NCBI RefSeq assembly: GCF_013408825.1
Contig: NZ_JACCBZ010000002.1
Coordinates: 434,001 to 498,000, forward strand
Reading direction: 5' to 3'
Source: Mucilaginibacter tundrae
GTDB taxonomy: Bacteria; Bacteroidota; Bacteroidia; Sphingobacteriales; Sphingobacteriaceae
DNA length: 64,000 bases
Shown: piece after piece, positions 1 to 64,000 of the stretch
Position numbering within the stretch: position 1 is the stretch's first letter
How the letters are laid out: every line of letters starts with the position of its first letter
Notes under the pieces: generated by a model
Seen by the model: the letters and a program-made list of their open reading frames with translations, nothing else
Database searches by the model: none
What the model was told of the DNA's origin: nothing
Program-made: the position numbers and the translations under genes

Positions 1-261
1 GATTCGGGTGATGAAGATGTCATAGCAGCTTTTAAAACAACCTACGGGGAACTCATCACGGGTGGGGATAAGATGAAAGAAAACTTCGAGACAGTGATCG
101 ACGCGGGGGACTATTGGGCCGCCTTAAAAAAGATCGAAGGTAATGTCAGTAAGGGGAGATTTGCGCAACGCTTGGTGAGCCACCTCGGTACCGGCATGAT
201 CCCCAATTATATCAGCGAAGGCATCCAATACATTGTCGATAAAGTGAAAGGTGATGAATGA
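1..261 (+). CDS. OLD-family ATP-dependent endonuclease, C-terminal end (GajA-like), partial
   Basis: The reading frame is open from base 1 to a TGA at 259-261, so only the last 86 residues of a larger protein are visible. The tail contains KGRFAQRLVSHL followed by IPNYISEGIQYIV. That pattern resembles the C-terminal end of OLD-family proteins (ABC-type ATPase plus Toprim nuclease), where a KGxFAQ.L segment and an IPxYI..AI.YV helix close the Toprim domain. The next gene is a UvrD-like helicase whose ATG overlaps this stop, which is the gene order of Gabija (GajA-GajB). The ATPase and Toprim residues lie outside the window, so the family call rests on the tail and the context. Confidence 0.6.
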   Translation, partial: DSGDEDVIAAFKTTYGELITGGDKMKENFETVIDAGDYWAALKKIEGNVSKGRFAQRLVSHLGTGMIPNYISEGIQYIVDKVKGDE

Positions 262-2104
262 TCAGTTTTTTCACGACCTGGCGCTAATCCAAACAGATTC
301 CTCACAATGGGCGGCCTATCAATCAATGGAGAGCACCGCCGTCATCGCCGGACCTGGCAGCGGCAAAACACAGGTACTCAGCCTGAAGGCGGTAACACTC
401 GCACGCACCATGCATGCCCCGGCCGGGCTGGCCTGTATAAGCTATAGCCGGGAGACTGTTCGTGAATTGAAAAAGCGTCTGAAGCTATATGGCTTCATAC
501 CCGGTCCGCATGATTTCATCGGGACCATCCATAGTTTTAGTCTTTTGCACGTCCTACGGCCGTTCGGCGAGTTGTTTCCGGAATACGGCATACCATTCCC
601 TATAAAAATCATTCCCGGTGAAACTGCCAGGGAGATTTACCAAGGTGTTCTGGCCGAACTTGGCGTGGAGGAACCCCGCGATCTTCCGTCTATCGACATT
701 AACTGTTACCGGTCGCTTGCCATCCAGGGTTTGAGCACGATCACCAAACCCACAACGCCACTGATAAAAAAGGCGGCAAAGTTATACGAGGAGCGGCTTT
801 TCAAAACTCCTTACCTTGATTTTACCAGCATTATTAATATTTCTGCGCAGATGATCCATGAACAGGAATATGTCCGGAAAACGCTGCAAAGTAAGTTCCC
901 CTGGCTGCTGATCGATGAATACCAGGACTTAGGCAAAGCATTGCATGAAATGGTGTTGGAGCTGCTTTACAATGCCGGCATAAAAATCTACGCGGTCGGC
1001 GATATGAACCAATCCATTTACGGCTTTAATGGCGGATATCCCGAGTTTTTGGAAGAATTACTGGAAAAGGACGATATCAAAGGCATCAGGCTGGATGCAA
1101 ATTACCGCAGTACCCAACATATCATAGATGCGTCAATGGAAACCCTATTGCCCGCTCCGCCCATCCCAAAATATTTCGCCCAGGCGCGAAAGGACGAAGC
1201 CGCTGATTTCGCGTTCATCACTTGTGAAGAGGAATTGGAGCCGCAGTACGACATCACCGTAAAAAAGGTCATACCCTATTTATTGAAAAATGGTCTAACC
1301 TATAACGAGATTGCCGTGATCGCGGCTGCTAATAGCCATGTTAAACGACTCAGCGAGCACCTGAAAAATGCAGGCATCCCGTTTTATGTGGCCAAATGGG
1401 ATTTTGAAAACAGCAATCTTGTTGTCTGGCTGCAGGATTGCGCGGAATGGTGTATAAATCCCTCCTCGCAGTCCTTTGATGACATATTCAGGACCTGGTA
1501 CAATTTATTATTGCAGCATAGCGATGAACGGGCATTATGGGAAAGGATTCGTTTGAAGGTCTTGTTTTATAAGATACTGACGAGGGCTAAAGCAATGCCT
1601 ATTATGCTCGATTGGCTGACCTATTTGATCGATGAACTGCAATTAAAGAAAACACTAAAGGATTCCGAACAATTTCCGAATGAGGTCGAAAATCTTGATA
1701 TTTTGACCGATGAGGCCAAATTACATAATCTGAAAGGGGCAAGCCTTGAACGGTTCGCAAAGTTGGGGTTCCCGGATAATGAAGTCACCATCACCACCAG
1801 GCATAGTGTCAAGGGCCTGGAATTCGAATCGGTGGTCTTATTAGGCATGGAGGAGGGTAACTTCCCGAATTACCGGTATGCGAATAACAGTCCGCAAATG
1901 GAAGAAGAACAGCGCCTTTGTTATGTTTGCGTCAGCCGCGCTAAGAAGACCTGTGTGCTGATCCGCTCCAAGTTTTATACGATACCGACCAGGGACGGCC
2001 GGCTGTGGCGAAAGGAATCACAGGCTTCCCGGTTCTGGCTGGCGCTGCACCATCGTTTTGGCGATAAAAAGAATACTTTTGACGATAAAGATTTCCCTGG
2101 TTAA
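254..2104 (+). CDS. UvrD/Rep-like superfamily 1 DNA helicase (GajB-like)
   Basis: An SF1A helicase of about 616 residues. Motifs in order are Walker A GPGSGKT near residue 34, Walker B/DEYQD (LLIDEYQDL) near 220, motif III-type VGDMNQSIYGFNGG near 250, motif V-type RHSVKGLEFESVVLLGMEEG near 520 and motif VI EEQRLCYVCVSRAKK near 560. A GTG at 251 precedes the ATG at 254; I prefer the ATG. The start overlaps the stop of the upstream OLD-family gene, and SbcD follows after 12 bp, so the four genes look like one operon. A generic UvrD/PcrA repair role is possible, but the OLD neighbour favours a Gabija-type defence helicase. Confidence 0.85.
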   Translation: MNDQFFHDLALIQTDSSQWAAYQSMESTAVIAGPGSGKTQVLSLKAVTLARTMHAPAGLACISYSRETVRELKKRLKLYGFIPGPHDFIGTIHSFSLLHVLRPFGELFPEYGIPFPIKIIPGETAREIYQGVLAELGVEEPRDLPSIDINCYRSLAIQGLSTITKPTTPLIKKAAKLYEERLFKTPYLDFTSIINISAQMIHEQEYVRKTLQSKFPWLLIDEYQDLGKALHEMVLELLYNAGIKIYAVGDMNQSIYGFNGGYPEFLEELLEKDDIKGIRLDANYRSTQHIIDASMETLLPAPPIPKYFAQARKDEAADFAFITCEEELEPQYDITVKKVIPYLLKNGLTYNEIAVIAAANSHVKRLSEHLKNAGIPFYVAKWDFENSNLVVWLQDCAEWCINPSSQSFDDIFRTWYNLLLQHSDERALWERIRLKVLFYKILTRAKAMPIMLDWLTYLIDELQLKKTLKDSEQFPNEVENLDILTDEAKLHNLKGASLERFAKLGFPDNEVTITTRHSVKGLEFESVVLLGMEEGNFPNYRYANNSPQMEEEQRLCYVCVSRAKKTCVLIRSKFYTIPTRDGRLWRKESQASRFWLALHHRFGDKKNTFDDKDFPG

Positions 2105-2116
2105 ATCAATAATGAC

Positions 2117-3358
2117 ATGAAAGTTCTACACACAGCGGACTGGCATATTGGCCAGCTTTTTCACACGTATGACCGCACCTTTGAACACCGACAATTCCTG
2201 CAATGGCTGGTCGGCATAATTGTAAGCGAATCGGTGGACGTACTATTGATATCGGGGGATATTTTTGACCTATCTAACCCTTCGGCCTCGTCGGTACAGT
2301 TGTTTTATACCTTCCTAAATCAAGCTACGAAAGCCAATCCCGACTTGCAAATCATTGTTACCGCCGGAAACCATGATTCACCTTCACGGCTTGAAGCGCC
2401 CAAACCGTTGCTCGAATCATCCAAAATTCATATTATTGGTTTGGTCGAACGTGATGCCGACGGTGCGCTTGACTATGAAAAACTGATCATCCCTTTAAAA
2501 AATAAAAATGAAGAGGTAGAGGCCTGGTGCCTGGCCGTGCCATTCCTTCGCACCGGCGAATATCCGTCATTGGCAGATTGTAGTGATCCCTATGCTGAAG
2601 GCGTGGCTGCGATGTACGGTGCGGTTTATGCAGCCGCATTAGCACATCAACAGGATGGACAGGCGATCATTGCCACGGGCCATTTGACCGCCGCCGGTTC
2701 AGAACGCACCTCAGCAGATGAAGATGAACGGCCAATCATGGGCGGGGTGGAATGTATCGCCGCTGATGCATTCCCGGCAGGCCTTAACTATGTCGCGCTT
2801 GGGCACATCCATAAAGCCCAGAAAGTTGGCGGCAAGGAACATATCCGCTATTGCGGTAGCCCCATACCGATGTCTTTCACCGAAGCGAATTATAAACACC
2901 AGGTATTGAGTTTTGAACTGAATAAAGGCAAGTTAACTGATCTGAAATCCATTGAAATTCCGATCGCGGTTTCGCTAAAAAGGATCCCGGATATGCATCA
3001 GCCCTTAACCAATGTGCTCGCTGAATTGCTTGCCTTGCCTGATGAGCAGCCCACAGGGCCGACACCTTACCTGGAAGTCCGCGTATTGCTGGATGCGCCC
3101 GAACCCGGATTGCGCCACAAGATCGAGACGGCTTTACAGGGAAAGCCTTACCGCTTAGCCAAAATAGATGCGCGGCACCCCGTGCAAACTGAAGACGCGG
3201 CCGCAGAATTGATTTCCGGCCGGAAATTAACCGATATCAAACCGGAAGAGATTTTTCAAACGATGTACCAGGCTAAATATAACGCCATGCCGCCGGAGAT
3301 ACTGGTCAGTCTTTTTAACCAGGTAAGCACCGAAATTTCACAAAGGGAGGCCGTATGA
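2117..3358 (+). CDS. sbcD: Exonuclease subunit SbcD (Mre11-like phosphoesterase)
   Basis: A 413-aa calcineurin-like phosphoesterase with the full set of metal-binding motifs: DWHIG near residue 8, SGDIFD near 46, GNHDS near 83, GHLTAAG near 190 and LGHIHKAQ near 228. This is the nuclease subunit of SbcCD, which cleaves hairpins and protein-blocked or double-strand DNA ends together with the SbcC ATPase. The stop overlaps the sbcC start (ATGA), which implies translational coupling. It lies 12 bp downstream of the UvrD-like helicase, an arrangement that suggests it belongs to the same operon rather than being a stand-alone housekeeping pair. Confidence 0.93.
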   Translation: MKVLHTADWHIGQLFHTYDRTFEHRQFLQWLVGIIVSESVDVLLISGDIFDLSNPSASSVQLFYTFLNQATKANPDLQIIVTAGNHDSPSRLEAPKPLLESSKIHIIGLVERDADGALDYEKLIIPLKNKNEEVEAWCLAVPFLRTGEYPSLADCSDPYAEGVAAMYGAVYAAALAHQQDGQAIIATGHLTAAGSERTSADEDERPIMGGVECIAADAFPAGLNYVALGHIHKAQKVGGKEHIRYCGSPIPMSFTEANYKHQVLSFELNKGKLTDLKSIEIPIAVSLKRIPDMHQPLTNVLAELLALPDEQPTGPTPYLEVRVLLDAPEPGLRHKIETALQGKPYRLAKIDARHPVQTEDAAAELISGRKLTDIKPEEIFQTMYQAKYNAMPPEILVSLFNQVSTEISQREAV

Positions 3359-6300
3359 AAATTTTAGCGATTGGTATCAAAAATTTAGCTTCACTGGAAG
3401 GGGCCTCCACCATAGACTTTACACAGGAGCCGCTTTGTTCTGCCGGCATCTTTGCGATTACCGGGCCTACGGGCGCCGGGAAATCGACCATTCTTGATGC
3501 GATATGTTTGGCGTTATACGGCAAGACACCGCGTTACTTGCAAGGAAAGGAAACGGGCATCGATGTTTTCGACACCTCCGGCTCAACGATCGCGCAGGGA
3601 GATGTGAGGGGAATATTGCGTGACGGTACGGCGGATGGTTATGCTGAAGTGGATTTTGTGGGCACTGATAATGAGCGATACAGGGCATCCTGGAAAGTTA
3701 AACGAGCTTATAATAGGGTCGATGGCGCTTTGCAGGGGGAAACACTTTCATTGACTAATTTAAATACCGGACTGCCGTTCCCGGGCCGGAAAACAGAAAT
3801 ATTAAAAGAACTGGAGCGCCTAGTCGGGCTCAATTTTGAGCAGTTCACCCGGTCGGTACTATTGGCCCAGGGTGACTTCACGGCTTTCCTGAAAGCCAGC
3901 AAAGATGAAAAGGCATCCCTGTTGGAAAAACTGACAGGTAATTATATTTATACCGAGATCTCCAAGCTTGTTTTTGAAAAGTTTAGGGCAGCAGAACACG
4001 CATTAAGGGATCTCCTACTGCAAAAAGAAGCTTTCGCCTTTTTGGACGACGAGCAACGGGAGTTGCTGGAGCTACAACAAGGGCTGCTGGATCAGCAGAT
4101 AGCTGAGTTTACCATCGTTGTTGCCGGGCTGGAGCAGGAACATACCTGGCACCTACGCAAGTTGGAGTTGGATCAGGCGGTAACCGCCGCCGCCGCGACG
4201 CTGTCAGCGGCATCTGATCAAAAGGAAAACGCTGCGCCCCGCTTTATTCAGCTTCAGCGTATCAACGAGGTGCAGCAATGCCGGACTTGGGTAGAAGCCC
4301 GTGACCAGGCAGCTACCCAACAAAACCATAAAGCAACCGCGCTCGCGACGTTAAAAGAAAAAGCGGGATTACTAACCGGCGAAGAGGGCACAGCGCAAAC
4401 GGCACTAGATCTGCGGCGTGCTGCGGCCTTGCAAAGCAAAATGGACAGGTCAGCGGCCAGCCCCATTTTGGAGCAGGCAAAACGATTAGACGTACTGATC
4501 AATGAAAGGCGTGAACAGGCAGATAAAGCGGAAATCACGTTCAAAGAGGCCTCTGGTAAAAAAGTATTGCATGACCTAAAGGAAACCGGCAAAAGCCAGC
4601 AAATTAGTCAGCTTCAACTGCAAATTGATAAGCTAGAAGACTGGAAGGAATCCAATAAGCACCGCGAGCCATTATCGGTGCATTTTACGCTGATCTCCTC
4701 TAAATTAAGGGACGCTGGCAACCTGCTTTCTAACCGGGTACAGCTGGCGGCGGATTTGGAGACAAATGAAGGATTGCTGGAAACTACGATCGGCAGCATT
4801 GCCACTGCAACAGATGCGCTCGCTGAAAAAAACACCGCTTTAGGTAATAAAAAGACTGCGCACGATTTAAGGTATACCGCACTCAAAGCCATCGCTATTG
4901 ACGAACTGAACCAGCGCAAGGCTACAACAGATGCCGCGGTCGAAGATATCATCCTGGCTACGGCACAATGGCGATTGCTGGCGCGTGAATTAGGCGAGCA
5001 AAAATTGATCGAAGAACGACTGACGAACAATAGGTCAGCTGCTGAAACTAAGGATGGCCTGTTAATTTCCAGCCGGGAAAATTTGGCAGCTGTCAAGATT
5101 CAAAAGGAAACTTCGGCTAAAATATTAGAAACGGCCAGATTGAAAGTCGCAGATAATGTCGTGAGTTTACGCGGCACCTTAAAAATGGAGGAGGCCTGCC
5201 CCGTTTGCGGGAGCCTGGAACATCCTTATGCCAGTCATGAGCCGATGCTCGACAGTGTGCTAACGGCGATAGAAGCGGAATGTAAACAACAAGAGCAGGC
5301 CTATGAAGAACATTTTCGGGTGGTGTCTAAATTATCAAATGAGCTTTTGGCATTAACAGGCCAGAATTCCGGGGATGAACATTTATTGAGCGAAAAAGCA
5401 ATAGTAATCAGCACGCACAATGACAAATGGCAAACGTTCCTGGTATATGCGGCTTGCAACGCGATCGCAGACGCGGACAAAGAGGCTTGGTTGCTTAAAA
5501 AAACCCTAGAAACTAAAAAGGAGCAGCAAACGCTGGCCGGACAGATCAATGGCTTTAACCAGGAGCAGCAATCCCTTGAAACGCTGGGAAAAGAAATTAG
5601 CGCTGAAGAATTACTGATCGCGGGAATCAGCAAAAACCTTGACATTAAAGCGCACGAACGACAAACGCTAAGCGAAGCTATCGGGCGTTTGAAGCGGGAA
5701 TTGACCAAAAGCAATGCCGATCTGGGCGCATTACAAACTGAACTGAACCCGCATTTCAACCAAAGCGACTGGTTTGCCAAATGGGAGGAAGAACCAGAAG
5801 TTTTCCTCCAGCAACTTAGCCATTTTGCTGAGCTATGGCGTAAACAAATCACGCAATTGGAAACGGACAAAGGTGCAATCAAAATCTCCCGTGCGGAATT
5901 ACAGGGGCTACAGCAACAAACTGGGGAATTGCAGACCGCAGTGGATAAAACCGCTGCTCTCTTTGAACAGATCAAAGATGCACTAAGTAAAGAGACCGAT
6001 CAACGTGCGGGACTCTTTGCTGGAAGACCAACGCTTGACGTTGAGCAAGAACTTGATGGCAAAATCAATACAGCGGAGGAACAAGTGAAATTGGGTGAAA
6101 ATGCGCTGCAAGTGATCAAGGATAAAATCACCCAAAATAAGGCAGAAAGTGAACAAGCTTCAAAAGAACTGATCGCCCTTGCCAAAACAATTGAACAGAA
6201 TGCAGGTAAAACCGATGCCTGGCTCAACGCTTATAATTTAAAACATTCCGCGAATAGCATTACAGTTGGCCAACTGGAAGAATTGCTTTCTTATTCCTTC

Positions 6301-7092
6301 GAATGGCGGGAAAATGAAAGCGGCCTGTTGAAAAAAATCGATGAAGAATTGACGGCGGCCAAGTCCGTGTCTAAAGAACGGGCTGAAAATCTTACCGGTC
6401 ACCTCGAAAAACGAATATCAATAAAAGAGCCGGAAGAAGTCGATCTTTTATTAGCCGAAAAGAAAGCGGAAGTGGACGATCTTAAACATCAAAAAAGCGA
6501 AAATGCCTTTAAGCTGGAACATGACGAACAAAACAAAACGAAAGCCTGGCAACTGGCGCTGCAGATAACGGAAAAGCAGGAAGTGGCGGATAACTGGGGC
6601 AGGCTAAACGAGATGATTGGTTCGGCAGATGGCAAAAAGTTCCGGCAGATCGCCCAGGAATTTACGCTGGACGTGTTGTTAACCTTCGGCAACATACACC
6701 TCAAAATACTGAGTAAGCGTTACCATATTGGCCGCATACCGGGCACTTTGGGCTTGCAGGTAACCGACCGGGATATGGGCGATGAGCTCCGGACTATTTT
6801 TTCCTTATCCGGCGGAGAATCCTTCCTGGTTTCGCTCGCACTCGCCCTGGGTCTCGCCGAGCTGTCATCTAGTAAAATGAACGTCGAGTCCTTGTTTATC
6901 GATGAGGGTTTTGGCTCACTTGATCCTCAAACTCTAACTATCGCCATGGGGGCCTTAGAGGGACTGCACAACCAGGGCCGAAAAGTCGGTGTTATTTCAC
7001 ACGTACAGGAAATGACGGAAAGAATCCCTGCTCAAATCCAAGTAAATAAACTGGCAAATGGGAAAAGCGAAATTAAAATTGACTTAATATGA
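3355..7092 (+). CDS. sbcC: Exonuclease subunit SbcC (Rad50/SMC-like ATPase)
   Basis: A 1245-aa SMC-type ATPase. The N-terminus has Walker A GPTGAGKST (about residues 37-45). Long Glu/Lys/Ala/Gln-rich coiled coils flank a central zinc hook CPVC (about 615-618). The C-terminus has signature LSGGESFLVSLALALGLAEL (about 1150) and Walker B LFIDEGFGSLD (about 1182). These are the hallmarks of SbcC/Rad50, which pairs with the SbcD nuclease. The start codon overlaps the sbcD stop. The gene closes the forward operon; a 406-bp gap with inverted repeats follows. Confidence 0.94.
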   Translation: MKILAIGIKNLASLEGASTIDFTQEPLCSAGIFAITGPTGAGKSTILDAICLALYGKTPRYLQGKETGIDVFDTSGSTIAQGDVRGILRDGTADGYAEVDFVGTDNERYRASWKVKRAYNRVDGALQGETLSLTNLNTGLPFPGRKTEILKELERLVGLNFEQFTRSVLLAQGDFTAFLKASKDEKASLLEKLTGNYIYTEISKLVFEKFRAAEHALRDLLLQKEAFAFLDDEQRELLELQQGLLDQQIAEFTIVVAGLEQEHTWHLRKLELDQAVTAAAATLSAASDQKENAAPRFIQLQRINEVQQCRTWVEARDQAATQQNHKATALATLKEKAGLLTGEEGTAQTALDLRRAAALQSKMDRSAASPILEQAKRLDVLINERREQADKAEITFKEASGKKVLHDLKETGKSQQISQLQLQIDKLEDWKESNKHREPLSVHFTLISSKLRDAGNLLSNRVQLAADLETNEGLLETTIGSIATATDALAEKNTALGNKKTAHDLRYTALKAIAIDELNQRKATTDAAVEDIILATAQWRLLARELGEQKLIEERLTNNRSAAETKDGLLISSRENLAAVKIQKETSAKILETARLKVADNVVSLRGTLKMEEACPVCGSLEHPYASHEPMLDSVLTAIEAECKQQEQAYEEHFRVVSKLSNELLALTGQNSGDEHLLSEKAIVISTHNDKWQTFLVYAACNAIADADKEAWLLKKTLETKKEQQTLAGQINGFNQEQQSLETLGKEISAEELLIAGISKNLDIKAHERQTLSEAIGRLKRELTKSNADLGALQTELNPHFNQSDWFAKWEEEPEVFLQQLSHFAELWRKQITQLETDKGAIKISRAELQGLQQQTGELQTAVDKTAALFEQIKDALSKETDQRAGLFAGRPTLDVEQELDGKINTAEEQVKLGENALQVIKDKITQNKAESEQASKELIALAKTIEQNAGKTDAWLNAYNLKHSANSITVGQLEELLSYSFEWRENESGLLKKIDEELTAAKSVSKERAENLTGHLEKRISIKEPEEVDLLLAEKKAEVDDLKHQKSENAFKLEHDEQNKTKAWQLALQITEKQEVADNWGRLNEMIGSADGKKFRQIAQEFTLDVLLTFGNIHLKILSKRYHIGRIPGTLGLQVTDRDMGDELRTIFSLSGGESFLVSLALALGLAELSSSKMNVESLFIDEGFGSLDPQTLTIAMGALEGLHNQGRKVGVISHVQEMTERIPAQIQVNKLANGKSEIKIDLI

Positions 7093-7164
7093 TTACATGG
7101 TCAATAAGCAATAAAATGGTTTACCATTTCCGCCCTCTTAAAATAAATGACTGATCAAAGCCAT

Positions 7165-7320
7165 GTTTTGGTCATACCAAAACGCTTGCCGGGACACCCG
7201 GACCCGGTATGCCGCACTTCGTTTAGCATAGGGTAAAACTAAATCATGATATAAAATCTCGCGGTATGATGTAGATTTTATCCCGGTATAAAGTACCCTG
7301 GTATAATAGGCTTGTTCCAC
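7165..7320. repeat. Hairpins and degenerate CCGGTAT-type repeats after sbcC
   Basis: The 7093-7498 gap contains no convincing gene. It has a perfect 8-bp hairpin (GTTTTGGT/ACCAAAAC, 7165-7183), a second hairpin (CCGGG-ACA-CCCGG, 7189-7201), and at about 7250-7305 short degenerate units of the type TCGCGGTAT / ATCCCGGTATAAAGTA / CCTGGTATAA. These units resemble the repeats between the mob genes at 39269-39500. The first hairpin could help end the sbcC transcript, although no clear T-run follows it. Confidence 0.45.
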
Positions 7321-7498
7321 GAGAACGCAGAGGAAACTTATTTTATATGAATGAACAGTATAATTTTCTTTTATGCTGCTTTATTGTGCGACTTACAGAA
7401 GTCAGTTTTGTTATTATATTTCAGTAATAGGTCAGAAGTAGATCGGATTGGCCTTTAAAATTCATAATACTATATTAGCGGCAAAACTTTAACATATT

Positions 7499-8284
7499 AT
7501 GATAATGAAAAAGCTTCAGGGAAAAATCGCGCTTGTTACCGGATCTGAATCAGGTATTGGTCAGGGTATAGCAGTTGAGTTTGCCTTAAACGGAGCGAAT
7601 GTTATTATCACTTATCTTAATGATGAAGCTGCCGCACAAAACACGCTTGTAAAGGTAAATCAAGCTGGTTGTGAGGGATTTGTTATACAAGCCGATGTAA
7701 GTAATGAGCAAGAAGTCGATTTCTTATTTGCAACTGCTTTTGAACATTTTTCGCATATAGACATTCTTGTCAATAGTGCAGGTGTCCGAAGCGTAGACAA
7801 ATATATTCATCAGCTCAGCTTTGATGAATTTGATAAAACGATCAAAGCGAACTTGTATAGTACATTTCTCTGCTGCCGCAATTTTATTAAACATCGGTTG
7901 GATCAAGGCGGTTATGGAAGAATTATCAATATTACATCCATCCATGAAGAAATTGTAAGTCCTGGAAAGACTGATTATTGCGCATCTAAATCTGCAATAC
8001 GAGGTTTATGCCGTTCCCTCGCTATGGAAGTTGCAGATAAACAAATCACGGTAAATAACATCGCCCCAGGTATGATACTTACTCCGATGAACCAAATGGC
8101 CATAGACGATCTCAGTTATCGTAAAAGTTTAGAAGCACGTATTCCGGCTAAAACTTCTGGAACTCCTGAAGACATTGCAAAAGCAGCCTTGTTTTTAGCT
8201 TCAGACGATGCGGCTTACATTACTGGAACCACTCAAATAGTAGATGGAGGATTGAATTTAAATCGAGCACAGGGAGCGCGATAG
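7499..8284 (+). CDS. SDR-family NAD(P)-dependent oxidoreductase
   Basis: A 261-aa classical short-chain dehydrogenase. The cofactor-binding motif TGSESGIG is at about residues 14-21, NSAG at about 92-95, catalytic Ser147 in NITS, and Tyr160/Lys164 in YCASK. The C-terminal APG and ITGTTQIVDGG segments are typical of glucose-1-dehydrogenase / 3-oxoacyl reductase-like members; the substrate cannot be deduced. Two in-frame ATGs (7499 and 7505) could serve as the start. It stands alone between the sbcC operon and a convergent minus-strand gene, with composition unlike the mobile genes on either side, so it looks like an ordinary metabolic gene. Confidence 0.88.
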   Translation: MIMKKLQGKIALVTGSESGIGQGIAVEFALNGANVIITYLNDEAAAQNTLVKVNQAGCEGFVIQADVSNEQEVDFLFATAFEHFSHIDILVNSAGVRSVDKYIHQLSFDEFDKTIKANLYSTFLCCRNFIKHRLDQGGYGRIINITSIHEEIVSPGKTDYCASKSAIRGLCRSLAMEVADKQITVNNIAPGMILTPMNQMAIDDLSYRKSLEARIPAKTSGTPEDIAKAALFLASDDAAYITGTTQIVDGGLNLNRAQGAR

Positions 8285-8298
8285 TTTATTTTTAGAGG

Positions 8299-8333
8299 AA
8301 ACCTTATCACAATTGGCAAGCGAGGTGCTTACC
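8299..8333 (-). terminator. Conserved 3' element, copy 1 (AAACCTTATCACAATT plus hairpin)
   Basis: Sixteen bases AAACCTTATCACAATT (plus strand) are followed by the hairpin GGCAAGC-GAGGT-GCTTACC. The same block occurs at 20161-20196 with a matching hairpin of different sequence. It lies between the SDR gene and the convergent 8403-8738 gene, about 70 bp past the end of the latter. Unlike copies 2 and 3 it has no GC-rich second hairpin, so terminator activity is uncertain. Confidence 0.4.
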
Positions 8334-8402
8334 AGTTATTTTGGCTGCCAATATAGTATTTTTATTATAAACAATGGCGTTCAGGTCAGTGTCATTAATG
8401 GA

Positions 8403-8738
8403 TCAGTTACATGATTTCATCTGATCGTATTCTCGAAAAGCCATTTCCAATCCATCGGGCCTTGCAAATATTGAGATCATAGATTTCTCGCCCTTATACA
8501 ATAAATTGTACCACTCATGTAAAATATTAGCGCGCGAAACAACTTCCAAATTCTCCAATTTACATTTCGGAAATTTTGGCTGAATTTTTTCGGCATACTC
8601 CCGGATACTGTCTTCAATGTCTTTCAGGCTATTAATACTATTCTGTTGTGGCTCAGACATTAGCATTCTGCAATGTTTTTGCAATGCTTCAACTAATAAG
8701 TTTGCGGGCTTATGATAAGTAATCTCAACAATCCTCAT
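8403..8738 (-). CDS. Hypothetical protein, 111 aa
   Basis: I do not recognise the family. It is a soluble, mixed-charge protein with no signal peptide or membrane segment and two Cys (CRML, PKCKLENL). The frame is clean and its codon use looks coding. It converges on the SDR gene and is separated from the PRTRC cassette by about 320 bp, so it is probably transcribed alone. The coordinates assume the most upstream ATG, which begins MRIVEITYHKPAN. Confidence 0.6.
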   Translation of the reverse strand: MRIVEITYHKPANLLVEALQKHCRMLMSEPQQNSINSLKDIEDSIREYAEKIQPKFPKCKLENLEVVSRANILHEWYNLLYKGEKSMISIFARPDGLEMAFREYDQMKSCN

Positions 8739-9057
8739 AAATACAAATTATAGGTTTGACTTGCTTGCGCCGAAATAGTGTGGTCTCATTCATCATAATC
8801 TCCATTGACTTCCTTAAACAAGTTTTATCTTAACAAAAATACTATTTATGCCCAATGATCTAAAATAATCGTAGTGTCTCGGTTTAAATTTTATCGAGTT
8901 TGAAAAATAAAGAATAAAACCAATATCCACCATTTATAAAAAAAACGACGACTGTTTCATTAGCTAAACCGATACTAAAACAGGCGGCGAAAGGGCCCCG
9001 GCATGGCCGGGGCCGCCGGGCATTTTGCACCCGGCGTTTGAATACCGTTTGAACTTA
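8739..9057. other. Intergenic gap with a GC-rich double hairpin
   Basis: I see no gene here. The right end has two adjacent inverted repeats: GGCCCCGGC-ATG-GCCGGGGCC (8994-9014, perfect 9-bp stem) and GCCGGG...CCCGGC (9015-9035). They lie 25 bp past the end of the PRTRC operon's last gene and may mark its 3' end, although no T-run follows on either strand. Confidence 0.5.
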
Positions 9058-9285
9058 TTACCGTTGCCTGTTGCGCATTTGTTCTCTCATATAATCCTCA
9101 AACAGCCTTTCCCGGTTGCGTCTTTCCGCATCCTTTTTGCTGCGCCTGTTATAACCCCACAGGAACAATATCCAAATACCAAAGGCCACCGCAAATGCGG
9201 CAAATGGGTTTTTAGCGTTTGTTGCGCCTAATAATGCACCCGTGGAAATGAAACAGGTGATGATAAAATATATTGCAGTTTTCAT
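9058..9285 (-). CDS. Small two-helix membrane protein, 75 aa (paralogue of 20231-20458)
   Basis: Residues 1-24 and about 28-46 are hydrophobic and are followed by a strongly basic tail ending in a series of Arg. The protein shares its whole length with the 75-aa protein at 20231-20458: the MKT..YFI start, the GALLGA segment, the FAVAFGIW segment and the basic tail are common to both. It is the last gene of the PRTRC operon, one base after the ThiF gene. The function is unknown; the position inside a mobile element suggests an accessory membrane factor. Confidence 0.7.
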   Translation of the reverse strand: MKTAIYFIITCFISTGALLGATNAKNPFAAFAVAFGIWILFLWGYNRRSKKDAERRNRERLFEDYMREQMRNRQR

Positions 9286-9286
9286 A

Positions 9287-10108
9287 TTATGCTACTTTTA
9301 AAGGTTGTGTTTTAAATTCTTTGAGGTTGAGAAAGAAGCCCCGGTTGAACAGCATCCCCTCACGGAATAATTGCCATAAGAGGGATGCGCCGATATTGGC
9401 CAATGCAGAATTGATAAATAAATCCTGTTTGGTGAGTGCTTCGGCAAGCGAACAGCTTGGTGTATTATCGGTGGTTTCGGAAGCGGATAAGAGTTCGCCA
9501 AACTCGTCCATTACCATAGGTAAAATTTCTACTGTACGGTATTGTTTGGATGCGGGTTGGCTAATTTTATCAATGGTGGACAGGATAACCTGACCAGTAT
9601 CTTTGCTGTTGCCAAAATCCATGTAATATAAAGGTTGGCTACGGTTATGGGTCATGGCCTTGTGGAGCGTTTTCAAAACGTGCGCAATGTCCTGTCTTGC
9701 CTGTACCGTATCAACGCAAGCGATGGTAATGGTCGCCCATGTACTTTCACCGCTACCACTATACTGTTTGTCGTATTTTTCGGGTACTGCTTTCCAGTTC
9801 GTGCCAAAAAAGCGGTTGATGCGGTTGATGAGTGCTACAGACTTATGCAAGCCAAGTTCGGCGGTGGTAAATAAAGTCCGTCCCAAATTCGCCCTGTTAA
9901 CGGTATCATCATCAAATACCCGCACCATAAGGCCGGGATGGTTCAACGCTACTAAGGCCTGGTTCATTCTTGCCAAAGCGGTCAGCACCTGACCGCCTGT
10001 ACCACCCGCACCGATTAAATTAACGGTAACGGGGTTATAGGGTTGTAATAATTCCTTGTTCACGATATGAACGGCTGTCCTTTTTTCGGTTAATGTTTTC
10101 TTTTTCAT
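9287..10108 (-). CDS. PRTRC system ThiF-family protein
   Basis: A 273-aa ThiF/MoeB/E1-like Rossmann protein. The nucleotide-binding segment VNLIGAGGTGGQVLTALARM is at about residues 28-47, and VFDDDTVNRANLGR at about 64-77, matching the ThiF pattern where an Asp binds ribose and an Arg contacts ATP. ThiF proteins adenylate the C-terminus of ubiquitin-like partners; the PRTRC substrate is not known. The start overlaps the end of protein B (ATGA-type), inside a seven-gene minus-strand operon that begins with ssb. No catalytic Cys of an E1 is obvious. Confidence 0.85.
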   Translation of the reverse strand: MKKKTLTEKRTAVHIVNKELLQPYNPVTVNLIGAGGTGGQVLTALARMNQALVALNHPGLMVRVFDDDTVNRANLGRTLFTTAELGLHKSVALINRINRFFGTNWKAVPEKYDKQYSGSGESTWATITIACVDTVQARQDIAHVLKTLHKAMTHNRSQPLYYMDFGNSKDTGQVILSTIDKISQPASKQYRTVEILPMVMDEFGELLSASETTDNTPSCSLAEALTKQDLFINSALANIGASLLWQLFREGMLFNRGFFLNLKEFKTQPLKVA

Positions 10109-10842
10109 CGGATTAGGTCTTTTAAAGTCCTGCCATTTTTGATGAGTTCGTCTTGCGGGAAATCACGGCCTGTTGCCTGTTCTTTCCATAGTTCCACGAT
10201 ACCAGTTTTACAATGACGGTGATTGCCGAGCGTGTGGGTGAAATAGCTGTTAAAAAAATAGCTTTCCCATTGCGCCATAAAATCCTCTAAACAGGTCTGC
10301 CTGTCGATATTGATGTTCACCGTACCCATACATACCCTGCCGTCTTGGGAAAGATTGAAAAAAGGTGCATAGTATAACGGGGTTTTGACGGTCGGTTTTG
10401 CTTTGCCTTTGATGGCAAAAACCTGTACGCTTTCTTTGGTGGCTTTCCACAACATAGCGGGTATCTTCGCTTTGCCCGATGGGATGCCTAAACTATCTGT
10501 AAAAAACAAGCTGACTTCCTGTGGCGGGGTATGCCAAACGGCGTAACCATTGTTTTGGGTGTTAACGTAGATTAATTTCGTTGGCAACACGCCTTTGCAT
10601 TGCAGGAAATTATTTTTGAGTTCCTGCGTGGCTTGCAATAATTCGCTTAGTGCTATCATTTCTTTGACAGATAATGGATGCGCATTAATGGGGTTGCCTT
10701 GCTTGCCAATGTCGTAGCTTTCTACATAAACTTCTGTCGGCTGACGCTCGTAGTTTTCGCTCTCCTGTTCCACCGACTGGTAAATCAGCAGGGCTTTGAC
10801 AGGCAGGTATTGTTGGTTAAAGGTCTGGCTCACGTTCTTCAT
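10105..10842 (-). CDS. PRTRC system protein B
   Basis: A 245-aa soluble protein matching PRTRC protein B in size, operon position and sequence character. It has an N-terminal segment LIYQSVEQESENYERQ, a central VWHTPPQEVSLFF region, and a C-terminal YYAPFFNLSQDGRVCMG stretch followed by DLIR. PRTRC stands for ParB-related, ThiF-related cassette; the molecular role of protein B is unknown. It overlaps protein F upstream by 26 bp and ThiF downstream by 4 bp, so the three are probably co-translated. Confidence 0.8.
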   Translation of the reverse strand: MKNVSQTFNQQYLPVKALLIYQSVEQESENYERQPTEVYVESYDIGKQGNPINAHPLSVKEMIALSELLQATQELKNNFLQCKGVLPTKLIYVNTQNNGYAVWHTPPQEVSLFFTDSLGIPSGKAKIPAMLWKATKESVQVFAIKGKAKPTVKTPLYYAPFFNLSQDGRVCMGTVNINIDRQTCLEDFMAQWESYFFNSYFTHTLGNHRHCKTGIVELWKEQATGRDFPQDELIKNGRTLKDLIR

Positions 10843-11980
10843 AATCGTAATCGCTTAATAATTTGCTTAGTTTGTTAATGAGGTCAAACAAGCGGCTCTC
10901 AAAATCAAAATCGGGTGTTGTATTTTCCGGCAGGTGGTCAAATAATTGCAGGTGCATGGGTTCGTCCATGTAGGCGATTTCCTGAAAATGACAATTCACC
11001 ATATCAAACAGGCACTCCGCCAAACAATCATCCCCGCTCCAGTAAAAGCTGATATACTGGTCGGCAGTAATACGATCCTCGTCAGACGGGTAGAGCAAAC
11101 CCGAATGGATATGGTCGAAGATGTTACGGTTGGGGTAAGACTGATATAGCTGTAAAAATTCAACCGCTACCAACTCCCAATCCAGTTCCCATGTGTCGGT
11201 GTGCCGGAAGTTCAGCACAGTTTGTTCAAAAGCTGCTAACCGTTCAGGTTTTTCGATTAACCGATGCAGTTTGATACCCGCATTTTTCAGGGTATAGATT
11301 TCATCCTGTTGTTTTTGCTTATAAGGTTCTTCGTCCTGTTCATCCTCTAACATCTGTTCGATATATTCGTATTCTGAAGCCAAATAACTGCCGGGGTCTG
11401 TAAAAAATGGAATGCCCACGACTTGGTGGAGATAAGCAAATATCCCTAACAGTAGTTCAGCAATGTGCTGCCCCTCGTTACTCTGCACCCAATGCCATAC
11501 CGGGCGGACAGGAATATAATAGAGGGTCATCCCCGTATCGAATTGCTGTAGCGTTGCCAGTGTTGCGTTATGCCTGTCGTCCTGTAAAAGAATACCTTTT
11601 AGTTTGCCATCCCTGCTTTTGAGCTGTTCGCAAATAGCCTGATAGGTATGGTAAATACTTTGCGGAAAATTACCGTTGACAGATTCGGGTATCACTAATT
11701 CATAATGTTTACAAAGGTTGGAAAGGGAGCATAAAAACTCCCTTTCTGCCCTGTCCCTGTTCCCGCTATACGCCCAAAACGGTTTAAACTGTTGGCTTAA
11801 AAAACCATTTCGGTTAACCCTGTCGGTGCGCTTCTTTGCGGGTTGCACTGTACCTCGTTTGCATCGGGCAGACGGTTTAACCTGTCGGTCAATGCGCCGA
11901 AGTGCTGTTGTAGTTTCCATGCTTCGCTTTCTTTCCTGATTTTGATTGTCCGTTCTTGTTGTTGCTTTTTCATGGCTCAT
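10817..11980 (-). CDS. PRTRC system protein F
   Basis: A 387-aa protein in the PRTRC F position, between proteins C and B. The first 50 residues are basic and low-complexity, and an internal Met at about residue 21 (METTTALRRIDRQ) is an alternative start. The middle has an EDEQDEEPYKQKQQDE acidic/polar stretch and the C-terminus is acidic. There is no signal peptide or membrane helix. The start overlaps the stop of protein C by 4 bp. The biochemical role is unknown. Confidence 0.78.
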   Translation of the reverse strand: MSHEKATTRTDNQNQERKRSMETTTALRRIDRQVKPSARCKRGTVQPAKKRTDRVNRNGFLSQQFKPFWAYSGNRDRAEREFLCSLSNLCKHYELVIPESVNGNFPQSIYHTYQAICEQLKSRDGKLKGILLQDDRHNATLATLQQFDTGMTLYYIPVRPVWHWVQSNEGQHIAELLLGIFAYLHQVVGIPFFTDPGSYLASEYEYIEQMLEDEQDEEPYKQKQQDEIYTLKNAGIKLHRLIEKPERLAAFEQTVLNFRHTDTWELDWELVAVEFLQLYQSYPNRNIFDHIHSGLLYPSDEDRITADQYISFYWSGDDCLAECLFDMVNCHFQEIAYMDEPMHLQLFDHLPENTTPDFDFESRLFDLINKLSKLLSDYDYEEREPDL

Positions 11981-12192
11981 CCCTTATGCCCCATCGTGCT
12001 TTCAAAGCGGTACTGTACCTCATCGTCCTTAATTTCGGGGCCGATTATTTTGGCATTGGTCAGGATGGGATAAGTGGCTGAATAAAAATTCTGCACATCG
12101 CTTGCGCTGAACTCTGCGCCGGGGTCTGCCAAACGGACTTCCTGCCCGTTTTCCTTGTGCAGGAACACCCTTGTTAATTCGTTGACTATCAT
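11977..12192 (-). CDS. PRTRC system protein C
   Basis: A 71-aa protein with the characteristic small-C layout: RVFLHKENGQEVRLADPG, then DVQNFYSATYPILTNAKI and GPEIKDDEVQYRFE. In PRTRC operons this small beta-rich protein sits next to the ThiF, B, E and F genes. A ubiquitin-like partner for ThiF is an attractive idea given its size, but the tail GHKG ends in a single Gly rather than the usual Gly-Gly, so that is only inference. Confidence 0.82.
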   Translation of the reverse strand: MIVNELTRVFLHKENGQEVRLADPGAEFSASDVQNFYSATYPILTNAKIIGPEIKDDEVQYRFESTMGHKG

Positions 12193-12209
12193 CGCTCAAA
12201 TGGTTAAGG

Positions 12210-12833
12210 TTAAACATCCTGTTGTAAACTCGCATACATTTCCTGCCTTTTCAGCAGGGCTTCGCCCTTTTTCCTGATTTCTTCTACCTTTTCAGGATAT
12301 TCTTCGGGGTCAGGCAGTTGGGCAATGGCTTCTGCATATTTCATCTGCCCGTTGAGCGTATTCACCCTTTGCATAGCCTCATCATACAGGCGTTGTTTGT
12401 CGGCAAGAATTTCGCTGTCGTCAGGTTGCTCCTCCGGCACTTCGTCCAAATCATCATCGTCAGGTTGTTCTTCCGGCTGTTGCGTAAACAGGTTGGTATT
12501 CGTTACGCTTTTAACCGTTTTATCCTTGCTATTATCTTTTTTACCTGCCTGCCCGGCTTTGTCCAGTTCCTTTTGATGGGCTTCCGCATTGGCAAATAGT
12601 TTTGACGTTTTTTTGACAGGTTCGCCTATTTGATTAAAAAACGCTTCATCCAGTTCCTGCGCAAGCCCTTTTAACAGCATTGGCGGAATGTTTTTACCAG
12701 TGGTGATTTTAGGATTGGTATTGGAAAGCAGCACCGATACGGTCAGCGTACCGCTTTCTTGCGGTTGGATAGTGATTTGCAGGGTGCCGTTAACGGCAAG
12801 TCCGGCTATTTGTTCAAAAAAGTTCGTTTTCAT
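12210..12833 (-). CDS. PRTRC system protein E
   Basis: A 207-aa protein. The N-terminal 85 residues form a conserved beta-rich domain (NFFEQIAGLAVNGTLQITI...). A Lys-rich linker follows, then acidic repeats at about residues 118-138 (EEQPDDDDLDEVPEEQPDD), then a coiled-coil-like C-terminus. Protein E usually opens the PRTRC gene set. It overlaps the upstream 78-aa gene by 20 bp. The acidic linker sits well with a role near DNA-binding proteins such as the SSB two genes upstream, but that is inference. Confidence 0.8.
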   Translation of the reverse strand: MKTNFFEQIAGLAVNGTLQITIQPQESGTLTVSVLLSNTNPKITTGKNIPPMLLKGLAQELDEAFFNQIGEPVKKTSKLFANAEAHQKELDKAGQAGKKDNSKDKTVKSVTNTNLFTQQPEEQPDDDDLDEVPEEQPDDSEILADKQRLYDEAMQRVNTLNGQMKYAEAIAQLPDPEEYPEKVEEIRKKGEALLKRQEMYASLQQDV

Positions 12834-13050
12834 AATGCTTTAATTTTGTTAGTGTCGTACCCTTTCCTTTTTCATAATGGGCGGTAAATCCACCTGTTTC
12901 GATGATGCCCCGGATGATATTTTCCGCTTCCCGTGACTTAAATGCATCGGGAGCGGTCATATCCAGTTCTGCCGTTCCCTCAAAGAACCGCAGGGTATTT
13001 GCCAGTACTTTGAGGGCTTTTCGTTCGGTCTTTCCCGCTAAATTGCTCAT
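12814..13050 (-). CDS. Small PRTRC-associated hypothetical protein, 78 aa
   Basis: A 78-aa soluble protein lying between ssb and PRTRC protein E, with 2 bp to ssb and an overlap with E, so clearly part of the operon. The visible features are an amphipathic helix (KTERKALKVLANTLRFFEG) and a C-terminal basic strand pair (FTAHYEKGKGTTLTKLKHYE). I do not recognise a family. Confidence 0.65.
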   Translation of the reverse strand: MSNLAGKTERKALKVLANTLRFFEGTAELDMTAPDAFKSREAENIIRGIIETGGFTAHYEKGKGTTLTKLKHYENELF

Positions 13051-13052
13051 AG

Positions 13053-13445
13053 TCAGTTAAAGCTTTGGCTTGGTTTGATGGCCTTGTTTTTATTACCTGC
13101 CTGTCCCGGTTTGCCTTGTTGTTTCCCGCCGTCATTTTTTGCCGATTTGCTTAACAGCGTGATTTCATTGGTGTGAAAGTTCAGGCTTGCCATCGGTTCA
13201 CCGTCACTGTTCACCCACGGCCTTGCGGTCATGTGTCCATAGAGTTGCACCAATAAACCTTTAGTCAGGTAAGGCGCTAAAGCATCGGTGCGCCAGTAAC
13301 CACAATCCACATAGGTGGTTTCTTCCTTTTTTTCGCCCCGCGATGTGTAACTGCGGTTAATCGCAATCCTGAAACTGGTTACATTTTTGTCGCCGTTTAC
13401 TGCTCTTACGGTAGCATCTGCTACCAATCTTCCTGTGATTTCCAT
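13053..13445 (-). CDS. ssb: Single-stranded DNA-binding protein
   Basis: A 130-aa OB-fold SSB. Its segments are MEITGRLVADATVRAV, VTSFRIAINRSYTSRG, TYVDCGYWR and LVQLYGHMTARPWVNSDGEP. The family usually carries an acidic C-terminal tip that recruits partner proteins. Here the tail is basic/Gln-rich and ends KPSQSFN, with no acidic tip. It is the first gene of the PRTRC operon and probably a plasmid/ICE-type SSB protecting single strands during transfer or replication, not the housekeeping copy. Confidence 0.88.
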   Translation of the reverse strand: MEITGRLVADATVRAVNGDKNVTSFRIAINRSYTSRGEKKEETTYVDCGYWRTDALAPYLTKGLLVQLYGHMTARPWVNSDGEPMASLNFHTNEITLLSKSAKNDGGKQQGKPGQAGNKNKAIKPSQSFN

Positions 13446-13969
13446 AACATTTTTAATTTTTTAATGAATAAGTTTTGTTCGTTGCTTCTTTCGCCCGTTT
13501 GCCTGTCATTGATATTTTTTAAAAGAAAAAGGGAAAAAAGAAAGCAAGTTTGAGAGCCCGCTCCAAGCCAAAAGGAAACGGAATAAGTGCCGGAGGCTGA
13601 AAACGCGAGGGACGAGCATTTTCATTATGCCGTAGTCTTTTTGCCCCTCCAAAGACAAAAACGGGATCGACCTTAGCTGCCCTTTTTACCCGTTTCGCTT
13701 AAAAAATCACCAACAAAAAAAATCCGCACCAGGGATTGTACCGGATATCCTTTTCGGCAGGAAAAGATTGAAGGATAAAGCCCGGCCCGCAGGGAGGTGC
13801 CCGACGCGGTTTACAGGAAATAGCTAACGCATCGCTTTATTTTTAAAAGAATTTATGGATAGTTTCAAGGTCTAAGCAAGAGGGATTGCCCATGAAGTAA
13901 AACCTGATCGTCGTATTATGGAAGGATATAAATTACGTATTACTATCTGGCCGGCAACTGAAACAAATT
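13446..13969. other. 524-bp intergenic gap upstream of ssb
   Basis: This gap separates the divergent ssb operon (minus) and the 13982 gene (plus). It contains A-rich and GC-rich blocks and several short palindromes. I see no reading frame with coding character, no tRNA and no clear minus-strand TAnnTTTG element for ssb. Confidence 0.4.
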
Positions 13970-13977
13970 TATCTTTG
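13970..13977 (+). promoter_or_regulatory. Bacteroidota -7 promoter element TATCTTTG
   Basis: TATCTTTG fits the TAnnTTTG -7 consensus of the Bacteroidota primary sigma factor. The 15 bases around it (TTTATCTTTGCCGGA, 13968-13982) are identical to those at 42911-42925. The ATG at 13982 lies only 5 bp after the element, so the message would be leaderless or use a later start. Confidence 0.55.
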
Positions 13978-13981
13978 CCGG

Positions 13982-14236
13982 ATGATAAATAATTTCACGA
14001 TAGATTTTGAAGGGGCAGCGTTTGAATTTTTAACGATGAACGCCACCCGACTGCACCTTTTCCAGGTCTATGTAAAGCACGAAGGTCAAAGAAAGCGTTT
14101 TCATATGCAGGTGAATGACCAGGGCACTTTTTATATCACGGATAAATTATCCTGCCCGGAAATTTATCTTAGCCTCGAAAGTACGCTAAGCGACGCCATC
14201 CTGAAACTTGGAGAGACAAAACCGACAAAAATTTAG
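13982..14236 (+). CDS. Hypothetical protein, 84 aa
   Basis: A small soluble protein with alternating strand-like segments (FTIDFEGAAFEFLT, LHLFQVYVKHEG, KRFHMQVNDQGTFYIT). The family is not recognised. The ATG sits where transcription should begin if the TATCTTTG box at 13970 is used, so either the mRNA is leaderless or Met19 (MNATRLHLF) is the true start. It is the first of a plus-strand series leading to the SRAP and polymerase genes. Confidence 0.55.
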   Translation: MINNFTIDFEGAAFEFLTMNATRLHLFQVYVKHEGQRKRFHMQVNDQGTFYITDKLSCPEIYLSLESTLSDAILKLGETKPTKI

Positions 14237-14379
14237 CATCAACCGCCACTATCTGCAGTTCTATCGATACACCTATTTGAACGTTGGAATGATCGGCCAT
14301 TCACCTACATAGCGGCGGTTAACCGGATCGCTCATAAGCGCTAAAAAAACAGTTATATTTTTATTAATTTTAACATATA

Positions 14380-14637
14380 ATGGAGCTTGGCGACCGATTT
14401 GAGATTAAGCTACCTGACCTGACCATGCAGGTGGGTTATCATATCATTAATAATGATGAAGTATTCCATGTTGTGTTTTCAGATGGCCGTCCTGAACTGG
14501 TTTTACATGAAGCGTTGTCCGGGGGGCTGCCGTTCTGGACATCGATACCGGAGGCCAAGCACCGTTTAAAAGAGGTGGCGTATTTTGGTGCAAGAATTGC
14601 GGAGCATTTAAAAAATAAAAGCTATGTGTTACTATAA
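14380..14637 (+). CDS. Hypothetical protein, 85 aa, coupled to SRAP gene
   Basis: A small soluble protein with no recognised domain; about half of it is beta-type (RFEIKLPDLTMQVGYHII, VFHVVFSDGRPELVLHE). Its last 14 bp overlap the start of the SRAP gene, which indicates co-translation. A small gene of this type just upstream of a repair gene may be a partner of SRAP, but nothing in the sequence proves it. Confidence 0.6.
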   Translation: MELGDRFEIKLPDLTMQVGYHIINNDEVFHVVFSDGRPELVLHEALSGGLPFWTSIPEAKHRLKEVAYFGARIAEHLKNKSYVLL

Positions 14638-15445
14638 CGGGCAAAAGGTATCAAGGGCAGAATTTATCAAACTGCTGCAACTGGAGAAAGCGGTAAAGAA
14701 TTATGATTTTTTAAACCGTGCGGTACATAATGGATTTGCTTACAGCCCGGTTGCCGTACTTAAAAGGGACGCAACGGAAACAAATTTCGATATCGTACAA
14801 ATGGAATGGGGGTTCCTGCCGCCTTACTTAAAGAACCGTGAAAAGGTAGCCCAATTCAGAAATGGTTATAAAGATGAGCAGGGTAAATGGCACATTGGTT
14901 ACACCACCCTGAATGCGAAAGCCGAAAATTTATTTACCAATGAAAAAGGCAATCCTTCTATCTATGCCGATGCGTCAAGAAAGCACCGGTGCCTGGTTTT
15001 ATCTACAGGTTTTTACGAATGGCGGCATGTATTCCCGCTGAATAAAAAGACGGGACAACCACTTAAAACATCAATCAAATATCCCTACTATATATCCGTG
15101 AAAGATCATGAATATTTCTACATGGCGGGGATCTGGCAGGAATGGACAGATAAAGATACGGGCGAAACTGTGGAAACATTGGCCATTACTACAGCAGAAG
15201 CAAATCCATTGATGCAACAGGTACACAATTCAAAAAAGCGAATGCCAACGATCCTCAACGATGAATTGGCTTACGAATGGATGTTCGGTGACCTGAGCGA
15301 TGAGCGGATAACGGAGATCGCCCTATCTCAATTTCCTGCAAAACAGATGGATGCCTGTACTATTGCCAAAGAATTCCTGGCGACCTTGGAGCCTTCAACG
15401 CCGTTTGAGTATGAAGATTTGCCAGCTTTGGAATACGCTATATAA
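14624..15445 (+). CDS. SRAP family protein (YedK/HMCES-like abasic-site sensor)
   Basis: A 273-aa SOS-response-associated peptidase family protein. The catalytic Cys2 directly follows the initiator Met (MCYYNG). LNAKAE (N97, E101), GFYEWR (E132) and the HNSKKRMPTIL segment (His near 198) complete the active site. Known SRAP proteins form a thiazolidine crosslink through Cys2 to abasic sites in single-stranded DNA, which protects replication. The gene sits just before a Y-family polymerase and a DnaE-like polymerase, which supports a damage-tolerance role. Cys2 is only exposed if the ATG at 14624 is used, which fixes the start. Confidence 0.9.
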   Translation: MCYYNGQKVSRAEFIKLLQLEKAVKNYDFLNRAVHNGFAYSPVAVLKRDATETNFDIVQMEWGFLPPYLKNREKVAQFRNGYKDEQGKWHIGYTTLNAKAENLFTNEKGNPSIYADASRKHRCLVLSTGFYEWRHVFPLNKKTGQPLKTSIKYPYYISVKDHEYFYMAGIWQEWTDKDTGETVETLAITTAEANPLMQQVHNSKKRMPTILNDELAYEWMFGDLSDERITEIALSQFPAKQMDACTIAKEFLATLEPSTPFEYEDLPALEYAI

Positions 15446-15555
15446 TTATGAGGACCAAATAATAATTGATTTTGTTGCAGATCCGAAATTCTGGAATATT
15501 TCTTTGATCCCGTTTACACCTATTCGCCCGGTCTTGACAAAACGATTTTTCATAG

Positions 15556-15798
15556 TTATAAATGATACGATTCGATCTGGTCGATGATTTGGTGTATAGT
15601 TTCATCATCCAGTCCGCCAGGATTTTTACAGGATCGGAAGGTGTCGTCTTCCGGTTCGAGACTTAGTATTGATTTTCCCGCAAGGAAGACTTCAAATTTG
15701 CATTGGCCATCCTCAGATTTTTCATAATCTTTAACCATATAAGTTCGCAAGTCCTCGCCATGTCCTAAGCTTATCTCAAAAAAGTTTTCCGCTTCCAT
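15556..15798 (-). CDS. Hypothetical protein, 80 aa
   Basis: A small acidic protein (MEAENFFEISLGHGEDLR..., ending IDQIESYHL) on the minus strand, divergent from the polymerase gene. It contains one segment KFEVFLAGKSILSLEPEDD with strand-like hydrophobic alternation. The family is not recognised. Similar small acidic proteins with no domain are common in Bacteroidota mobile regions. Confidence 0.55.
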   Translation of the reverse strand: MEAENFFEISLGHGEDLRTYMVKDYEKSEDGQCKFEVFLAGKSILSLEPEDDTFRSCKNPGGLDDETIHQIIDQIESYHL

Positions 15799-15866
15799 AG
15801 TTCTAATTTACTGATTAACAAGTAAACAAAACAATTGTGAAAATAATTTTGTAATTCCATTGCAAA

Positions 15867-15892
15867 ATGCTAATATTTTTAGCATAATTTTG
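15867..15892 (+). promoter_or_regulatory. Promoter with overlapping operator-like palindrome before the polymerase genes
   Basis: TAATTTTG at 15885-15892 is a good TAnnTTTG -7 box, ending 23 bp before the polymerase ATG at 15916. The inverted repeat ATGCTAA-TATTT-TTAGCAT (15867-15885) fills the spacer and shares its last base with the box. A protein bound there would block transcription, so it is a candidate damage-response operator. A second TAATTTTG lies at 15844-15851. Confidence 0.55.
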
Positions 15893-15915
15893 TAGCCCTC
15901 AATTTGACGTAGAAA

Positions 15916-17073
15916 ATGGAAACCAACCGACACATCATCCACATGGATCAGGATGCTTTTTTTGTATCGGTAGAGGTACGGAAAGACCCGAGATTAATAG
16001 GCAAGCCTGTCATTATCGGCAGCCCTTCAGACCGTGGCGTAGTGGCCTCGTGCAGTTATGAAGCCCGAAAGTTTGGCGTTTACTCCGCCATGTCGTCCCG
16101 GATGGCCAAACTGTTGTGCCCCCATGGAATATGGATCAGGGGGAACATGGATGAATATTCTAAAGCTTCCCACGAGATCACCGATATTTTAAGGGAAAGG
16201 GTGCCACTTATTGAAAAGGCCAGTATCGACGAACATTATATCGATATGACGGGTATGGACCGTTTTCATGGGACTTTAAAATATGCCCATGAATTGAAGC
16301 AAAAGGTGATCCATGAAACCGGTTTGCCAATCTCGTTCGGCCTTTCCGTCAACAAAACCGTTTCCAAAATGGCGACCAATGAATGTAAACCCGATGGTGA
16401 GCTGAACATTGAGCAGACGGGGGTACAGCCTTTTTTAAACCCGCTGTCCATTCGCAAAATACCGGGGCTTGGTGAAAAAACATTTATCAAGTTAAGCGAT
16501 ATGGGTATCAAGCGTATTCATGCGCTGACCCTGGTACACCCGGATTATATGAAAAGTATATTGGGTAAAAACGGTTTATGGCTGCTCCAAAAAGCCAAAG
16601 GGATTGACCATTCGCCCGTCGTCCCTTACCAGGAACAAAAGAGTATTGGTACGCAATGCACCTTTAAAGCCGACAGCATCGATGTGGAAACGATTAATCA
16701 CCTGCTGACCTCGATGGTGATGGACCTCGCTTTTGAACTGCGGCAAAAGCAAAAGCTATGTGCCTGTATTACCGTCACCATTCGCTATTCGACATTTGAA
16801 GATGTAACCAAACAAGCTACCATTCCTTATAGCTCGCTGGATGGCGTATTGATAAAAAAAACAAAGGAACTCTTTAAGGAACTTTACCAAAAACGGGTTT
16901 TACTGCGTTTGGTGGGTGTCAGGTTATCTAATCTGGTAAATGGCTTTGAACAGATCGACCTTTATACAGAATCAGAAGAACAATACAGTCTTTGCCAGGC
17001 ACTGGATAAGATCAGGCGACGTTTTGGCCCGCAGGCAATCAAACTGGCATCCGGTATTGACTTAAATCTTTAA
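15916..17073 (+). CDS. dinB: DNA polymerase IV-like Y-family polymerase
   Basis: A 385-aa translesion polymerase. The metal-binding residues are Asp11 (HMDQDAFF) and Asp105-Glu106 (SIDEHYID). The fingers segment is GVVASCSYEARKFGVYSAM, the helix-hairpin-helix is IRKIPGLGEKTFIKLSDMGI (about residues 180-200), and the little-finger domain is at about 245-345. There is no clear C-terminal clamp-binding peptide. The DnaE-like gene follows after 4 bp. This pairing of a Y-family polymerase with a DnaE homologue recalls ImuB-DnaE2 mutagenesis cassettes, but this protein keeps its catalytic acids and so should be active. Confidence 0.92.
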   Translation: METNRHIIHMDQDAFFVSVEVRKDPRLIGKPVIIGSPSDRGVVASCSYEARKFGVYSAMSSRMAKLLCPHGIWIRGNMDEYSKASHEITDILRERVPLIEKASIDEHYIDMTGMDRFHGTLKYAHELKQKVIHETGLPISFGLSVNKTVSKMATNECKPDGELNIEQTGVQPFLNPLSIRKIPGLGEKTFIKLSDMGIKRIHALTLVHPDYMKSILGKNGLWLLQKAKGIDHSPVVPYQEQKSIGTQCTFKADSIDVETINHLLTSMVMDLAFELRQKQKLCACITVTIRYSTFEDVTKQATIPYSSLDGVLIKKTKELFKELYQKRVLLRLVGVRLSNLVNGFEQIDLYTESEEQYSLCQALDKIRRRFGPQAIKLASGIDLNL

Positions 17074-17077
17074 TGTC

Positions 17078-20020
17078 ATGTACCTAAACGTCCATTCCCA
17101 TTATAGCCTCCGCTATGGCACCATGTCGATACCCAACGTAATCGATGAAGCCGTGTCGCGTGGTATCACGCAAATGGTGCTGACAGATATTAATAACTCG
17201 ACGGGCATTATGGAGTTTATGCGGGAATGTGATGAAAACGGCATCAAACCCATTGCGGGATTGGAATTCCGTAAAGACAAAAAACTGCTCTATATCGGGA
17301 TAGCCCAAAACAAGGAAGGCATGAGGGAACTCAATGAGTTCCTGACAGTGCATAACCTTGAGAAAAAGGAATTGCCGGAAACTGCGCCTGCGCTTAAAAA
17401 AGCTTTTATGGTTTATCCCTATGGGTACACCGGCGAATTAAAAGAAAATGAATATCTCGGTATCCGCTTTGACCAGTTACACCAACTGTATAAAAAAGAC
17501 CTGTCCGCTATCAGGGAAAAGCTGCTGGCCTTACAGCCGGTGTTTGTTGCGGATAAAATTGAATACCGCCTTCACGAATACTTGCGAGCCATCGACCTGA
17601 ACACTTTGCTGACCATGGTAGGTCCTGAAGATAAATGCCGGCCTACGGATATGTTCCTGGCATCGGGTAAGCTGGAAGCCAGTTATGCCAAATACGCGTT
17701 TATATTGGACAATACCCGCAACCTGATGAACCGCTGCGTGATGGATTATCCAAAAGGCCGGATCAATCTGAACAGGTTAACGTTTACCGGGAATAAAAAA
17801 AATGATAAAGAGCTACTGGAGAAACTGGCCCTCAGCGGCATGGACTACCGTTATGGCAAATACCATAAAGAGGCGCTGAAACAGGTAAAGCATGAACTGA
17901 AGGTCATCTATGAACTGGATTTTTGTGCTTATTTCCTGATCACCTGGGATATTATCCGCTTCTCGATGTCGCAGGGCTATTACCATGTAGGCCGTGGCTC
18001 CGGCGCAAACAGTATCGTGGCTTATTGCCTGCGGATCACCGATGTCGACCCGATAGAACTGGACCTGTATTTTGAGCGTTTTTTGAACGCCAAACGCACA
18101 TCGCCGCCCGATTTTGATATTGATTATTCCTGGGACGAACGTGAAGAGGTTCAGGATTACATTTTCAAAAGGTACGGCAGTAAGCATGTGGCGCTGTTGG
18201 GCACCATGTCAACATTTAAGGACCGTAGCGTTATCCGGGAGATCGGTAAAGTCATGGGCCTGCCCAAATCAGAAATCGATGGCTTCACCGACCCAACCCG
18301 TGCGACGTTCAACCAGGATAATGTCGTTTTTAAAAAGATCACGACTATTCACCAAATGATGGCGAATATGCCCAACCAGCGTTCGATCCATGCAGGCGGT
18401 GTATTGATCTCGGAAGAACCCATTACTTATTACACCGCGCTTGACCTGCCGCCAAAGGGCATGGCTACCGTGCAATGGGATATGTATGAAGCGGAAAAGA
18501 TAGGTTATGATAAATATGATATTTTAAGCCAGCGGGGGATCGGGCATATCAAGCAGGCAGTAAAACTGATCGAAGAAAACCAGGGGCGGCGGATCGATAT
18601 TCACGATGTGAAAGCATTTATGAAGGACCCGAAGGTCAACGCGCAATTGAAATCGGGTAAAACCATTGGCTGTTTTTATACGGAATCGCCCGCCATGATA
18701 CAATTGATCATCAAGCTGGGCTGCGATAATTACCTGACGTTGGTCGCGGCCAGTTCTATCATACGGCCTGGTGTGGCCAGTTCAGGAATGATGGGGACCT
18801 TTATCAAATACCATCATGCCCCCGACCAGGTGCAATACCTGCACCCGGTGATGGAGGAACAGCTAAAGGAAACTTACGGCGTGATGGTTTACCAGGAGGA
18901 TGTGATTAAGGTTTGTATTCATTTTGCGGGGATGGACGGCACAGATGCCGATATTTTGCGGAGGGGCATGAGCGGCAAATATCGCTCAAAGATCGAGTTT
19001 GAAAGGTTGGTGGAACGATTCCATCAGGAAGCGATCAAATTAGGCCGTCCTGGAGAGGTCGTAAAGGAAGTATGGCGGCAGGTATCCTCTTTTGCAGGCT
19101 ACAGTTTTTCCAAGGCACATTCCGCCAGCTTCGCGGTAGAAAGTTATCAGAGCCTGTTTTTAAAAACCTATTATCCCAGGGAATTTATGGTGGCCGTACT
19201 GAATAATTACGGGGGGTTTTACAACCGGTTTTTATATGTAATTGAACTGGTCAATTCGGGCGCGGTGGTTCATTTACCTTGTGTTAACCATAGTGACAGT
19301 ACGGTTAATATTTCGGGTATCGATGCCTACCTCGGCTTTGTAGGTGTACACGGGCTGGATGGGACTTTTATCGAGCGCATTCCGGAGGAACGCAGGCAAA
19401 ACGGGCCCTACCTCAATATGGAGGACCTGGTAAAACGGACAGGGCTTGGATTGGAACAAACGATAATCCTGATCCGCGTCGGTGCTTTACGGTTTACGGG
19501 CCAGAGTAAAAAGGAATTGCTTTGGAAAGTTCACCGTCTGATGGATACTTCCGTAAAGCCGACTAACGAATTGGCATTATTTAATGTAGAGGCAAAATGT
19601 TATCAGCTGCCGGAACTGATCAATACCAGGCTGGAAAACGCCTATCATGAATTGGAAATCCTTGGATTCCCGGTCAGCATGAGCATGTTTGATTTGTTGG
19701 AAACGGAATACCGGGGAGAAATTTATGCCGATGATCTGATTAATCATATCGGGCAAACGGTAAAGATGGTGGGTTTATTTGTATGCGAAAAGACAGTACC
19801 TACTAAAAATAACAAGCGGATGTGGTTCGGCGCTTTCCTGGACGTGGAAGGGAACTTTTTTCATACTACGCATTTTCCTAATACGACACCTGCCTATCCC
19901 TTCCGTGGAGCAGGGTGTTACCTGCTCCTGGGCAAGGTTGTTGAAGATTTCGGCTGTCCGAGTATAGAAGTAACGAAGATCGCGAAACTGCCGATATTAG
20001 GCAACCCGGTGATGGAATAG
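17078..20020 (+). CDS. DnaE-type DNA polymerase III alpha subunit (DnaE2-like, mobile)
   Basis: A 980-aa C-family polymerase, shorter than a housekeeping alpha subunit (usually about 1160-1500 aa). The N-terminal PHP domain starts with NVHSHYSLRYGT. The palm has GRGSGANSIVAY at about residue 308 and the catalytic Asp pair in PDFDIDYSW at about 344-350. Further on are IHAGGVLIS, the SFSKAHSASFAVESYQ segment, a HhH region and a C-terminal OB-like domain. Its size and its place directly behind a Y-family polymerase fit the error-prone DnaE2/ImuC class. As a second alpha subunit in a mobile region it probably acts in lesion bypass during or after transfer. Confidence 0.88.
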   Translation: MYLNVHSHYSLRYGTMSIPNVIDEAVSRGITQMVLTDINNSTGIMEFMRECDENGIKPIAGLEFRKDKKLLYIGIAQNKEGMRELNEFLTVHNLEKKELPETAPALKKAFMVYPYGYTGELKENEYLGIRFDQLHQLYKKDLSAIREKLLALQPVFVADKIEYRLHEYLRAIDLNTLLTMVGPEDKCRPTDMFLASGKLEASYAKYAFILDNTRNLMNRCVMDYPKGRINLNRLTFTGNKKNDKELLEKLALSGMDYRYGKYHKEALKQVKHELKVIYELDFCAYFLITWDIIRFSMSQGYYHVGRGSGANSIVAYCLRITDVDPIELDLYFERFLNAKRTSPPDFDIDYSWDEREEVQDYIFKRYGSKHVALLGTMSTFKDRSVIREIGKVMGLPKSEIDGFTDPTRATFNQDNVVFKKITTIHQMMANMPNQRSIHAGGVLISEEPITYYTALDLPPKGMATVQWDMYEAEKIGYDKYDILSQRGIGHIKQAVKLIEENQGRRIDIHDVKAFMKDPKVNAQLKSGKTIGCFYTESPAMIQLIIKLGCDNYLTLVAASSIIRPGVASSGMMGTFIKYHHAPDQVQYLHPVMEEQLKETYGVMVYQEDVIKVCIHFAGMDGTDADILRRGMSGKYRSKIEFERLVERFHQEAIKLGRPGEVVKEVWRQVSSFAGYSFSKAHSASFAVESYQSLFLKTYYPREFMVAVLNNYGGFYNRFLYVIELVNSGAVVHLPCVNHSDSTVNISGIDAYLGFVGVHGLDGTFIERIPEERRQNGPYLNMEDLVKRTGLGLEQTIILIRVGALRFTGQSKKELLWKVHRLMDTSVKPTNELALFNVEAKCYQLPELINTRLENAYHELEILGFPVSMSMFDLLETEYRGEIYADDLINHIGQTVKMVGLFVCEKTVPTKNNKRMWFGAFLDVEGNFFHTTHFPNTTPAYPFRGAGCYLLLGKVVEDFGCPSIEVTKIAKLPILGNPVME

Positions 20021-20123
20021 CGTGTCAATTAATTATAAATAGGTATTTATGATTTGCTTGAGCAAGGTTGTTTTAAGGAAGCTTATTCATTTTTCCCTGC
20101 AAATTAGATGCGGTTAAAATAGA

Positions 20124-20196
20124 AAGGTCCTAGCACTCGCTGCCCGGACCTTCCAAACCTAAACCTTATCACAATTAGATAAGCGAGATGCTTATC
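20124..20196 (-). terminator. Conserved 3' element, copy 2 (two hairpins around AACCTAAACCTTATCACAAT)
   Basis: Read on the minus strand: hairpin GATAAGC/GCTTATC, then the conserved 20-mer, then hairpin AAGGTCC/GGACCTT with a 15-base loop, followed by a T-rich stretch (TCTATTTTA). It lies 35 bp downstream of the 75-aa gene that ends the long tra transcript, so it is a good candidate for that operon's terminator. The 20-mer is identical to that at 52333-52352. Confidence 0.6.
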
Positions 20197-20230
20197 GTTG
20201 TAAGGCCGGCAAATTACTAAATTTCATGGG

Positions 20231-20458
20231 TTAACGGTTACGGCTACGCAGATGCGTCCACATATAATTCTCAAAAAGCTGTTCCCTGGAACGGCGTGCC
20301 GCTTCTTTTTTAGCCCGCTTGTGATAAAACCAAATAAAGAGAGCCCATATACCGAAAGCAACAGCAAAGAGCGGAAACGGATTCTTCATATTCATAGCAC
20401 CCAACAGGGCACCTGCTGAAATGAGTAAGGTAAGAATAAAATACAAAGTGGTTTTCAT
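20231..20458 (-). CDS. Small two-helix membrane protein, 75 aa (paralogue of 9058-9285)
   Basis: Same length and layout as the protein at 9058-9285: two membrane helices (about residues 3-22 and 30-46), then a basic Arg/Lys-rich tail. Most hydrophobic positions and the GALLGA and FAVAFGIW blocks are shared. It is the last gene of the conjugation operon, as its paralogue is the last of the PRTRC operon. The function is unknown; the repeated terminal position hints at a membrane accessory for both modules. Confidence 0.7.
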   Translation of the reverse strand: MKTTLYFILTLLISAGALLGAMNMKNPFPLFAVAFGIWALFIWFYHKRAKKEAARRSREQLFENYMWTHLRSRNR

Positions 20459-20518
20459 AGCTTTAATACAGGAAAATACAAAAAAAAATATACTTGGAAA
20501 GCCTATTTTTAAAAAAGT

Positions 20519-21028
20519 TTAATTGAGTTCGTAAACCCGGTTATGCTGCCTGGCTTCGTTAACCCGCTCCCTTAAAGTGTCAACAATGTCAGAATAAGGA
20601 ATGCCGCGCAGCCAGATGACAGGATTCTCCGGGTCGGTACCCTTCAGCGTTAGATCCATTAAGCAGAATATTTGCAGTAAAAAAGATTGCGTAATGACAT
20701 AATCCTTTACGCGCCATAATTCTACCTGGTCAATTTTCCGAAAAAATATACCGCGCTGAATACGGATTATCCCTGGCGTGATGATATAGCGCACCCTTAA
20801 GATATAGGCAAAACGGTACCAGGCAAAGAGCATGATGGTGATGCTAACCCAGACCAGTACCGGAAAATAACGAGCGGCAAGAAAAAGGAAGCCGGTGGCG
20901 GCTATAAGTAGCGGGACTGTTTTTATAAAGGCAAAGATCGTCGCGGGCCTTATCGTAATGATCTCAGGCGGTGTGAATTCTTGTTCCATGACTAATTGGT
21001 TAAAAATTGGTGGCTTTGAGTTGGTCAA
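20519..21028 (-). CDS. PH-domain (bPH2-like) membrane protein
   Basis: A 169-aa protein with two adjacent membrane helices at about residues 35-75, followed by a segment typical of bacterial PH/DUF304 domains: RYIITPGIIRIQRGIFFRKIDQVELWRV with the DLTLKGTDP...WLRGI end. It overlaps the upstream gene if the first ATG is used; an internal ATG at 20989 (MEQEFTPPE) avoids most of that overlap and may be the real start. Such proteins are poorly characterised. Its place after ArdC and DUF4099 genes makes it an accessory gene of the element. Confidence 0.75.
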   Translation of the reverse strand: MTNSKPPIFNQLVMEQEFTPPEIITIRPATIFAFIKTVPLLIAATGFLFLAARYFPVLVWVSITIMLFAWYRFAYILRVRYIITPGIIRIQRGIFFRKIDQVELWRVKDYVITQSFLLQIFCLMDLTLKGTDPENPVIWLRGIPYSDIVDTLRERVNEARQHNRVYELN

Positions 21029-21590
21029 GCCAGCAATCAGTGTTTTTGGGTTTGTATGTTTTGATGTTAAAGCGGTACTTACTTATTTTTTCAAACGTGT
21101 TTAGGCTGAAGCGATCCTGTGGAATAGTATACTTCTCCTGGCGGAAACGGATGTGTACGAACTCACCGGTGAGGCTGACTGACACAGGCAAGCGGCGGAT
21201 CGCGGCGGCAACTTTTAAATCGCGAATTCTGCCAAGAATATCCCGGTTAAAAACCAATGAATACGACTTTTGCGGCGGCAAGCAGCATTCCATCTCGCCT
21301 GCAAGGAACAATAACCGGTCAAAATAAGGGTAGGCTGAACTATTCAGGCTGAGAAAACTAATGGCTTCCATGGCGTTATCACAATAGAATACCTGCCGGA
21401 TCATAGCCGTATTCGCGTTACCCGCCTGCCACAAACCCTTAACGGGAACCCGGTGAAAGGCGAAACCAAAATGTTCCGCCTCGTCACCATACCAAAAGAT
21501 CATGTTCCCTATTTCATCCGTCGTATAATAGGGTTCAAAAAAATCCTGCACGGCAAGCGGCACACCCAGTTTTGTTAAAAAAGGATGCAT
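21000..21590 (-). CDS. Hypothetical ICE-associated protein, 196 aa
   Basis: A soluble protein with no recognised catalytic motif. Segments such as MIFWYGDEAEHFGFAFHRVP and ALAWxx-free, Ser-rich SLNSSAYPYFDRLLFLAG resemble Toprim-like helper proteins of Bacteroidota conjugative elements, but the similarity is only general. It starts one base from the end of the DUF4099-type gene, so it is co-transcribed with the tra-distal accessory genes. Confidence 0.55.
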   Translation of the reverse strand: MHPFLTKLGVPLAVQDFFEPYYTTDEIGNMIFWYGDEAEHFGFAFHRVPVKGLWQAGNANTAMIRQVFYCDNAMEAISFLSLNSSAYPYFDRLLFLAGEMECCLPPQKSYSLVFNRDILGRIRDLKVAAAIRRLPVSVSLTGEFVHIRFRQEKYTIPQDRFSLNTFEKISKYRFNIKTYKPKNTDCWLDQLKATNF

Positions 21591-22390
21591 CAGCGGGAAC
21601 GGCCCGTGCGTGTATAACCACGTTCCTGCTCGTCCTTCGGCGAAGGCTGCCGGCCCTCTTTCGCCACGCGCTCATGCGCCTGCATGTTTTCAAAGGCCAG
21701 GTTATACCCTTTGCCGTTTTTGGCAGCATCCTTTTCGTCCCTTGTGCGGTTGAATAGGGCGTTCAGCCCTTTGTGTACCACATAAGATAAACCGCCATCC
21801 ACCAAAAGCGACGCAATCAGCGCCAGTTTATTCGAGCGAATGCCATGGCGGTCGGTTGCAGTATACTGAAATGCAGTGCCATCGGCAAGCTCCACGGTTT
21901 TTCCTTTCCGGTAACGCTCTTTTTGTTCCAGAGATAAATACTCGCTGTTGATCATGTCCGGTACCAGAATTTTGGCGGTATCGGTAATAATGAATTCATT
22001 CGTATCCTTATCAAATTCGATCAGCAGGTCCTTTGGCTTGCCTTCTTCGTCAAAAAGAAAATGTTCAATATTAGCTACTTCACCTTTTTCCAGCTTTTCT
22101 ACCTCGCTATCGGTTAAGAACGACGGAGATTCGGGCCGCCTGTAGATCGGGTGTACCAACAGGTCCAGCTTACCATCCTCTGTTTGTTTCAGCGATAATT
22201 TGGCATCCAGCGCCTCGATGTGCACACCGTCGGCTACCAGGTTTTCCAGGCGGAGCATACCAGTGCGATTGCCGGAAAGCAAGGCACGGATATCTTCTTC
22301 GTGCAGGTTGAGCCGGCCATTTTTAGTCAGCCCTATTTTCTCCAATTCCAATAAAGGAATTTCCTGCTCCTTAAATGTTTGCTGTGTCAT
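21590..22390 (-). CDS. DUF4099/DUF3945-type ICE accessory protein
   Basis: A 266-aa protein. It has an N-terminal LEKIGLTKNGRLNLHEEDIRALLSG-type segment and a middle VHPIYRRPESPSFLTDSEVEKL block. Both fit the DUF4099/DUF3945 family common in Bacteroidota conjugative elements. The C-terminus is charged and Arg-rich. The biochemical role is unknown; these proteins usually sit near ArdC and topoisomerase genes. Here it follows ArdC by 10 bp. Confidence 0.75.
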   Translation of the reverse strand: MTQQTFKEQEIPLLELEKIGLTKNGRLNLHEEDIRALLSGNRTGMLRLENLVADGVHIEALDAKLSLKQTEDGKLDLLVHPIYRRPESPSFLTDSEVEKLEKGEVANIEHFLFDEEGKPKDLLIEFDKDTNEFIITDTAKILVPDMINSEYLSLEQKERYRKGKTVELADGTAFQYTATDRHGIRSNKLALIASLLVDGGLSYVVHKGLNALFNRTRDEKDAAKNGKGYNLAFENMQAHERVAKEGRQPSPKDEQERGYTRTGRSR

Positions 22391-22400
22391 AATTAATTAA

Positions 22401-23600
22401 TTAGCGTTTCATTTTATAACCGGTGCTTTCTGCTTCAGCCAATTCCTGTTCCATTCCCTCGCTGAGATTTTGTTCCTGCTCCTGTGCCTGCGGGTTATTG
22501 CGCGCATTCAATAGGGAATTATAAAGGCCGTCTTTGGGACTCACCTTGGTTTTTTTGCCATCCTCGTCGGTCACCGAAGTTTTACCTTTGACCGTTTCGC
22601 CAACCGTATAGGTCTTATCATTATAGGGGATTACCTCCCCGGCATTCAGCGTCTTTAAGCTGACCTTTTCTGTGGCTTCTATTTGTTGTTCCCTTTTTTG
22701 CTCGAAGCCGATCACGAAATCGAAGATCTTCTGGGCATCTGCGGAGGCCTTGAAAACCTCGTTGGGCTCTTTTTGCAACACCTCTATCCAGTTATCGACA
22801 TAGGCGGCATGCTGGCCGAAGTCATGACCGATATTGAGTTCGCTGCCGATCATCAGTGAGGCGATCTCGGCGCGAAGTTCCTCGCGCGCATAATCAGGCG
22901 TACCGAACCGGTCGTTCATTTTCCGGTCAAGCCGACTCTCATGTCCGCTCCAGTGGCCCAGTTCATGCAAAGCCGTTGCATAATATTTGGCGGCGGCGGC
23001 GAATTGCTCTTTTTTTGGTAACTGGATAAAATCCCCGGATGTCCGGTAAAAAGCTTCATTGCCGCCGTGCCTGATCTCTGCTTTGCTGTCGGCTAAAATC
23101 ATTTCGGCACGCTCTATGGGTGTCCATTGCTGCGCAGCTATTTTCTCTCCATAGGCTTCCTTCCATTCCGGGATGCCCTTGATCTGCTGGCCGTTAAACA
23201 CAAAGGCGGTGGTGATGATGGGCTTGTCCAGTTTGACGGTCTGGGTTTGCGGCTTGCCGTTCTCTTTTAGTACGGGCTGCCCCTTATCATCCAATACCGG
23301 GCGTATATCCGTTTGCTTGACAAAGTTGATCAGCGTGGCTTTGGCGCCTTTTTCTACGGTCCAATGGTTAAATGAAGCTTGTTTAAGCGTCATCCAGCGC
23401 GGATCGTCACGGCCCTGCATGGCCAGCCAAAGGGCGTTCATGCCCCGGTAATTTTTACCGGTGGTTGGGTTGAGCGGGGTAAAATAACCGGCTGAATTGT
23501 CGTTCGTCCAGGGTTTTTGAAAGGGCGATGTGCCGGCTTTCAGTTCGGCGATGAGCTTCTCTGCGATCTGCTCATGAAGGGGTTTAAAATTTGTAGGCAT
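22401..23600 (-). CDS. ArdC-like antirestriction protein with zincin domain
   Basis: About 399 aa from the ATG at 23600 (MPTNFKPLHEQ); the frame is open further upstream to 23657 but that would overlap the next gene. The N-terminal ArdC ssDNA-binding domain runs from LHEQIAEKLIAEL to the WTVEKGAKATLINF segment. A zincin-like metallopeptidase domain follows with ALHELGHWSGH (HExxH-type HELGH near residue 205) and LRAEIASLMIG downstream. ArdC-type proteins protect incoming single-stranded DNA from restriction. The C-terminal 90 residues are polar and Gln/Glu-rich. It belongs to the ICE leading-region accessory genes. Confidence 0.88.
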   Translation of the reverse strand: MPTNFKPLHEQIAEKLIAELKAGTSPFQKPWTNDNSAGYFTPLNPTTGKNYRGMNALWLAMQGRDDPRWMTLKQASFNHWTVEKGAKATLINFVKQTDIRPVLDDKGQPVLKENGKPQTQTVKLDKPIITTAFVFNGQQIKGIPEWKEAYGEKIAAQQWTPIERAEMILADSKAEIRHGGNEAFYRTSGDFIQLPKKEQFAAAAKYYATALHELGHWSGHESRLDRKMNDRFGTPDYAREELRAEIASLMIGSELNIGHDFGQHAAYVDNWIEVLQKEPNEVFKASADAQKIFDFVIGFEQKREQQIEATEKVSLKTLNAGEVIPYNDKTYTVGETVKGKTSVTDEDGKKTKVSPKDGLYNSLLNARNNPQAQEQEQNLSEGMEQELAEAESTGYKMKR

Positions 23601-23611
23601 GATAAATGAAA

Positions 23612-24037
23612 TTAGTTCAAGATGTTGATTAGAAATTTTAAGGGGTCGATATAGCATCCGTGGAATTGCACCGCAAAATGCAGATGCTCGCCGGTCGTCC
23701 GGCCAGTCAAGCCGCTTAGCCCAATAGGTGTTCCGGCTTTCACACTATCTTCCCGGAAAACAAAGATTTGGGAAAGGTGTCCATAAGTAGTGGTGAAATC
23801 CTCGTGTTCCAGTTTGATGTAAAGTCCCAGGAATGGATCAAAGGCTATTCGTTTCACCGTTCCCGGCAGTACGGCAAATACCGTATCACTGCGCGCACGC
23901 AGGTCGATGCCTGCATGGTAGCTATATTTACCAGTTATGGGATGGATACGGTACCCATAAGGCGATGTCAGGCAAATATGCTTTAAGGGTAGGCATGCGA
24001 TGGCGCCTGCTGTTACCAAAAGTTTAACAAAGTGCAT
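23612..24037 (-). CDS. M23-family (LytM) peptidoglycan endopeptidase
   Basis: A 141-aa exported protein with an N-terminal hydrophobic segment. Its M23 domain carries SPYGYRIHPITGKYSYHAGIDL (H-x3-D) near residue 45 and GEHLHFAV (HxH) near 115. In conjugation loci such an enzyme opens the cell wall for the secretion channel. It sits between the VirD4 coupling gene and ArdC, consistent with that job. The short length means the catalytic domain alone, without extra binding modules. Confidence 0.88.
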   Translation of the reverse strand: MHFVKLLVTAGAIACLPLKHICLTSPYGYRIHPITGKYSYHAGIDLRARSDTVFAVLPGTVKRIAFDPFLGLYIKLEHEDFTTTYGHLSQIFVFREDSVKAGTPIGLSGLTGRTTGEHLHFAVQFHGCYIDPLKFLINILN

Positions 24038-24042
24038 TGGAT

Positions 24043-26058
24043 TTATTTTTTAATAACAGCCTTAGCCGTTTTTGGCGCTGTAGTGACAGTTTCGGGCGGT
24101 TTGCGGAATATCTTCACGATATTTTCCACCTCATTTGTAATTCGCGTAAAGTTTTGGCGGAGGATCTCGTCCTTTTTGCCGTTAAAGTCATAATAGACCG
24201 GCAATTCTTTATAGCCTGCTTCTTCTAACTGAATAGCTTTGCTATCCAAATTCACGCGGCAATGGATGGCCGAGGTGTCAAATTTGCCGGTATAATTTTC
24301 CTGTACATCGGCTGCGATCAACCCTACCATTTCCCCCGTATTGAGCGAGGCCATTTTCCCGGCGGGAATAAGCGCTTCCAGCTTTTCATTGAGCGAAGTC
24401 GAGGTTTTGTTACGGTCGATGGACAGGCTCTCGCCGATCTGCTTGGATTTGCCGAACAGCCGTTCGAGCCAGTCAAGCGTTTCCTTATTACGGACCGACC
24501 CTGCCAATACATTGCCCACGACCGAGGTAATGGTGGCTGCTGTCTCCTTACCGTAATTTTGATTAAGCTGTGGCAACTCCTGCAACCCTAATAATACGGC
24601 CACTTTATTTGAACGCGCTTCTGCTATAAGGTTTTCGATCTTATGCGTGTATAAAGTTGGCATTTCGTCAATGATGAGCGCCGATGGCAGGTTACCTTTG
24701 CTGTTGATGAGCTTGGTCAAGCGGTTCAGCACCACCGAATAGCAAGTGGCATTGATGGCCTGCGTATTAGGATCGTTAGCCATTATCAATATGCCAGGAT
24801 GATCCTTATCCGATATTTTTAAATCGAAATCATCACCGGAAAACACCCAATAACTTTCCTTTGTCGCAACCCGGCTGATGAATATTTTCAGCGTACCGAT
24901 CTGACCTTCTAACTGGTCATAGGCTTTCAGTGTATAGGCGCTTTTGAACGGCGACAATAAAGAAACCAGTTCCGGTTCGGTGAACAGCGTGTTGAAAATA
25001 TCATCATAGGAATGATTCAGAAAGGCCAGCACATGCGGGAAACTGGAATATTTGCCACCGGCATAATGACTCCAGAAATAGATACAGGCTGAAAGAAAGT
25101 TAATCGCTGATTGCGTAAAGAACTGGTCGCTGCCGCCGGATTTATCGCCTTTTTTCATCGCTTCGACCAATCCCTCCGCAGTTTCCGAAGCATCCGCCAG
25201 CGTTCGCAAATAGTCGCTGCGCCAGGGGTTTATTTTGCGGCTGCGCTCCGGGTCATTCAAATTAATGACATGAAAGCTGTGCTTTTTCAGTTTACCCTGC
25301 TGCTTTGCCAGTAAATAATGATAATAGGCTACTTTACCCAAATCGCTGAACTTGTAATCATAAACGCAGGCACAAAATTCCTTGGCGATCAGTTGGCGGA
25401 TAAAGGGATTGACCACGCCAAAACTCTTGCCCGAACCTGGGGTTCCAATAAGCAATGTGCCGCGAAAAGGATTAACGATATTGATCCAGCCGCTGCGGAC
25501 CTTCCCGTCAAAATAAAACAGCATGGGGATATTGACCGAATAAGGTGTTACCACAGGTACGGTCTGCTGCATAAAGCTTTCCGCTTCGCTGTTCCATTTA
25601 TCCTTGCCCAAACCCGACCTGATCATTTTGGACACATTATCCATCGCCACGCTGATCATCAACGCACCAATAAGGGAACAAACCATATAGCCTAAATTGA
25701 ACCAGGTCGTATATTCAAATACCAGCGGTGAAGCCCTATTGTAGTAAAGGATGCTGCCAAAAAATAAAAACACGCCAAGTGTTAGTGGATAAATGATATG
25801 CTTTTTAGGATCGAGGTCGGTTTTCTTTTTGGCTAAAGTACCGATGCTGACCAGGCAGATCAGTAAAAACGTACACAATTTACTGTACACCAGTTCATGG
25901 TAAATGGCGATATGACTCAGCTTTTCCAAAGCATTACTGAAGAAGCCCCAGAATGGGGCTTTCAGATAAATGAATATGCTGGCTTCGAGCGCGATGGATA
26001 TATAAATGGCGCATTGCATGAAGCCATGAAGCTTATGCTGTTCGTGTGTCTCCTCCAT
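24043..26058 (-). CDS. mobC: Type IV coupling protein (VirD4/TraG-like, MobC)
   Basis: A 671-aa AAA+ coupling ATPase. Three or four membrane helices are at about residues 10-130, Walker A GTPGSGKS at about 206-213, and Walker B ALIIDEMPT near 460 followed by the NLIAEARSNKVAVLLGLQEL segment. It links the relaxase-DNA complex to the secretion channel. In CTnDOT this protein is called MobC and is encoded beside mobAB. Here it is separated from mobB by the whole tra operon, directly after traN. Confidence 0.92.
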   Translation of the reverse strand: MEETHEQHKLHGFMQCAIYISIALEASIFIYLKAPFWGFFSNALEKLSHIAIYHELVYSKLCTFLLICLVSIGTLAKKKTDLDPKKHIIYPLTLGVFLFFGSILYYNRASPLVFEYTTWFNLGYMVCSLIGALMISVAMDNVSKMIRSGLGKDKWNSEAESFMQQTVPVVTPYSVNIPMLFYFDGKVRSGWINIVNPFRGTLLIGTPGSGKSFGVVNPFIRQLIAKEFCACVYDYKFSDLGKVAYYHYLLAKQQGKLKKHSFHVINLNDPERSRKINPWRSDYLRTLADASETAEGLVEAMKKGDKSGGSDQFFTQSAINFLSACIYFWSHYAGGKYSSFPHVLAFLNHSYDDIFNTLFTEPELVSLLSPFKSAYTLKAYDQLEGQIGTLKIFISRVATKESYWVFSGDDFDLKISDKDHPGILIMANDPNTQAINATCYSVVLNRLTKLINSKGNLPSALIIDEMPTLYTHKIENLIAEARSNKVAVLLGLQELPQLNQNYGKETAATITSVVGNVLAGSVRNKETLDWLERLFGKSKQIGESLSIDRNKTSTSLNEKLEALIPAGKMASLNTGEMVGLIAADVQENYTGKFDTSAIHCRVNLDSKAIQLEEAGYKELPVYYDFNGKKDEILRQNFTRITNEVENIVKIFRKPPETVTTAPKTAKAVIKK

Positions 26059-26062
26059 AATC

Positions 26063-26890
26063 CTATTGTATTGGTATCATGTCCGCTTCCAGTATATCCT
26101 TATAAGGAATAGACAATGTGATCACGCGGCCAGAAAGCTGCTTTTCATCCAGTTGGATATTGAGCAGCTTGTTTCCGGGAAAGGTGAATTTTTTGAATAC
26201 GAAGATGTTCCGGTAATGCTTTTTGAACGAGGGGATGTCAAACAGCGTAAAGTCCGGCTTAATCTCCAGTGACTGTACATTGGTGGCTTTAGTTACTTTT
26301 TTGTCTTCGATCTTAAAGCGTAATTCATCGAGGTCATAGCTGAGGTTGGTGCTGTTTTCATAGCCAATGTCTAAAAATATATAGTCGTCTAATGTATAAA
26401 CGTGGTTGAGCATTGCTTCCAAACCGTAAGCTTTTGTTTTTTGCAAGTGTTCCGGCCTTTTGTACAAAAGTCGTGTGGCGTAGGCTTTAAGCTCGGCCTG
26501 CGAGAGTCCGATGCCGATGTCCAGCGTTCGCATGTCGGATGGCAGGATGTCAATGTCGGTTTGTATGGCACCGCCATCCGGCGGCGAATGCACAATATGG
26601 TATTGCGCAATATATTTTTCGCCGACAATAGTCACTACGCCATCCGTACTTGCGGAATCCGTCCGGTACTTGATCCGCAGGATATTTTTTACCGGCAGGT
26701 CGCCGATAATGGTTTTGCTGGAAATATCGACGTACTGAATAGGTTCCGGCGATACGAAATGTACCGACAGGTTATCGGGCAGGTAAACTACTGGGAGGTC
26801 GGTTTTTTTGATACCGGTTGCGGTTTGCTGGGCAAAGGCATGGCAGGCCGTCATGAGGATGACGGTAAATGAGATAAAGAAAGATTTCAT
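26063..26890 (-). CDS. traN: Conjugative transposon protein TraN
   Basis: A 275-aa exported protein with signal peptide MKSFFISFTVILMTACHAFA, then the DUF4138 layout: VVYLPDNLSVHFVSPEPIQYVDIS, DLPVKNILRIKY and a beta-rich C-terminal half. TraN is an outer/periplasmic component of Bacteroidota type IV secretion. A Cys sits in the signal region (TACHA), so lipidation is conceivable. It directly follows traM (2 bp). Confidence 0.9.
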   Translation of the reverse strand: MKSFFISFTVILMTACHAFAQQTATGIKKTDLPVVYLPDNLSVHFVSPEPIQYVDISSKTIIGDLPVKNILRIKYRTDSASTDGVVTIVGEKYIAQYHIVHSPPDGGAIQTDIDILPSDMRTLDIGIGLSQAELKAYATRLLYKRPEHLQKTKAYGLEAMLNHVYTLDDYIFLDIGYENSTNLSYDLDELRFKIEDKKVTKATNVQSLEIKPDFTLFDIPSFKKHYRNIFVFKKFTFPGNKLLNIQLDEKQLSGRVITLSIPYKDILEADMIPIQ

Positions 26891-26892
26891 GA

Positions 26893-28038
26893 TCAGTTGT
26901 TTTTTTGAGAGTCGATTAAATAGATATAGGAATTGTACTTGATCTTGGCTTTGTCCTTGCGGATTGCCCCCGCAATGGCGGAGGAAGTGGACTCGAATAT
27001 TTTATCCGTGGTGCTCATCAGTAGCTGGCTGGCGGCGGAGCCGGTGCCATTGTCTTCGATACTGACGCCCTGGATCGTATTATTGCCCAAATCCTTGGTA
27101 AAGTCACGGAATTGGGATTCAGGCACATATAATCCCTTGAGCCCGTCGAGGTCGTAGACATCCAATTTGACGGGCAGTTCGTGGTTCTCATACAGGATAG
27201 TTTTTACCGACAGCGATACCCGCTGGCCGGAAAAGCCGCTGATCAGCGCATAGAGATAAGCGCCTTTTTTTATGAGCGTATTGCCCGCCATGATGTCCTC
27301 CAGCAAACGCAGCCTGATCCGTGAATCAGCATAACCGGTCACATTCTCATCGATAATGGCCATGATAAAGCGCTCATCTTTTTGCGGTTTGATGGTATTA
27401 AAGTCATCCGCCCCTGCTGCTGCCTTGCTCACAGCAAGCGGCTTGTCTTCCTGCTTTGTTTGAGCCGCTTTGGCTTTGGCCAGTTCTTTTTGCTTGGCCA
27501 GGTATGCCGGGTCCTCCGATTTACGGATGCTGTCCATATAGGCCATTTGCTGGCGGAATACCTGCATAGGGTCTTTTTCTACAGTTGGAGTTTGCGCTGA
27601 AGCTTCTTTTTGGGGCTGGTGGTTAATGTGGTTCAGTGCCTCCGCCATCGCACGATCCTGTTCTGAAATTCTTGCGGGTGGTGACGTTCCGAAGTTCATT
27701 TTCATCGCCCGGTTGATTGAATCCAATGTTCGCTTTTGCTGTTCGCTGTAGCTATTACTAAAGCGGGGATCGGCCGACTTTTCGGATGGTATAGCGTTCA
27801 CCGCCGTGTTACCGTCCGCCTCTTTATAAGTATTTCGAAAGGCATCCAGTTTATCGGTTAGTTCCTTTTTTTTGATGTCAGGCGATACGTCGCCAACGGA
27901 AGTATTGAAACCAATGCTGGTCTTTACCTGTTTTTTGTTTTTAGCAACGCTGCTGTGATATGCATAAAAGAACAAACACAAAAACGGCAGCGCGACGAGC
28001 GGAAGTATGTATTTGGGTTGTCTAAAGTTAATGCTCAT
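26893..28038 (-). CDS. traM: Conjugative transposon protein TraM
   Basis: About 381 aa from the ATG at 28038 (MSINFRQPKYILP); the open frame extends to 28089 but that lies inside the upstream gene. One N-terminal membrane helix (about residues 12-31) is followed by a long Gln/Glu/Lys-rich linker. The C-terminal TraM domain (FIMAIIDENVTGYADSRI..., ending SYIYLI) is VirB10-like. It spans the inner membrane to the periplasm in the channel. The start overlaps the stop of the TraL-like gene by 11 bp. Confidence 0.9.
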   Translation of the reverse strand: MSINFRQPKYILPLVALPFLCLFFYAYHSSVAKNKKQVKTSIGFNTSVGDVSPDIKKKELTDKLDAFRNTYKEADGNTAVNAIPSEKSADPRFSNSYSEQQKRTLDSINRAMKMNFGTSPPARISEQDRAMAEALNHINHQPQKEASAQTPTVEKDPMQVFRQQMAYMDSIRKSEDPAYLAKQKELAKAKAAQTKQEDKPLAVSKAAAGADDFNTIKPQKDERFIMAIIDENVTGYADSRIRLRLLEDIMAGNTLIKKGAYLYALISGFSGQRVSLSVKTILYENHELPVKLDVYDLDGLKGLYVPESQFRDFTKDLGNNTIQGVSIEDNGTGSAASQLLMSTTDKIFESTSSAIAGAIRKDKAKIKYNSYIYLIDSQKNN

Positions 28039-28450
28039 GATTTTTCTTTTTAAATTGTTGATTGATCTGACCCAGCCGGTTAAGGTCATTTAATAATGTA
28101 GTACTGTCAGCCTTATCCAGGTTCCTTTTTTTACTGATGCTGTCCACTTGTTTTTTCAGGGCGATGGTTTCCTTCAGCGCGGAACTTAGGCTGAGTATCT
28201 GGCCAATGCCGTCACTCACCGGGCTGACCATAATTTTAGTTGGAGGTGCCGGGTGCCTGCGGAGCGTGAACACTACCGAAATGGAAATAACGATACTAAA
28301 GATCATTAGACCAAACAGCAATTTCGGGTAGCGTTCGGTGAATGACCTGGTGCCACTACCCGCTTTACTGAAATATCCACCAAATTCTTTTTTGATCTCG
28401 CTGTACAGCGTATCGCTGGCGTCGCGTTTAGAATGTATTTTTTTGAACAT
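28028..28450 (-). CDS. TraL-position single-helix membrane protein
   Basis: About 140 aa from MFKKIHSK at 28450; the open frame reaches 28471. A polar N-terminus is followed by one membrane helix (PKLLFGLMIFSIVISISVVF) and a C-terminal coiled-coil-like region. It occupies the traL slot between traK and traM, and such small bitopic proteins are typical there. No catalytic motif is visible. Confidence 0.75.
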   Translation of the reverse strand: MFKKIHSKRDASDTLYSEIKKEFGGYFSKAGSGTRSFTERYPKLLFGLMIFSIVISISVVFTLRRHPAPPTKIMVSPVSDGIGQILSLSSALKETIALKKQVDSISKKRNLDKADSTTLLNDLNRLGQINQQFKKKNHEH

Positions 28451-29042
28451 TTTCCAAATCTTTATTTTCAAGTGTTTTCCAATTGGTGATCAATACCCCA
28501 TGCGGGTTATTGTCACTACGCGGGATGTCTTTGAGATAACCTTCGGTAATGAGCGAACGCACCACCGTCGAGCTGCGCCGGTCGATTTTCAGTTTGCCAT
28601 AATAGCGAAAATAATGCCTCGGCATATCCAGCGCAATCGAATCGGTGGTCAGCGTCAGCACCGAACTGGAGGACAAAACGGAATTAAAAAAACCGTTCTC
28701 CTTTAAATTATCATATTGCTGTACACCCGATTCATCCACCAGGTACATGGCTTTCTTTAACTGGTATTCGATGTACTTGTCATCCGGCGTCAGCGAAAAA
28801 AAGAGCGAGTGGAACAGGTCCACATCCGCCCGGTATTCGGCGGGCCGGTTCATTTGCATATCCGTCTGGCTGGCCATGATCGGGATATTGTTATCCAGGA
28901 TATAAATGCTGCGGCGCGCGGCGGCGACTTGGCTGTTCGCCAGCCATAATGCCGCTATGGCGATAACAATGGCTGAAAAAAAACTGCCAAAAGCCACCAT
29001 GGTCGCCAGCCGTATTTTAGCTTCGATATTTTTAATGATCAT
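28428..29042 (-). CDS. traK: Conjugative transposon protein TraK
   Basis: About 204 aa from the ATG at 29042 (MIIKNIEAKI); the longer frame to 29090 would overlap traJ. There is one membrane helix at about residues 12-35 and a periplasmic VirB8-like part: the FHSLFFSLTPDDKYIEYQL block and the YYGKLKIDRRSSTVVRSLITEG block are conserved TraK features. It is part of the inner-membrane channel scaffold. Confidence 0.9.
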   Translation of the reverse strand: MIIKNIEAKIRLATMVAFGSFFSAIVIAIAALWLANSQVAAARRSIYILDNNIPIMASQTDMQMNRPAEYRADVDLFHSLFFSLTPDDKYIEYQLKKAMYLVDESGVQQYDNLKENGFFNSVLSSSSVLTLTTDSIALDMPRHYFRYYGKLKIDRRSSTVVRSLITEGYLKDIPRSDNNPHGVLITNWKTLENKDLENVQKNTF

Positions 29043-29058
29043 AAAATTAAATTGAAGG

Positions 29059-30231
29059 TTAGATAAAACTTCCCGCGGCCCGGCGGGCAACGGTGACTAC
29101 GGTTGCTGCTCCACGGGCGGCGCTGGAAGTAGCGGAACTGATACCGGAAGTGGAGATTATCCAGGTAGAAATGCTGGGCACGGTGAACATACAAATAGCG
29201 CCGATCAGGAAAACGCAGATCACCTCGCCGAAAGATAAGATGCCGTTACCGGCGAACCAGGCCAGTTTTTGCAAATCGGCTGCAGTCCCGTTCGCGCCCA
29301 CCAATACCTGGTAACGGCTGATCTCCGATTGCATGGCATATTCCTGCATTAAAGCGCAGAGGTACATGATTAGGTAAGCGATACCTGAATAGAGGTTAAC
29401 CGAAACAAAACGGGCGATCCAGGTTGAAAAGCTGTCACGGAAAGCCGGTAAAATACTGGCCGCTACGGAAAAAGGCCCTAAGATTACCAAGATACTTGAA
29501 TAGATAATTTGGATCATAAATATTATGTAAACTGAGATCCGTAGAATCCATATCCCGAGCAGTTCCAAAAGCTGTGTAAACAGTAACTGCATCCCGACTG
29601 TTAGCCGATTCTTCAGTTCCAGCAATGGCGAAATGACCGTAGAAATACCTTCCTTGATGGTACTTGTCACCGAATCCCAGGCTTGCCCGTACCACGTATC
29701 GCTTTCCTTTTCGGCTACATCGGCCTGTGCCTGGAAAGTGATCAGCGAATTAGCCATGGCCAGCATCAAACTGGCGCGGTTGAGCCGCAAGGCGTTGACG
29801 TTGGCCTGCTCACTTTCAAACATTTGGTTGGTTTGGCTTTCCACTAAATCGGTGGGATAGGCAACGACCTGTGTAAAAGCGCTCCACCAAATAATGACCA
29901 TCGCTAAGCCAAAGGGTCGCAATAAGGGCATAATCTCCATGCGCTTATCACCCACCATCATCTCATAACTCTTAATGGCAAAAAAGATAATCATAAAGAT
30001 GGCGGCCAGCGCCTGCGCATCTCCGATAAACAGGTCGAAATGCGTCCAAATGGAAGCCTTTAGACCGCCCAAAAAGGTCATCATGCCTGATTCGTAAACG
30101 CCATCCCCCTGCAAAAACTGGAGGGTTTGGTTACTGCTGGCCGTATCAATGGCCGGGGTGGTGGTTTGCGCGAAGCCAGCCGTTCCTAAAAGCAGGAACA
30201 GCAGGCCAAAAAGAATGGTTTTGATTTTCAT
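29059..30231 (-). CDS. traJ: Conjugative transposon protein TraJ
   Basis: A 390-aa polytopic protein with signal peptide MKIKTILFGLLFLLLGTAGFA and about six further membrane helices (for example ALAAIFMIIFFAIKSYEMM and ILGPFSVAASILPAF). This is the VirB6-like channel protein of Bacteroidota conjugation systems. It follows the 258-aa secreted protein with a 4-bp overlap. Confidence 0.9.
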   Translation of the reverse strand: MKIKTILFGLLFLLLGTAGFAQTTTPAIDTASSNQTLQFLQGDGVYESGMMTFLGGLKASIWTHFDLFIGDAQALAAIFMIIFFAIKSYEMMVGDKRMEIMPLLRPFGLAMVIIWWSAFTQVVAYPTDLVESQTNQMFESEQANVNALRLNRASLMLAMANSLITFQAQADVAEKESDTWYGQAWDSVTSTIKEGISTVISPLLELKNRLTVGMQLLFTQLLELLGIWILRISVYIIFMIQIIYSSILVILGPFSVAASILPAFRDSFSTWIARFVSVNLYSGIAYLIMYLCALMQEYAMQSEISRYQVLVGANGTAADLQKLAWFAGNGILSFGEVICVFLIGAICMFTVPSISTWIISTSGISSATSSAARGAATVVTVARRAAGSFI

Positions 30232-31004
30232 AGTCCTGCTTCGATTAAAACACGGTTTGCAATCTGTACATCGGTATTGGGCGTCCAGGCACCATAGCTC
30301 ATTTTAGTGGCCTGGACTTGTTGTAATTGCCCGGTCATTGTAATATCTTTTGCCGCTACCGCTGTCCGGATGGCCCATACACCTGCCAATACCTGGTATT
30401 CCTTTAAGAGCCGGTAATAAGCTAAAATGCGGGAACCCCTGTCCATGTCGGTCGTTCTTGCGCCCTGCAATCTTTCCTTGAGCATACTCAACTGGTTGGT
30501 ATACCAACTGTACAAACCTTCGGAAACCAGTTTGGCACTGACCTGCGTGCCAAGCGGCCCTAATATGGTTGCGGCCGAATAATTCAACAGCGGCACGAAT
30601 TGCTGGTGATAATACAATAACCATAAGGGATCGGCATCGGACAACAAGCCGGAGGTTTGGGCAATATTCGAGAGCGCCGTGTTTCGTACCGTATCGGAGT
30701 GCAGTTTGTATTTATTATCAGTGCTGCTTTGCGCGGCTACCAAAGCGATCCTTTGTGTTTGCGGGCCGGTTGCGCTGAGCGGCCGCAGGTCTGTCTTGTG
30801 GTAATTGGGATCAAACAGTCCCCAGACCAACCAATAATAAGGGTTGAGGTCAAGGAAACCCGCTTTGGGGTCGAACTCGTTTTGGTTCCATTGCAGGAAC
30901 ACCATGCGCTGCTCCTGGTGGACAATGGCTTTATCGTAAACTTCTTCCTGTGAAAAAGCAAAAAGCGGAATGCAGAAAACTAAAAGGGTGATTAATTTTT
31001 TCAT
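30228..31004 (-). CDS. Exported tra-operon protein, 258 aa
   Basis: Signal peptide MKKLITLLVFCIPLFAFS, then a mostly helical Gln/Tyr/Trp-rich domain (LDLNPYYWLVWGLF, WLLYYHQQFVPLLN). It is not recognised as a standard Tra protein. It lies between the three TraI-like genes and traJ and overlaps traJ by 4 bp, so a periplasmic channel role is likely. Confidence 0.65.
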   Translation of the reverse strand: MKKLITLLVFCIPLFAFSQEEVYDKAIVHQEQRMVFLQWNQNEFDPKAGFLDLNPYYWLVWGLFDPNYHKTDLRPLSATGPQTQRIALVAAQSSTDNKYKLHSDTVRNTALSNIAQTSGLLSDADPLWLLYYHQQFVPLLNYSAATILGPLGTQVSAKLVSEGLYSWYTNQLSMLKERLQGARTTDMDRGSRILAYYRLLKEYQVLAGVWAIRTAVAAKDITMTGQLQQVQATKMSYGAWTPNTDVQIANRVLIEAGL

Positions 31005-31008
31005 AACA

Positions 31009-31686
31009 TTAAGGGTTTGATTTTAAGTATTTGGCCTGGCCAATGATTTGGGCGACGAATGTTTTATCATGGTTGATCCATGCGGCATAAGGATTGATCG
31101 AGGCGATCAGGCCCTGTTCCTTTGCCCAGTACATCGCCCGCCAGGCGCCATAGGCAAGCGCATTCAATATCTGTAGTTGCTGCGTGACTTTCGCCAATAA
31201 CTGGTCTCGCGCATTATAATCGGCCAGCACGTTACCGCCTTCTTTAAGTACAAAATCCGATACCTCGCTGACCAAAGCTATCGCCCTGACCTGCATCTGG
31301 TTTTCAATACCGGTAGCAAACAGTAATAAGTAGGGCTGGGCTTTGGCCAATTCCAAACACTGATTCAGGTAACTGATCATATCGCTGGTCAGCACCGCCA
31401 TGTTTTTGACCGCCATGCCATTTTTTAGTGCCGAATTCACATCCGACAAGGAATTATAAATAATGGTCTGCGCCAGTACCACCGAACTCATGTTAATATT
31501 GATGTTATCGAGATTGGTGTTTATTTTGGAGAGGTACTGGTTATGCGAAATTTCGGCGCTGTTGCGCGCCGCACCGTTTTCCATAACCGCCAAAAAATGC
31601 TGCGGGTCGAAGACAACTTCCTGTCCGAAAGAAGGTGAAAGGTAAAAGGCGAAAGGTAAAAGGATTAAAAATAGCTTCTTCATCAT
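31009..31686 (-). CDS. TraI/VirB5-like secreted protein, paralogue 3
   Basis: A 225-aa exported helical protein with signal peptide MMKKLFLILLPFAFYLSPSF. The C-terminus INPYAAWINHDKTFVAQIIG...AKYLK matches the ends of the two genes upstream in the operon. Position and fold suggest a TraI/VirB5-type minor pilus or periplasmic component. Two consecutive Met codons open the frame, which overlaps the upstream stop. Confidence 0.7.
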   Translation of the reverse strand: MMKKLFLILLPFAFYLSPSFGQEVVFDPQHFLAVMENGAARNSAEISHNQYLSKINTNLDNININMSSVVLAQTIIYNSLSDVNSALKNGMAVKNMAVLTSDMISYLNQCLELAKAQPYLLLFATGIENQMQVRAIALVSEVSDFVLKEGGNVLADYNARDQLLAKVTQQLQILNALAYGAWRAMYWAKEQGLIASINPYAAWINHDKTFVAQIIGQAKYLKSNP

Positions 31687-32342
31687 TTTAGGTATTTGGC
31701 GTTTTGAATAATGTCTTTGGCGATGGATTTGTCCTGGTCGATAAAGGTTTGGAAAGGGTTCAAAGCTTTGAGCACCGCGGCCAGGTTATTATACTGTAAT
31801 AAATTGAGCATGTTCCCCGCCAGTTCCTGTAGGACACTTAGCTGCTGGATGACATAATCAAACAGCATTTTCCGGTCGGAAGCCTTCATCTGGTTAACAT
31901 CACCGATGGACAGCGTAAGCCCTGTCACATAGCCAATCAGGCTTTCGGCCTTTTCGGCAAATTCGATCTCGGTTTGGTAACCCAAAGCGATAATAGCGGG
32001 GTTCTTTTCTGCCAGTGCCATGATCTGCCCGTGGTAGTTCACGATCTGTTTGACCATCGGCTCGCCTTCTAAACCAATATCGGCGACCGTAATCGCGGTG
32101 CCCAAGGTATTATAACGCTGCTGTAACGTCCGGTAAGTGTTTTTTAGCTTGGCAAGCAGGGTCATGTTAGCAGCTTCATTGGTTGTGTTAACGGCCTGCT
32201 GATTTTTAGCGGTGACTTGTTTGTCATGTTCTGATTTGGATTCATCGATCAATTGGTGCATCCCAATCACATCGATGGTGCTTTGCTGGGCGAAAGTAGA
32301 AAGCGCAAAGCATATGGCTAAGAGCGTCAGGATGATTTTCAT
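31683..32342 (-). CDS. TraI/VirB5-like secreted protein, paralogue 2
   Basis: A 219-aa exported helical protein (signal peptide MKIILTLLAICFALSTFA) ending NPFQTFIDQDKSIAKDIIQNAKYLK-like, the same tail as its neighbours. It is the most divergent of the three in the first 150 residues. It overlaps both neighbours by 4 bp. A VirB5-type role is inferred from position. Confidence 0.68.
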   Translation of the reverse strand: MKIILTLLAICFALSTFAQQSTIDVIGMHQLIDESKSEHDKQVTAKNQQAVNTTNEAANMTLLAKLKNTYRTLQQRYNTLGTAITVADIGLEGEPMVKQIVNYHGQIMALAEKNPAIIALGYQTEIEFAEKAESLIGYVTGLTLSIGDVNQMKASDRKMLFDYVIQQLSVLQELAGNMLNLLQYNNLAAVLKALNPFQTFIDQDKSIAKDIIQNAKYLK

Positions 32343-33004
32343 TGCTTTAAATATTTGGCGTTGTTCAATACGCTGATGGCAATTTGCTTGTCTTCATTCT
32401 GCCAGGTGGCCCAGGGATTGAGCGATTGAAAAATGCCCCGCATTTTCGCCCAATACATCGCCCGTTGCATTCCATAAGAAATGCCGCGCAGTATCTGCAA
32501 CTGGCTCTCGATATGGTTTAAGAGTTTAGCCCTTTCGCCGGAATCCATCAAATTATTTCCGCCGGATTGCATCACAAAAGCGGACACATAGGTGCCCAGG
32601 GCAACTGCACGGGTTTCAAATTCCCTTGCGCCCTGCTCGGCAAACAATAACAATACCGGGGCTGATTGGGCCAATTGCTCCGCCTGCTCCACATCGCTGA
32701 TAATGTCGCTGCCGCAGGTGGCGATCTCTTTGATCGATTCGAGGTTATTGATGACAGAAGCCACCTGGCTCAAGCCTTTATAGATATCGTTTTGCAGCGT
32801 ATTGGCAATGGTCAATTGCCCGGTTACGGCCAGTTGGCCCTTCTGGATCAGGCTCAGGTTGTTATTGGTGGTGTTCATTTGACTGTTAATGACACCGGCA
32901 TTGACGGCGATAGCGGCGGAAGTGGTCGGGTCTACGACCAATTCCTGCGCGGTTGCCAACCTTACTAAAAAGCAAAGCAAGAATAGCAGATAATAGGTTT
33001 TCAT
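32339..33004 (-). CDS. TraI/VirB5-like secreted protein, paralogue 1
   Basis: A 221-aa exported protein (signal peptide MKTYYLLFLLCFLVRLATA). It aligns with the 31009-31686 protein over its whole length: the ELVVDPTTSAAI start, a central VLLLFAEQGAREFETRAVAL block, and the QRAMYWAKMRGIFQSLNPWA tail. It lies just downstream of traG, the place TraI (DUF4141-type) occupies in CTnDOT-like loci. Confidence 0.7.
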   Translation of the reverse strand: MKTYYLLFLLCFLVRLATAQELVVDPTTSAAIAVNAGVINSQMNTTNNNLSLIQKGQLAVTGQLTIANTLQNDIYKGLSQVASVINNLESIKEIATCGSDIISDVEQAEQLAQSAPVLLLFAEQGAREFETRAVALGTYVSAFVMQSGGNNLMDSGERAKLLNHIESQLQILRGISYGMQRAMYWAKMRGIFQSLNPWATWQNEDKQIAISVLNNAKYLKQ

Positions 33005-33009
33005 GGGAA

Positions 33010-35460
33010 TTAATTTAAATTAAGTGGTTTACCGGCTTTATTGACCCGGTTGACAAATTCGCCGAGGGTGCACTGGCTTTGTTGTAAATCGCCGGTGAAA
33101 GCGTCGAGCCCTTCGGGATAAGTGCCGAATGCCTGGGTGTATATTTCGACCGCAGATTTTTCCGGCTTTTCTGTGGTGTAGCATAAATATTGAGAAAGAG
33201 ATACTTCCACACCGTATACCTCGCCCACTTGGCCCCGGCGCATATAAAATTCTTTAAAGGGCGAACGGTTCGTCTTATTATCAAGCTGGTTAATAGAGAA
33301 TATTTTACGCTGCTCGGTAGCGGAGATCGACAGTAAGGCAGCAATTTCCTTGTAATTTTCCTTGAATTTGCTTTGATCGAGCAAGATTACGGTATCAGAG
33401 TTATTGATGATAGCGTCTTTTACAATAGGGTTTCCTAAAATATCCCCTAATTCCTGCGTGACTTCGATAATCTCCCCCCAGAATTTACGGACGGTTTTAT
33501 TCAGATAAAGCAGAAAATTCGCCATGATCGGCGAGGCTAAAGCCTTCCACGCTTCCTCCAAGATGATCGCTTTCCGCTGGTGCTTGCGGTGGCGCATTTT
33601 CTGGATGAATATATCCATAATGATCAGCGTAACGATTGGTAGTAAAATTTTATTATTCGATACATTATCAATTTCATAGACAATGAACCGTTCGGAAAAC
33701 AAGGATTGGTCGGCCGCTTCATTTAAGATGGCCTGGTATTCACCGCCTTTATAAAACTTCTTTAACACATAACGGAACTCGTCCAGGTCAAAGGGAATAC
33801 TCTCCTCTTTTTTGATCTGCGGTATTTTTTCCAGCGCGAACTCATAAAAAGTATTGAAGTTCAGCTCCGGGTCTTCCCACTGGAAGTTTTTGACATAATA
33901 GGCGCTGACTACATTGGAAAGCACATCCCGTTCGACATTACTGAGCAACCCGTCTGCACCCTTCCATAGCAGTGCCACCAGCGTGATTAAAAAATCTTTT
34001 TTCTCTATATTGTACTCATTTGCCGGCATCGCGAAAGGGTTCATCGTAATGGGGTTTTCCTCGGTGTAAGTAATATACTTGCCTTTATAGTAAGCGCATA
34101 AACCGGAATAGGAATGGCCGACATCCACGATGATGACATCCATATTGTACAATAAATATTGCTCCAGGAGCGAATTCATACAAAAGGACTTACCCGTACC
34201 ACTTCCGCCTAACAAAAATTTATTGCGATTATTGATCCGCCCTGTACGCATCGGCAAGTCGGAAACATCAATACCCACCGGAACACCTTGCCGGTCGGTA
34301 AAACGTACCAGGAAATCCGATGGCTCGTCTTTGGGCAAAGATTCCTTAAAGAAAAAGCAAAGCGCCGCGTCGCAGGTCGTCAGGAACCAGTCGTAATTTT
34401 TAAGTTCGACCGCGTTGCCCGGCAGGGCCGTGCGGAACAGTTCCAACTGATTGTAGGCATTTTTATTAGCGATGATGCCCAGGCCGAATAATGCGCTTTC
34501 CACAAAGTTGCAGGCTTTCTGGATTTGGCCGGCAGGCGCTGCGACGATGATATTAAAATGGCTGTTGACCAAAAGCTGGTTTTCCCTTGCTACATCGTTA
34601 AGCAATAAATCAATATCCTCCATGCACAGCGTATTGGCCGGGTCGGGAATGCCGGAATGCCGCTTTTTCTTCAACTCCAGCTTTTTCAGCGTCATGACCT
34701 GGTTCGGTATCTCGATGACCTGGTTGAACAGGATGGTATCAAAACCGGGTACTTTAAACAGGAAAGACAACACATCCGCCGGGAAACCTTTCAGACTGTC
34801 CTTTTCATTGAGTTCGACGTGGGTTCCCACTTCCTGCGGCAGGTCAATCGTGTCGATATTAACCAGATTCATACAGCGGATACTGCGTTCGCCCATGTTG
34901 ATTTGGGTGTCATTCGGCGAAAGGTTGGTTAAGGCCAGGTGCTCACGGCTAAAATTCATGCTCAGTACCCGCAGCACCAGGCCGTCAATTTCGCTTTTGT
35001 TCAGGATGACCGGGCCGGTACGCCCTGTTTCCAGGATAGCCGTTACTTTCCCGATCACCTGCCGGAAATCGCCCAAAGCCTTCGCATCGAAAACATAAAA
35101 GGCACCCTTTTTAACCTGCATGGTAATGATTAGGTAAGTAGTCACTTCCAAATAATCGCGCCCTGCGAAATGGTCGTTGTATTTTTGCTGCAAGTATTCC
35201 TTTGCGATTTTGGCCGGGTATTTTTGCCTGGAAATAATGTCTTGCTTTTGTAGGATATAGCCGTCACCCAGTATTTTTACGATATTCAACAGCAAACCAT
35301 GAAACTCGTCATAAGCATCCGCTGAGGCGGAATACTGTATCACCGGGTTGGTCAACTTTAGGATGACCGAACATTCGCCGCCCAATCCGAATAAAAGGTC
35401 ATAGCCGCCGCTTTTATCCACCCCGGCATAAGGCATTTTAAAGGTGTTTTTTGCGCCCAT
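33010..35460 (-). CDS. traG: TraG-family conjugation ATPase (VirB4-like)
   Basis: An 816-aa channel ATPase. The N-terminal region includes the HVELNEKDSLKGFP block. Walker A GGSGTGKS is near residue 420, followed by MDVIIVDVGHSYSGL. Walker B KAIILEEAWKALASP is near 635, then VTQELGDI and the NNSDTVILLDQSKF sensor region. This is the VirB4/TraG engine that drives assembly and transfer. It overlaps traF by 23 bp. Confidence 0.93.
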   Translation of the reverse strand: MGAKNTFKMPYAGVDKSGGYDLLFGLGGECSVILKLTNPVIQYSASADAYDEFHGLLLNIVKILGDGYILQKQDIISRQKYPAKIAKEYLQQKYNDHFAGRDYLEVTTYLIITMQVKKGAFYVFDAKALGDFRQVIGKVTAILETGRTGPVILNKSEIDGLVLRVLSMNFSREHLALTNLSPNDTQINMGERSIRCMNLVNIDTIDLPQEVGTHVELNEKDSLKGFPADVLSFLFKVPGFDTILFNQVIEIPNQVMTLKKLELKKKRHSGIPDPANTLCMEDIDLLLNDVARENQLLVNSHFNIIVAAPAGQIQKACNFVESALFGLGIIANKNAYNQLELFRTALPGNAVELKNYDWFLTTCDAALCFFFKESLPKDEPSDFLVRFTDRQGVPVGIDVSDLPMRTGRINNRNKFLLGGSGTGKSFCMNSLLEQYLLYNMDVIIVDVGHSYSGLCAYYKGKYITYTEENPITMNPFAMPANEYNIEKKDFLITLVALLWKGADGLLSNVERDVLSNVVSAYYVKNFQWEDPELNFNTFYEFALEKIPQIKKEESIPFDLDEFRYVLKKFYKGGEYQAILNEAADQSLFSERFIVYEIDNVSNNKILLPIVTLIIMDIFIQKMRHRKHQRKAIILEEAWKALASPIMANFLLYLNKTVRKFWGEIIEVTQELGDILGNPIVKDAIINNSDTVILLDQSKFKENYKEIAALLSISATEQRKIFSINQLDNKTNRSPFKEFYMRRGQVGEVYGVEVSLSQYLCYTTEKPEKSAVEIYTQAFGTYPEGLDAFTGDLQQSQCTLGEFVNRVNKAGKPLNLN

Positions 35461-35734
35461 AATGATTGATGTGATGAATGATGTAAATGCCTTTTGCCCT
35501 GGACTTATCGTGCAGGCCCTTTTTCTGTTTGCCTGCGATATAGAGCAGCCCGCCTACAATGCTACCGATGAGCACGACCGCGCCGAGCCACATATTGACG
35601 AGTGACATGGTCAATGCACCAAAGACCAGCCCGGCCAACAGGGAGCCCAGGCCCCAGTAGATGAATTTTCCTCGGAACCCCCTAAATATAAGGGGCTTTT
35701 GGAGCCCCTTATATACTGCAAACCGTTTCGCCAT
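35438..35734 (-). CDS. traF: Conjugative transposon protein TraF (DUF4133)
   Basis: A 98-aa protein with two central membrane helices and basic ends. The FAVYKGLQKPLIFRGFRGKFI start and the basic INHYGRKKHL end are typical of DUF4133, the VirB3-like inner-membrane part paired with the VirB4-like TraG. Its ends overlap traE and traG. Confidence 0.9.
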   Translation of the reverse strand: MAKRFAVYKGLQKPLIFRGFRGKFIYWGLGSLLAGLVFGALTMSLVNMWLGAVVLIGSIVGGLLYIAGKQKKGLHDKSRAKGIYIIHHINHYGRKKHL

Positions 35735-36042
35735 TAGGTCAGGCCAAAGAAGGCTTTAATGATCAGCGCGGAAACCACGAGAAACACGCAGCTACCGCCC
35801 CAGCCCATCAATTCCTTGTTGATGTCGTTATCACCTGAATTCCATTTGGAATACACGCGGATCGCGCCGACGATTCCCACGATACCACCGATCACTAAGG
35901 CGATATTGGTTACCGGGTCAACATAAGTTTTTAAGGTAGTGGTCGCGGTGTTGATACCGGTTACACCATTTTGGGCGAAAGCAGAAGCCATGCCCAGGAC
36001 CGACAGCATTGCTGTGGCCCAGATCCGTTTCATTTTGTTCAT
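35734..36042 (-). CDS. traE: Conjugative transposon protein TraE (DUF4134)
   Basis: About 102 aa from the ATG at 36042 (MNKMKRIWATAML); the frame is open further upstream but that extension is not protein-like. There is a signal peptide, then two membrane helices (IALVIGGIVGIVGAIRVY and CVFLVVSALIIKAFFGL). This is a VirB2-like DUF4134 pilin. It shares the GIxGAxRxYxxW pattern with the neighbour at 36140-36430. Confidence 0.88.
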   Translation of the reverse strand: MNKMKRIWATAMLSVLGMASAFAQNGVTGINTATTTLKTYVDPVTNIALVIGGIVGIVGAIRVYSKWNSGDNDINKELMGWGGSCVFLVVSALIIKAFFGLT

Positions 36043-36139
36043 GAAAAATAGGGGTATTAAATTGTTGTTAAAAAAATGGCGGCGCCCCGCTACCAGCAGG
36101 ACGACCGCCGGGGTTATTTGGGGTATTAAATTTGCAAGG

Positions 36140-36430
36140 TCAGATGCCGAAAATGGCCCGCAGAAAAGCACCGGCCAGCACCATGAATAAAGCGGCGAAG
36201 AACCACCCGGCTACTGCCTGGTCGATACGCGGATGCCCCATCTGCCAGTTATGATAAATGCGGACCGCGCCCAGAATGCCAAAGATGCCGGCAAGTACCA
36301 GCGAACAGTCAAGCGCCGAAAAAAAAGAAGAAGAAAGGTCACTTTGTGCCTGCTGCATTTCATTCAGCCCAGGTTGGGCCATTGCTGCTATAGCTGCCAG
36401 CAGAAAGCAGCCCGTCAGGAAATACCGCAT
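36140..36430 (-). CDS. Second DUF4134 (TraE-like) protein
   Basis: A 96-aa protein with signal peptide MRYFLTGCFLLAAIAAMA and two membrane helices; the GIFGILGAVRIYHNWQMG segment parallels TraE next door. Two tandem VirB2-like proteins could form a mixed pilus or represent an ancestral duplication. A signal-region Cys (TGCFL) might be lipidated, though the spacing is not ideal. Confidence 0.8.
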   Translation of the reverse strand: MRYFLTGCFLLAAIAAMAQPGLNEMQQAQSDLSSSFFSALDCSLVLAGIFGILGAVRIYHNWQMGHPRIDQAVAGWFFAALFMVLAGAFLRAIFGI

Positions 36431-36432
36431 GG

Positions 36433-36723
36433 CTAATAGCTGACGGATTTGGTATAGACGATCAGCTGCTGGCGGGCCAGACTGAACAGCTCTTTGATGG
36501 GGACCCCGCCCGAGGCGATAACCGCCGGGCCGTCTGCAGGCTGCTGGGTTTCCTCCGGCCGGTGTTCCAGCTTCTGGGTAGATATTTCTTCTGAAAATGT
36601 CAGTTCATTCGTTAATGCACCTGCCGGAACATTTTTGGTTCCGGCGAGGTCAATTAAAATCACGGCCAGGTAATACAGGGTATATATCCCGGCCACCCAT
36701 ATAAAAAAGTGTATCCAGTTCAT
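36433..36723 (-). CDS. TraD-position single-helix protein
   Basis: A 96-aa protein with one N-terminal membrane helix (FFIWVAGIYTLYYLAVILIDL) and a polar Glu/Pro-rich tail. It sits between the two small RHH-like paralogues and the TraE-type genes, matching the traD slot in gene order. No enzymatic motif is seen. Confidence 0.65.
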   Translation of the reverse strand: MNWIHFFIWVAGIYTLYYLAVILIDLAGTKNVPAGALTNELTFSEEISTQKLEHRPEETQQPADGPAVIASGGVPIKELFSLARQQLIVYTKSVSY

Positions 36724-36724
36724 G

Positions 36725-36985
36725 TTAGTTAATGGTTTCTAAAAAGTTCCTGATAATGGTTTTGAGTTCCGGGTGCTGCCGGAGCAGTTCGCTGATGGCG
36801 AAAGCGACGATCTTTTGAATTTCTACGCCGGTGGCCAGTTTCAACTGGCTCAGGTTGCCCGCGGTACGCTCGTCGAGCCGCGCATGGATGAGTGTTTTAT
36901 GATCGCTGTTGTCATAAGCCTTTATCCGGTCCAGTATTTCATCATAGACCGGGTCGCGTTTGCCGCGAAAGAATTTCCAGCTCAT
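36725..36985 (-). CDS. Small TraB/TraC-type protein, paralogue 2
   Basis: An 86-aa basic protein (HKTLIHARLDERTAGNLSQL, then RQHPELKTIIRNFLETIN). It matches the second half of the 36982-37311 protein: xxHxRxDxxTAxxLxxxKxATGVExxxxxxxxIxxLLxxHPExKxII. This looks like a DUF3408-type or ribbon-helix-helix-like module working with the ParA ATPase. It overlaps the paralogue by 4 bp. Confidence 0.7.
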   Translation of the reverse strand: MSWKFFRGKRDPVYDEILDRIKAYDNSDHKTLIHARLDERTAGNLSQLKLATGVEIQKIVAFAISELLRQHPELKTIIRNFLETIN

Positions 36986-37311
36986 AGGTCAAAATTTTCT
37001 AAGTGTTCTTTGATAATGATTTTGATTTCGGGGTGCCGTTCCAGCAATTGCGCCACGGAATAAGAGATCAGGCGGGTCACCTCGACGCCGGTTGCCATTT
37101 TAAAATGGTGGAGCAGCTGCGCCGTTTGCCGGTCAAACCGGACATGCACCATACTGTCATGTTCCTTAATGTCGTAGCCTCTTATCACCTCAACTATGGG
37201 CGGTGTGACGGTCATTTTGCCGGACTTTTTCTTTGTTTTGGTTTTTTCCGGCGTGTCGGGTTTGGCCATGCGGCTCCGCAACTGGTCAGCCAGCGTTTTG
37301 ATCTCGTTCAT
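36982..37311 (-). CDS. Small TraB/TraC-type protein, paralogue 1
   Basis: A 109-aa protein. A Lys/Pro-rich N-terminus is followed by the module shared with the next gene (SMVHVRFDRQTAQLLHHFKM, then HPEIKIIIKEHLENF). Its start overlaps the ParA gene by 4 bp. A DNA-binding partner of ParA is plausible; the family name is inferred from gene order. Confidence 0.7.
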   Translation of the reverse strand: MNEIKTLADQLRSRMAKPDTPEKTKTKKKSGKMTVTPPIVEVIRGYDIKEHDSMVHVRFDRQTAQLLHHFKMATGVEVTRLISYSVAQLLERHPEIKIIIKEHLENFDL

Positions 37312-37940
37312 GTGATGATGGGTTTTATATGTTCTTTGAAGATTTTTTCAAATAGCGAAATCACCAGGGGGTAAACCGATAGCGGCGTTTGCAGGGTGTT
37401 CACCCGCTGGAAGTCGATACGGTCAGGAATGGGTTCAGTTACCGTACCGAATTTGGTTAGCTGTTCGTCAACCTCTTTTTGCGTTTCATATTTGACATTG
37501 GCCTTGATCCGGTTAGGGATATAAGCTATCGGAACTTTCGGGCTGATCTGCCGTAATACGACTGAAAACAGGATGGTGGATTCAAAGCTGAACTCATCGT
37601 AAGCAAAAGGGCAAACAATCAGGTCGGCCGATTTGAATATCGGTATCAGCCCGTCATCATCGAGTTTGCCCGGCAAATCGATCAGCACGATCTCTTTTTT
37701 ATTGACCGCGTAGACTTCATACATGACCGGGTAGTCTTCCAGGCTGGCGGCAATCACTTCATAGAGTTCGGGGTTTTCCAGCAGCTTCGCCTTTTCATAT
37801 TTCTGCGAAAGCGATTGCTGGTAATCGCTGTCAACGACCGTGACCTTGCATTTTTTGGCCAGTGTTAAATAATTCGCCAGTAATAAGGTGAGCGTACTTT
37901 TTCCCGCGCCGCCTTTTTGGTTGCCGATGATGATGATCAT
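37308..37940 (-). CDS. traA: ParA-family ATPase (TraA)
   Basis: A 210-aa Walker-type ATPase with deviant Walker A GNQKGGAGKST (about residues 6-16), VTVVDSDYQQS near 35 and IVLIDLPGKLDDDG near 88. ParA/MinD-type ATPases open Bacteroidota tra operons as TraA and probably position or count the element. It follows mobB by 23 bp. Confidence 0.88.
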   Translation of the reverse strand: MIIIIGNQKGGAGKSTLTLLLANYLTLAKKCKVTVVDSDYQQSLSQKYEKAKLLENPELYEVIAASLEDYPVMYEVYAVNKKEIVLIDLPGKLDDDGLIPIFKSADLIVCPFAYDEFSFESTILFSVVLRQISPKVPIAYIPNRIKANVKYETQKEVDEQLTKFGTVTEPIPDRIDFQRVNTLQTPLSVYPLVISLFEKIFKEHIKPIIT

Positions 37941-37963
37941 AAATTTTAAATTGAAATTGAGTG

Positions 37964-39265
37964 TTAGCGTGTATTGGTGCGCGCTTTCTTTTGCCGCCTT
38001 CTGCGCATACCGTAGATTTGCTGGTCATCCACATCGTCTGCGATATTTACCATAATTTCTTCTGTGTATTGCTGCTTAACTTCCAGGTCGAGTTCCGTGA
38101 GTTGCTCGAATTGCCTGACCAGTTCCCGGTAACCTTCATCGTCCAGCAGTTCCCCGGCGTTAGTATAAAAAGTTCCGTCCTTGTCGGTTAAAAAGAATGC
38201 TTCACCATCCAATAACAGGTCCAGCCCTTGATGCCGCAGCCCTTGCGCCAAATCAGGGTAGTTATATAAAGCGGCTTTTAACAGCGCGGCATAGTAAGTT
38301 TTGATAGCTTCGCTATGATCCTGTTCCTGCCAGATTTTTTCTTCAGTTGGTATTTCTGCTGTGGAACGGATGCTGAGTAATTCTTTTAAGGCTATGATCT
38401 CGCTGCCCTTAAAAACCGCTTTGCCGGAATGGTCAATCACTGAATAACCGTAAGGCGGCTTATCGGCGGAGGCATGAAATAATAAAATGAGCCCATGTTT
38501 TTCTTTGAGATATTCGGCAAAAGCCGAAGTATAGCCATTCGGTTTTAGCTGCAAACTGGTATCATATACCAACGCGTATCTGTGAAAAATGGCCTTTAGC
38601 TGGCTGAACCGTTCCGGCTTGGCTACCGAAAATCTCAATTGACCTAAATCTATTTCGCCCTGTTTATGGCCGAATTTGATTACCTCAAGTTTGCCATCTG
38701 CTTCCTTTATTGTATAGCCCTGGCTTTCCAGGATCATCATCAATTGCGCCTTGGTGGAATAAGTAAAAGACAAGGCTTTCGCGATGTCCTGTCTGGCGCT
38801 GTGCTTTTCATCAATGCCTAAAATCTGATTCAGGTGCTTTATCGCCCGTATGTTTTCAAAGGAATCGTTGATCTTTTTACCCTGTTTATCTACCCGAGTG
38901 GTGACGATATGGATATGATTGTTCTGTGTATCCTTGTGAAACACCAACAGGTAAGGTTGGTTGCCGTAGCCCATTGCCGTCAGCCATTGTGCGGCGATTT
39001 CGGTAAGTTGCTGTTTGTCATGGCTTTTTCCGCCAGCTGAAATCACAGCATGGAACTGTGGCTTTTGAACCGCTTTATTGGTAGCGGAAACCGCCTTTAA
39101 ATAATTCCGGTAATCTTCGGGCCGCCAGTGCTGCAAACCTTCCAAAGGGCCAAAGCCCGACACCTTCATCAATTCTCCTTTGTTCTTGTCCAACTTACCT
39201 GTGTTATAGCCAACGGCTGGAAATGAGGCTGACCGCTTGGTAGCCGGGATGATCTTTACAATCAT
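37964..39265 (-). CDS. mobB: Relaxase/mobilisation nuclease (MobB)
   Basis: A 433-aa relaxase. The N-terminal domain has GYNTGKL near residue 20 and the metal-binding histidines His110 and His117/His119 (FHKDTQNNHIHIVTTRV). It nicks oriT and pilots the strand. The C-terminal half is less conserved. mobA is upstream but separated by an unusual 542-bp stretch that holds repeats and a small gene. Confidence 0.9.
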   Translation of the reverse strand: MIVKIIPATKRSASFPAVGYNTGKLDKNKGELMKVSGFGPLEGLQHWRPEDYRNYLKAVSATNKAVQKPQFHAVISAGGKSHDKQQLTEIAAQWLTAMGYGNQPYLLVFHKDTQNNHIHIVTTRVDKQGKKINDSFENIRAIKHLNQILGIDEKHSARQDIAKALSFTYSTKAQLMMILESQGYTIKEADGKLEVIKFGHKQGEIDLGQLRFSVAKPERFSQLKAIFHRYALVYDTSLQLKPNGYTSAFAEYLKEKHGLILLFHASADKPPYGYSVIDHSGKAVFKGSEIIALKELLSIRSTAEIPTEEKIWQEQDHSEAIKTYYAALLKAALYNYPDLAQGLRHQGLDLLLDGEAFFLTDKDGTFYTNAGELLDDEGYRELVRQFEQLTELDLEVKQQYTEEIMVNIADDVDDQQIYGMRRRRQKKARTNTR

Positions 39266-39268
39266 AAT

Positions 39269-39500
39269 GGCGGTATATTGTATCGTGAGCTATTATTCCA
39301 CGGTATTTTACAGCGGGGGACTTTCTCTCCCGATACTTTGTTCCCCGGTATTTTGTACCGGGATAGTTTAGTAATTCCGCTCCCGAGATAATATTCCCCG
39401 GTATTTTCTCGCGGGAGACTTTGTATCGTGAGCGTTTAGTAATTGCGCTCCCGGTACACTATGCCGGGAGATTTTCTCGCGGGAGATTTTGTATCGCGGT
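39269..39500. repeat. Cluster of degenerate CCGGTATTTT-type repeats between mobB and the 95-aa gene
   Basis: About ten imperfect units of the form C-CGGTATTTTGTA-CGGGAG alternate in both orientations. A longer direct repeat GTTTAGTAATTNCGCTCCCG occurs at about 39367 and 39437. The units resemble those near 7250-7305 and at about 40340. No gene crosses the region. Binding sites for a mobilisation or ParA-type protein, or an incompatibility/transfer locus, are possible. Confidence 0.6.
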
Positions 39501-39503
39501 ATC

Positions 39504-39791
39504 TTATATCTTGCGCAGATCGTTTTCTAAATCCTTGTAACCCTTGATCCATTTCAGCACTGCCTTATCCTCGCAGCATTCTTCTAAATGATATTTGTGA
39601 ATGATCTTCGCCTGGCCCTGTTCAAATCCCCTTTGCCAGTCCAGCCAGGAACTTGTCCGGTAATTATACCGGGGATCAAAGGGCCGCTGGTGACCGGAAC
39701 GGTATTTCAGGAACGAAAAATAGGCGTAACGGCCCGTGTAATAGGCCAGTATGATAACGGCCAGTGTCGGCAATGTAATCGTAAATTCCAT
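39504..39791 (-). CDS. Single-helix hypothetical protein, 95 aa
   Basis: One N-terminal membrane helix (ITLPTLAVIILAYYTGRYAYF), then a polar tail with two adjacent Cys (EECCED). It lies between mobA and mobB, a position normally without a gene, with 15 bp to mobA. The family is not recognised. Confidence 0.6.
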   Translation of the reverse strand: MEFTITLPTLAVIILAYYTGRYAYFSFLKYRSGHQRPFDPRYNYRTSSWLDWQRGFEQGQAKIIHKYHLEECCEDKAVLKWIKGYKDLENDLRKI

Positions 39792-39806
39792 AGCTGTTTT
39801 TTTGAT

Positions 39807-40181
39807 TTAATGCCCCATAGCACGGACTATCCTGCGCAGGGCGATTTCCAATATTTTTTGGTTGGCGATATATTGTTCAAATAAGGTATTAAACCGTTCC
39901 ATAACCACTGGTGACAGGACTTTCTTATTGTTTAAGATATTGCCATAACGGGCCAGTTGATTGATGTTATTACCTGAGCGGCCCAATTCTGCGCCGATAC
40001 TGTCTAATGACCGTATCAGTTCTTTAGCGTTAATTACAACAGCCGGTGCATTTGCCAATAGCCTTGATCTGACCAGGTCCGTCTTGCGGACACCCAGTTC
40101 CTTTTCCATCGCCAGGATGATCGTGTATTCCGCTTCCGTAAAGCGTGCATCTATTTTTTTAGTGCGGTTCTCTTTTTTCAT
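39807..40181 (-). CDS. mobA: Relaxosome accessory protein MobA (MobC-like)
   Basis: A 124-aa protein. A ribbon-helix-helix-like N-terminus (KIDARFTEAEYTIILAMEKELG) is followed by the conserved GRSGNNINQLAR block and a helical C-terminus. Such proteins bind oriT next to the nick and help the relaxase MobB. Immediately upstream is a palindrome-rich stretch that I take as the oriT candidate. Confidence 0.85.
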   Translation of the reverse strand: MKKENRTKKIDARFTEAEYTIILAMEKELGVRKTDLVRSRLLANAPAVVINAKELIRSLDSIGAELGRSGNNINQLARYGNILNNKKVLSPVVMERFNTLFEQYIANQKILEIALRRIVRAMGH

Positions 40182-40201
40182 GGAGGATAGGAGTTGCGAC
40201 G

Positions 40202-40316
40202 ATCCGTTACCCCTTAATCCTTAGCGCAGGTACGGAGCGAAGGTTTAAGGCAAGATGCCGGGGGCCGGAAAAACAACGGATACGGCGTTTTGTCGGACAA
40301 CGGCACATCTTGCAAG
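40202..40316. other. Candidate origin of transfer (oriT)
   Basis: In the gap upstream of mobA lie two clear inverted repeats. One is CCTTAATCCTT (40212-40222) with AAGGTTTAAGG (40240-40250), 10 of 11 matching. The other is GCAAGATGCCG (40250-40260) with CGGCACATCTTGC (40301-40313), 11 bp with a 2-base insertion. ATCCGTT/AACGGAT (40202-40208, 40275-40281) also pairs. Adjacent inverted repeats just upstream of mobA are where Bacteroidota oriT sites usually lie. The nick site is not identifiable by eye. Confidence 0.5.
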
Positions 40317-40362
40317 GATAAAAACCAAAAGGTAACCCGGTATATTGTATCAAGGAATAGGT

Positions 40363-41298
40363 TCATTTCTCGGCTCTTAGCTTATCATTATAGTCGTTAT
40401 AATTTAAGTAATGATGCGAACCATCCTTCGCGCCTGGTATTGCCTTTTTTAAATCGATGGAGGCTCCTTGTCCCCCCAGATCATGATCGAAAAAAAAGCA
40501 TACCTCGGTATATTCCTTGGCTTTACGAATAGCTGTTTCGAGTAGCGAAATTGAATTGAGTATGAGCACAGTGCTGGTTTCCAGGGGATGCTCGGTCAGC
40601 CAGCTGAGGTAATTGATGTAACCTTCAAATAGGACTAAGCTATGTTCGTCTCCGGGAATAAGAGAGATCGCTTTATGGCCCAAACAGCCTTTGAAATACA
40701 GGTTGCGTACTTCCCAAGAGCCGAGTTCGTTCTGCCAGCCGGCGGCGAAGAAATATTTTCTCAATTTCTTTTGGTCTTCCACAAAATAGTAAACCTCTTT
40801 CATGCGGCCCTGGGAAGCCCTCCATACCTTACGTGACTGCAGGTATTCCGTTATCGCTGGGTTTCCGCCCAATTCTTTGACCTCCTGGATTTCATAGTGC
40901 GGGATCTTTACCGGGCTTCGTTTACGGTGTTTAGTTTCCGGTAAATAATCTTTAACGGGCAGCTGATTACCGATAATCTCCGTGATCTTTTGCAATACTT
41001 CCCGGAAAGATAAGGGATACCAGTAAGCCAGGGCAAGGTCAATAATATTACCGCCTTTGATCCCGGAAGGATTCGCACCTCCGTGATCATACCAAACTCC
41101 GAGTTGGTTATCGACGCAAAACGAGGCTGTTCTTTCTTCCCTTAGCATACTGTTATAAAATAATTCCTTACCGGATTTATAGGCGGGGTGATGGCCTAAC
41201 CGTGCTAAAAAATCGGCCGGGGAAACCTGATCGCGGATATCCTGCGCATTGTAGTTAATTAATGTATTCATTTGGTTTGCAATTTGTAAATGGGTCAT
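40363..41298 (-). CDS. Toprim-like primase-type protein
   Basis: A 311-aa protein. The N-terminal CHC2-like region has ELFYNSMLREERTASFCVD and GGNIIDLALAYW but lacks the zinc Cys cluster of true CHC2 domains. The C-terminal Toprim-like part has SLVLFEGYINYLSWL and VCFFFDHDLGGQGA. Such proteins are common near Bacteroidota mob genes and probably act on transferred DNA. A later Met (residue 11) could be the start. It aligns with the protein at 41546-42091. Confidence 0.8.
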   Translation of the reverse strand: MTHLQIANQMNTLINYNAQDIRDQVSPADFLARLGHHPAYKSGKELFYNSMLREERTASFCVDNQLGVWYDHGGANPSGIKGGNIIDLALAYWYPLSFREVLQKITEIIGNQLPVKDYLPETKHRKRSPVKIPHYEIQEVKELGGNPAITEYLQSRKVWRASQGRMKEVYYFVEDQKKLRKYFFAAGWQNELGSWEVRNLYFKGCLGHKAISLIPGDEHSLVLFEGYINYLSWLTEHPLETSTVLILNSISLLETAIRKAKEYTEVCFFFDHDLGGQGASIDLKKAIPGAKDGSHHYLNYNDYNDKLRAEK

Positions 41299-41301
41299 AT
41301 C

Positions 41302-41577
41302 CTACAGATAGCGTAAAAGTTCAATGGATTTGGCTATCGCCGCTACTTCAAGCCGGTCAATGCGCCAAACGGCGGAATGATCTCCGTCTTTGCGTATGGT
41401 GAGTATTCCTTTTTCAGCCCATTTTTCGATATTGGCCCGCCCGTATTTTCGGAATGCTTCCGACTTTTTGAGGTAGGGTTTCAGTTTTCCTACTTTGGTT
41501 AGCGCCTGGATCGCGCCCATTTCGGCAGCTTCCCGGATAATAAGTTTAAGCTGCTGCGTTGATAGGGTTAAATCCAT
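41302..41577 (-). CDS. Helix-turn-helix DNA-binding protein, 91 aa (copy 2)
   Basis: A 91-aa protein with a MerR-like/excisionase-like segment KSEAFRKYGRANIEKWAEKG (about residues 38-57) followed by a wing-type strand (WRIDRLEVAAIAKS). It precedes the full-length Toprim-like gene by 3 bp. The pair repeats the 42358-42648 / 41546-42091 pair upstream. Confidence 0.75.
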   Translation of the reverse strand: MDLTLSTQQLKLIIREAAEMGAIQALTKVGKLKPYLKKSEAFRKYGRANIEKWAEKGILTIRKDGDHSAVWRIDRLEVAAIAKSIELLRYL

Positions 41578-42091
41578 CGCCAGACGATTTAATGAGCGTT
41601 ATTTGTTCCTGGTCGAAGCATACCGTTACTGAGTTGAACTTGAGCGCTCTCATTTTGGCTGCACTTAAAAACTCAGGGTAATTCAGGATCAGGATGTTGG
41701 GGTAATACTGCTTATGAAAATACCGCCAGTAGAGGTAAGCGGTAAAGTCCTCGAAAATAATGAGGTGACCGGGTTCACCGGGAATAAAGGTCATTCCTTT
41801 GGGGCCGAGACAACCTGTGAAATTAGGATGTCTGATTTCCCATCCACCATTTTCGTTTGGCCATCCAATGGCACAAAACTCCTTACGCTTTTTATTTTGG
41901 TCTACTTTGTAATAGTAAACTTCCCGAAGGTCAGCGGTTACCAATTCCCATAGCCCCTCAGTTCGCAGGCTTGCGCGAACATCTGGTGTTTCGCCTAACG
42001 GAAGCGTTTGTTGAACATGATAATAAGGCAGTTTAATCGCTTTTCTTTTACGATAATGTCTGTTTTGCTGGTTAGTTGTATTCATCATATT
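41546..42091 (-). CDS. Shortened Toprim-like protein (copy 1)
   Basis: About 181 aa from the ATG pair at 42091 (MMNTTNQQN). The open frame extends to 42247, but that extension is not conserved. From KLPYYHVQQTLPLG onward it aligns with residues 125-260 of the protein at 40363-41298, for example HLIIFEDFTAYLYW versus SLVLFEGYINYLSW and VTVCFDQE versus VCFFFDHD. The CHC2-like N-terminus and the distal Toprim end are missing, so it may be a regulatory or decaying duplicate. It overlaps the 91-aa HTH gene by 32 bp. Confidence 0.65.
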   Translation of the reverse strand, partial: NMMNTTNQQNRHYRKRKAIKLPYYHVQQTLPLGETPDVRASLRTEGLWELVTADLREVYYYKVDQNKKRKEFCAIGWPNENGGWEIRHPNFTGCLGPKGMTFIPGEPGHLIIFEDFTAYLYWRYFHKQYYPNILILNYPEFLSAAKMRALKFNSVTVCFDQEQITLIKSSGDGFNPINAAA

Positions 42092-42335
42092 ATTATCTAA
42101 ATGAGAACCGGCAATGGGTAACGAACCCAAACAATTCACTTTACCGGTTGATAAAAATCCGGGATTACGTGCGTTGGCCTGTACAGACCATGCCCAAACG
42201 GGCTGCCCAGGGTTCGCTGTTTTCCAGTCCCGCCTGTGCTTTTGCATAGCACGGGTTGCTGTAGCTGCTTCCTGATTCCTGGCGCAATGCCAGGTAATGC
42301 TTCATCCCATGATGTCAAAAAACGTTCGTTAACCT

Positions 42336-42351
42336 GCCCGCCGAAGCGGGC
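42336..42351 (-). terminator. GC-rich hairpin GCCCGC-CGAA-GCGGGC
   Basis: A perfect 6-bp GC stem with a tetraloop, 7 bp past the end of the first HTH gene. No T-run follows on the minus strand, so it may act as an mRNA end or attenuator rather than as a full terminator. Confidence 0.35.
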
Positions 42352-42357
42352 GAAAGT

Positions 42358-42648
42358 TTATCTGTCCGAAACTGGCAGATAGGTTCGGCGATTACTGTCC
42401 GCTGCAATAGCTTCCAGTTTTTCCCGGTCAATCCCCAATTTTGAGATGTAGATTTGGCCCTTAAAAGGCTTGAATAAGCCTTCGGAAATCCAGCGGTCAA
42501 CTTGTGAGCGGCCATACTGCCGGTAAGCTTCCGCTTTGCTCATCCGCTTTGGCTGAATTGCGTTTTCGGACAGTACTTTTGCAGTGCCATCGGTAACCGA
42601 TTCGAGTAAGATGCGGGCCAGTTCAATTGTCATCCCATTGGTGATCAT
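42358..42648 (-). CDS. Helix-turn-helix DNA-binding protein, 96 aa (copy 1)
   Basis: A paralogue of the 91-aa protein. MSKAEAYRQYGRSQVDRWIS matches KKSEAFRKYGRANIEKWAEK in position and spacing. It is the first gene of the minus-strand mobilisation block; the promoter/RNA region at 42913 is divergent. DNA binding and regulation of the mob/tra genes is a reasonable inference. Confidence 0.75.
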   Translation of the reverse strand: MITNGMTIELARILLESVTDGTAKVLSENAIQPKRMSKAEAYRQYGRSQVDRWISEGLFKPFKGQIYISKLGIDREKLEAIAADSNRRTYLPVSDR

Positions 42649-42912
42649 GGGAGCAAAGCAACTTTAATGAGGGACGGAAAAACAGGAAGTAAAATTTGGA
42701 AAACACTTCACCCAGGCTGGAAATACCTTTAAAGCGAGGTTTCTGAATAAATTTTTAAAAAAAATATTTTAAAAAAAGTATGGAGAAGAAATATGCTCAG
42801 ATCAAATTGAGAAAATAGGCGGTGGGAAATTATAAGGTCGACCGATTTTCCTGTCAAGGAAACCATCAGAAAATGGAGAATAAATAATACTAAAATTGGT
42901 TGGGGGAACTTT

Positions 42913-42920
42913 TATCTTTG
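42913..42920 (+). promoter_or_regulatory. Bacteroidota -7 promoter element TATCTTTG
   Basis: TATCTTTG fits TAnnTTTG, with TTGG near 42896 at a plausible upstream (-33) distance. The surrounding 15 bases are identical to the promoter at 13968-13982. No gene starts nearby on this strand until 43215; the first transcribed bases form hairpins. Confidence 0.6.
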
Positions 42921-42935
42921 CCGGAGAAAAACACT

Positions 42936-43103
42936 ATAGACCGAATAGGTCTATTTAAAATTATATAAGCGATAGTTATCGTCCTGGCATTTGGAAAACC
43001 GCGAAATTTTCAGAGATGTACTGTGGAGGGTAGACTTCGCTCACGTAAAAGCGTGGGCCTGTTTATCTGCGTACATCCGGGTCTTCGCGGTCCCTCCAAA
43101 TGC
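42936..43103 (+). ncRNA. Candidate structured RNA with a long rod-like stem
   Basis: Downstream of the 42913 promoter are hairpin ATAGACC/GGTCTAT (42936-42954) and CGAT/ATCG (42970-42981), then a chain of nested stems: GCATTTGGA/TCCAAATGC (42987-42995 with 43095-43103), CCGCGAA/TTCGCGG (42999-43005 with 43084-43090), GATGTAC/GTACATC (43015-43021 with 43071-43077), GTAGAC with GTTTAT including G-U pairs (43030-43035 with 43061-43066), and GCTCACG/CGTGGGC (43039-43045 with 43052-43058). About 36 pairs in 117 bases is far more than chance. It may be a stand-alone small RNA or the leader of the 75-aa gene at 43215. No reverse transcriptase is nearby, so a retron is unlikely. Confidence 0.6.
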
Positions 43104-43214
43104 GCAATAAATAGTGCCTACGCTTTTATTTTAAAATGGAAAGCGTTCTAATAAGCTATTATCAGTAAACGATAGAACTACATAAATCATAAATTCGTTT
43201 ATTAAATAAGCGTT

Positions 43215-43442
43215 ATGAACAATTCCTCAAATTCTTTAAAGAGCTTATTGGAACTTGGTGTAAGCGATGATTTCAGGCAATGTGCTGCCACTATGAATAT
43301 ACATTGTTTGCAGGACGTGCTCGACCAAGACTTAAGCGAAATAAAAGCTCACCCAGCCTTTAATTATATTTGGTATACAGACCTGCTCAGTTTACTAAAA
43401 AAAGAAGGTCTTTTAGACGAATTCCAGGATAGGTTACTATAG
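43215..43442 (+). CDS. Hypothetical protein, 75 aa
   Basis: A small helical protein (SLKSLLELGVSDDFRQCAATMN, then DVLDQDLSEIKAHPAFNYIW). The repeated short helices recall a helix-hairpin-helix or SAM-like fold, but I cannot name a family. It follows the structured-RNA candidate in the same direction and overlaps the end of the convergent 399-aa gene by 6 bp. Confidence 0.6.
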   Translation: MNNSSNSLKSLLELGVSDDFRQCAATMNIHCLQDVLDQDLSEIKAHPAFNYIWYTDLLSLLKKEGLLDEFQDRLL

Positions 43443-44636
43443 TGAACGCCTATAATTGCGTATGCTAAATTTTTCATCGAGCCAGTTCTGCATATCAATG
43501 AGCATATCCCATAATTTCAGAACGGTTGCAAACTCAACGTCGGTAGAACGTTTCAGTAAATTACTGGAAGAAATAAACAGTGATTTGTCTGTATAAAAAT
43601 GCATTGCAAAGAAAGTGCAAACCTCTGTTATTCCGGTCTTCAGGATAATTTGCGTTTCTTTCAAAACCCTTATAAACAGTGCGAATTGAGGAACAGTCAT
43701 GTCAAGCAATAAACGTAGCGCCTTTTCGGCATCTATTTTATCCTGCATTGCCAGGCGTCTATGATTTAAAAGCTTTTCTAAATAGGCTGCTTTGGCTTCG
43801 AAAAAGTTTTGAAGCTCTAACTTTAATGAACAATCATTTGAATTAAAGCTGCATTGATTTTGAATCAGCACGCCATTCATTTCATTACTTTGCTGAATTA
43901 TATATTCAAGCTGCTCATGAAGACCATCGATATTTTGAAGCTTCAAATTTGTAATATTAGTAAGGTACAAGTAGAATTCCGGGCGGTTAAAATCGAGGCT
44001 AATCAGTGTTTTTATAAGGGTATGCTGATTTAAACTATTTAAGGATTTAACCTGAGAAATCATGTTCATCACATATTTCAAACTTGCATAGGATAACTTG
44101 CCCGGAATCGATATTGCGTTAATTCCCTTTATAATTAGGCCCCCCAACTCGCCGTCAATTTTAGCATTTTGAAGCAAAAGCTGAAGATCATTTGTTTCTT
44201 TTCTTAATTCGGGCAGAATCTTTTTAAGCCGAAAATCGCTAATTTTAATAGTCATATCACAGAACTCCGAAAAGTATTTTTCTGCATAGCTTAATAAGTC
44301 CTCAAAAATATTTAACACCGAAACGTATAGTTTTTTGATCATGCCCGCCTGTGGACTGATATACCAAATCCGTTTTCTTTTAAAAAGGTATTGATTTACC
44401 TGGTTAATCAGCGATACCAATTGTTGTTGTTGGGCTTTCAGAAATTGTTTCTTATCCTCTGTTGCTGCCTGGCTTAGCATGTAGGACGATATATTAATTT
44501 TCCATTTGGCACTTTTATTTACTGAATAGGCCGTCCAGTTTTTAAAATCCTCAGGACTCAGTTCTTGATTCATTAATGCTGATGGAGATAGGGCTTCATC
44601 AACCCACACCAGCAGTTTCGGGAAGGTATAATTCAT
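43437..44636 (-). CDS. Hypothetical helical protein, 399 aa (possible RteC-like regulator)
   Basis: An almost entirely helical soluble protein. The last 100 residues (TVPQFALFIRVLKETQIIL..., KSLFISSSNLLKRSTDVEFATVLKLWDML) look like the winged-helix tail found in several Bacteroidota ICE regulators, including RteC-type proteins. The remaining 300 residues are unknown. It lies beside a LytTR regulator, in the same direction with a 144-bp gap. RteC is a loose comparison only. Confidence 0.55.
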   Translation of the reverse strand: MNYTFPKLLVWVDEALSPSALMNQELSPEDFKNWTAYSVNKSAKWKINISSYMLSQAATEDKKQFLKAQQQQLVSLINQVNQYLFKRKRIWYISPQAGMIKKLYVSVLNIFEDLLSYAEKYFSEFCDMTIKISDFRLKKILPELRKETNDLQLLLQNAKIDGELGGLIIKGINAISIPGKLSYASLKYVMNMISQVKSLNSLNQHTLIKTLISLDFNRPEFYLYLTNITNLKLQNIDGLHEQLEYIIQQSNEMNGVLIQNQCSFNSNDCSLKLELQNFFEAKAAYLEKLLNHRRLAMQDKIDAEKALRLLLDMTVPQFALFIRVLKETQIILKTGITEVCTFFAMHFYTDKSLFISSSNLLKRSTDVEFATVLKLWDMLIDMQNWLDEKFSIRNYRRSL

Positions 44637-44780
44637 ATTTAGCGTAAATTATATTTTTAAGAAGTTCCTTTAGCTGTTTTTCTATTGGATAAGGTTAAGG
44701 CCTCTTTTATTGGCTACATTTATGCTTTTAGGTATTTTACATTTATTTGCTATTATTAAATATTGTTTTCCGTTCAAGTG

Positions 44781-45530
44781 TTATTTATTCCGCGATGTCT
44801 TCGCTAAATTATTCGTTACATAATTATGGAATTCCGATTTGAATCGATCTCCAACAGGAAAAGTGAGATTGTTACTCATTTTTATTACACCGGAAGCTAT
44901 ATAGCTGATGTGATCTACAGCGATGACATACGAACGGTGAAACTGTTTAAATTCACCGCGCGAGCCTAACAGTTCCAGTATGTCCTGAATGGTCAGATAC
45001 GATGTAATGGTTCGGTTATTTGCCAAATAAATTTTTATGTAATTATTCAGACTTTCAAAGGCAACAACCTCCGCAAACAACACATGCTCTATGCGGAGGT
45101 CTTCATCCTTGTTTTTTACCAGAAAGTAATCCTTACCATTAAATTTATGCTGAACTTCAGACGATTCAGACGATTCAGGCGGGAATAAGCGGTTTAGCAT
45201 AGCCATGAAATCGCCAAAAGTAAAAGGCTTAAGCAGATAAGCATCACCCTCGACCTGATAAGCTTCAAAAGCATATTGGGTATGAGAGGTAGTAAAAACC
45301 AGTTTCTTTACAAGGGGCCTTAAAGTTTTTGCCAATTCAATCCCTGAAACATCAGGCATATTAATGTCCATAAACAAAACGTCAATATTCTTAAAGACTT
45401 CAATCTTTTCAATGGCTTGCTTAGGGTCAAGAAACACCTCTTTAACTTTTATTCGCTTAGTCAGCTCGATATAGGTGATGATTACATCAACTGAAAACTG
45501 TTCGTCATCTATTACAATACAATTTACCAT
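44781..45530 (-). CDS. LytTR-family response regulator (copy A)
   Basis: A 249-aa protein. Its receiver domain has VIDDEQ at about residues 6-11, the phospho-acceptor Asp in MDINMPD near 55, Thr in FTTSH near 82 and Lys in LLKPF near 102. The LytTR DNA-binding domain covers about 135-245 (FLVKNKDEDLRIE, FKQFHRSYVIAVDHI). It is closely related to the regulator at 51134-51880. It probably responds to the LytS-type kinase at 47116 and controls the peptide locus. Confidence 0.92.
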   Translation of the reverse strand: MVNCIVIDDEQFSVDVIITYIELTKRIKVKEVFLDPKQAIEKIEVFKNIDVLFMDINMPDVSGIELAKTLRPLVKKLVFTTSHTQYAFEAYQVEGDAYLLKPFTFGDFMAMLNRLFPPESSESSEVQHKFNGKDYFLVKNKDEDLRIEHVLFAEVVAFESLNNYIKIYLANNRTITSYLTIQDILELLGSRGEFKQFHRSYVIAVDHISYIASGVIKMSNNLTFPVGDRFKSEFHNYVTNNLAKTSRNK

Positions 45531-46110
45531 ATTTCAACCCTGGATTTGCAAGCAGATCAATATCTTCTCGATTAACAATCATTCATTTTTCATAATACGT
45601 CATAATCAACGTGTCCGTTGTTCGATATACTTTCAAATAGCCATATATATATAATCATCCTTTTTCCAAAGATTGTCAATTGAGTAGCAACCTCGCAGAA
45701 GGATAATTAAGATCGGACCCATGAAGATTTAAGATTCATTTTTAAGCTTGAGCCAGCAATCGTCTAAATTCCTCCTTGTCCTCCTGGGTCTTAAAAATCA
45801 ATATGGAATATTTCCATATATGACGCCTATAATCGAGTAATCCTACTTAACTATTAAGCTAAAATACGGCTATTAATTAACATCATTAAAGCTACTTGGG
45901 TATAAAGGGTGATTTTCTACGTAAACGCCAAGGTTTTCTATATATCAGTTCATATTATTACGAAAATTGGTGATAAACATTAATTTTAATGAAATATTTT
46001 CATCAATGACTGATATTTTATTCCTTAATTTACTTTTTACAAGGTTTTCCGTATTAAAGAGTATTTAAAATGCATAAGCTAAGGGTTAATTAAACATTAA
46101 TTCCTTAAGC
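45531..46110. other. 580-bp gap between divergent LytTR genes
   Basis: AT-rich. It must hold the promoters of both divergent regulators, but no clear TAnnTTTG box or LytTR repeat pair stands out. A coding remnant on the minus strand is listed separately (45742-45846). Confidence 0.4.
45742..45846 (-). pseudogene. Candidate C-terminal gene remnant
   Basis: After an upstream stop, 34 codons read as GLLDYRRHIWKYSILIFKTQ followed by EDKEEFRRLLAQA and a TAA. The charge and aromatic pattern looks like the end of a real helical protein. No start codon or upstream part remains in frame, so this would be a relic of a lost gene. Confidence 0.3.
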
Positions 46111-46848
46111 ATGAAAAAATATAATTGTATTATTATTGATGATGAACCTTACGCAGTAGCAAGGCTGGAGAACTATGTAAAATCGATACCTTATCTTAAT
46201 CACATGAAATCCTACACCGAACCGATGCAAGCCATAGCAGATTTGACAATAGCTGATCCGCTTGATTTAGTTTTGGTGGATATCAGGATGCCGTTAATTA
46301 CAGGTCTTGACGTATCGCGTAAAATCAGGTCAAAAGTAGACAAATTGATTTTCACGACCGCTTACTCTGAGTACGGTTATGAAGCCTTCGAGCTCGAAGC
46401 GGATGCATATCTACTTAAGCCATACACACTTTCCAAATTTGCGGCTACGATTGCAAAAGTATTTCCTAATGAAAAAACAAACTATCAGTTTAATATGGAG
46501 GCTGATTATTTTTTCACCAAAAATAATGATGACGGATACAAAATTGTAAAGATTAAATACAGTGAAATTATAGCTGTGGAAAGTAAGCAGAACTACGTGA
46601 TCATTCATACGCCTGTTCAGAAAATAAAAACGCATTTATCATTAACGGAGATGGCAAAAATATTAGAGCCTTTTCCTTCGTTTGCCCAACTGCAACGAAG
46701 CTTTATCGTTGGGCTTGATCATATCGTTTTTGTTTATGGGAATACGGTAAGGATGACTACGGGACTCGAAATAACAGTAGGTGATTATTATCGTAAGAAT
46801 TTTAATGATTTTTTGGCAAATAAAATGATAAAAGGCAGGACAACGTAA
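46111..46848 (+). CDS. LytTR-family response regulator (copy B)
   Basis: A 245-aa protein. The receiver has IIDDEPYAV near residue 7, LVDIRMP (phospho-Asp near 54), FTTAYS near 82 and LLKPYTL near 100. The LytTR domain covers about 130-240 (FFTKNNDDGYKIV, FAQLQRSFIVGLDHI). It is more divergent than copies A and C. It is divergent from copy A and convergent with the precursor-like gene. A terminator overlaps its last codons. Confidence 0.92.
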   Translation: MKKYNCIIIDDEPYAVARLENYVKSIPYLNHMKSYTEPMQAIADLTIADPLDLVLVDIRMPLITGLDVSRKIRSKVDKLIFTTAYSEYGYEAFELEADAYLLKPYTLSKFAATIAKVFPNEKTNYQFNMEADYFFTKNNDDGYKIVKIKYSEIIAVESKQNYVIIHTPVQKIKTHLSLTEMAKILEPFPSFAQLQRSFIVGLDHIVFVYGNTVRMTTGLEITVGDYYRKNFNDFLANKMIKGRTT

Positions 46849-46867
46849 AATACGTGTCCTGTCTTTT
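46836..46867 (+). terminator. Rho-independent terminator of LytTR copy B
   Basis: CAGGAC-A-ACGTA / AAA / TACGT-GTCCTG forms an 11-bp stem with one bulged A, followed by TCTTTT. It overlaps the stop codon and separates this gene from the convergent precursor-like gene, which ends at 46873. Confidence 0.75.
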
Positions 46868-46872
46868 GGTGA

Positions 46873-47025
46873 TCATCCTTTTTTACCGCTATGGAATACT
46901 CCTGTAACAGTAGTGGTGATCATGGTGGTTGTCGGGTCTGTATCCGCTGTGGTGGTGTCGCCCGATTTTGAAGCTTGGAAAACAAACAGTGTTTCCCGGC
47001 TGATTTTGAAATGTTTTTGTTTCAT
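46873..47025 (-). CDS. Thr-rich, Cys-free RiPP precursor-like peptide, 50 aa
   Basis: From the ATG at 47025 the peptide is 50 aa; an in-frame extension to 47055 exists but is less likely. The N-terminal part MKQKHFKISRETLFVFQASK looks like a LanB-type leader (basic start, then IS.ETL..F). The rest is a core region with eleven Thr, including the runs TTT (three times), and with PTTTMITTTVTGVF near residues 31-44. It has no Cys, so lanthionine rings cannot form within it. It sits between a LytTR regulator and a LytS-type kinase, 1.1 kb from a full LanB dehydratase. The substrate relationship is inferred from leader type, Thr content and context. Confidence 0.7.
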   Translation of the reverse strand: MKQKHFKISRETLFVFQASKSGDTTTADTDPTTTMITTTVTGVFHSGKKG

Positions 47026-47115
47026 GATATTTTTTTTAGGAAAATTAGGGACCATGAAAGCTGCGCTGAAATAATTGGGACGGAAGGATGGAAAGGTGAT
47101 TTATAAAACTCCAAA

Positions 47116-48219
47116 ATGACGATGGAAAAATTTACAAGCAAACTTAAAAAGTACCGTATCCATATAATTGCCTGGGCTGTATTCATGACTTACGAAACGG
47201 TCGTAATTGGCTTTTATTCGGGAACATTCGGTCATCCCCTTACTTATGCAGCGCATTACCTGGTCATTATTTTATTTTTTTACCTGCACGCCTGCCGTTC
47301 TTTACCGTGGGGCCTAAAACAACCAAAACAAATATTGTGGAGAATGCCTACGGTTATGATTTTAGAGATCCTGTTGTTTATAGCTGCGAACTACGTTGTG
47401 GATTTTGTACTCGTAAAAATTCATACGCTCAGCGGTCCTGTAAAAACCATTCATGATTTACAATATATCATGAAAACACTATACAGGTGTCTTTATTTCA
47501 TCTTATTTGCAACAGGCTATTATTTGCTCGAAACTTATCTAAGAGAACGGAAACGAACGAACGAACTTGAAAAAAGGCAGTTACAAGATACCATAGAACG
47601 GCAGCAGATCTTACAGGAAATGGCTAAAGCACAAAATGCCTTTCTTTTAGCGCAGATCAATCCGCATTTCTTTTTTAATACCCTTGATTTTTTATACCAT
47701 CTCGTAGAATTTACCACACCTGTTGCTGCAAAGGCTGTCAGTACGCTAAGTGCGATGATGCGATTCGCTATCGATGCTGATAAAGTCGGCAATTTTATTT
47801 TAGTTGGTCAGGAAGTTGAACAAATTGATAATCTGCTTTATTTAAACCAATTAAGGCAGAAGTTAGATATTCAGTTTAATGTATCAGATGATGTAATGTC
47901 TTTACACTTGATCCCACTTGTGTTACTTACGTTTGCCGAAAACATATTTAAACATGGAAATCTTAAACCTGGTAATAAGGCTACCATAAACATTTACCTC
48001 AGTGACGAATTTTTCGTCACTGAAACGGATAATGCAATTGATCCGGCAGCCCACGTTACCGGAACGAAGACAGGGTTAATAAATACCGCCAGGAGGTTAG
48101 AATATGCTTATGGAGATAAGTCGATTTTTAATTATGGTGCGGATGCCGATGGCAGATTTAAAGTAAGGCTTCAGTTGCCTTTGGTTCTTTTAAAAACTGC
48201 TGTCTCTTCAAAAGCTTAA
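47116..48219 (+). CDS. LytS-type sensor histidine kinase
   Basis: A 367-aa protein. Four membrane helices are at about residues 10-32, 36-56, 70-95 and 117-140, followed by a coiled coil and the HisKA_5-type H-box QINPHFFFNTLDFLYHLVE (phospho-His near residue 180). The N-box is PLVLLTFAENIFKHG and the ATP-lid segment KTGLINTARRLEYAYG. It should phosphorylate one or more of the LytTR regulators here. It is divergent from the precursor-like gene (90 bp) and its 3' end overlaps lanB by 62 bp. Confidence 0.92.
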   Translation: MTMEKFTSKLKKYRIHIIAWAVFMTYETVVIGFYSGTFGHPLTYAAHYLVIILFFYLHACRSLPWGLKQPKQILWRMPTVMILEILLFIAANYVVDFVLVKIHTLSGPVKTIHDLQYIMKTLYRCLYFILFATGYYLLETYLRERKRTNELEKRQLQDTIERQQILQEMAKAQNAFLLAQINPHFFFNTLDFLYHLVEFTTPVAAKAVSTLSAMMRFAIDADKVGNFILVGQEVEQIDNLLYLNQLRQKLDIQFNVSDDVMSLHLIPLVLLTFAENIFKHGNLKPGNKATINIYLSDEFFVTETDNAIDPAAHVTGTKTGLINTARRLEYAYGDKSIFNYGADADGRFKVRLQLPLVLLKTAVSSKA

Positions 48220-51010
48220 AAAGGTGTTGATATAGTATCGCTTCCTGCTCCCGCTGATCGGAAATAAAGAGCCGGTTAACATGCATGTGTATCAGGTCGG
48301 CAGCAAGCATATATTTATCGTTCCTGTCGGAGGCTCTTGTTAATAGCTGAGCAAAACGGGAGGCCAATTTTTGAATGTCAACGATGTTGAAATGTGACTT
48401 GCCTTCCGTGAAATTACGTTGTAACTGCTCTGTTTGCTGGTTTATCAATTTAAAATCGTCCGGCCCCATTGCAAATTCCTTGCTATAACTTAAGGCCATA
48501 TAGTTTAAAAAATCAAGCCTTTCAGTCACAATTGGAAAGCCGGAAGTAACTAAAAGCCTTATAGTCATTAGCGTTATCTGATAAAATGTATCGTTATCGA
48601 TTTTTTTCTTTAAAACTTGTATCGCATAGCGACTGTCATAATAGAAAAAATCTTCAATATAGCTAAGGCGGTCAATACCGTAGCGTGTAATTTCAGGGAA
48701 ATAACTTTTAATCTGCATATCTGCAATCATACCTGTTTGGATTTCCTTGTTTAGCACTTGCTGTAAACCCTCGATAAGTAGGAATGTGTGCTCACTTTTT
48801 TTCAATAATATTCTTAAGCGCAAATGTGGCCCATGGTCGTCATATCGAATGAAAAACCATTTTTCTATATATTTTCGATGAGTTTTAAGAAACCGGGCAA
48901 TTGGATTTTGAAGTAAATCATTAAATCGGCCTGGATGACTATATATGGCAAAGTAAAGCCATTTATTACCGGGAGGAATCATCGTATGCTCACTGTGATA
49001 TTTAATTCCTCTTACAGTTTCGTCCACGGTTGAATAAACCCTTTGAGTATGGGTATAGTTCAGTATGATTTGTGCGGCTAAGGGCTTACCTGATTTAGTA
49101 GTAATCATATGATCATCCGTTACAAAAGCTTCCGACAGATAGATGGGCCTCCCTGCATTTTTAAGAAAATAGGTGGTTAATTTTGATATATCGTCATCCT
49201 TGAAAGGGAATATGAGCAGGGTTTGATCGCCTTCCCCTACGGTAAAGGGGACTTCTAAATTAATTTGGTGCAGCCATCTTTGGATAATATTATTGCAGTT
49301 TTTTTTGTCATTGATAAGTTCGTTAACCAAATCGCCCGGTACGCGCCAGGATTCCGGTGAAATGACCAGATCTTTATATATGACTCTTGAATAATGATCC
49401 AATTCCGGCAAAAGTTCTTTAAGCTTGAAACTTAATTTTGTTCTAATGTTTTGATGTTGCAGATCACATAAGAATCTAAATAGCGGAAGATCGGAACGAT
49501 GATAATTGTACGCGGAGGGTATCCGTGGAACCATTCTTTTACCATATTTTTTAGAATAAAGAATAATTTCATTTTCAAGAACTCCCACAAGAATATCATC
49601 AATATGTAACGGTTCGTCAAAGCAAGACCATGATAATATGGGTAATTCATAATTATAAAAAGACTTTCGCCTGTTTACGTTATCAATGTGCCGCTCGGCC
49701 TGATAAGCAACATCGAAAAACAAAATATCAGCGTTTGCCTCCTGTTCAATCGCCGCAAGCCGTTTCCCCATGGTTTCAATAGCAGGAACACCTAACGAAA
49801 AACGTCCTATCAGAGAATTCGCAGTTGCGCCCCCGATGTGTTCAATAATGCCTAACGATTCGAAGTGGTGCAGTATCACCGAAAATGAATTTGGCAAAGA
49901 CATCGTTGTACAAGGTTGTTCAGAATTGAAATCTTCCAAATTGATAATAGGACCTTGCATTGATCTGTTAAGCAGGAATACAAGAAAAGGGTCATAGTTT
50001 ATTTGAGGCAACTGAGCGCCATTCTTGTACTTAATACGATCAGTTAAGGCAGCATTATGAAGTTGGTTACTTTCAAGATTGGCATACCCTATACCTAATT
50101 CCGGATCAAGTGCCAATGCAAGCGGAATAAATCTTAATTCAAATTTTCTTTTAAATCCTTTAATAAAAGCCTGAAAATTACTATTAATACTTTCAGGAAG
50201 GTGATTATTTAAAAAATTGACCAGTTCAGTTAGGTGCTTGTTCAAGCTATTGTTATAGCCCCCGTTGATTACTTTCCGTTCAGCTATGATATAAGGTATT
50301 TCGTAGTTATTCACCTTGTTGTACACCTTACGCAAAAAGAAATCTTCACCGGTAATATTGGGTGTGCAATCCGAAATCAATACCTGCAATGAAATCAGCT
50401 GCGTTAACAGTTGATCAATCGATGCTTTGTCTAAATCCATTGCTTTAAACAGTTCCTCAGAAAGGTCGGATTTATTCCGCTTTTTGTTGCAAAAATTCAC
50501 GATCAACCGTAATTCCGGGAATTCGGGAATTACTGCAATCTCAAACCGCCCTTTGTCCAAATAGATATATCGGTATTGATGGCCAACTTTATACAATGAT
50601 GCATTTAAAAGATATTCATTAGAGGATTTAAAATGAGCAACGGTGTTAGCTAATTGAACGGAAGTTGCCTGCCAGTCAATGAAATGCAGAAGAGTAAGGT
50701 TGTCATTAAGCACTATTAGGCCCTGTTTCTGCTGTGGCACTACACTGATGCCTGAAAATCTTCCGAAAGGGGTGGCACGATGCCGCGCCCGGTTGAAATA
50801 CTTCCAAAGTGTATAGGCTACTTTATCGTCTTGATTGATTAGATCTTCTTTTTTTAGATCGCAAATTATTTGAAAAAAAGATGGAGATGCTTCTTTTATC
50901 ATTCCTTTCAATTCTTCAAGATTATCAGCTATTTCATCATAAATCGAAAAAGCGGGAGTTCTGCAAATGATTTCGGTGTCTAAAGAAAGTTTATAATCCA
51001 ATGGCCGCAT
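48158..51010 (-). CDS. Class I lanthipeptide dehydratase (LanB-like)
   Basis: A 950-aa full-length LanB. The N-terminal glutamylation domain has the family signature FNRARHRATPFGRFSGIS (about residues 72-89). The C-terminal elimination (SpaB_C) domain begins near 690 with WLYFAIYSHPGRFNDLL and KWFFIRYDDHGPHLRLRIL. LanB enzymes glutamylate Ser/Thr using Glu-tRNA and then eliminate glutamate to give dehydroamino acids. Both halves are present in one chain, unlike split LanB systems. A LytTR regulator lies 123 bp upstream. No LanC gene is in the window. Confidence 0.88.
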   Translation of the reverse strand: MRPLDYKLSLDTEIICRTPAFSIYDEIADNLEELKGMIKEASPSFFQIICDLKKEDLINQDDKVAYTLWKYFNRARHRATPFGRFSGISVVPQQKQGLIVLNDNLTLLHFIDWQATSVQLANTVAHFKSSNEYLLNASLYKVGHQYRYIYLDKGRFEIAVIPEFPELRLIVNFCNKKRNKSDLSEELFKAMDLDKASIDQLLTQLISLQVLISDCTPNITGEDFFLRKVYNKVNNYEIPYIIAERKVINGGYNNSLNKHLTELVNFLNNHLPESINSNFQAFIKGFKRKFELRFIPLALALDPELGIGYANLESNQLHNAALTDRIKYKNGAQLPQINYDPFLVFLLNRSMQGPIINLEDFNSEQPCTTMSLPNSFSVILHHFESLGIIEHIGGATANSLIGRFSLGVPAIETMGKRLAAIEQEANADILFFDVAYQAERHIDNVNRRKSFYNYELPILSWSCFDEPLHIDDILVGVLENEIILYSKKYGKRMVPRIPSAYNYHRSDLPLFRFLCDLQHQNIRTKLSFKLKELLPELDHYSRVIYKDLVISPESWRVPGDLVNELINDKKNCNNIIQRWLHQINLEVPFTVGEGDQTLLIFPFKDDDISKLTTYFLKNAGRPIYLSEAFVTDDHMITTKSGKPLAAQIILNYTHTQRVYSTVDETVRGIKYHSEHTMIPPGNKWLYFAIYSHPGRFNDLLQNPIARFLKTHRKYIEKWFFIRYDDHGPHLRLRILLKKSEHTFLLIEGLQQVLNKEIQTGMIADMQIKSYFPEITRYGIDRLSYIEDFFYYDSRYAIQVLKKKIDNDTFYQITLMTIRLLVTSGFPIVTERLDFLNYMALSYSKEFAMGPDDFKLINQQTEQLQRNFTEGKSHFNIVDIQKLASRFAQLLTRASDRNDKYMLAADLIHMHVNRLFISDQREQEAILYQHLFKLLKRQQFLKEPKATEALL

Positions 51011-51133
51011 AAATGCTATTTTTCAGTAAAAAAAAAGCATTTTAATGCCACAGGTTAATTTCTATTACAGAAGGGCTCTTTTTGGGGACATAATTTGTAA
51101 TAATAGTTAGTGATCGAAAAGTGGGTCACCTGA

Positions 51134-51880
51134 TTACGATTTAGATCGGTTAGTTTTTAGCAACCTACTTGAAAGAAATTGGCGGAATTCTTGTTTGTAC
51201 TTTTCGTCAACAGGAAAACTAAAATCGTTATTCAATGTAATCGTATCATTGCTGATGTATTTAATTTGGCAAACTGAAAGTACGTATGCCCGGTGAAATT
51301 GTAAAAAATCATCGCGATTATTCAATAGCTGCAATATATCTTTAATAGTCAGGTAGGCTGTAACGATGCGCTGGTCGTTTAAATGAATTCGAACGTGGTT
51401 ATGACAACTTTCAAAATAAATAACATCTTTAAAAGCAATAAATACGACTTTTAAGCCATCGTCCTTGTTTTTAACCAGGAAATAATCTTTTTCCGAAACC
51501 CCATGCGGATAATCATTTTTCCGCCCAAAAGTAAATAAACGATGGATGGTGGTCAGGAACTTCGCATAAGTTAATGGTTTGAGTAAAAAGGCATCGGCCT
51601 CAACTTCGAATGCGTCAAACGCATAGGATGAGTGTGAAGTGGTAAAAATGATCTTTTTGACCCTCGGCCTGAATATTTTTGCCAGTTCAATTCCGGTGAG
51701 ATTTGGCATATTAATATCCAGAAATAGAATATCTAAATTCTCGAAATTATTTGCGTTATTGAGCGCCTCCGTAGGATCGAGATAGATTTTAATTACGTCT
51801 ATCTTTCCCGTTAAATCAATATATTTTAACAGCGCGTCGATTGAAAATTGCTCATCATCTACGATTATACATTTTAACAT
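51134..51880 (-). CDS. LytTR-family response regulator (copy C)
   Basis: A 248-aa protein. The receiver has IIVDDEQFSIDAL near residue 5, FLDINMPN (phospho-Asp near 55), FTTSHSSYAFDAF near 82 and LLKPLTY near 102. The LytTR domain covers about 135-240 (YFLVKNKDDGLKVV, FLQFHRAYVLSVCQI). It aligns closely with copy A across its whole length. It lies just upstream of lanB in the same direction, so it is a likely activator of the peptide genes. Confidence 0.92.
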   Translation of the reverse strand: MLKCIIVDDEQFSIDALLKYIDLTGKIDVIKIYLDPTEALNNANNFENLDILFLDINMPNLTGIELAKIFRPRVKKIIFTTSHSSYAFDAFEVEADAFLLKPLTYAKFLTTIHRLFTFGRKNDYPHGVSEKDYFLVKNKDDGLKVVFIAFKDVIYFESCHNHVRIHLNDQRIVTAYLTIKDILQLLNNRDDFLQFHRAYVLSVCQIKYISNDTITLNNDFSFPVDEKYKQEFRQFLSSRLLKTNRSKS

Positions 51881-52140
51881 ATAGTGATAATTATTGGCTC
51901 ATGTAATTGAGTAGTGACCGATGAAGCCCAAGCGCTATGTTTATAGGGATTTAACCGCAGCTTTTACAATATACACATCTTAGAGTTTCATATAAAAAAT
52001 AAAAGCCTACTAACACCCGCTGCCAGCAAACTTTTGACCTATCTTATCAACTTATACGTGGCCGGTGAGTTCAACGTCCACATTTATAGCTATTCAAATC
52101 TAAATTTAAAATCTTTTTGGCAAAGCCAAATTAAAAAAAT

Positions 52141-52160
52141 GTTGGTGAATTCCCTAACAC
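52141..52160. promoter_or_regulatory. 20-bp inverted-repeat motif, copy 1
   Basis: GTTGGTGAATTCCCTAACAC: near-palindromic arms around a central AATT. It aligns without gaps with the copies at 52432, 55708 and 61136 (consensus GTTGG-N8-CCAAC). Confidence 0.5.
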
Positions 52161-52299
52161 TTTATGGAATTAATCCTCGTATTTATTGGTTTTAATGCAT
52201 CGACCTAAAAAAGCCCGCTTTGACAAGGTTCATCTGTAAATACCGTTTTGAATCTATATGCCTCAACTGTAACAAAAAGCTAATAAAGATAAAAAAATA

Positions 52300-52352
52300 A
52301 AAGCCGCCCGACAATCGCTGTCCGGCGGCTTTAACCTAAACCTTATCACAAT
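52300..52352 (-). terminator. Rho-independent terminator with conserved 20-mer (copy 3)
   Basis: On the minus strand the 20-mer (plus strand AACCTAAACCTTATCACAAT, 52333-52352) is followed by the perfect 9-bp stem AAAGCCGCC/GGCGGCTTT with a 15-base loop and then TTTTATTTTTTT. It lies 149 bp downstream of the 52501 gene and should end the four-gene exported-protein operon. The loop shares TCGCTG-CC with copy 2, although the stems differ. Confidence 0.75.
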
Positions 52353-52431
52353 AGCGCTGTAAGAATTACATTCGCTAAATAATAAACAAATCTACTTTTT
52401 AATTTCGCAAATCCTAAATTTTCAAAAAAAT

Positions 52432-52451
52432 GTTTGATAATTCCCCAACGC
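52432..52451. promoter_or_regulatory. 20-bp inverted-repeat motif, copy 2
   Basis: GTTTGATAATTCCCCAACGC: one arm mismatch compared with copies 3 and 4. It lies just past the 3' end of the 52501 gene. Confidence 0.45.
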
Positions 52452-52500
52452 TATAACTGGTTTTGATTAGTTTGGGAATAACTTTCCTTTTTAGCTTCAA

Positions 52501-53118
52501 TTATAATAAGGAAAAATCATTACAATTTTTTTTCAAATCCCGCAGTATTAAATCAGTTAATTTTATCTCATTGTCAATCCAGAAATATTGTTTCCAATAT
52601 TTGTAACCATCCCTTTTTTGATATTCACTTAATGAAACCTTAATAATTTGCTTTTTGTAATATAGGGTTGCTTCTTCATATCCACCATCTGTAGGTATAG
52701 GGGGAAAGAATTCTGCCTTTCTGTGCATTTCGGCATATACCAAGTCTCTTTTCTGCAGCAACTTATCAATGGATAGAAAATAGGCGATAGATTTATTAGA
52801 CTTCAGCTTTGTTATAATTGGGGCATTACGATAATTAAATTTAAGCGAGTAGGCAATTCCAGCTTCTCTATATATTAAATAGCTATCAACTAAAGTCCAA
52901 CTATTGTCAATTACTTCACAATCTTTATTTTCAATCCTTGATTTTACGGAACATTCACCGCAATATTGGTGAAAGTAAATAATTGTATCAATACCATTTT
53001 TTATGAGCGAATCCTTTTTATTTTTGACCCACTTTTCAAGATTAATTTTTTGAGCATGGGTATTCGTTTGAAATAAAAAACTTAAAACGAAAAAGTAAAC
53101 TATTCTTAAATTTTTCAA
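52501..53118 (-). CDS. Exported hypothetical protein, 205 aa
   Basis: Signal peptide MKNLRIVYFFVLSFLFQTNTHA, then a soluble domain with Cys in HQYCGECSVKSRIENKDC near residues 50-67. Three Cys suggest a disulphide-bonded periplasmic protein. The C-terminus is basic and Lys/Tyr-rich. It is last in the operon behind the RHS-zincin gene and is a candidate cognate immunity or accessory protein; the family is not recognised. Confidence 0.6.
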   Translation of the reverse strand: MKNLRIVYFFVLSFLFQTNTHAQKINLEKWVKNKKDSLIKNGIDTIIYFHQYCGECSVKSRIENKDCEVIDNSWTLVDSYLIYREAGIAYSLKFNYRNAPIITKLKSNKSIAYFLSIDKLLQKRDLVYAEMHRKAEFFPPIPTDGGYEEATLYYKKQIIKVSLSEYQKRDGYKYWKQYFWIDNEIKLTDLILRDLKKNCNDFSLL

Positions 53119-53120
53119 TA

Positions 53121-53573
53121 CTACCGCTTTTCCTCAACCGTTTTGAAATTCATTTTTTCGTCGTACTCGTAGGTTTTTCCAATCTCATTCAAGCAATTTA
53201 GAATCTGTTGCTGTGAATATAGATTACGTTTAAAGAAAGCTACGATTAATTGAATTTCAGTTGGAAGATTTTTCGTTTCCAGCAGGTTTATACCTGTGTT
53301 ATCGTCTAAAGCGATAAAGCGCTTGCCATGCGGCGACATTGCGCCGAATATGTAAACCGCACTTGGATTTCCTTTATTTTTAGAAGCTATATTACGGGTG
53401 TACATGACATCTAAATTAGATAGAACTGTGTCGCTTTCATCCGTTAATTCTTTTTTGACCAATAAGAATTTAATAATTTCAACCTGTTTTCTTTTATTGG
53501 GAGCAGTCTGTGCATTAACCTTGCAAAAAGAAAAGATAATTAGGATTGTTAATGATATTACATGGTATTTCAT
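53121..53573 (-). CDS. Exported hypothetical protein, 150 aa (candidate immunity)
   Basis: Signal peptide MKYHVISLTILIIFSFCKVNA with a possible lipobox-like FCKVNA, then a soluble domain (SAVYIFGAMSPHGKRFIALDD and LQQQILNCLNEIGKTYEYDE-like end). It overlaps the RHS-zincin stop by 4 bp, so it is co-translated with it. A small exported protein directly coupled to a toxin-like gene is a typical immunity position, but no known family is evident. Confidence 0.6.
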   Translation of the reverse strand: MKYHVISLTILIIFSFCKVNAQTAPNKRKQVEIIKFLLVKKELTDESDTVLSNLDVMYTRNIASKNKGNPSAVYIFGAMSPHGKRFIALDDNTGINLLETKNLPTEIQLIVAFFKRNLYSQQQILNCLNEIGKTYEYDEKMNFKTVEEKR

Positions 53574-54520
53574 AATTTTCCGGGTATTGGTAAAGGAATA
53601 CTTTTTAGTACATCTTTTATTATGGCGTTCTGTAATATTTGAACTTCATGTGCTATTGGAGCTGCTTCGGTGTCGAAATTAGTACCTTGCTTTAAATTTG
53701 AATTCACTTGTGTTTGATTCGTTTGATCAGTAGCATGAATTCTTTCGTGTCCCGCTACCGCAGCTACCACAGCGTTTTTATCGCCTAATTGTAATGCTGT
53801 TGTTTGCAAAGCGCCCTTTGTGCCAGCACCTGAATAGGTAGACCCGTTATCCACTTTATTTTGCATTTCATCGATGGCTCCGCCATAAACTGTAACAGTT
53901 GACTTTACAACCTGATCTGTGCCATGAATATAAGAGTTGTCAGTATGTCCTAATTCTTTATCGTTGTTGTCAGATGAATAAACCAAGGTTACCGCTACTT
54001 TGGAATCCCTAAATGCATTTAAATCGCCCATTGCACCACTTGAGGCTAAGGCGTTGCCAATTGTTTGAGCTCCAGCAGACGCATTTTTCGACCAAGCTAA
54101 AGAGCCATCTTTATTAACGCTATAAGTAACGGGCTTACCATCCGTACCAACTATCTCCATACCATTCGGGTCTATGTTTTTTATCGGATTATCATTAACA
54201 TAGTTATAAGGCGACAGCTGCGGGTATTTTTCAGCTTTTTGGTCAATCGAAACCCACCGTAATAAATCTTCGTCAGTGTATGTTATCGCCTTAATTAAAC
54301 TGTCTTTACTGTTTAACAAACGTATGGTTTTATTTTGCCTATCAAAAACGAGATAACGAACATCCGAGTTTTTGTCAGCGTTATTAACTTTATAAATATC
54401 TAAAGGATTGTCTTTGTATTCAGTTTTTGGCTTATAACCAAAAATTTTGTAAGGGTTATCCTGTGCGTGGACAAGAGAAGCAGTAAGCCATAATATGACG
54501 AACAATAGTGATCTTTTCAT
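53570..54520 (-). CDS. Exported RHS-core protein with HExxH zincin tip
   Basis: A 316-aa protein. Signal peptide MKRSLLFVILWLTASLVHA. An RHS-associated core motif is at about residues 87-120 (LRWVSIDQKAEKYPQLSPYN, then NDNPIKNIDPNG), normally found at the C-terminal end of very long RHS proteins. Beyond it is a variable tip with HERIH at 258-262 and TEAAPIAHE near 284-292, consistent with a zinc metallopeptidase. The thousands of residues of RHS repeats are absent, so this is a stand-alone exported tip. The neighbours on both sides are exported too. Confidence 0.72.
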   Translation of the reverse strand: MKRSLLFVILWLTASLVHAQDNPYKIFGYKPKTEYKDNPLDIYKVNNADKNSDVRYLVFDRQNKTIRLLNSKDSLIKAITYTDEDLLRWVSIDQKAEKYPQLSPYNYVNDNPIKNIDPNGMEIVGTDGKPVTYSVNKDGSLAWSKNASAGAQTIGNALASSGAMGDLNAFRDSKVAVTLVYSSDNNDKELGHTDNSYIHGTDQVVKSTVTVYGGAIDEMQNKVDNGSTYSGAGTKGALQTTALQLGDKNAVVAAVAGHERIHATDQTNQTQVNSNLKQGTNFDTEAAPIAHEVQILQNAIIKDVLKSIPLPIPGKL

Positions 54521-54533
54521 TTATATATTGTGA

Positions 54534-55544
54534 TTAGTTTTTGGCGTTTTTGTTTAAGTTTCTTTTTTGTTTTTCCTTTTCCACTGATTCAACCCATTCC
54601 TTATACAATTCGATAGGCATATCCTTATATCCTAACTCATTTACACTTGCCATCATTCGTTTGTGCATAGCAATATCAGCCAGAATGACTGCTGTATCCG
54701 GCCTGCTCTTCTTTTTTTCAGACTGTATCATAGAAAGCAAGCAATTAGCTTTAAGCTGCACCAGTGGAACACATTTAGGATAATACCTAAGTGCAGTACT
54801 CGCTGTATATAATACAAACCTGTCGTAACCGTAATAAGATTTATAACCGCATGCAAGATCAAACATAGCCATAGCAACGCTTTCTTTTTGGGTTAGTGGC
54901 ATCATATAAATATTTTTTCTAATTGCTTCAACTGTTATCGCCATTTCTTTGATGATCCACTGGTCACGGGGAAACCCAGGATTAGTCAATTCAACATTTG
55001 TCCACTGGCCTTTTTCATCCTGATGCTTAATGTAAACATGATTGGGTGCAAGAGCAAGATATGCCTTTGTGCCTATTTCTTCACAAAGTATCTTGTAAAG
55101 GAAAGGTAGTGAATGACAGTTCCCACTGTGTGTCTTCAATAATTTAGTTACAAACTGTTTAGACCAGTCCTTAGAACCCGTAAAATCGTCAAAATCATAA
55201 GTAAATGGCTTAAAGTTATTGGCAGCGATTGTGTCAGTCATGAACGTGAATGCCGCCCAATTTCCTGCTGTTTTATATTTTGCGATGCCTCGTTGGTTGA
55301 TCATTGCACGTAGTTGAACGGAAATGTTTGATATATCCCGGCAAAAAGACTGGTAGTTCAATTTGTCCCCATAAAATGCATTTTCGGTTAAAAAGACCGA
55401 ACGCTTAAAGCTTATTGGCTTTTTACCTGACAGCATAGCCGATTGCTCCTGAAAAGCGGAAAAATAGGATTGTTTAGTACCCTGGGAAAGTGCATGGTTT
55501 CCCAACAATAGTACTAAAAAAAGGATTAGGTATCGAGGTTGCAT
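54534..55544 (-). CDS. Exported transglutaminase-like protein
   Basis: A 336-aa protein with signal peptide MQPRYLILFLVLLLGNHALS. A transglutaminase-like cysteine-protease core has HSGNCHSLPFLYKILCEEIG (Cys near residue 142) and LAPNHVYIKHQDEKGQWTNV (His near 167), with an acidic residue following. The C-terminal helical part has KKKSRP and Lys-rich segments. It is the first gene of the four-gene exported operon. The substrate is unknown; a peptidase or crosslinking role at the envelope is possible. Confidence 0.75.
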   Translation of the reverse strand: MQPRYLILFLVLLLGNHALSQGTKQSYFSAFQEQSAMLSGKKPISFKRSVFLTENAFYGDKLNYQSFCRDISNISVQLRAMINQRGIAKYKTAGNWAAFTFMTDTIAANNFKPFTYDFDDFTGSKDWSKQFVTKLLKTHSGNCHSLPFLYKILCEEIGTKAYLALAPNHVYIKHQDEKGQWTNVELTNPGFPRDQWIIKEMAITVEAIRKNIYMMPLTQKESVAMAMFDLACGYKSYYGYDRFVLYTASTALRYYPKCVPLVQLKANCLLSMIQSEKKKSRPDTAVILADIAMHKRMMASVNELGYKDMPIELYKEWVESVEKEKQKRNLNKNAKN

Positions 55545-55707
55545 AAAGTGTGACTGTTTAGGACAGTTAAAAATAAAACATTATTGAATTGCTTGTATCT
55601 GTTTTTGAAAATATTAAGCCGGAAAATTGTGGTTCGGATTCAAATCCGGTCATAACAGTTAATTTAAAGGTCAAAGGTTAAGTTATTTCCCTCAAAGCTA
55701 ATGATTT

Positions 55708-55727
55708 GTTGGGTAATTCACCAACAC
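55708..55727. promoter_or_regulatory. 20-bp inverted-repeat motif, copy 3
   Basis: GTTGGGTAATTCACCAACAC, perfect 5-bp arms. It lies 47 bp upstream of the XRE gene's ATG and about 160 bp from the divergent transglutaminase-like start, so an operator for either is possible. Confidence 0.55.
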
Positions 55728-55774
55728 ATTTGCCTGATTAATATTTCATCTTTCCTGTTCATTTACCGGCACTA

Positions 55775-56026
55775 ATGATCAGCGATATAGACAAAGAAGT
55801 ACTTATTTTATTTGGAAAACACCTTAAATCGTTACGACTTGCTAAAAAGCTGACTTATCGTAAAATGGCGCTGCGTTGTAATATCGACTACGGCGATATT
55901 CAAAAAATTGAAAGCGGAAAAGTAAACATCACAATCCTTACCCTTAAAGAGCTTGCCAAAGCCCTTGAACTTCCTCCTAATAAGCTGCTTGATTTTGACG
56001 GCATTAACTTATCTGAAATTCGTTAA
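55775..56026 (+). CDS. XRE-family transcriptional regulator, 83 aa
   Basis: A short single-domain HTH_3 protein. LGKHLKSLRLAKKLTYRKMA-type helices come first, then the recognition region IDYGDIQKIESGKVN at about residues 37-51, and KELAKALELPPNKLLDF. It is divergent from the exported operon, with the 20-bp inverted repeat between them, and is a candidate regulator of that operon and of itself. Confidence 0.85.
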   Translation: MISDIDKEVLILFGKHLKSLRLAKKLTYRKMALRCNIDYGDIQKIESGKVNITILTLKELAKALELPPNKLLDFDGINLSEIR

Positions 56027-56044
56027 CCGAAAAAGACAAATTAT

Positions 56045-56193
56045 TTAGATCGGAATTAGTCTCCTGATCCCTGCTTGCTGCGAAGGAACCGTAATCCCTT
56101 TGATCAGGTAGGTAATGCGCGTTAAGAAAACTCAGGGTCATAACTGGCCACCTGACTTTTTAGCTCCCTAGAGATCTTTTCTAGTTCGTCCAT
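56045..56193 (-). pseudogene. Candidate frameshifted small gene
   Basis: MDELEKISRELKSQVASYDP begins at 56193 and stops at 56122. After a one-base frame change in the TTTT run at about 56127-56130, LTRITYLIKGITVPSQQAGI continues to a TAA at 56045-56047. Together they read as one small helical protein. A sequencing error in the homopolymer is also possible. Confidence 0.35.
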
Positions 56194-56241
56194 TGATCAG
56201 GCAGTGCTACGTACTATTGAAATAAATCTTTGAAATTAATT

Positions 56242-56451
56242 TTAATCGCCCGTCCTAATAATTCGATATGCGAGTCCAGCATAGGAACCCTCGGTCTGAA
56301 GCCAGGTATCATAAGACGTATATACAATGACCCTATCAGGGCGGTTATCATTCAGGTTAACTGAAAACTGTTGATTTTCGTTATCCGCTTTGGGGATATC
56401 CGTAACCCCAAAATACATGCCCGACGCTATAAACAGATTTTGTGTTGCCAT
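56242..56451 (-). CDS. Hypothetical protein, 69 aa
   Basis: A small beta-rich soluble protein (NLFIASGMYFGVTDI, RPDRVIVYTSYDTWLQTEG). There is no recognised domain. It is divergent from the 56542 gene by 90 bp. Confidence 0.5.
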   Translation of the reverse strand: MATQNLFIASGMYFGVTDIPKADNENQQFSVNLNDNRPDRVIVYTSYDTWLQTEGSYAGLAYRIIRTGD

Positions 56452-56541
56452 TCGTAATGAATTATTTACTACATATTTACGAAGATAATATCACTTGCTC
56501 GTTCCCATTTCCTAATTTTACATTAACCAACATTTACACGT

Positions 56542-56982
56542 ATGGGATTTCTGTCTTTTATAAGCAAGCTGCTCGGCTTAGGCCGCAAGTTTGCCGGTAC
56601 GCCGGAACAATATTTAGCTATGGTGCAATACATGGCGAAGAAGAATAACCCTGATTACAGTATGGAAGAACTGCTGCAATGGGAAGAGGTCATGCAAAAG
56701 GTGATGAAGGTTAATCTGCAACCTTTTCATGATTTTAAAGACCTGGCTGAAAACGGGATACCTGACGATTCGATGGTTGAAAAGGTTGACGGCAAGGTAA
56801 AAGAAATGGAGCAACGGCGCGACCTGAAGCAGGCTATTTATGGGCCTAATGCTGATCTAGGCGATGATGATGTAATGAAAAGCGATGATCCAGGCGCGGT
56901 CTTTGCCCGTAACATGGTTAAGGATTTATCCGAGCATGTGAAATTTTCGGACGATGAACATAGTAAGCTGGACGAATTATAG
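56542..56982 (+). CDS. Hypothetical soluble protein, 146 aa
   Basis: Helical and charged, with N-terminal amphipathic MGFLSFISKLLGLG and Lys/Asp-rich middle and tail segments. No domain is recognised. The frame is clean and the composition is coding-like. Confidence 0.6.
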   Translation: MGFLSFISKLLGLGRKFAGTPEQYLAMVQYMAKKNNPDYSMEELLQWEEVMQKVMKVNLQPFHDFKDLAENGIPDDSMVEKVDGKVKEMEQRRDLKQAIYGPNADLGDDDVMKSDDPGAVFARNMVKDLSEHVKFSDDEHSKLDEL

Positions 56983-57013
56983 CCGATGGTCATAACTGAG
57001 TTGCAATTTTAAA

Positions 57014-57304
57014 ATGAAAACATTAACGGAATTTCAAGGGTCCTTAAATTCCAAAGAACCGGATCGCGGTTTGGCGGTGCAATAAAAAAGCCTTTGGTAT
57101 GATGCAAAAGGCAACTGGAATCTTGCCCATAACCAGGTCGATCATCTAAACGACCAAAAATCAGCCTGGGTTCATGCTTACCTGTACTTTAAGGGGGGTG
57201 ATACCGGGAACGCTGATTACTGGTACCTGAGGGCTGGCAAAGTTCGACCGGATATTACCTTGGTACAGGAATGGTTAACCTTGGTACAACACTTCCTGAA
57301 ATGA
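57014..57304 (+). pseudogene. Small gene interrupted by an in-frame stop
   Basis: From the ATG at 57014 the frame reads MKTLTEFQGSLNSKEPDRGL and then meets a TAA at 57083-57085. In the same frame it continues SLWYDAKGNWNLAHNQVDHL and WVHAYLYFKGGDTGNADYWY to a TGA at 57302. The downstream part is clearly coding-like and resembles small Trp/Tyr-rich proteins of Sphingobacteriaceae. A point mutation or recoding would both fit. Confidence 0.6.
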
Positions 57305-57390
57305 GTAAACTTCTTTAGCTCCCGCTGGCTTCGGAAAAAATTTGTGGTAAGAAAAGAATAAAAATAATAGTGTTGAATTTCGAGGTGTTA

Positions 57391-58905
57391 TCAATCCAGC
57401 CCTTCTTCTATGATTTCAATAATTTTTTCATTATTTAATATCAACATCCCCAGTCGTTCCTTGGTTACACCTTTTTCTAATTTATAATTGTAAACAGGAA
57501 GCTCGTCGTTGATCTCGGTTTTGAAACATAAATAATCTACATTATTATTAGATTTTAACTCGTCGGCTATTTCTACAATATGAGTTGATATTATAAAGAA
57601 GCTATTTTTAACCTTTGAAAATGCATTAATTATTGATAACGAAGCATCAAATGCATCTTTTACATTAGTTCCCCGAAATAATTCATCAAAAATAACAACT
57701 AAGTTTTTTTGGCTTCTTAGTTTTTCGGCCACAGTTTTCACTCGTCTCACTTCACTATAAAAATGGCTAAATCCGACATTGAGATTGTCTTGTATATTTA
57801 TAGTCGTAAAAAGCCCATTAAATACACTAGTTTTCATCAATTTGGCAGGTACAGGAAATCCTAAATGTGCTAAATAAATTGACAGACCAAATGATTTTAA
57901 AAATGTTGATTTTCCGGCCATATTTGCACCAGAAAGAAAAAAAACATTTTTAGTTCGGCTAAAAAAAACATCATTTGATATCGGGTTATTGATAAATGGA
58001 TGAAATAATCCTTGCAATTCAATTTCCTTTTCTGTGTTATTATCAAAGACAGGAAAAGTAAAGTTTAAAGCCTTGGAAGTTTTTGCAACAGATATGAAAC
58101 ATTCATATTCATACAACATATCAAATAAAACAACCAAAGAATGATGGTCAGAGTACCGAAATGAATAATCCAAATCTTCTATTTCAAGAGAACTAAATTT
58201 AAGTTTGCTCTTAAATTTTAATATTTTCTTGAAAAAATCCTTGTCAAATATATCGCGCATTACCTTATTATTTTCATTTACCAAATAAGGAACACTCAAT
58301 TTTTGAACTTGCAAATAAAATTCATGAAGCTTGTTCATAATATCAATAATAGAAACTATGCCTTTTTCTATCACATACTTTTCATTTGCGGATTTCATTT
58401 TATTTCGCAATATTCTTCCCAATGCATAAGATTTGGAACTTCCTACAAGGTAATCCTTTTGGGTGAGATAGAAGTCCGCGAAAGAAGATAGGTTTTTATC
58501 GAGACCTAAAGTCAGATCTGTTGATTGAAAAAATTTTATCAAGTCGTTCCTTTGAACAATAATATGGTAATCATTGCTTGGATTTGAAAAAATATCAGTC
58601 AACTTGAGCTTCCCGTTTTCTGTAACAACCTCATTAAACAAGTTGAATAACGACTTAATTCTACCCGGCTCTGCAAACACTTCTAAATCACTAAATGTCT
58701 GTCTATCAACCTCAAACTTCATATTCATTAGTATTAATTTAATAATAGATTTGATCAAGTACCCTTTCGTCGCAATATTATAAAGTATTTCTTTTTCTCC
58801 AAATAATCTCTCGGCAATGATATTCCTGCTCTTACATTCTTCCAGCAGCAAATTCGACTGTACTATTGGATTAGATTCAGGCGTGGATGAGGCGATTGGA
58901 AACAA
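57391..58905 (-). CDS. MutS-like ATPase (MutS domain V family)
   Basis: Up to 504 aa. The C-terminal MutS ATPase has Walker A LSGANMAGKSTFLKSFG near residue 315, Walker B LVVIFDELFRGTN near 405 and STHIVEI near 445, with the core helical domain before it. There is no N-terminal mismatch-recognition domain (no Phe-x-Glu motif). No ATG exists before residue 60: the longest frame starts with a TTG that lies inside a TATTTTTG promoter box, so the true start is uncertain or the gene is 5'-truncated. It is strongly AT-rich compared with its neighbours, a sign of transfer. Confidence 0.8.
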   Translation of the reverse strand: MFPIASSTPESNPIVQSNLLLEECKSRNIIAERLFGEKEILYNIATKGYLIKSIIKLILMNMKFEVDRQTFSDLEVFAEPGRIKSLFNLFNEVVTENGKLKLTDIFSNPSNDYHIIVQRNDLIKFFQSTDLTLGLDKNLSSFADFYLTQKDYLVGSSKSYALGRILRNKMKSANEKYVIEKGIVSIIDIMNKLHEFYLQVQKLSVPYLVNENNKVMRDIFDKDFFKKILKFKSKLKFSSLEIEDLDYSFRYSDHHSLVVLFDMLYEYECFISVAKTSKALNFTFPVFDNNTEKEIELQGLFHPFINNPISNDVFFSRTKNVFFLSGANMAGKSTFLKSFGLSIYLAHLGFPVPAKLMKTSVFNGLFTTINIQDNLNVGFSHFYSEVRRVKTVAEKLRSQKNLVVIFDELFRGTNVKDAFDASLSIINAFSKVKNSFFIISTHIVEIADELKSNNNVDYLCFKTEINDELPVYNYKLEKGVTKERLGMLILNNEKIIEIIEEGLD

Positions 58906-58910
58906 AAATA
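58903..58910 (-). promoter_or_regulatory. Candidate minus-strand -7 box TATTTTTG
   Basis: On the minus strand TATTTTTG fits TAnnTTTG and lies at the 5' end of the MutS-like frame. If functional it excludes the TTG start at 58905. Confidence 0.4.
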
Positions 58911-59092
58911 CAAGGTATTAGCCAATAACCATTACCTTATTACCGCTATGAAGCTTGGTCTGCAAATAAAAATGTGTGATTGAATTAAATCAACGGAAGA
59001 TTGAAGGTGCAATAAAATTATTAAATGATTATTCTAAAACTTATCTGTAGAAATTTACTAAGCTATATAAGTTGGGTACGACAAGTAAAAAA

Positions 59093-59500
59093 CTATTTGT
59101 CCTTTTTATTTAGAAGTTCAAAATACTTAACCTGCAAGTCACTATATCGCTCTTGAAGTTCCTTATGGGCTTCAAGTAGTTTGGTATATTTATCTTTAAG
59201 TTGAATATGTTCTTTTTCTGTTGGTGTCTTGGCGTTATTATTTAAATTATGAGGAAAGTACTCATCCATTTCCGGATAGTCAATAGAAAAATCATGGTTT
59301 ATTGCTATACCATATTTAGCCAATATAACATAACTCAAATTTTCTTTTTTTACATGCGTATAATAAGTATTCTCCTTAAACCCGGCCCTTTCGGCAGCTT
59401 CTTTATTACTGAATTTACTCGCTTTTACTGTTAAATATAAAGTTCGTCCTCTACCTTTTAATTTTTTTTCGTCTATCAATTTATATTTTTTTAAGTACAT
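59093..59500 (-). CDS. HTH DNA-binding protein with C-terminal coiled coil
   Basis: A 135-aa protein. An HTH-like segment SNKEAAERAGFKENTYYTHV (about residues 31-50) is followed by a C-terminal coiled coil (KYTKLLEAHKELQERYSDLQ). AT-rich like the adjacent MutS-like gene and in the same orientation, so the two may have arrived together. Phage/plasmid repressor-like; no family name is assignable. Confidence 0.7.
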   Translation of the reverse strand: MYLKKYKLIDEKKLKGRGRTLYLTVKASKFSNKEAAERAGFKENTYYTHVKKENLSYVILAKYGIAINHDFSIDYPEMDEYFPHNLNNNAKTPTEKEHIQLKDKYTKLLEAHKELQERYSDLQVKYFELLNKKDK

Positions 59501-59920
59501 CTAAATTTATGTCTCTGACATTTTATATTTAATTGATAAAAGATTTGATTTTAATTGAATTATATTTAAATTGCTTGATATATTAATTGATTACAGGTTT
59601 AAAAACCTAATCGTGGCAAAATTTGCAACGATTGAACAAAATTTGATAGTTTAGCGATTATATCGAAATATAGGATCGCTTACGAGCCTTGCACCGAAAT
59701 CTGACAATTTTACCATGCAAGTGAAGTAAGACGGCCCGGCCCTATTTTACAATAGGGTCGGCACTTGCTTATTCATTTGTATGGTACCAGCCCCATGGGG
59801 CTGGATGGCTTTGTCAGAGCCACGGTACAATATGATTGGCAGTGTCGGCCCTATTGTAATTTAAAATTACTTTTGACCTCATTGCCAGCAAAGGCTTGTT
59901 ATATATAGTAACAGCATTTG
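59501..59920. other. 417-bp gap with strong hairpins
   Basis: No gene. Stem GCAAGTG/CACTTGC (59717-59723 with 59762-59768) encloses CCCTATT/AATAGGG (59741-59757 region). A second group, GTACC/GGTAC (59784-59788 with 59824-59828), encloses CCAGCCCC/GGGGCTGG (59788-59804 region) and a GGCT...AGCC hairpin (about 59807-59821). CGGCCCTATT appears at about 59737 and again at 59846. A structured RNA or mobile-element scar is possible. Confidence 0.4.
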
Positions 59921-60541
59921 ATGGGCACCGAAAATTTAGATATAACTTTACTTCTTCAGCGGCTACAGCTCGGCAGCGAACAAGCATTTTCCAAAATTTA
60001 CGATCTTTATAGTAAGCCCCTTTACCGCAACATTCTTTATTTGGTTAAGGATGAGGATATAGCTCAAGAGATTTTACAAGACCTATTTTTAAAGCTATGG
60101 CTTAAGCGGGAACGTATTGACCCTGAAAAAAAGTGGCTTTCCTATCTATACGAGAGTGCAAACCGCATGGTAATAGATCATTTCAGGAAAATAGCTAAAG
60201 ACCAGCGTATGATCAATCATCTAATTTTAACCGCAGTCGATCATGTAACGAACGCTGAAGATAAATTAATTGACCAGGAAACTCACGCGCTATTAGCCAA
60301 GGCCATAGAACATTTGCCACCACAACGTAAATTGGTGTTCAAGCTATGTAAAATGGAGGGCAAAAGTCACAAAGAAGTAGCAGAACTGCTGGGAATTTCA
60401 ACCCATACCATTAGTAACCAAATCAAGGCTGCCAACAAATCGCTAAAAGAATTTTTTCTTTTAGACAACAGTTTAGCAGTGTTATTTATTGCATCAGTCC
60501 TAATTGCGCTTATTGCAGAAAGTAGCCCTACCTTATTATGA
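59921..60541 (+). CDS. ECF RNA polymerase sigma factor (FecI-like)
   Basis: About 206 aa. Region 2 has AFSKIYDLYSKPLYRNILYL and EILQDLFLKLW. Region 4 has LPPQRKLVFKLCKMEGKSHK and EVAELLGISTHTISNQIKAA. A hydrophobic tail (LAVLFIASVLIALIAESSP) could anchor it to the membrane, a feature seen in several Bacteroidota sigma factors. I prefer the ATG at 59921 to the TTG three bases before it. It overlaps the next gene by 4 bp and should activate the downstream SusC-type receptor. Confidence 0.9.
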   Translation: MGTENLDITLLLQRLQLGSEQAFSKIYDLYSKPLYRNILYLVKDEDIAQEILQDLFLKLWLKRERIDPEKKWLSYLYESANRMVIDHFRKIAKDQRMINHLILTAVDHVTNAEDKLIDQETHALLAKAIEHLPPQRKLVFKLCKMEGKSHKEVAELLGISTHTISNQIKAANKSLKEFFLLDNSLAVLFIASVLIALIAESSPTLL

Positions 60542-61110
60542 TTCAAACAGATCATAGTTTTAAAATAATTATTAGCCAACTAAACAGTGCTCAGGATAGT
60601 ATTAGTTCATTCTTTGATTCCGGTTTACCTAACGAGCATCGTAAAGATTTAAAGAAATGGCGTCATTTCGTAATAAATGATGAACAATATAATGGTCGCC
60701 ATGGTGCGGCGCATGTTGTTACTCAATATGAGGAAAACGTCCAATTGATTGAAGCAGCCCATACTTTATTAAAATATCAGCAAGCCCTATCAACTTTTGT
60801 TATTGTAAATGAAGCTGATATTATTCGGGAAAAAACCGAATGGGATTTTTTTCCAACCAATCTCTCAAAACATACGCTCCTTAATCCATTCCAGGTTATG
60901 AAAAAAGTCTTTAAAAAGATAACCATTAAACAATACAAAGACCTTTTGCATGAATGGCTTTACATGGCATTGTCTAACAAGGCCGCAGGAGAAACGCTAA
61001 CACCAAAAGATGTAATAGTCGTGTACGACAATTTAAGATTACTGTATGCTGCGACCTGGCTAATTCATCAACGGCAAATAAATTTTAAAATAAATTTAGA
61101 TAACCAATAG
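60538..61110 (+). CDS. Unknown protein between sigma factor and FecR, 190 aa
   Basis: A helical soluble protein (HTLLKYQQALSTFVIVNEAD, TIKQYKDLLHEWLYMALSNK) coupled to the sigma gene by an ATGA overlap. The usual Bacteroidota order is sigma-FecR-SusC without this gene. It has no signal peptide or membrane helix. It could be a cytoplasmic partner of the sigma factor; the family is unknown. Confidence 0.65.
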   Translation: MIQTDHSFKIIISQLNSAQDSISSFFDSGLPNEHRKDLKKWRHFVINDEQYNGRHGAAHVVTQYEENVQLIEAAHTLLKYQQALSTFVIVNEADIIREKTEWDFFPTNLSKHTLLNPFQVMKKVFKKITIKQYKDLLHEWLYMALSNKAAGETLTPKDVIVVYDNLRLLYAATWLIHQRQINFKINLDNQ

Positions 61111-61135
61111 CTAATCATATAGGCTACTACGTAAT

Positions 61136-61155
61136 GTTGGTAAATTCCCCAACAA
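61136..61155. promoter_or_regulatory. 20-bp inverted-repeat motif, copy 4
   Basis: GTTGGTAAATTCCCCAACAA, perfect 5-bp arms. It ends one base before the GTG start of fecR and so covers its ribosome-binding region. Confidence 0.55.
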
Positions 61156-61156
61156 A

Positions 61157-62215
61157 GTGGCAGATCAAATCCATATAGAAAACTTATTCAGAAAATATCT
61201 CATTAGGCAATGCACACCGGATGAGATTAAAGAATTGTTCAAGTTATTCCGCAAAAAAGAAAATGAGGAAATCTTTACTTCCTTAATTGCTGAAGAACTT
61301 TCTAAAAATGCACCTGAGCCGCTTCAAATAGAACATGAAAATAGGGCTATTAGCAAGGTGAAATCTATTCTATTAAGCGAAATTCGCTTACAAATCCCCG
61401 CAAAGTCTGCCTCATTCAAATCCCGCTATAATATTCCCAATACCTGGCTGAAGATCGCTGCCCTTTGGTTGGTCATCGGTTCTGCTACAATGTTTATGCT
61501 ATTCAGACATTCTTCCGATAAATACAACGCTCAAATCAAACTGCATACCCAACAGTTAGTTACCAAAAACGGCCAGAGAAAATTTATCCAATTATTTGAT
61601 GGTACTAAAATATGGCTTAGCCCGTCCAGCACGATAAAATATAATGATCAGTTAGTTAATAATTATCGGGAAGTTACGCTGGACGGCGAAGCCTTTTTTG
61701 AAGTGGCAAAGGATAAAAAACACCCCTTTATTATACATAGCGGGCGGATGCAGACAGAAGTAGTTGGTACATCATTTAATGTAAAATCTTACAGCAAACA
61801 GAATATTTATAATGTTACCGTGGTTACGGGCATAGTAAGGGTGTCCATGTTATCGGCCAAAAAGGAAAAATTGTCCGAGGTCGTCCTAAAGCCGAAGCAA
61901 CAGGCCATCTATGACAATGGCCAAGCAACATTAGTCGACAAATCAGTTATGACGCTTGATCCCGTAATAAAAAGGAAGGATGGCATTTTGAGTTACGATG
62001 GTACAGCAGTGCCGGAAGTAGTCGCAGACTTAAGGCGCTATTACAATCAATCCATTGAACTGGAAGACAAGTCGGCAACCTGCCTTTGCTATGGCGAATT
62101 TGATACGACAAAGCCAATAGATATTGTATTACGACAATTGGCCGGGGCGATAGGTGCTACTATTAAGCTAACTGATAAAGGATATATAATAGAGGGGGGA
62201 TGTAATGACAGATAG
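61157..62215 (+). CDS. FecR-family anti-sigma factor
   Basis: 352 aa from a GTG start. An N-terminal helical anti-sigma domain, one membrane helix at about residues 95-115 (WLKIAALWLVIGSATMFMLF), the periplasmic FecR domain at about 140-240 (LFDGTKIWLSPSSTIKYN, VVGTSFNVKSYS), and a C-terminal DUF4974-type secretin-like domain. It relays a signal from the SusC/TonB receptor to the sigma factor. The GTG start is fixed by the frame; an overlapping inverted repeat covers its 5' side. Confidence 0.9.
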   Translation: MADQIHIENLFRKYLIRQCTPDEIKELFKLFRKKENEEIFTSLIAEELSKNAPEPLQIEHENRAISKVKSILLSEIRLQIPAKSASFKSRYNIPNTWLKIAALWLVIGSATMFMLFRHSSDKYNAQIKLHTQQLVTKNGQRKFIQLFDGTKIWLSPSSTIKYNDQLVNNYREVTLDGEAFFEVAKDKKHPFIIHSGRMQTEVVGTSFNVKSYSKQNIYNVTVVTGIVRVSMLSAKKEKLSEVVLKPKQQAIYDNGQATLVDKSVMTLDPVIKRKDGILSYDGTAVPEVVADLRRYYNQSIELEDKSATCLCYGEFDTTKPIDIVLRQLAGAIGATIKLTDKGYIIEGGCNDR

Positions 62216-62416
62216 CATAATATAAAGAAAATAGACTGCCGTTTCCGGCAGTTGCCTAACCAAATTTTAACGAATAAACTTAACTGCAAAAAAATGAAAA
62301 ATTGCTTTACAGGATTCCTTTTGCCCTTTTTGTGGCTCATTGAGCAGTCACCACCGCTAATTAATCCATTGAAATCAAGCATTATTTTATCCCTTAACCC
62401 CAATTAATTAAACACT

Positions 62417-64000
62417 ATGCTCAAAAATTTACGCTCCCGATTCAGGTACAAGTACTTTGTATTAACCGTTGCCACGACCTGTTTCATCAACTGCGCCCTG
62501 GCAACGGTAATAGCTAAATCACAAGATTTAGACAAGCGGATTTCTATAGATGTAGAAAAGAAAACATTAAAAGAAACGCTCGACCAAATTTCCAAACAGG
62601 CGCACATAGGTATTATATACAGCAATGCCAAAGGAATATTAAAAAAATCAGTAACGATCCATGCAAAAGATCAGCCGGTCAGTATAGTGCTTACTGAATT
62701 ATTGTCACCGCTTACCCTGACCTATGAAATTATCGGGGATCAGATTGTGATAAAATTAGATGATACAAGTGTGCGGCCTCCTTCGAAAGTGGTACCACAA
62801 AAACAAAAATTCCCAATAAAGGGAAAGGTTACCGACGTAAATGGTTTGGCTTTGCCTGGTGCAACTATTAAAATTAAAGATGGCGCGGCGTTGGCGACCA
62901 CTGACAGTAATGGTGAGTTTCAAATAAGCAATGTCGCTGATAGTACGATTTTACAAATATCTTTTGTTGGGTATCTAACAAAGGAGATTGTAATAAAAAA
63001 TACCAATTATATAACTATTTCTCTCGAAAATGGGAGTAATCAACTTAATGAGGTAGCTGTCGTATCTACGGGTTATCAGACTATACCGAAAGAAAGAGCG
63101 ACTGGATCTTTCACAATAATCGACAGCACCTTACTTAATCGCGCACCCTCATCTGATTTGATTTCAAGATTAAATGGTGTAACAAACGGCCTTTTGGTTT
63201 CCAGCTCTACCGCAAATAATTCCGGAAATCCATTGGGAATTAGCATTCGCGGAAGAAGTACGCTATTTTCCAATACCCAACCTTTAATCGTTATTGACAA
63301 TTTTCCTTTTGAAGGAGACATAAATACGATCAATCCGAATGATATTCAGACGGTTACTTTATTAAAAGATGCAGCGGCGGCATCTATATGGGGTGTAAGA
63401 GCAGGAAACGGAGTAATTGTAATAACAACAAAAAAAGGAAAGGTAAACAAGAAGCCGACCATCACTTTTAACACGAATCTAACAATTGGCAGTAAGCCTG
63501 ATCTTTATTATCAACCTCAATTGTCATCAAGTGATTACATCGACTTAGAAAAATATCTGTATAAACAGGGTTATTATGATGCTGAGTCATATGATGATTA
63601 TTCGCTAATATCTCCAGTGGTTGCCATATTACAAAAGGAAGGTGCAAACCAAATAACGGATGCACAGGCAAATCAGCAAATTAACGCGTTAAAAAATATA
63701 GATGTAAGAAAACAGGAAAGCGAATATTTTTATAGAAAAAGTGAACAGCAAGAATATCATTTAGATGTTAGCGGTGGTGGAACGAATAATACCTATTTCT
63801 TTTCCGGTGGCTACGACAAAAATATCGCAAATATTGTAGGAAACAGTGGATCAAGGATTACGCTCAAGGCGAGTAATACTTATTCTTTCCTTGATAATAG
63901 GTTAAAATTAAGTTCAGACATTAATTTTTCAAGGTCAGAAACCGATAATACCAATGCGTATGGATACACACCTCTTTACCCATATGAACAAATAGCCGAC
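62417..64000 (+). CDS. SusC/RagA-like TonB-dependent receptor, 5' part
   Basis: The frame is open from the ATG at 62417 to the last base (528 codons, no stop). Order: signal sequence (VLTVATTCFINCALATV), secretin/STN signalling domain at about residues 45-95 (KTLKETLDQISKQAHIGIIY), carboxypeptidase-regulatory-like domain at about 132-205 (KVTDVNGLALPGATIKIKDG), then the plug from about 225 (RLNGVTNGLLVS, ISIRGRSTLFSN) and SusC-type NPNDIQTVTLLKDAAAASIW. The STN domain fits trans-envelope signalling to FecR. The substrate is not identifiable. Confidence 0.93.
   Translation, partial: MLKNLRSRFRYKYFVLTVATTCFINCALATVIAKSQDLDKRISIDVEKKTLKETLDQISKQAHIGIIYSNAKGILKKSVTIHAKDQPVSIVLTELLSPLTLTYEIIGDQIVIKLDDTSVRPPSKVVPQKQKFPIKGKVTDVNGLALPGATIKIKDGAALATTDSNGEFQISNVADSTILQISFVGYLTKEIVIKNTNYITISLENGSNQLNEVAVVSTGYQTIPKERATGSFTIIDSTLLNRAPSSDLISRLNGVTNGLLVSSSTANNSGNPLGISIRGRSTLFSNTQPLIVIDNFPFEGDINTINPNDIQTVTLLKDAAAASIWGVRAGNGVIVITTKKGKVNKKPTITFNTNLTIGSKPDLYYQPQLSSSDYIDLEKYLYKQGYYDAESYDDYSLISPVVAILQKEGANQITDAQANQQINALKNIDVRKQESEYFYRKSEQQEYHLDVSGGGTNNTYFFSGGYDKNIANIVGNSGSRITLKASNTYSFLDNRLKLSSDINFSRSETDNTNAYGYTPLYPYEQIAD

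Follow-up and report, generated by a model that had tools for sequence, protein, structure and literature searches.

A candidate peptide-signalling cassette built around a LanC-free LanB dehydratase and a LytS-type kinase in Mucilaginibacter and its relatives

In Mucilaginibacter tundrae a full-length LanB-type dehydratase is encoded beside a threonine-rich, cysteine-free peptide, a LytS-type membrane sensor kinase and LytTR response regulators, a gene set that recurs in related genomes. We propose that it constitutes a self-contained peptide-signalling cassette, in which the peptide, dehydrated by LanB to a linear and dehydrobutyrine (Dhb)-rich form, would be the ligand of its own kinase, and on sequence comparison we give this reading a probability of roughly 55%. 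The locus lies in what we call the window, the whole stretch of 64,000 nt that was analysed (assembly GCF_013408825.1, contig NZ_JACCBZ010000002.1, positions 434,001-498,000 of the forward strand), and its features are collected in Table 1.

Table 1. Features of the locus, in window coordinates
Feature	Coordinates	Strand	Basis
Conjugation/mobilisation genes adjoining the cassette	21590..41298	-	Pfam
o390-family protein, 399 aa, putative	43437..44636	-	Profile match, 3.4e-42
LytTR response regulator A, divergent from B	44781..45530	-	Pfam; found in 9/9 orthologous loci
LytTR response regulator B	46111..46848	+	Pfam LytTR/Response_reg; order kept in nine orthologous loci
Thr-rich, Cys-free 50-aa precursor peptide	46873..47025	-	Orthologue conservation, alignment A1, codon-position signal
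Divergent region, 90 bp, between peptide start and kinase start	47026..47115	.	Orthologue comparison
LytS-type membrane sensor histidine kinase, 367 aa	47116..48219	+	Pfam His_kinase 6.8e-15, hydropathy
LanB-type dehydratase, 950 aa	48158..51010	-	Pfam PF04738/PF14028, NisB residue mapping, AF2
LytTR response regulator C, upstream of LanB, same strand	51134..51880	-	Pfam

The gene order LytTR_A(-), LytTR_B(+), peptide(-), kinase(+), LanB(-) is identical in the window and in the nine closest same-genus LanB loci, and the flanks of these ten cassettes differ despite the kept internal order. Orthologues share a similar spacing between peptide and kinase, as well as an A-rich block upstream of the peptide; a TTTCTACATAAA-like block upstream of LytTR_B, noticed by eye, also seems to be common to the loci. 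In the next three loci by LanB similarity (L048-L050), LytTR, kinase and a Thr-rich ORF are present and arranged otherwise. The kinase has its hydrophobic segments inside residues 15-103 and its His motif at residue 182, as judged from hydropathy. Pfam matches bear out the three LytTR regulators and one LytS-type kinase of the original prediction; regulator C is a third copy, two regulators being found near LanB in the nine orthologous loci, and it is the one regulator here that is not a conserved cassette member.

The peptide carries 12 threonines, 11 of them after residue 17, and no cysteine, with a leader/core border that we place by eye near residue 22; an alternative upstream start at 47055 is not conserved among orthologues. 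It recurs in the same place and on the same strand in all nine of the nearest same-genus cassettes fetched, with a ten-locus consensus of MKxKxFKIxxxTLFVYK...TDPTTSMITxTxTGxF. Over the ten genes (window plus nine orthologues), mismatches at codon positions 1, 2 and 3 reach 0.397, 0.363 and 0.613, the third-position excess expected of a protein gene on that strand. Cysteine is absent from all ten cores and occurs in two of the leaders (L042 and L045), and no GG cleavage site is seen by eye in the ten closest peptides. The window peptide has no NCBIfam or Pfam match, a 31-peptide family alignment gives no recurrent match to either library in any member, and NF038153, the Bacteroidetes class I leader model, does not match the window peptide and yields only weak matches, below its cut-off, elsewhere in the genome. 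By eye, the leader pattern [FL]x[IL]x[KR]x5[FY] resembles the Bacteroidetes class I leader motif LxLxKx5L, as it is given in Walker 2020 (PMC7268733).

Relatives of the cassette extend beyond the genus. A LanB-alignment scan of named genomes found 118 relatives, the best 80 of which were kept (five of these also count among the nine closest orthologous loci); these best 80 are mostly from Pedobacter and Mucilaginibacter, and also include Hufsiella, Olivibacter, Sphingobacterium, Taibaiella, Niabella, Chitinophaga and Edaphocola. Under strict limits 72 of them have kinase and LytTR, and 75 have a family peptide. More than one peptide hit is present in 23 of these best 80 of 118, the longest clean array having seven copies (L125, Pedobacter) and L081 giving eight hits that include overlapping and cut ORFs. 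Cysteine falls within the last 32 residues in 15 of 140 profile hits from the same best 80 loci; among genus peptides the corresponding segment is cysteine-free in 59 of 67 and contains cysteine in eight, one of which is probably a chance ORF. Over both locus sets, none of the 180 peptide profile hits is more than 6 kb away from a LanB, whereas 25% of the searched bases are; the profile had been grown from the same loci in which it was then counted. Such hits accompany 40 of 69 LanB rows with both kinase and LytTR, and none of 17 rows without them. Of the 69 regulator-type rows of at least 600 aa, 65 have either a small ORF rich in Thr/Ser or a profile hit, and four have neither; since the composition criterion is too weak alone (63 ORFs in 552 kb, compared with 16 in 289 kb of flanks, about twofold enrichment), profile hits and position were used instead. 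Across 395 genomes of the phylum the A3 peptide profile has matches in at least three (the source genome and two of one other genus), a lower bound because this profile missed the peptides beside C3 and C5, the two other full LanBs of the window genome.

It is barely credible that the short ORF just happens to lie beside LanB, a reading that could appeal to the ORF's length and its lack of a family match, and that is already contradicted by the position, strand, leader and core shared by the window and all nine orthologues, by the family peptide in 75 of the best 80 named loci, and by the third-codon-position excess. Conserved place and strand, the codon-position signal, the family's presence in those 75 loci and the positions of the profile hits likewise rule out a chance ORF. 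The Thr-rich, Cys-free precursor that had been proposed is therefore a real gene, its frame is conserved in related genomes (nine of nine orthologous loci), and the LanB orthologues are not always paired with a cysteine-containing precursor, as seen from the nine closest cores and the small share of cysteine-containing hits in the wider set.

The dehydratase itself is complete, as originally predicted, with matches to Lant_dehydr_N (9.9e-56) and Lant_dehydr_C (9.5e-50) that cover the glutamylation domain and a full-length elimination domain. Alignment to NisB, which with MibB is a solved relative by sequence, places identical residues of the window LanB at NisB R87, T89, D121, R464, R784, R786, E823, R826 and H961, all of which we take to be catalytic, and R17 of the window LanB is presumably the counterpart of NisB R14. 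Retention was counted at nine positions over 68 regulator-type LanB rows, the position of NisB D121 being left out: R17 is kept in 67, R78 in 64, T80 in 61 and R403 in 68, and the equivalents of NisB R784, R786, E823, R826 and H961 (R731, R733, E773, R776 and H908) in 68, 67, 68, 67 and 64. An AlphaFold (AF2) model built from 67 aligned sequences reaches a pLDDT of 89.0 (an earlier model from 10 sequences, at 53.5, was set aside), and its best PDB folds over the whole chain are MadB, NisB and MibB, with TM scores of 0.53-0.59. These residue counts and the full-length elimination domain argue against a chemistry other than dehydration, such as stable glutamylation or amino-acid addition, which we consider very unlikely even though LanB relatives with different reactions exist (the PEARL enzymes). 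The window genome encodes three regulator-type LanBs (the window copy, C3 and C5), each with its own peptide, plus one LanB fragment. In a scan of viral contigs, none of 128 pattern matches proved to be a LanB relative.

No LanC, transporter or protease is found among the cassette ORFs scanned, in keeping with the original prediction, and the search for distant partners that it called for returns no LANC_like (PF05147) and no Peptidase_C39 match in the window genome (99.96% complete), the same LANC_like search being positive in 24 of 61 genus genomes. A canonical lanthipeptide at this locus is thereby ruled out, the genome being without a LanC match and the peptide without cysteine. A lanthipeptide completed in trans, with cysteine or LanC supplied from elsewhere, could draw on the one or two cysteines that some family peptides carry; set against the LanC-negative genome and the predominance of cysteine-free genus peptides, it is highly improbable. 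Within 9 kb of the best 80 of 118 named LanBs, a C39 transporter is present at six loci and LanC at none, as searched by phmmer with three Mucilaginibacter LanC queries, which could miss a distant LanC and which detected LanC in two genomes of other families.

A census of the genus reveals two kinds of LanB. LanB matches (E 1e-20) occur in 46 of 100 genomes, the source genome included, and 88 LanB rows were classified, four of them from the two other-family genomes and all others from the genus. Among these rows one LanB is entered twice and another is split into two pieces; the LanB fragment on C10 (L053) was dropped, and rows below 600 aa were excluded from the small-ORF and conjugation-gene counts. 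Kinase and LytTR without LanC are found in 70 rows and LanC without either regulator in seven (four from the genus, three from other families), with nine rows having none of these, one LytTR only, and one both LanC and regulators, its LanC belonging to a neighbouring LanB-LanC pair. In the LanB tree the LanC-paired proteins and three unclassed ones form a separate group of 10 tips (support 0.981), and at the three LanC loci read (L157, L196 and L197) the precursors contain cysteine and have GG in the leader. Because all seven LanC-paired LanBs are without the regulators and 70 rows have both regulators and no LanC, we regard the regulators as parts of the cassette rather than incidental neighbours. 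Plasmids of Hymenobacter, Spirosoma and Emticicia also have LanB with annotated kinase and LytTR; by eye, Cys-free Thr/Ser-rich ORFs adjoin the plasmid kinase in Hymenobacter and Emticicia, and none is recognised in Spirosoma.

Clustering of proteins from 138 loci, with limits looser than the strict ones and with 59 genus loci preselected for kinase and LytTR and 79 named loci not, leaves LanB (138), LytTR (138) and the kinase (137) as the only families recurring throughout, the next reaching 37 loci; no exporter, protease or immunity family is recurrent. This bears on the possibility that the product is a Dhb-rich linear antimicrobial of bacteriocin type, merely induced by the kinase/LytTR pair. 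LanB is known from antibiotics, and the tandem copies in some Pedobacter arrays, such as that of L125, would suit a bulk product, yet the lack of such families, the absence of kinase and LytTR from the seven LanC-paired rows, where antibiotics are expected, and the co-variation of core and sensor described below all speak against this reading, which we hold to be unlikely.

The peptide core seems to diverge in step with the sensor region of the kinase, and linkage contributes to the pattern as well. Among close relatives (LanB difference below 0.45) the sensor part diverges by 0.521, against 0.176 for the kinase part. Once LanB, kinase and regulator are controlled for, core divergence still tracks that of the sensor over 63 loci (partial Mantel 0.341, p 1/401), and it does so in 49 other loci of the genus set, from which eight loci with ambiguous partners had been dropped beforehand (0.215, p 0.005). 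Phylogenetically independent pairs give core-sensor partial correlations of 0.646 (31 pairs) and 0.44 (24 genus pairs), or 0.615 jointly (55 pairs, p 0.0002), and over these 55 pairs the value is 0.586 with the leader controlled too, with core against LanB at -0.186 and core against the kinase domain at -0.065. In the 63 loci the leader tracks LanB (0.215) and not the sensor (0.058), matching what the model predicts, and the core retains small correlations with the DNA-binding part of the regulator (0.099) and with the kinase part (0.081). The genus set is less clear-cut: there the core tracks LanB as well (0.175, p 0.0075), and the leader tracks kinase (0.177) and regulator (0.185) and not LanB (-0.018). 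In the independent pairs the leader tracks the sensor too (0.467), and the core shows a correlation with the regulator of 0.272 (p 0.022), or of 0.441 if only the named set is taken. Controlling for the leader in the genus pairs by themselves lowers the core-sensor value from 0.44 to 0.289 (p 0.086). As the kinase start adjoins the peptide start, linkage contributes to this co-variation; it does not readily explain a core-sensor correlation that, over all pairs, survives control for the nearer leader.

One part of the original interpretation, the environmental control that had been suggested for the regulators, is not supported. Kinase and LytTR accompany the regulator-type LanB and are missing from the LanC-paired rows, and this tie to LanB type, together with the core-sensor co-variation, makes it more likely that the regulators sense the peptide itself. 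The dehydratase, the Cys-free substrate and the linear product are retained from that interpretation, a Dhb-rich linear peptide being what one would naturally expect from a complete dehydratase that has no cyclase partner and is paired with a conserved substrate rich in Thr and free of Cys.

These comparisons support a model where LanB would bind the peptide leader, move glutamate from Glu-tRNA onto the threonines (and serines) of the core and then eliminate it, the product being a dehydrobutyrine-rich peptide that would stay linear because there is neither a LanC nor the cysteine for rings. Leader removal and export would fall to unlinked factors; secretion is unexplained, since the cassette is without exporter or protease and the genome without C39. 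The LytS-type kinase encoded next to the peptide would then recognise the core through its membrane sensor and phosphorylate the LytTR regulators, which may control the cassette's own divergent promoters and so close an autoinducing loop. Where the cassette sits in a conjugative element, the regulators probably control linked conjugation genes too. A variant in which the modified peptide stays inside the cell and acts there as a switch or timer, by binding to its own kinase within the inner membrane, would fit the C39-free genome, the lack of a recurrent exporter and of a GG site in the ten closest peptides, and the core-sensor co-variation seen nonetheless. We think this variant fairly improbable: tandem copies and core diversification between species resemble a released signal, and unlinked export could still serve one.

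The proposed released signal has partial parallels in known systems. With class I lanthipeptides (nisin and LanABC of Bacteroidota) the window locus has in common the full-length LanB and its NisB catalytic residues, and it differs in lacking LanC, in cores that are mostly cysteine-free, in a genome without C39 transporter, and in a kinase and LytTR that LanB-LanC rows do not have. In nisin autoinduction through NisRK, which is not a LytS/LytTR pair, a LanB-modified peptide is sensed by a kinase; the sensing proposed here is alike, whereas nisin is cyclised and an antibiotic. Agr (AgrBDCA) and other LytTR peptide quorum-sensing systems comprise a peptide, a modifying enzyme and the AgrC-AgrA pair, so that the minimal set of peptide, modifying enzyme, membrane kinase and LytTR, with a sensor that varies with the peptide, recalls agr as an analogy of layout, with LanB in place of AgrB and in a Gram-negative host. 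LanB-type dehydration without LanC is also found in goadsporin and thiopeptide systems, whose GodF and TbtB are structural matches to the LanB model; these systems divide glutamylation and elimination between different proteins and also use azole enzymes, unlike the cassette, which has a single dehydratase protein and no other known modifying enzyme.

At the left edge of the locus, the 399-aa ORF that the original prediction left uninterpreted belongs to such loci: an o390 profile made from other members matches this protein along its length. Of the 27 members of the o390 cluster, 23 have their start between -10 and +178 bp after the peptide, on its strand, and three have no recognised peptide; in the window it begins 2237 bp after the peptide, with LytTR genes between. 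The family occurs near 29 of 69 regulator-type LanBs, none of the seven LanC-paired ones and none of nine others, and in none of the best 80 of 118 named loci, 13 of which have a conjugation gene. No match to Pfam, NCBIfam or PDB recurs in the family, and we do not claim it as a relative of RteC, for which the hhalign probability is a weak 25%.

In 18 of the 69 genus loci a single strand carries LanB, o390 and rteC in that order; TraE is present in 13 of these 18 stretches and TraG in 11. Any conjugation gene within 9 kb is found at 22 of 69 regulator-type LanBs against none of 16 (Fisher p 0.009, related loci not being independent). The window itself has, at 21.6-41.3 kb, genes for a coupling protein, DUF4138/TraN, TraM, TraG, DUF4134/TraE, a relaxase, a NikA/MobC-like protein and a Toprim protein (we equate DUF4138 with TraN and DUF4134 with TraE), all on the strand of LanB, peptide and o390, and no rteC match at 36-60 kb, the part searched. 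Among the nine closest loci, G013 has a relaxase and tra genes similarly placed along with a distant o390 match, L040 has a coupling-protein match and L045 a PRTRC match, and six are without conjugation genes in the stretches read; the stretches read around the other two LanB loci of the window genome have none of the conjugation proteins tried. RteA, RteB and RteC control the Bacteroides element CTnDOT. The 18 loci with rteC after LanB and o390 resemble that arrangement, with a LytTR regulator, LanB and peptide instead of RteA-RteB, and the part of the window searched differs in having no rteC match.

In the literature searched, which takes in passages of PMC7268733, PMC10239826, PMC9248904, PMC9993889, PMC12328550, PMC8895600 and PMC10352776 and excludes Caetano 2020 and Bothwell 2021 (Pedobacter lusitanus), a LanB that lacks LanC and is accompanied by a kinase, a LytTR regulator and a Cys-free peptide is undescribed. 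Mining in PMC7268733 began from LanC-containing proteins and so would overlook a LanC-free LanB family. Chitinocin (PMC10239826) is without a known sequence, and no link to the cassette could therefore be drawn.

If the proposed cassette signals as we suggest, LanB would gain a second, cyclase-independent role, that of making a signalling peptide in Gram-negative bacteria. To our knowledge, two-component peptide pheromones are hardly known in Gram-negative bacteria. More tentatively, and with some doubt, the cassette could represent a pheromone class new to Bacteroidota, a linear Dhb-rich signal made by a stand-alone LanB and read by its own kinase, which in a branch of conjugative transposons would replace RteA-RteB and switch DNA transfer according to neighbouring cells. 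The cassette would also offer a directly testable candidate for how some conjugative elements of Bacteroidota sense their surroundings.

The 399-aa protein of the window belongs to a cluster of 27 members (itself and 26 others, 25 of which are included in alignment A5), termed the o390 family, in which no known domain was found. A peptide gene lies directly 5' of the o390 gene for 23 of the 27 members, rteC comes after it in 18 loci, and the family shows a weak profile resemblance to the C-terminal part of RteC. Beside the cassette, the window carries genes for conjugation and mobilisation that belong to a conjugative element of the Bacteroidota.

Coordinates of the features discussed
Feature	Location	Strand
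o390 gene	window 43437-44636	-
Coupling protein, DUF4138, TraM, TraG, DUF4134	within window 21590-41298	cassette's
Relaxase, NikA/MobC-like, Toprim protein, ArdC-like	within window 21590-41298	cassette's
TTTCTACATAAA-like block	window 45914-45935
LanB fragment, own genome	G000 C10:4176-4469 (L005)
LanB lacking neighbouring kinase	L165 4910-7939
NHLP-leader and TOMM propeptide genes, Spirosoma plasmid	L227 13550-15472

At the LanB loci L078, L083 and L125, as at other Pedobacter loci, peptide gene copies stand in tandem, near-identical inside one array (seven copies at L125) and with a core type that varies from species to species. The peptides of L098, L107, L116, L129 and L134 bear a C-terminus-proximal Cys, with two Cys each in those of L098 and L116, and no LanC was found near them.

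The L165 LanB, with neither kinase, LytTR nor LanC near it, adjoins a regulator-type LanB, and two proteins encoded nearby resemble radical-SAM enzymes by eye. The Spirosoma plasmid encodes a LanB accompanied by kinase and LytTR, and downstream of this LanB lie several genes annotated as NHLP-leader and TOMM propeptides.

Judged by eye, the TTTCTACATAAA-like block recurs upstream of the response regulator gene LytTR_B in the window and in orthologues, and a TATAGAAA-like block that adjoins the kinase start also recurs, a possible regulator site. Elsewhere in the window's genome, an open frame of 153 codons holds an N-terminal LanB fragment, perhaps the remnant of a fourth cassette.
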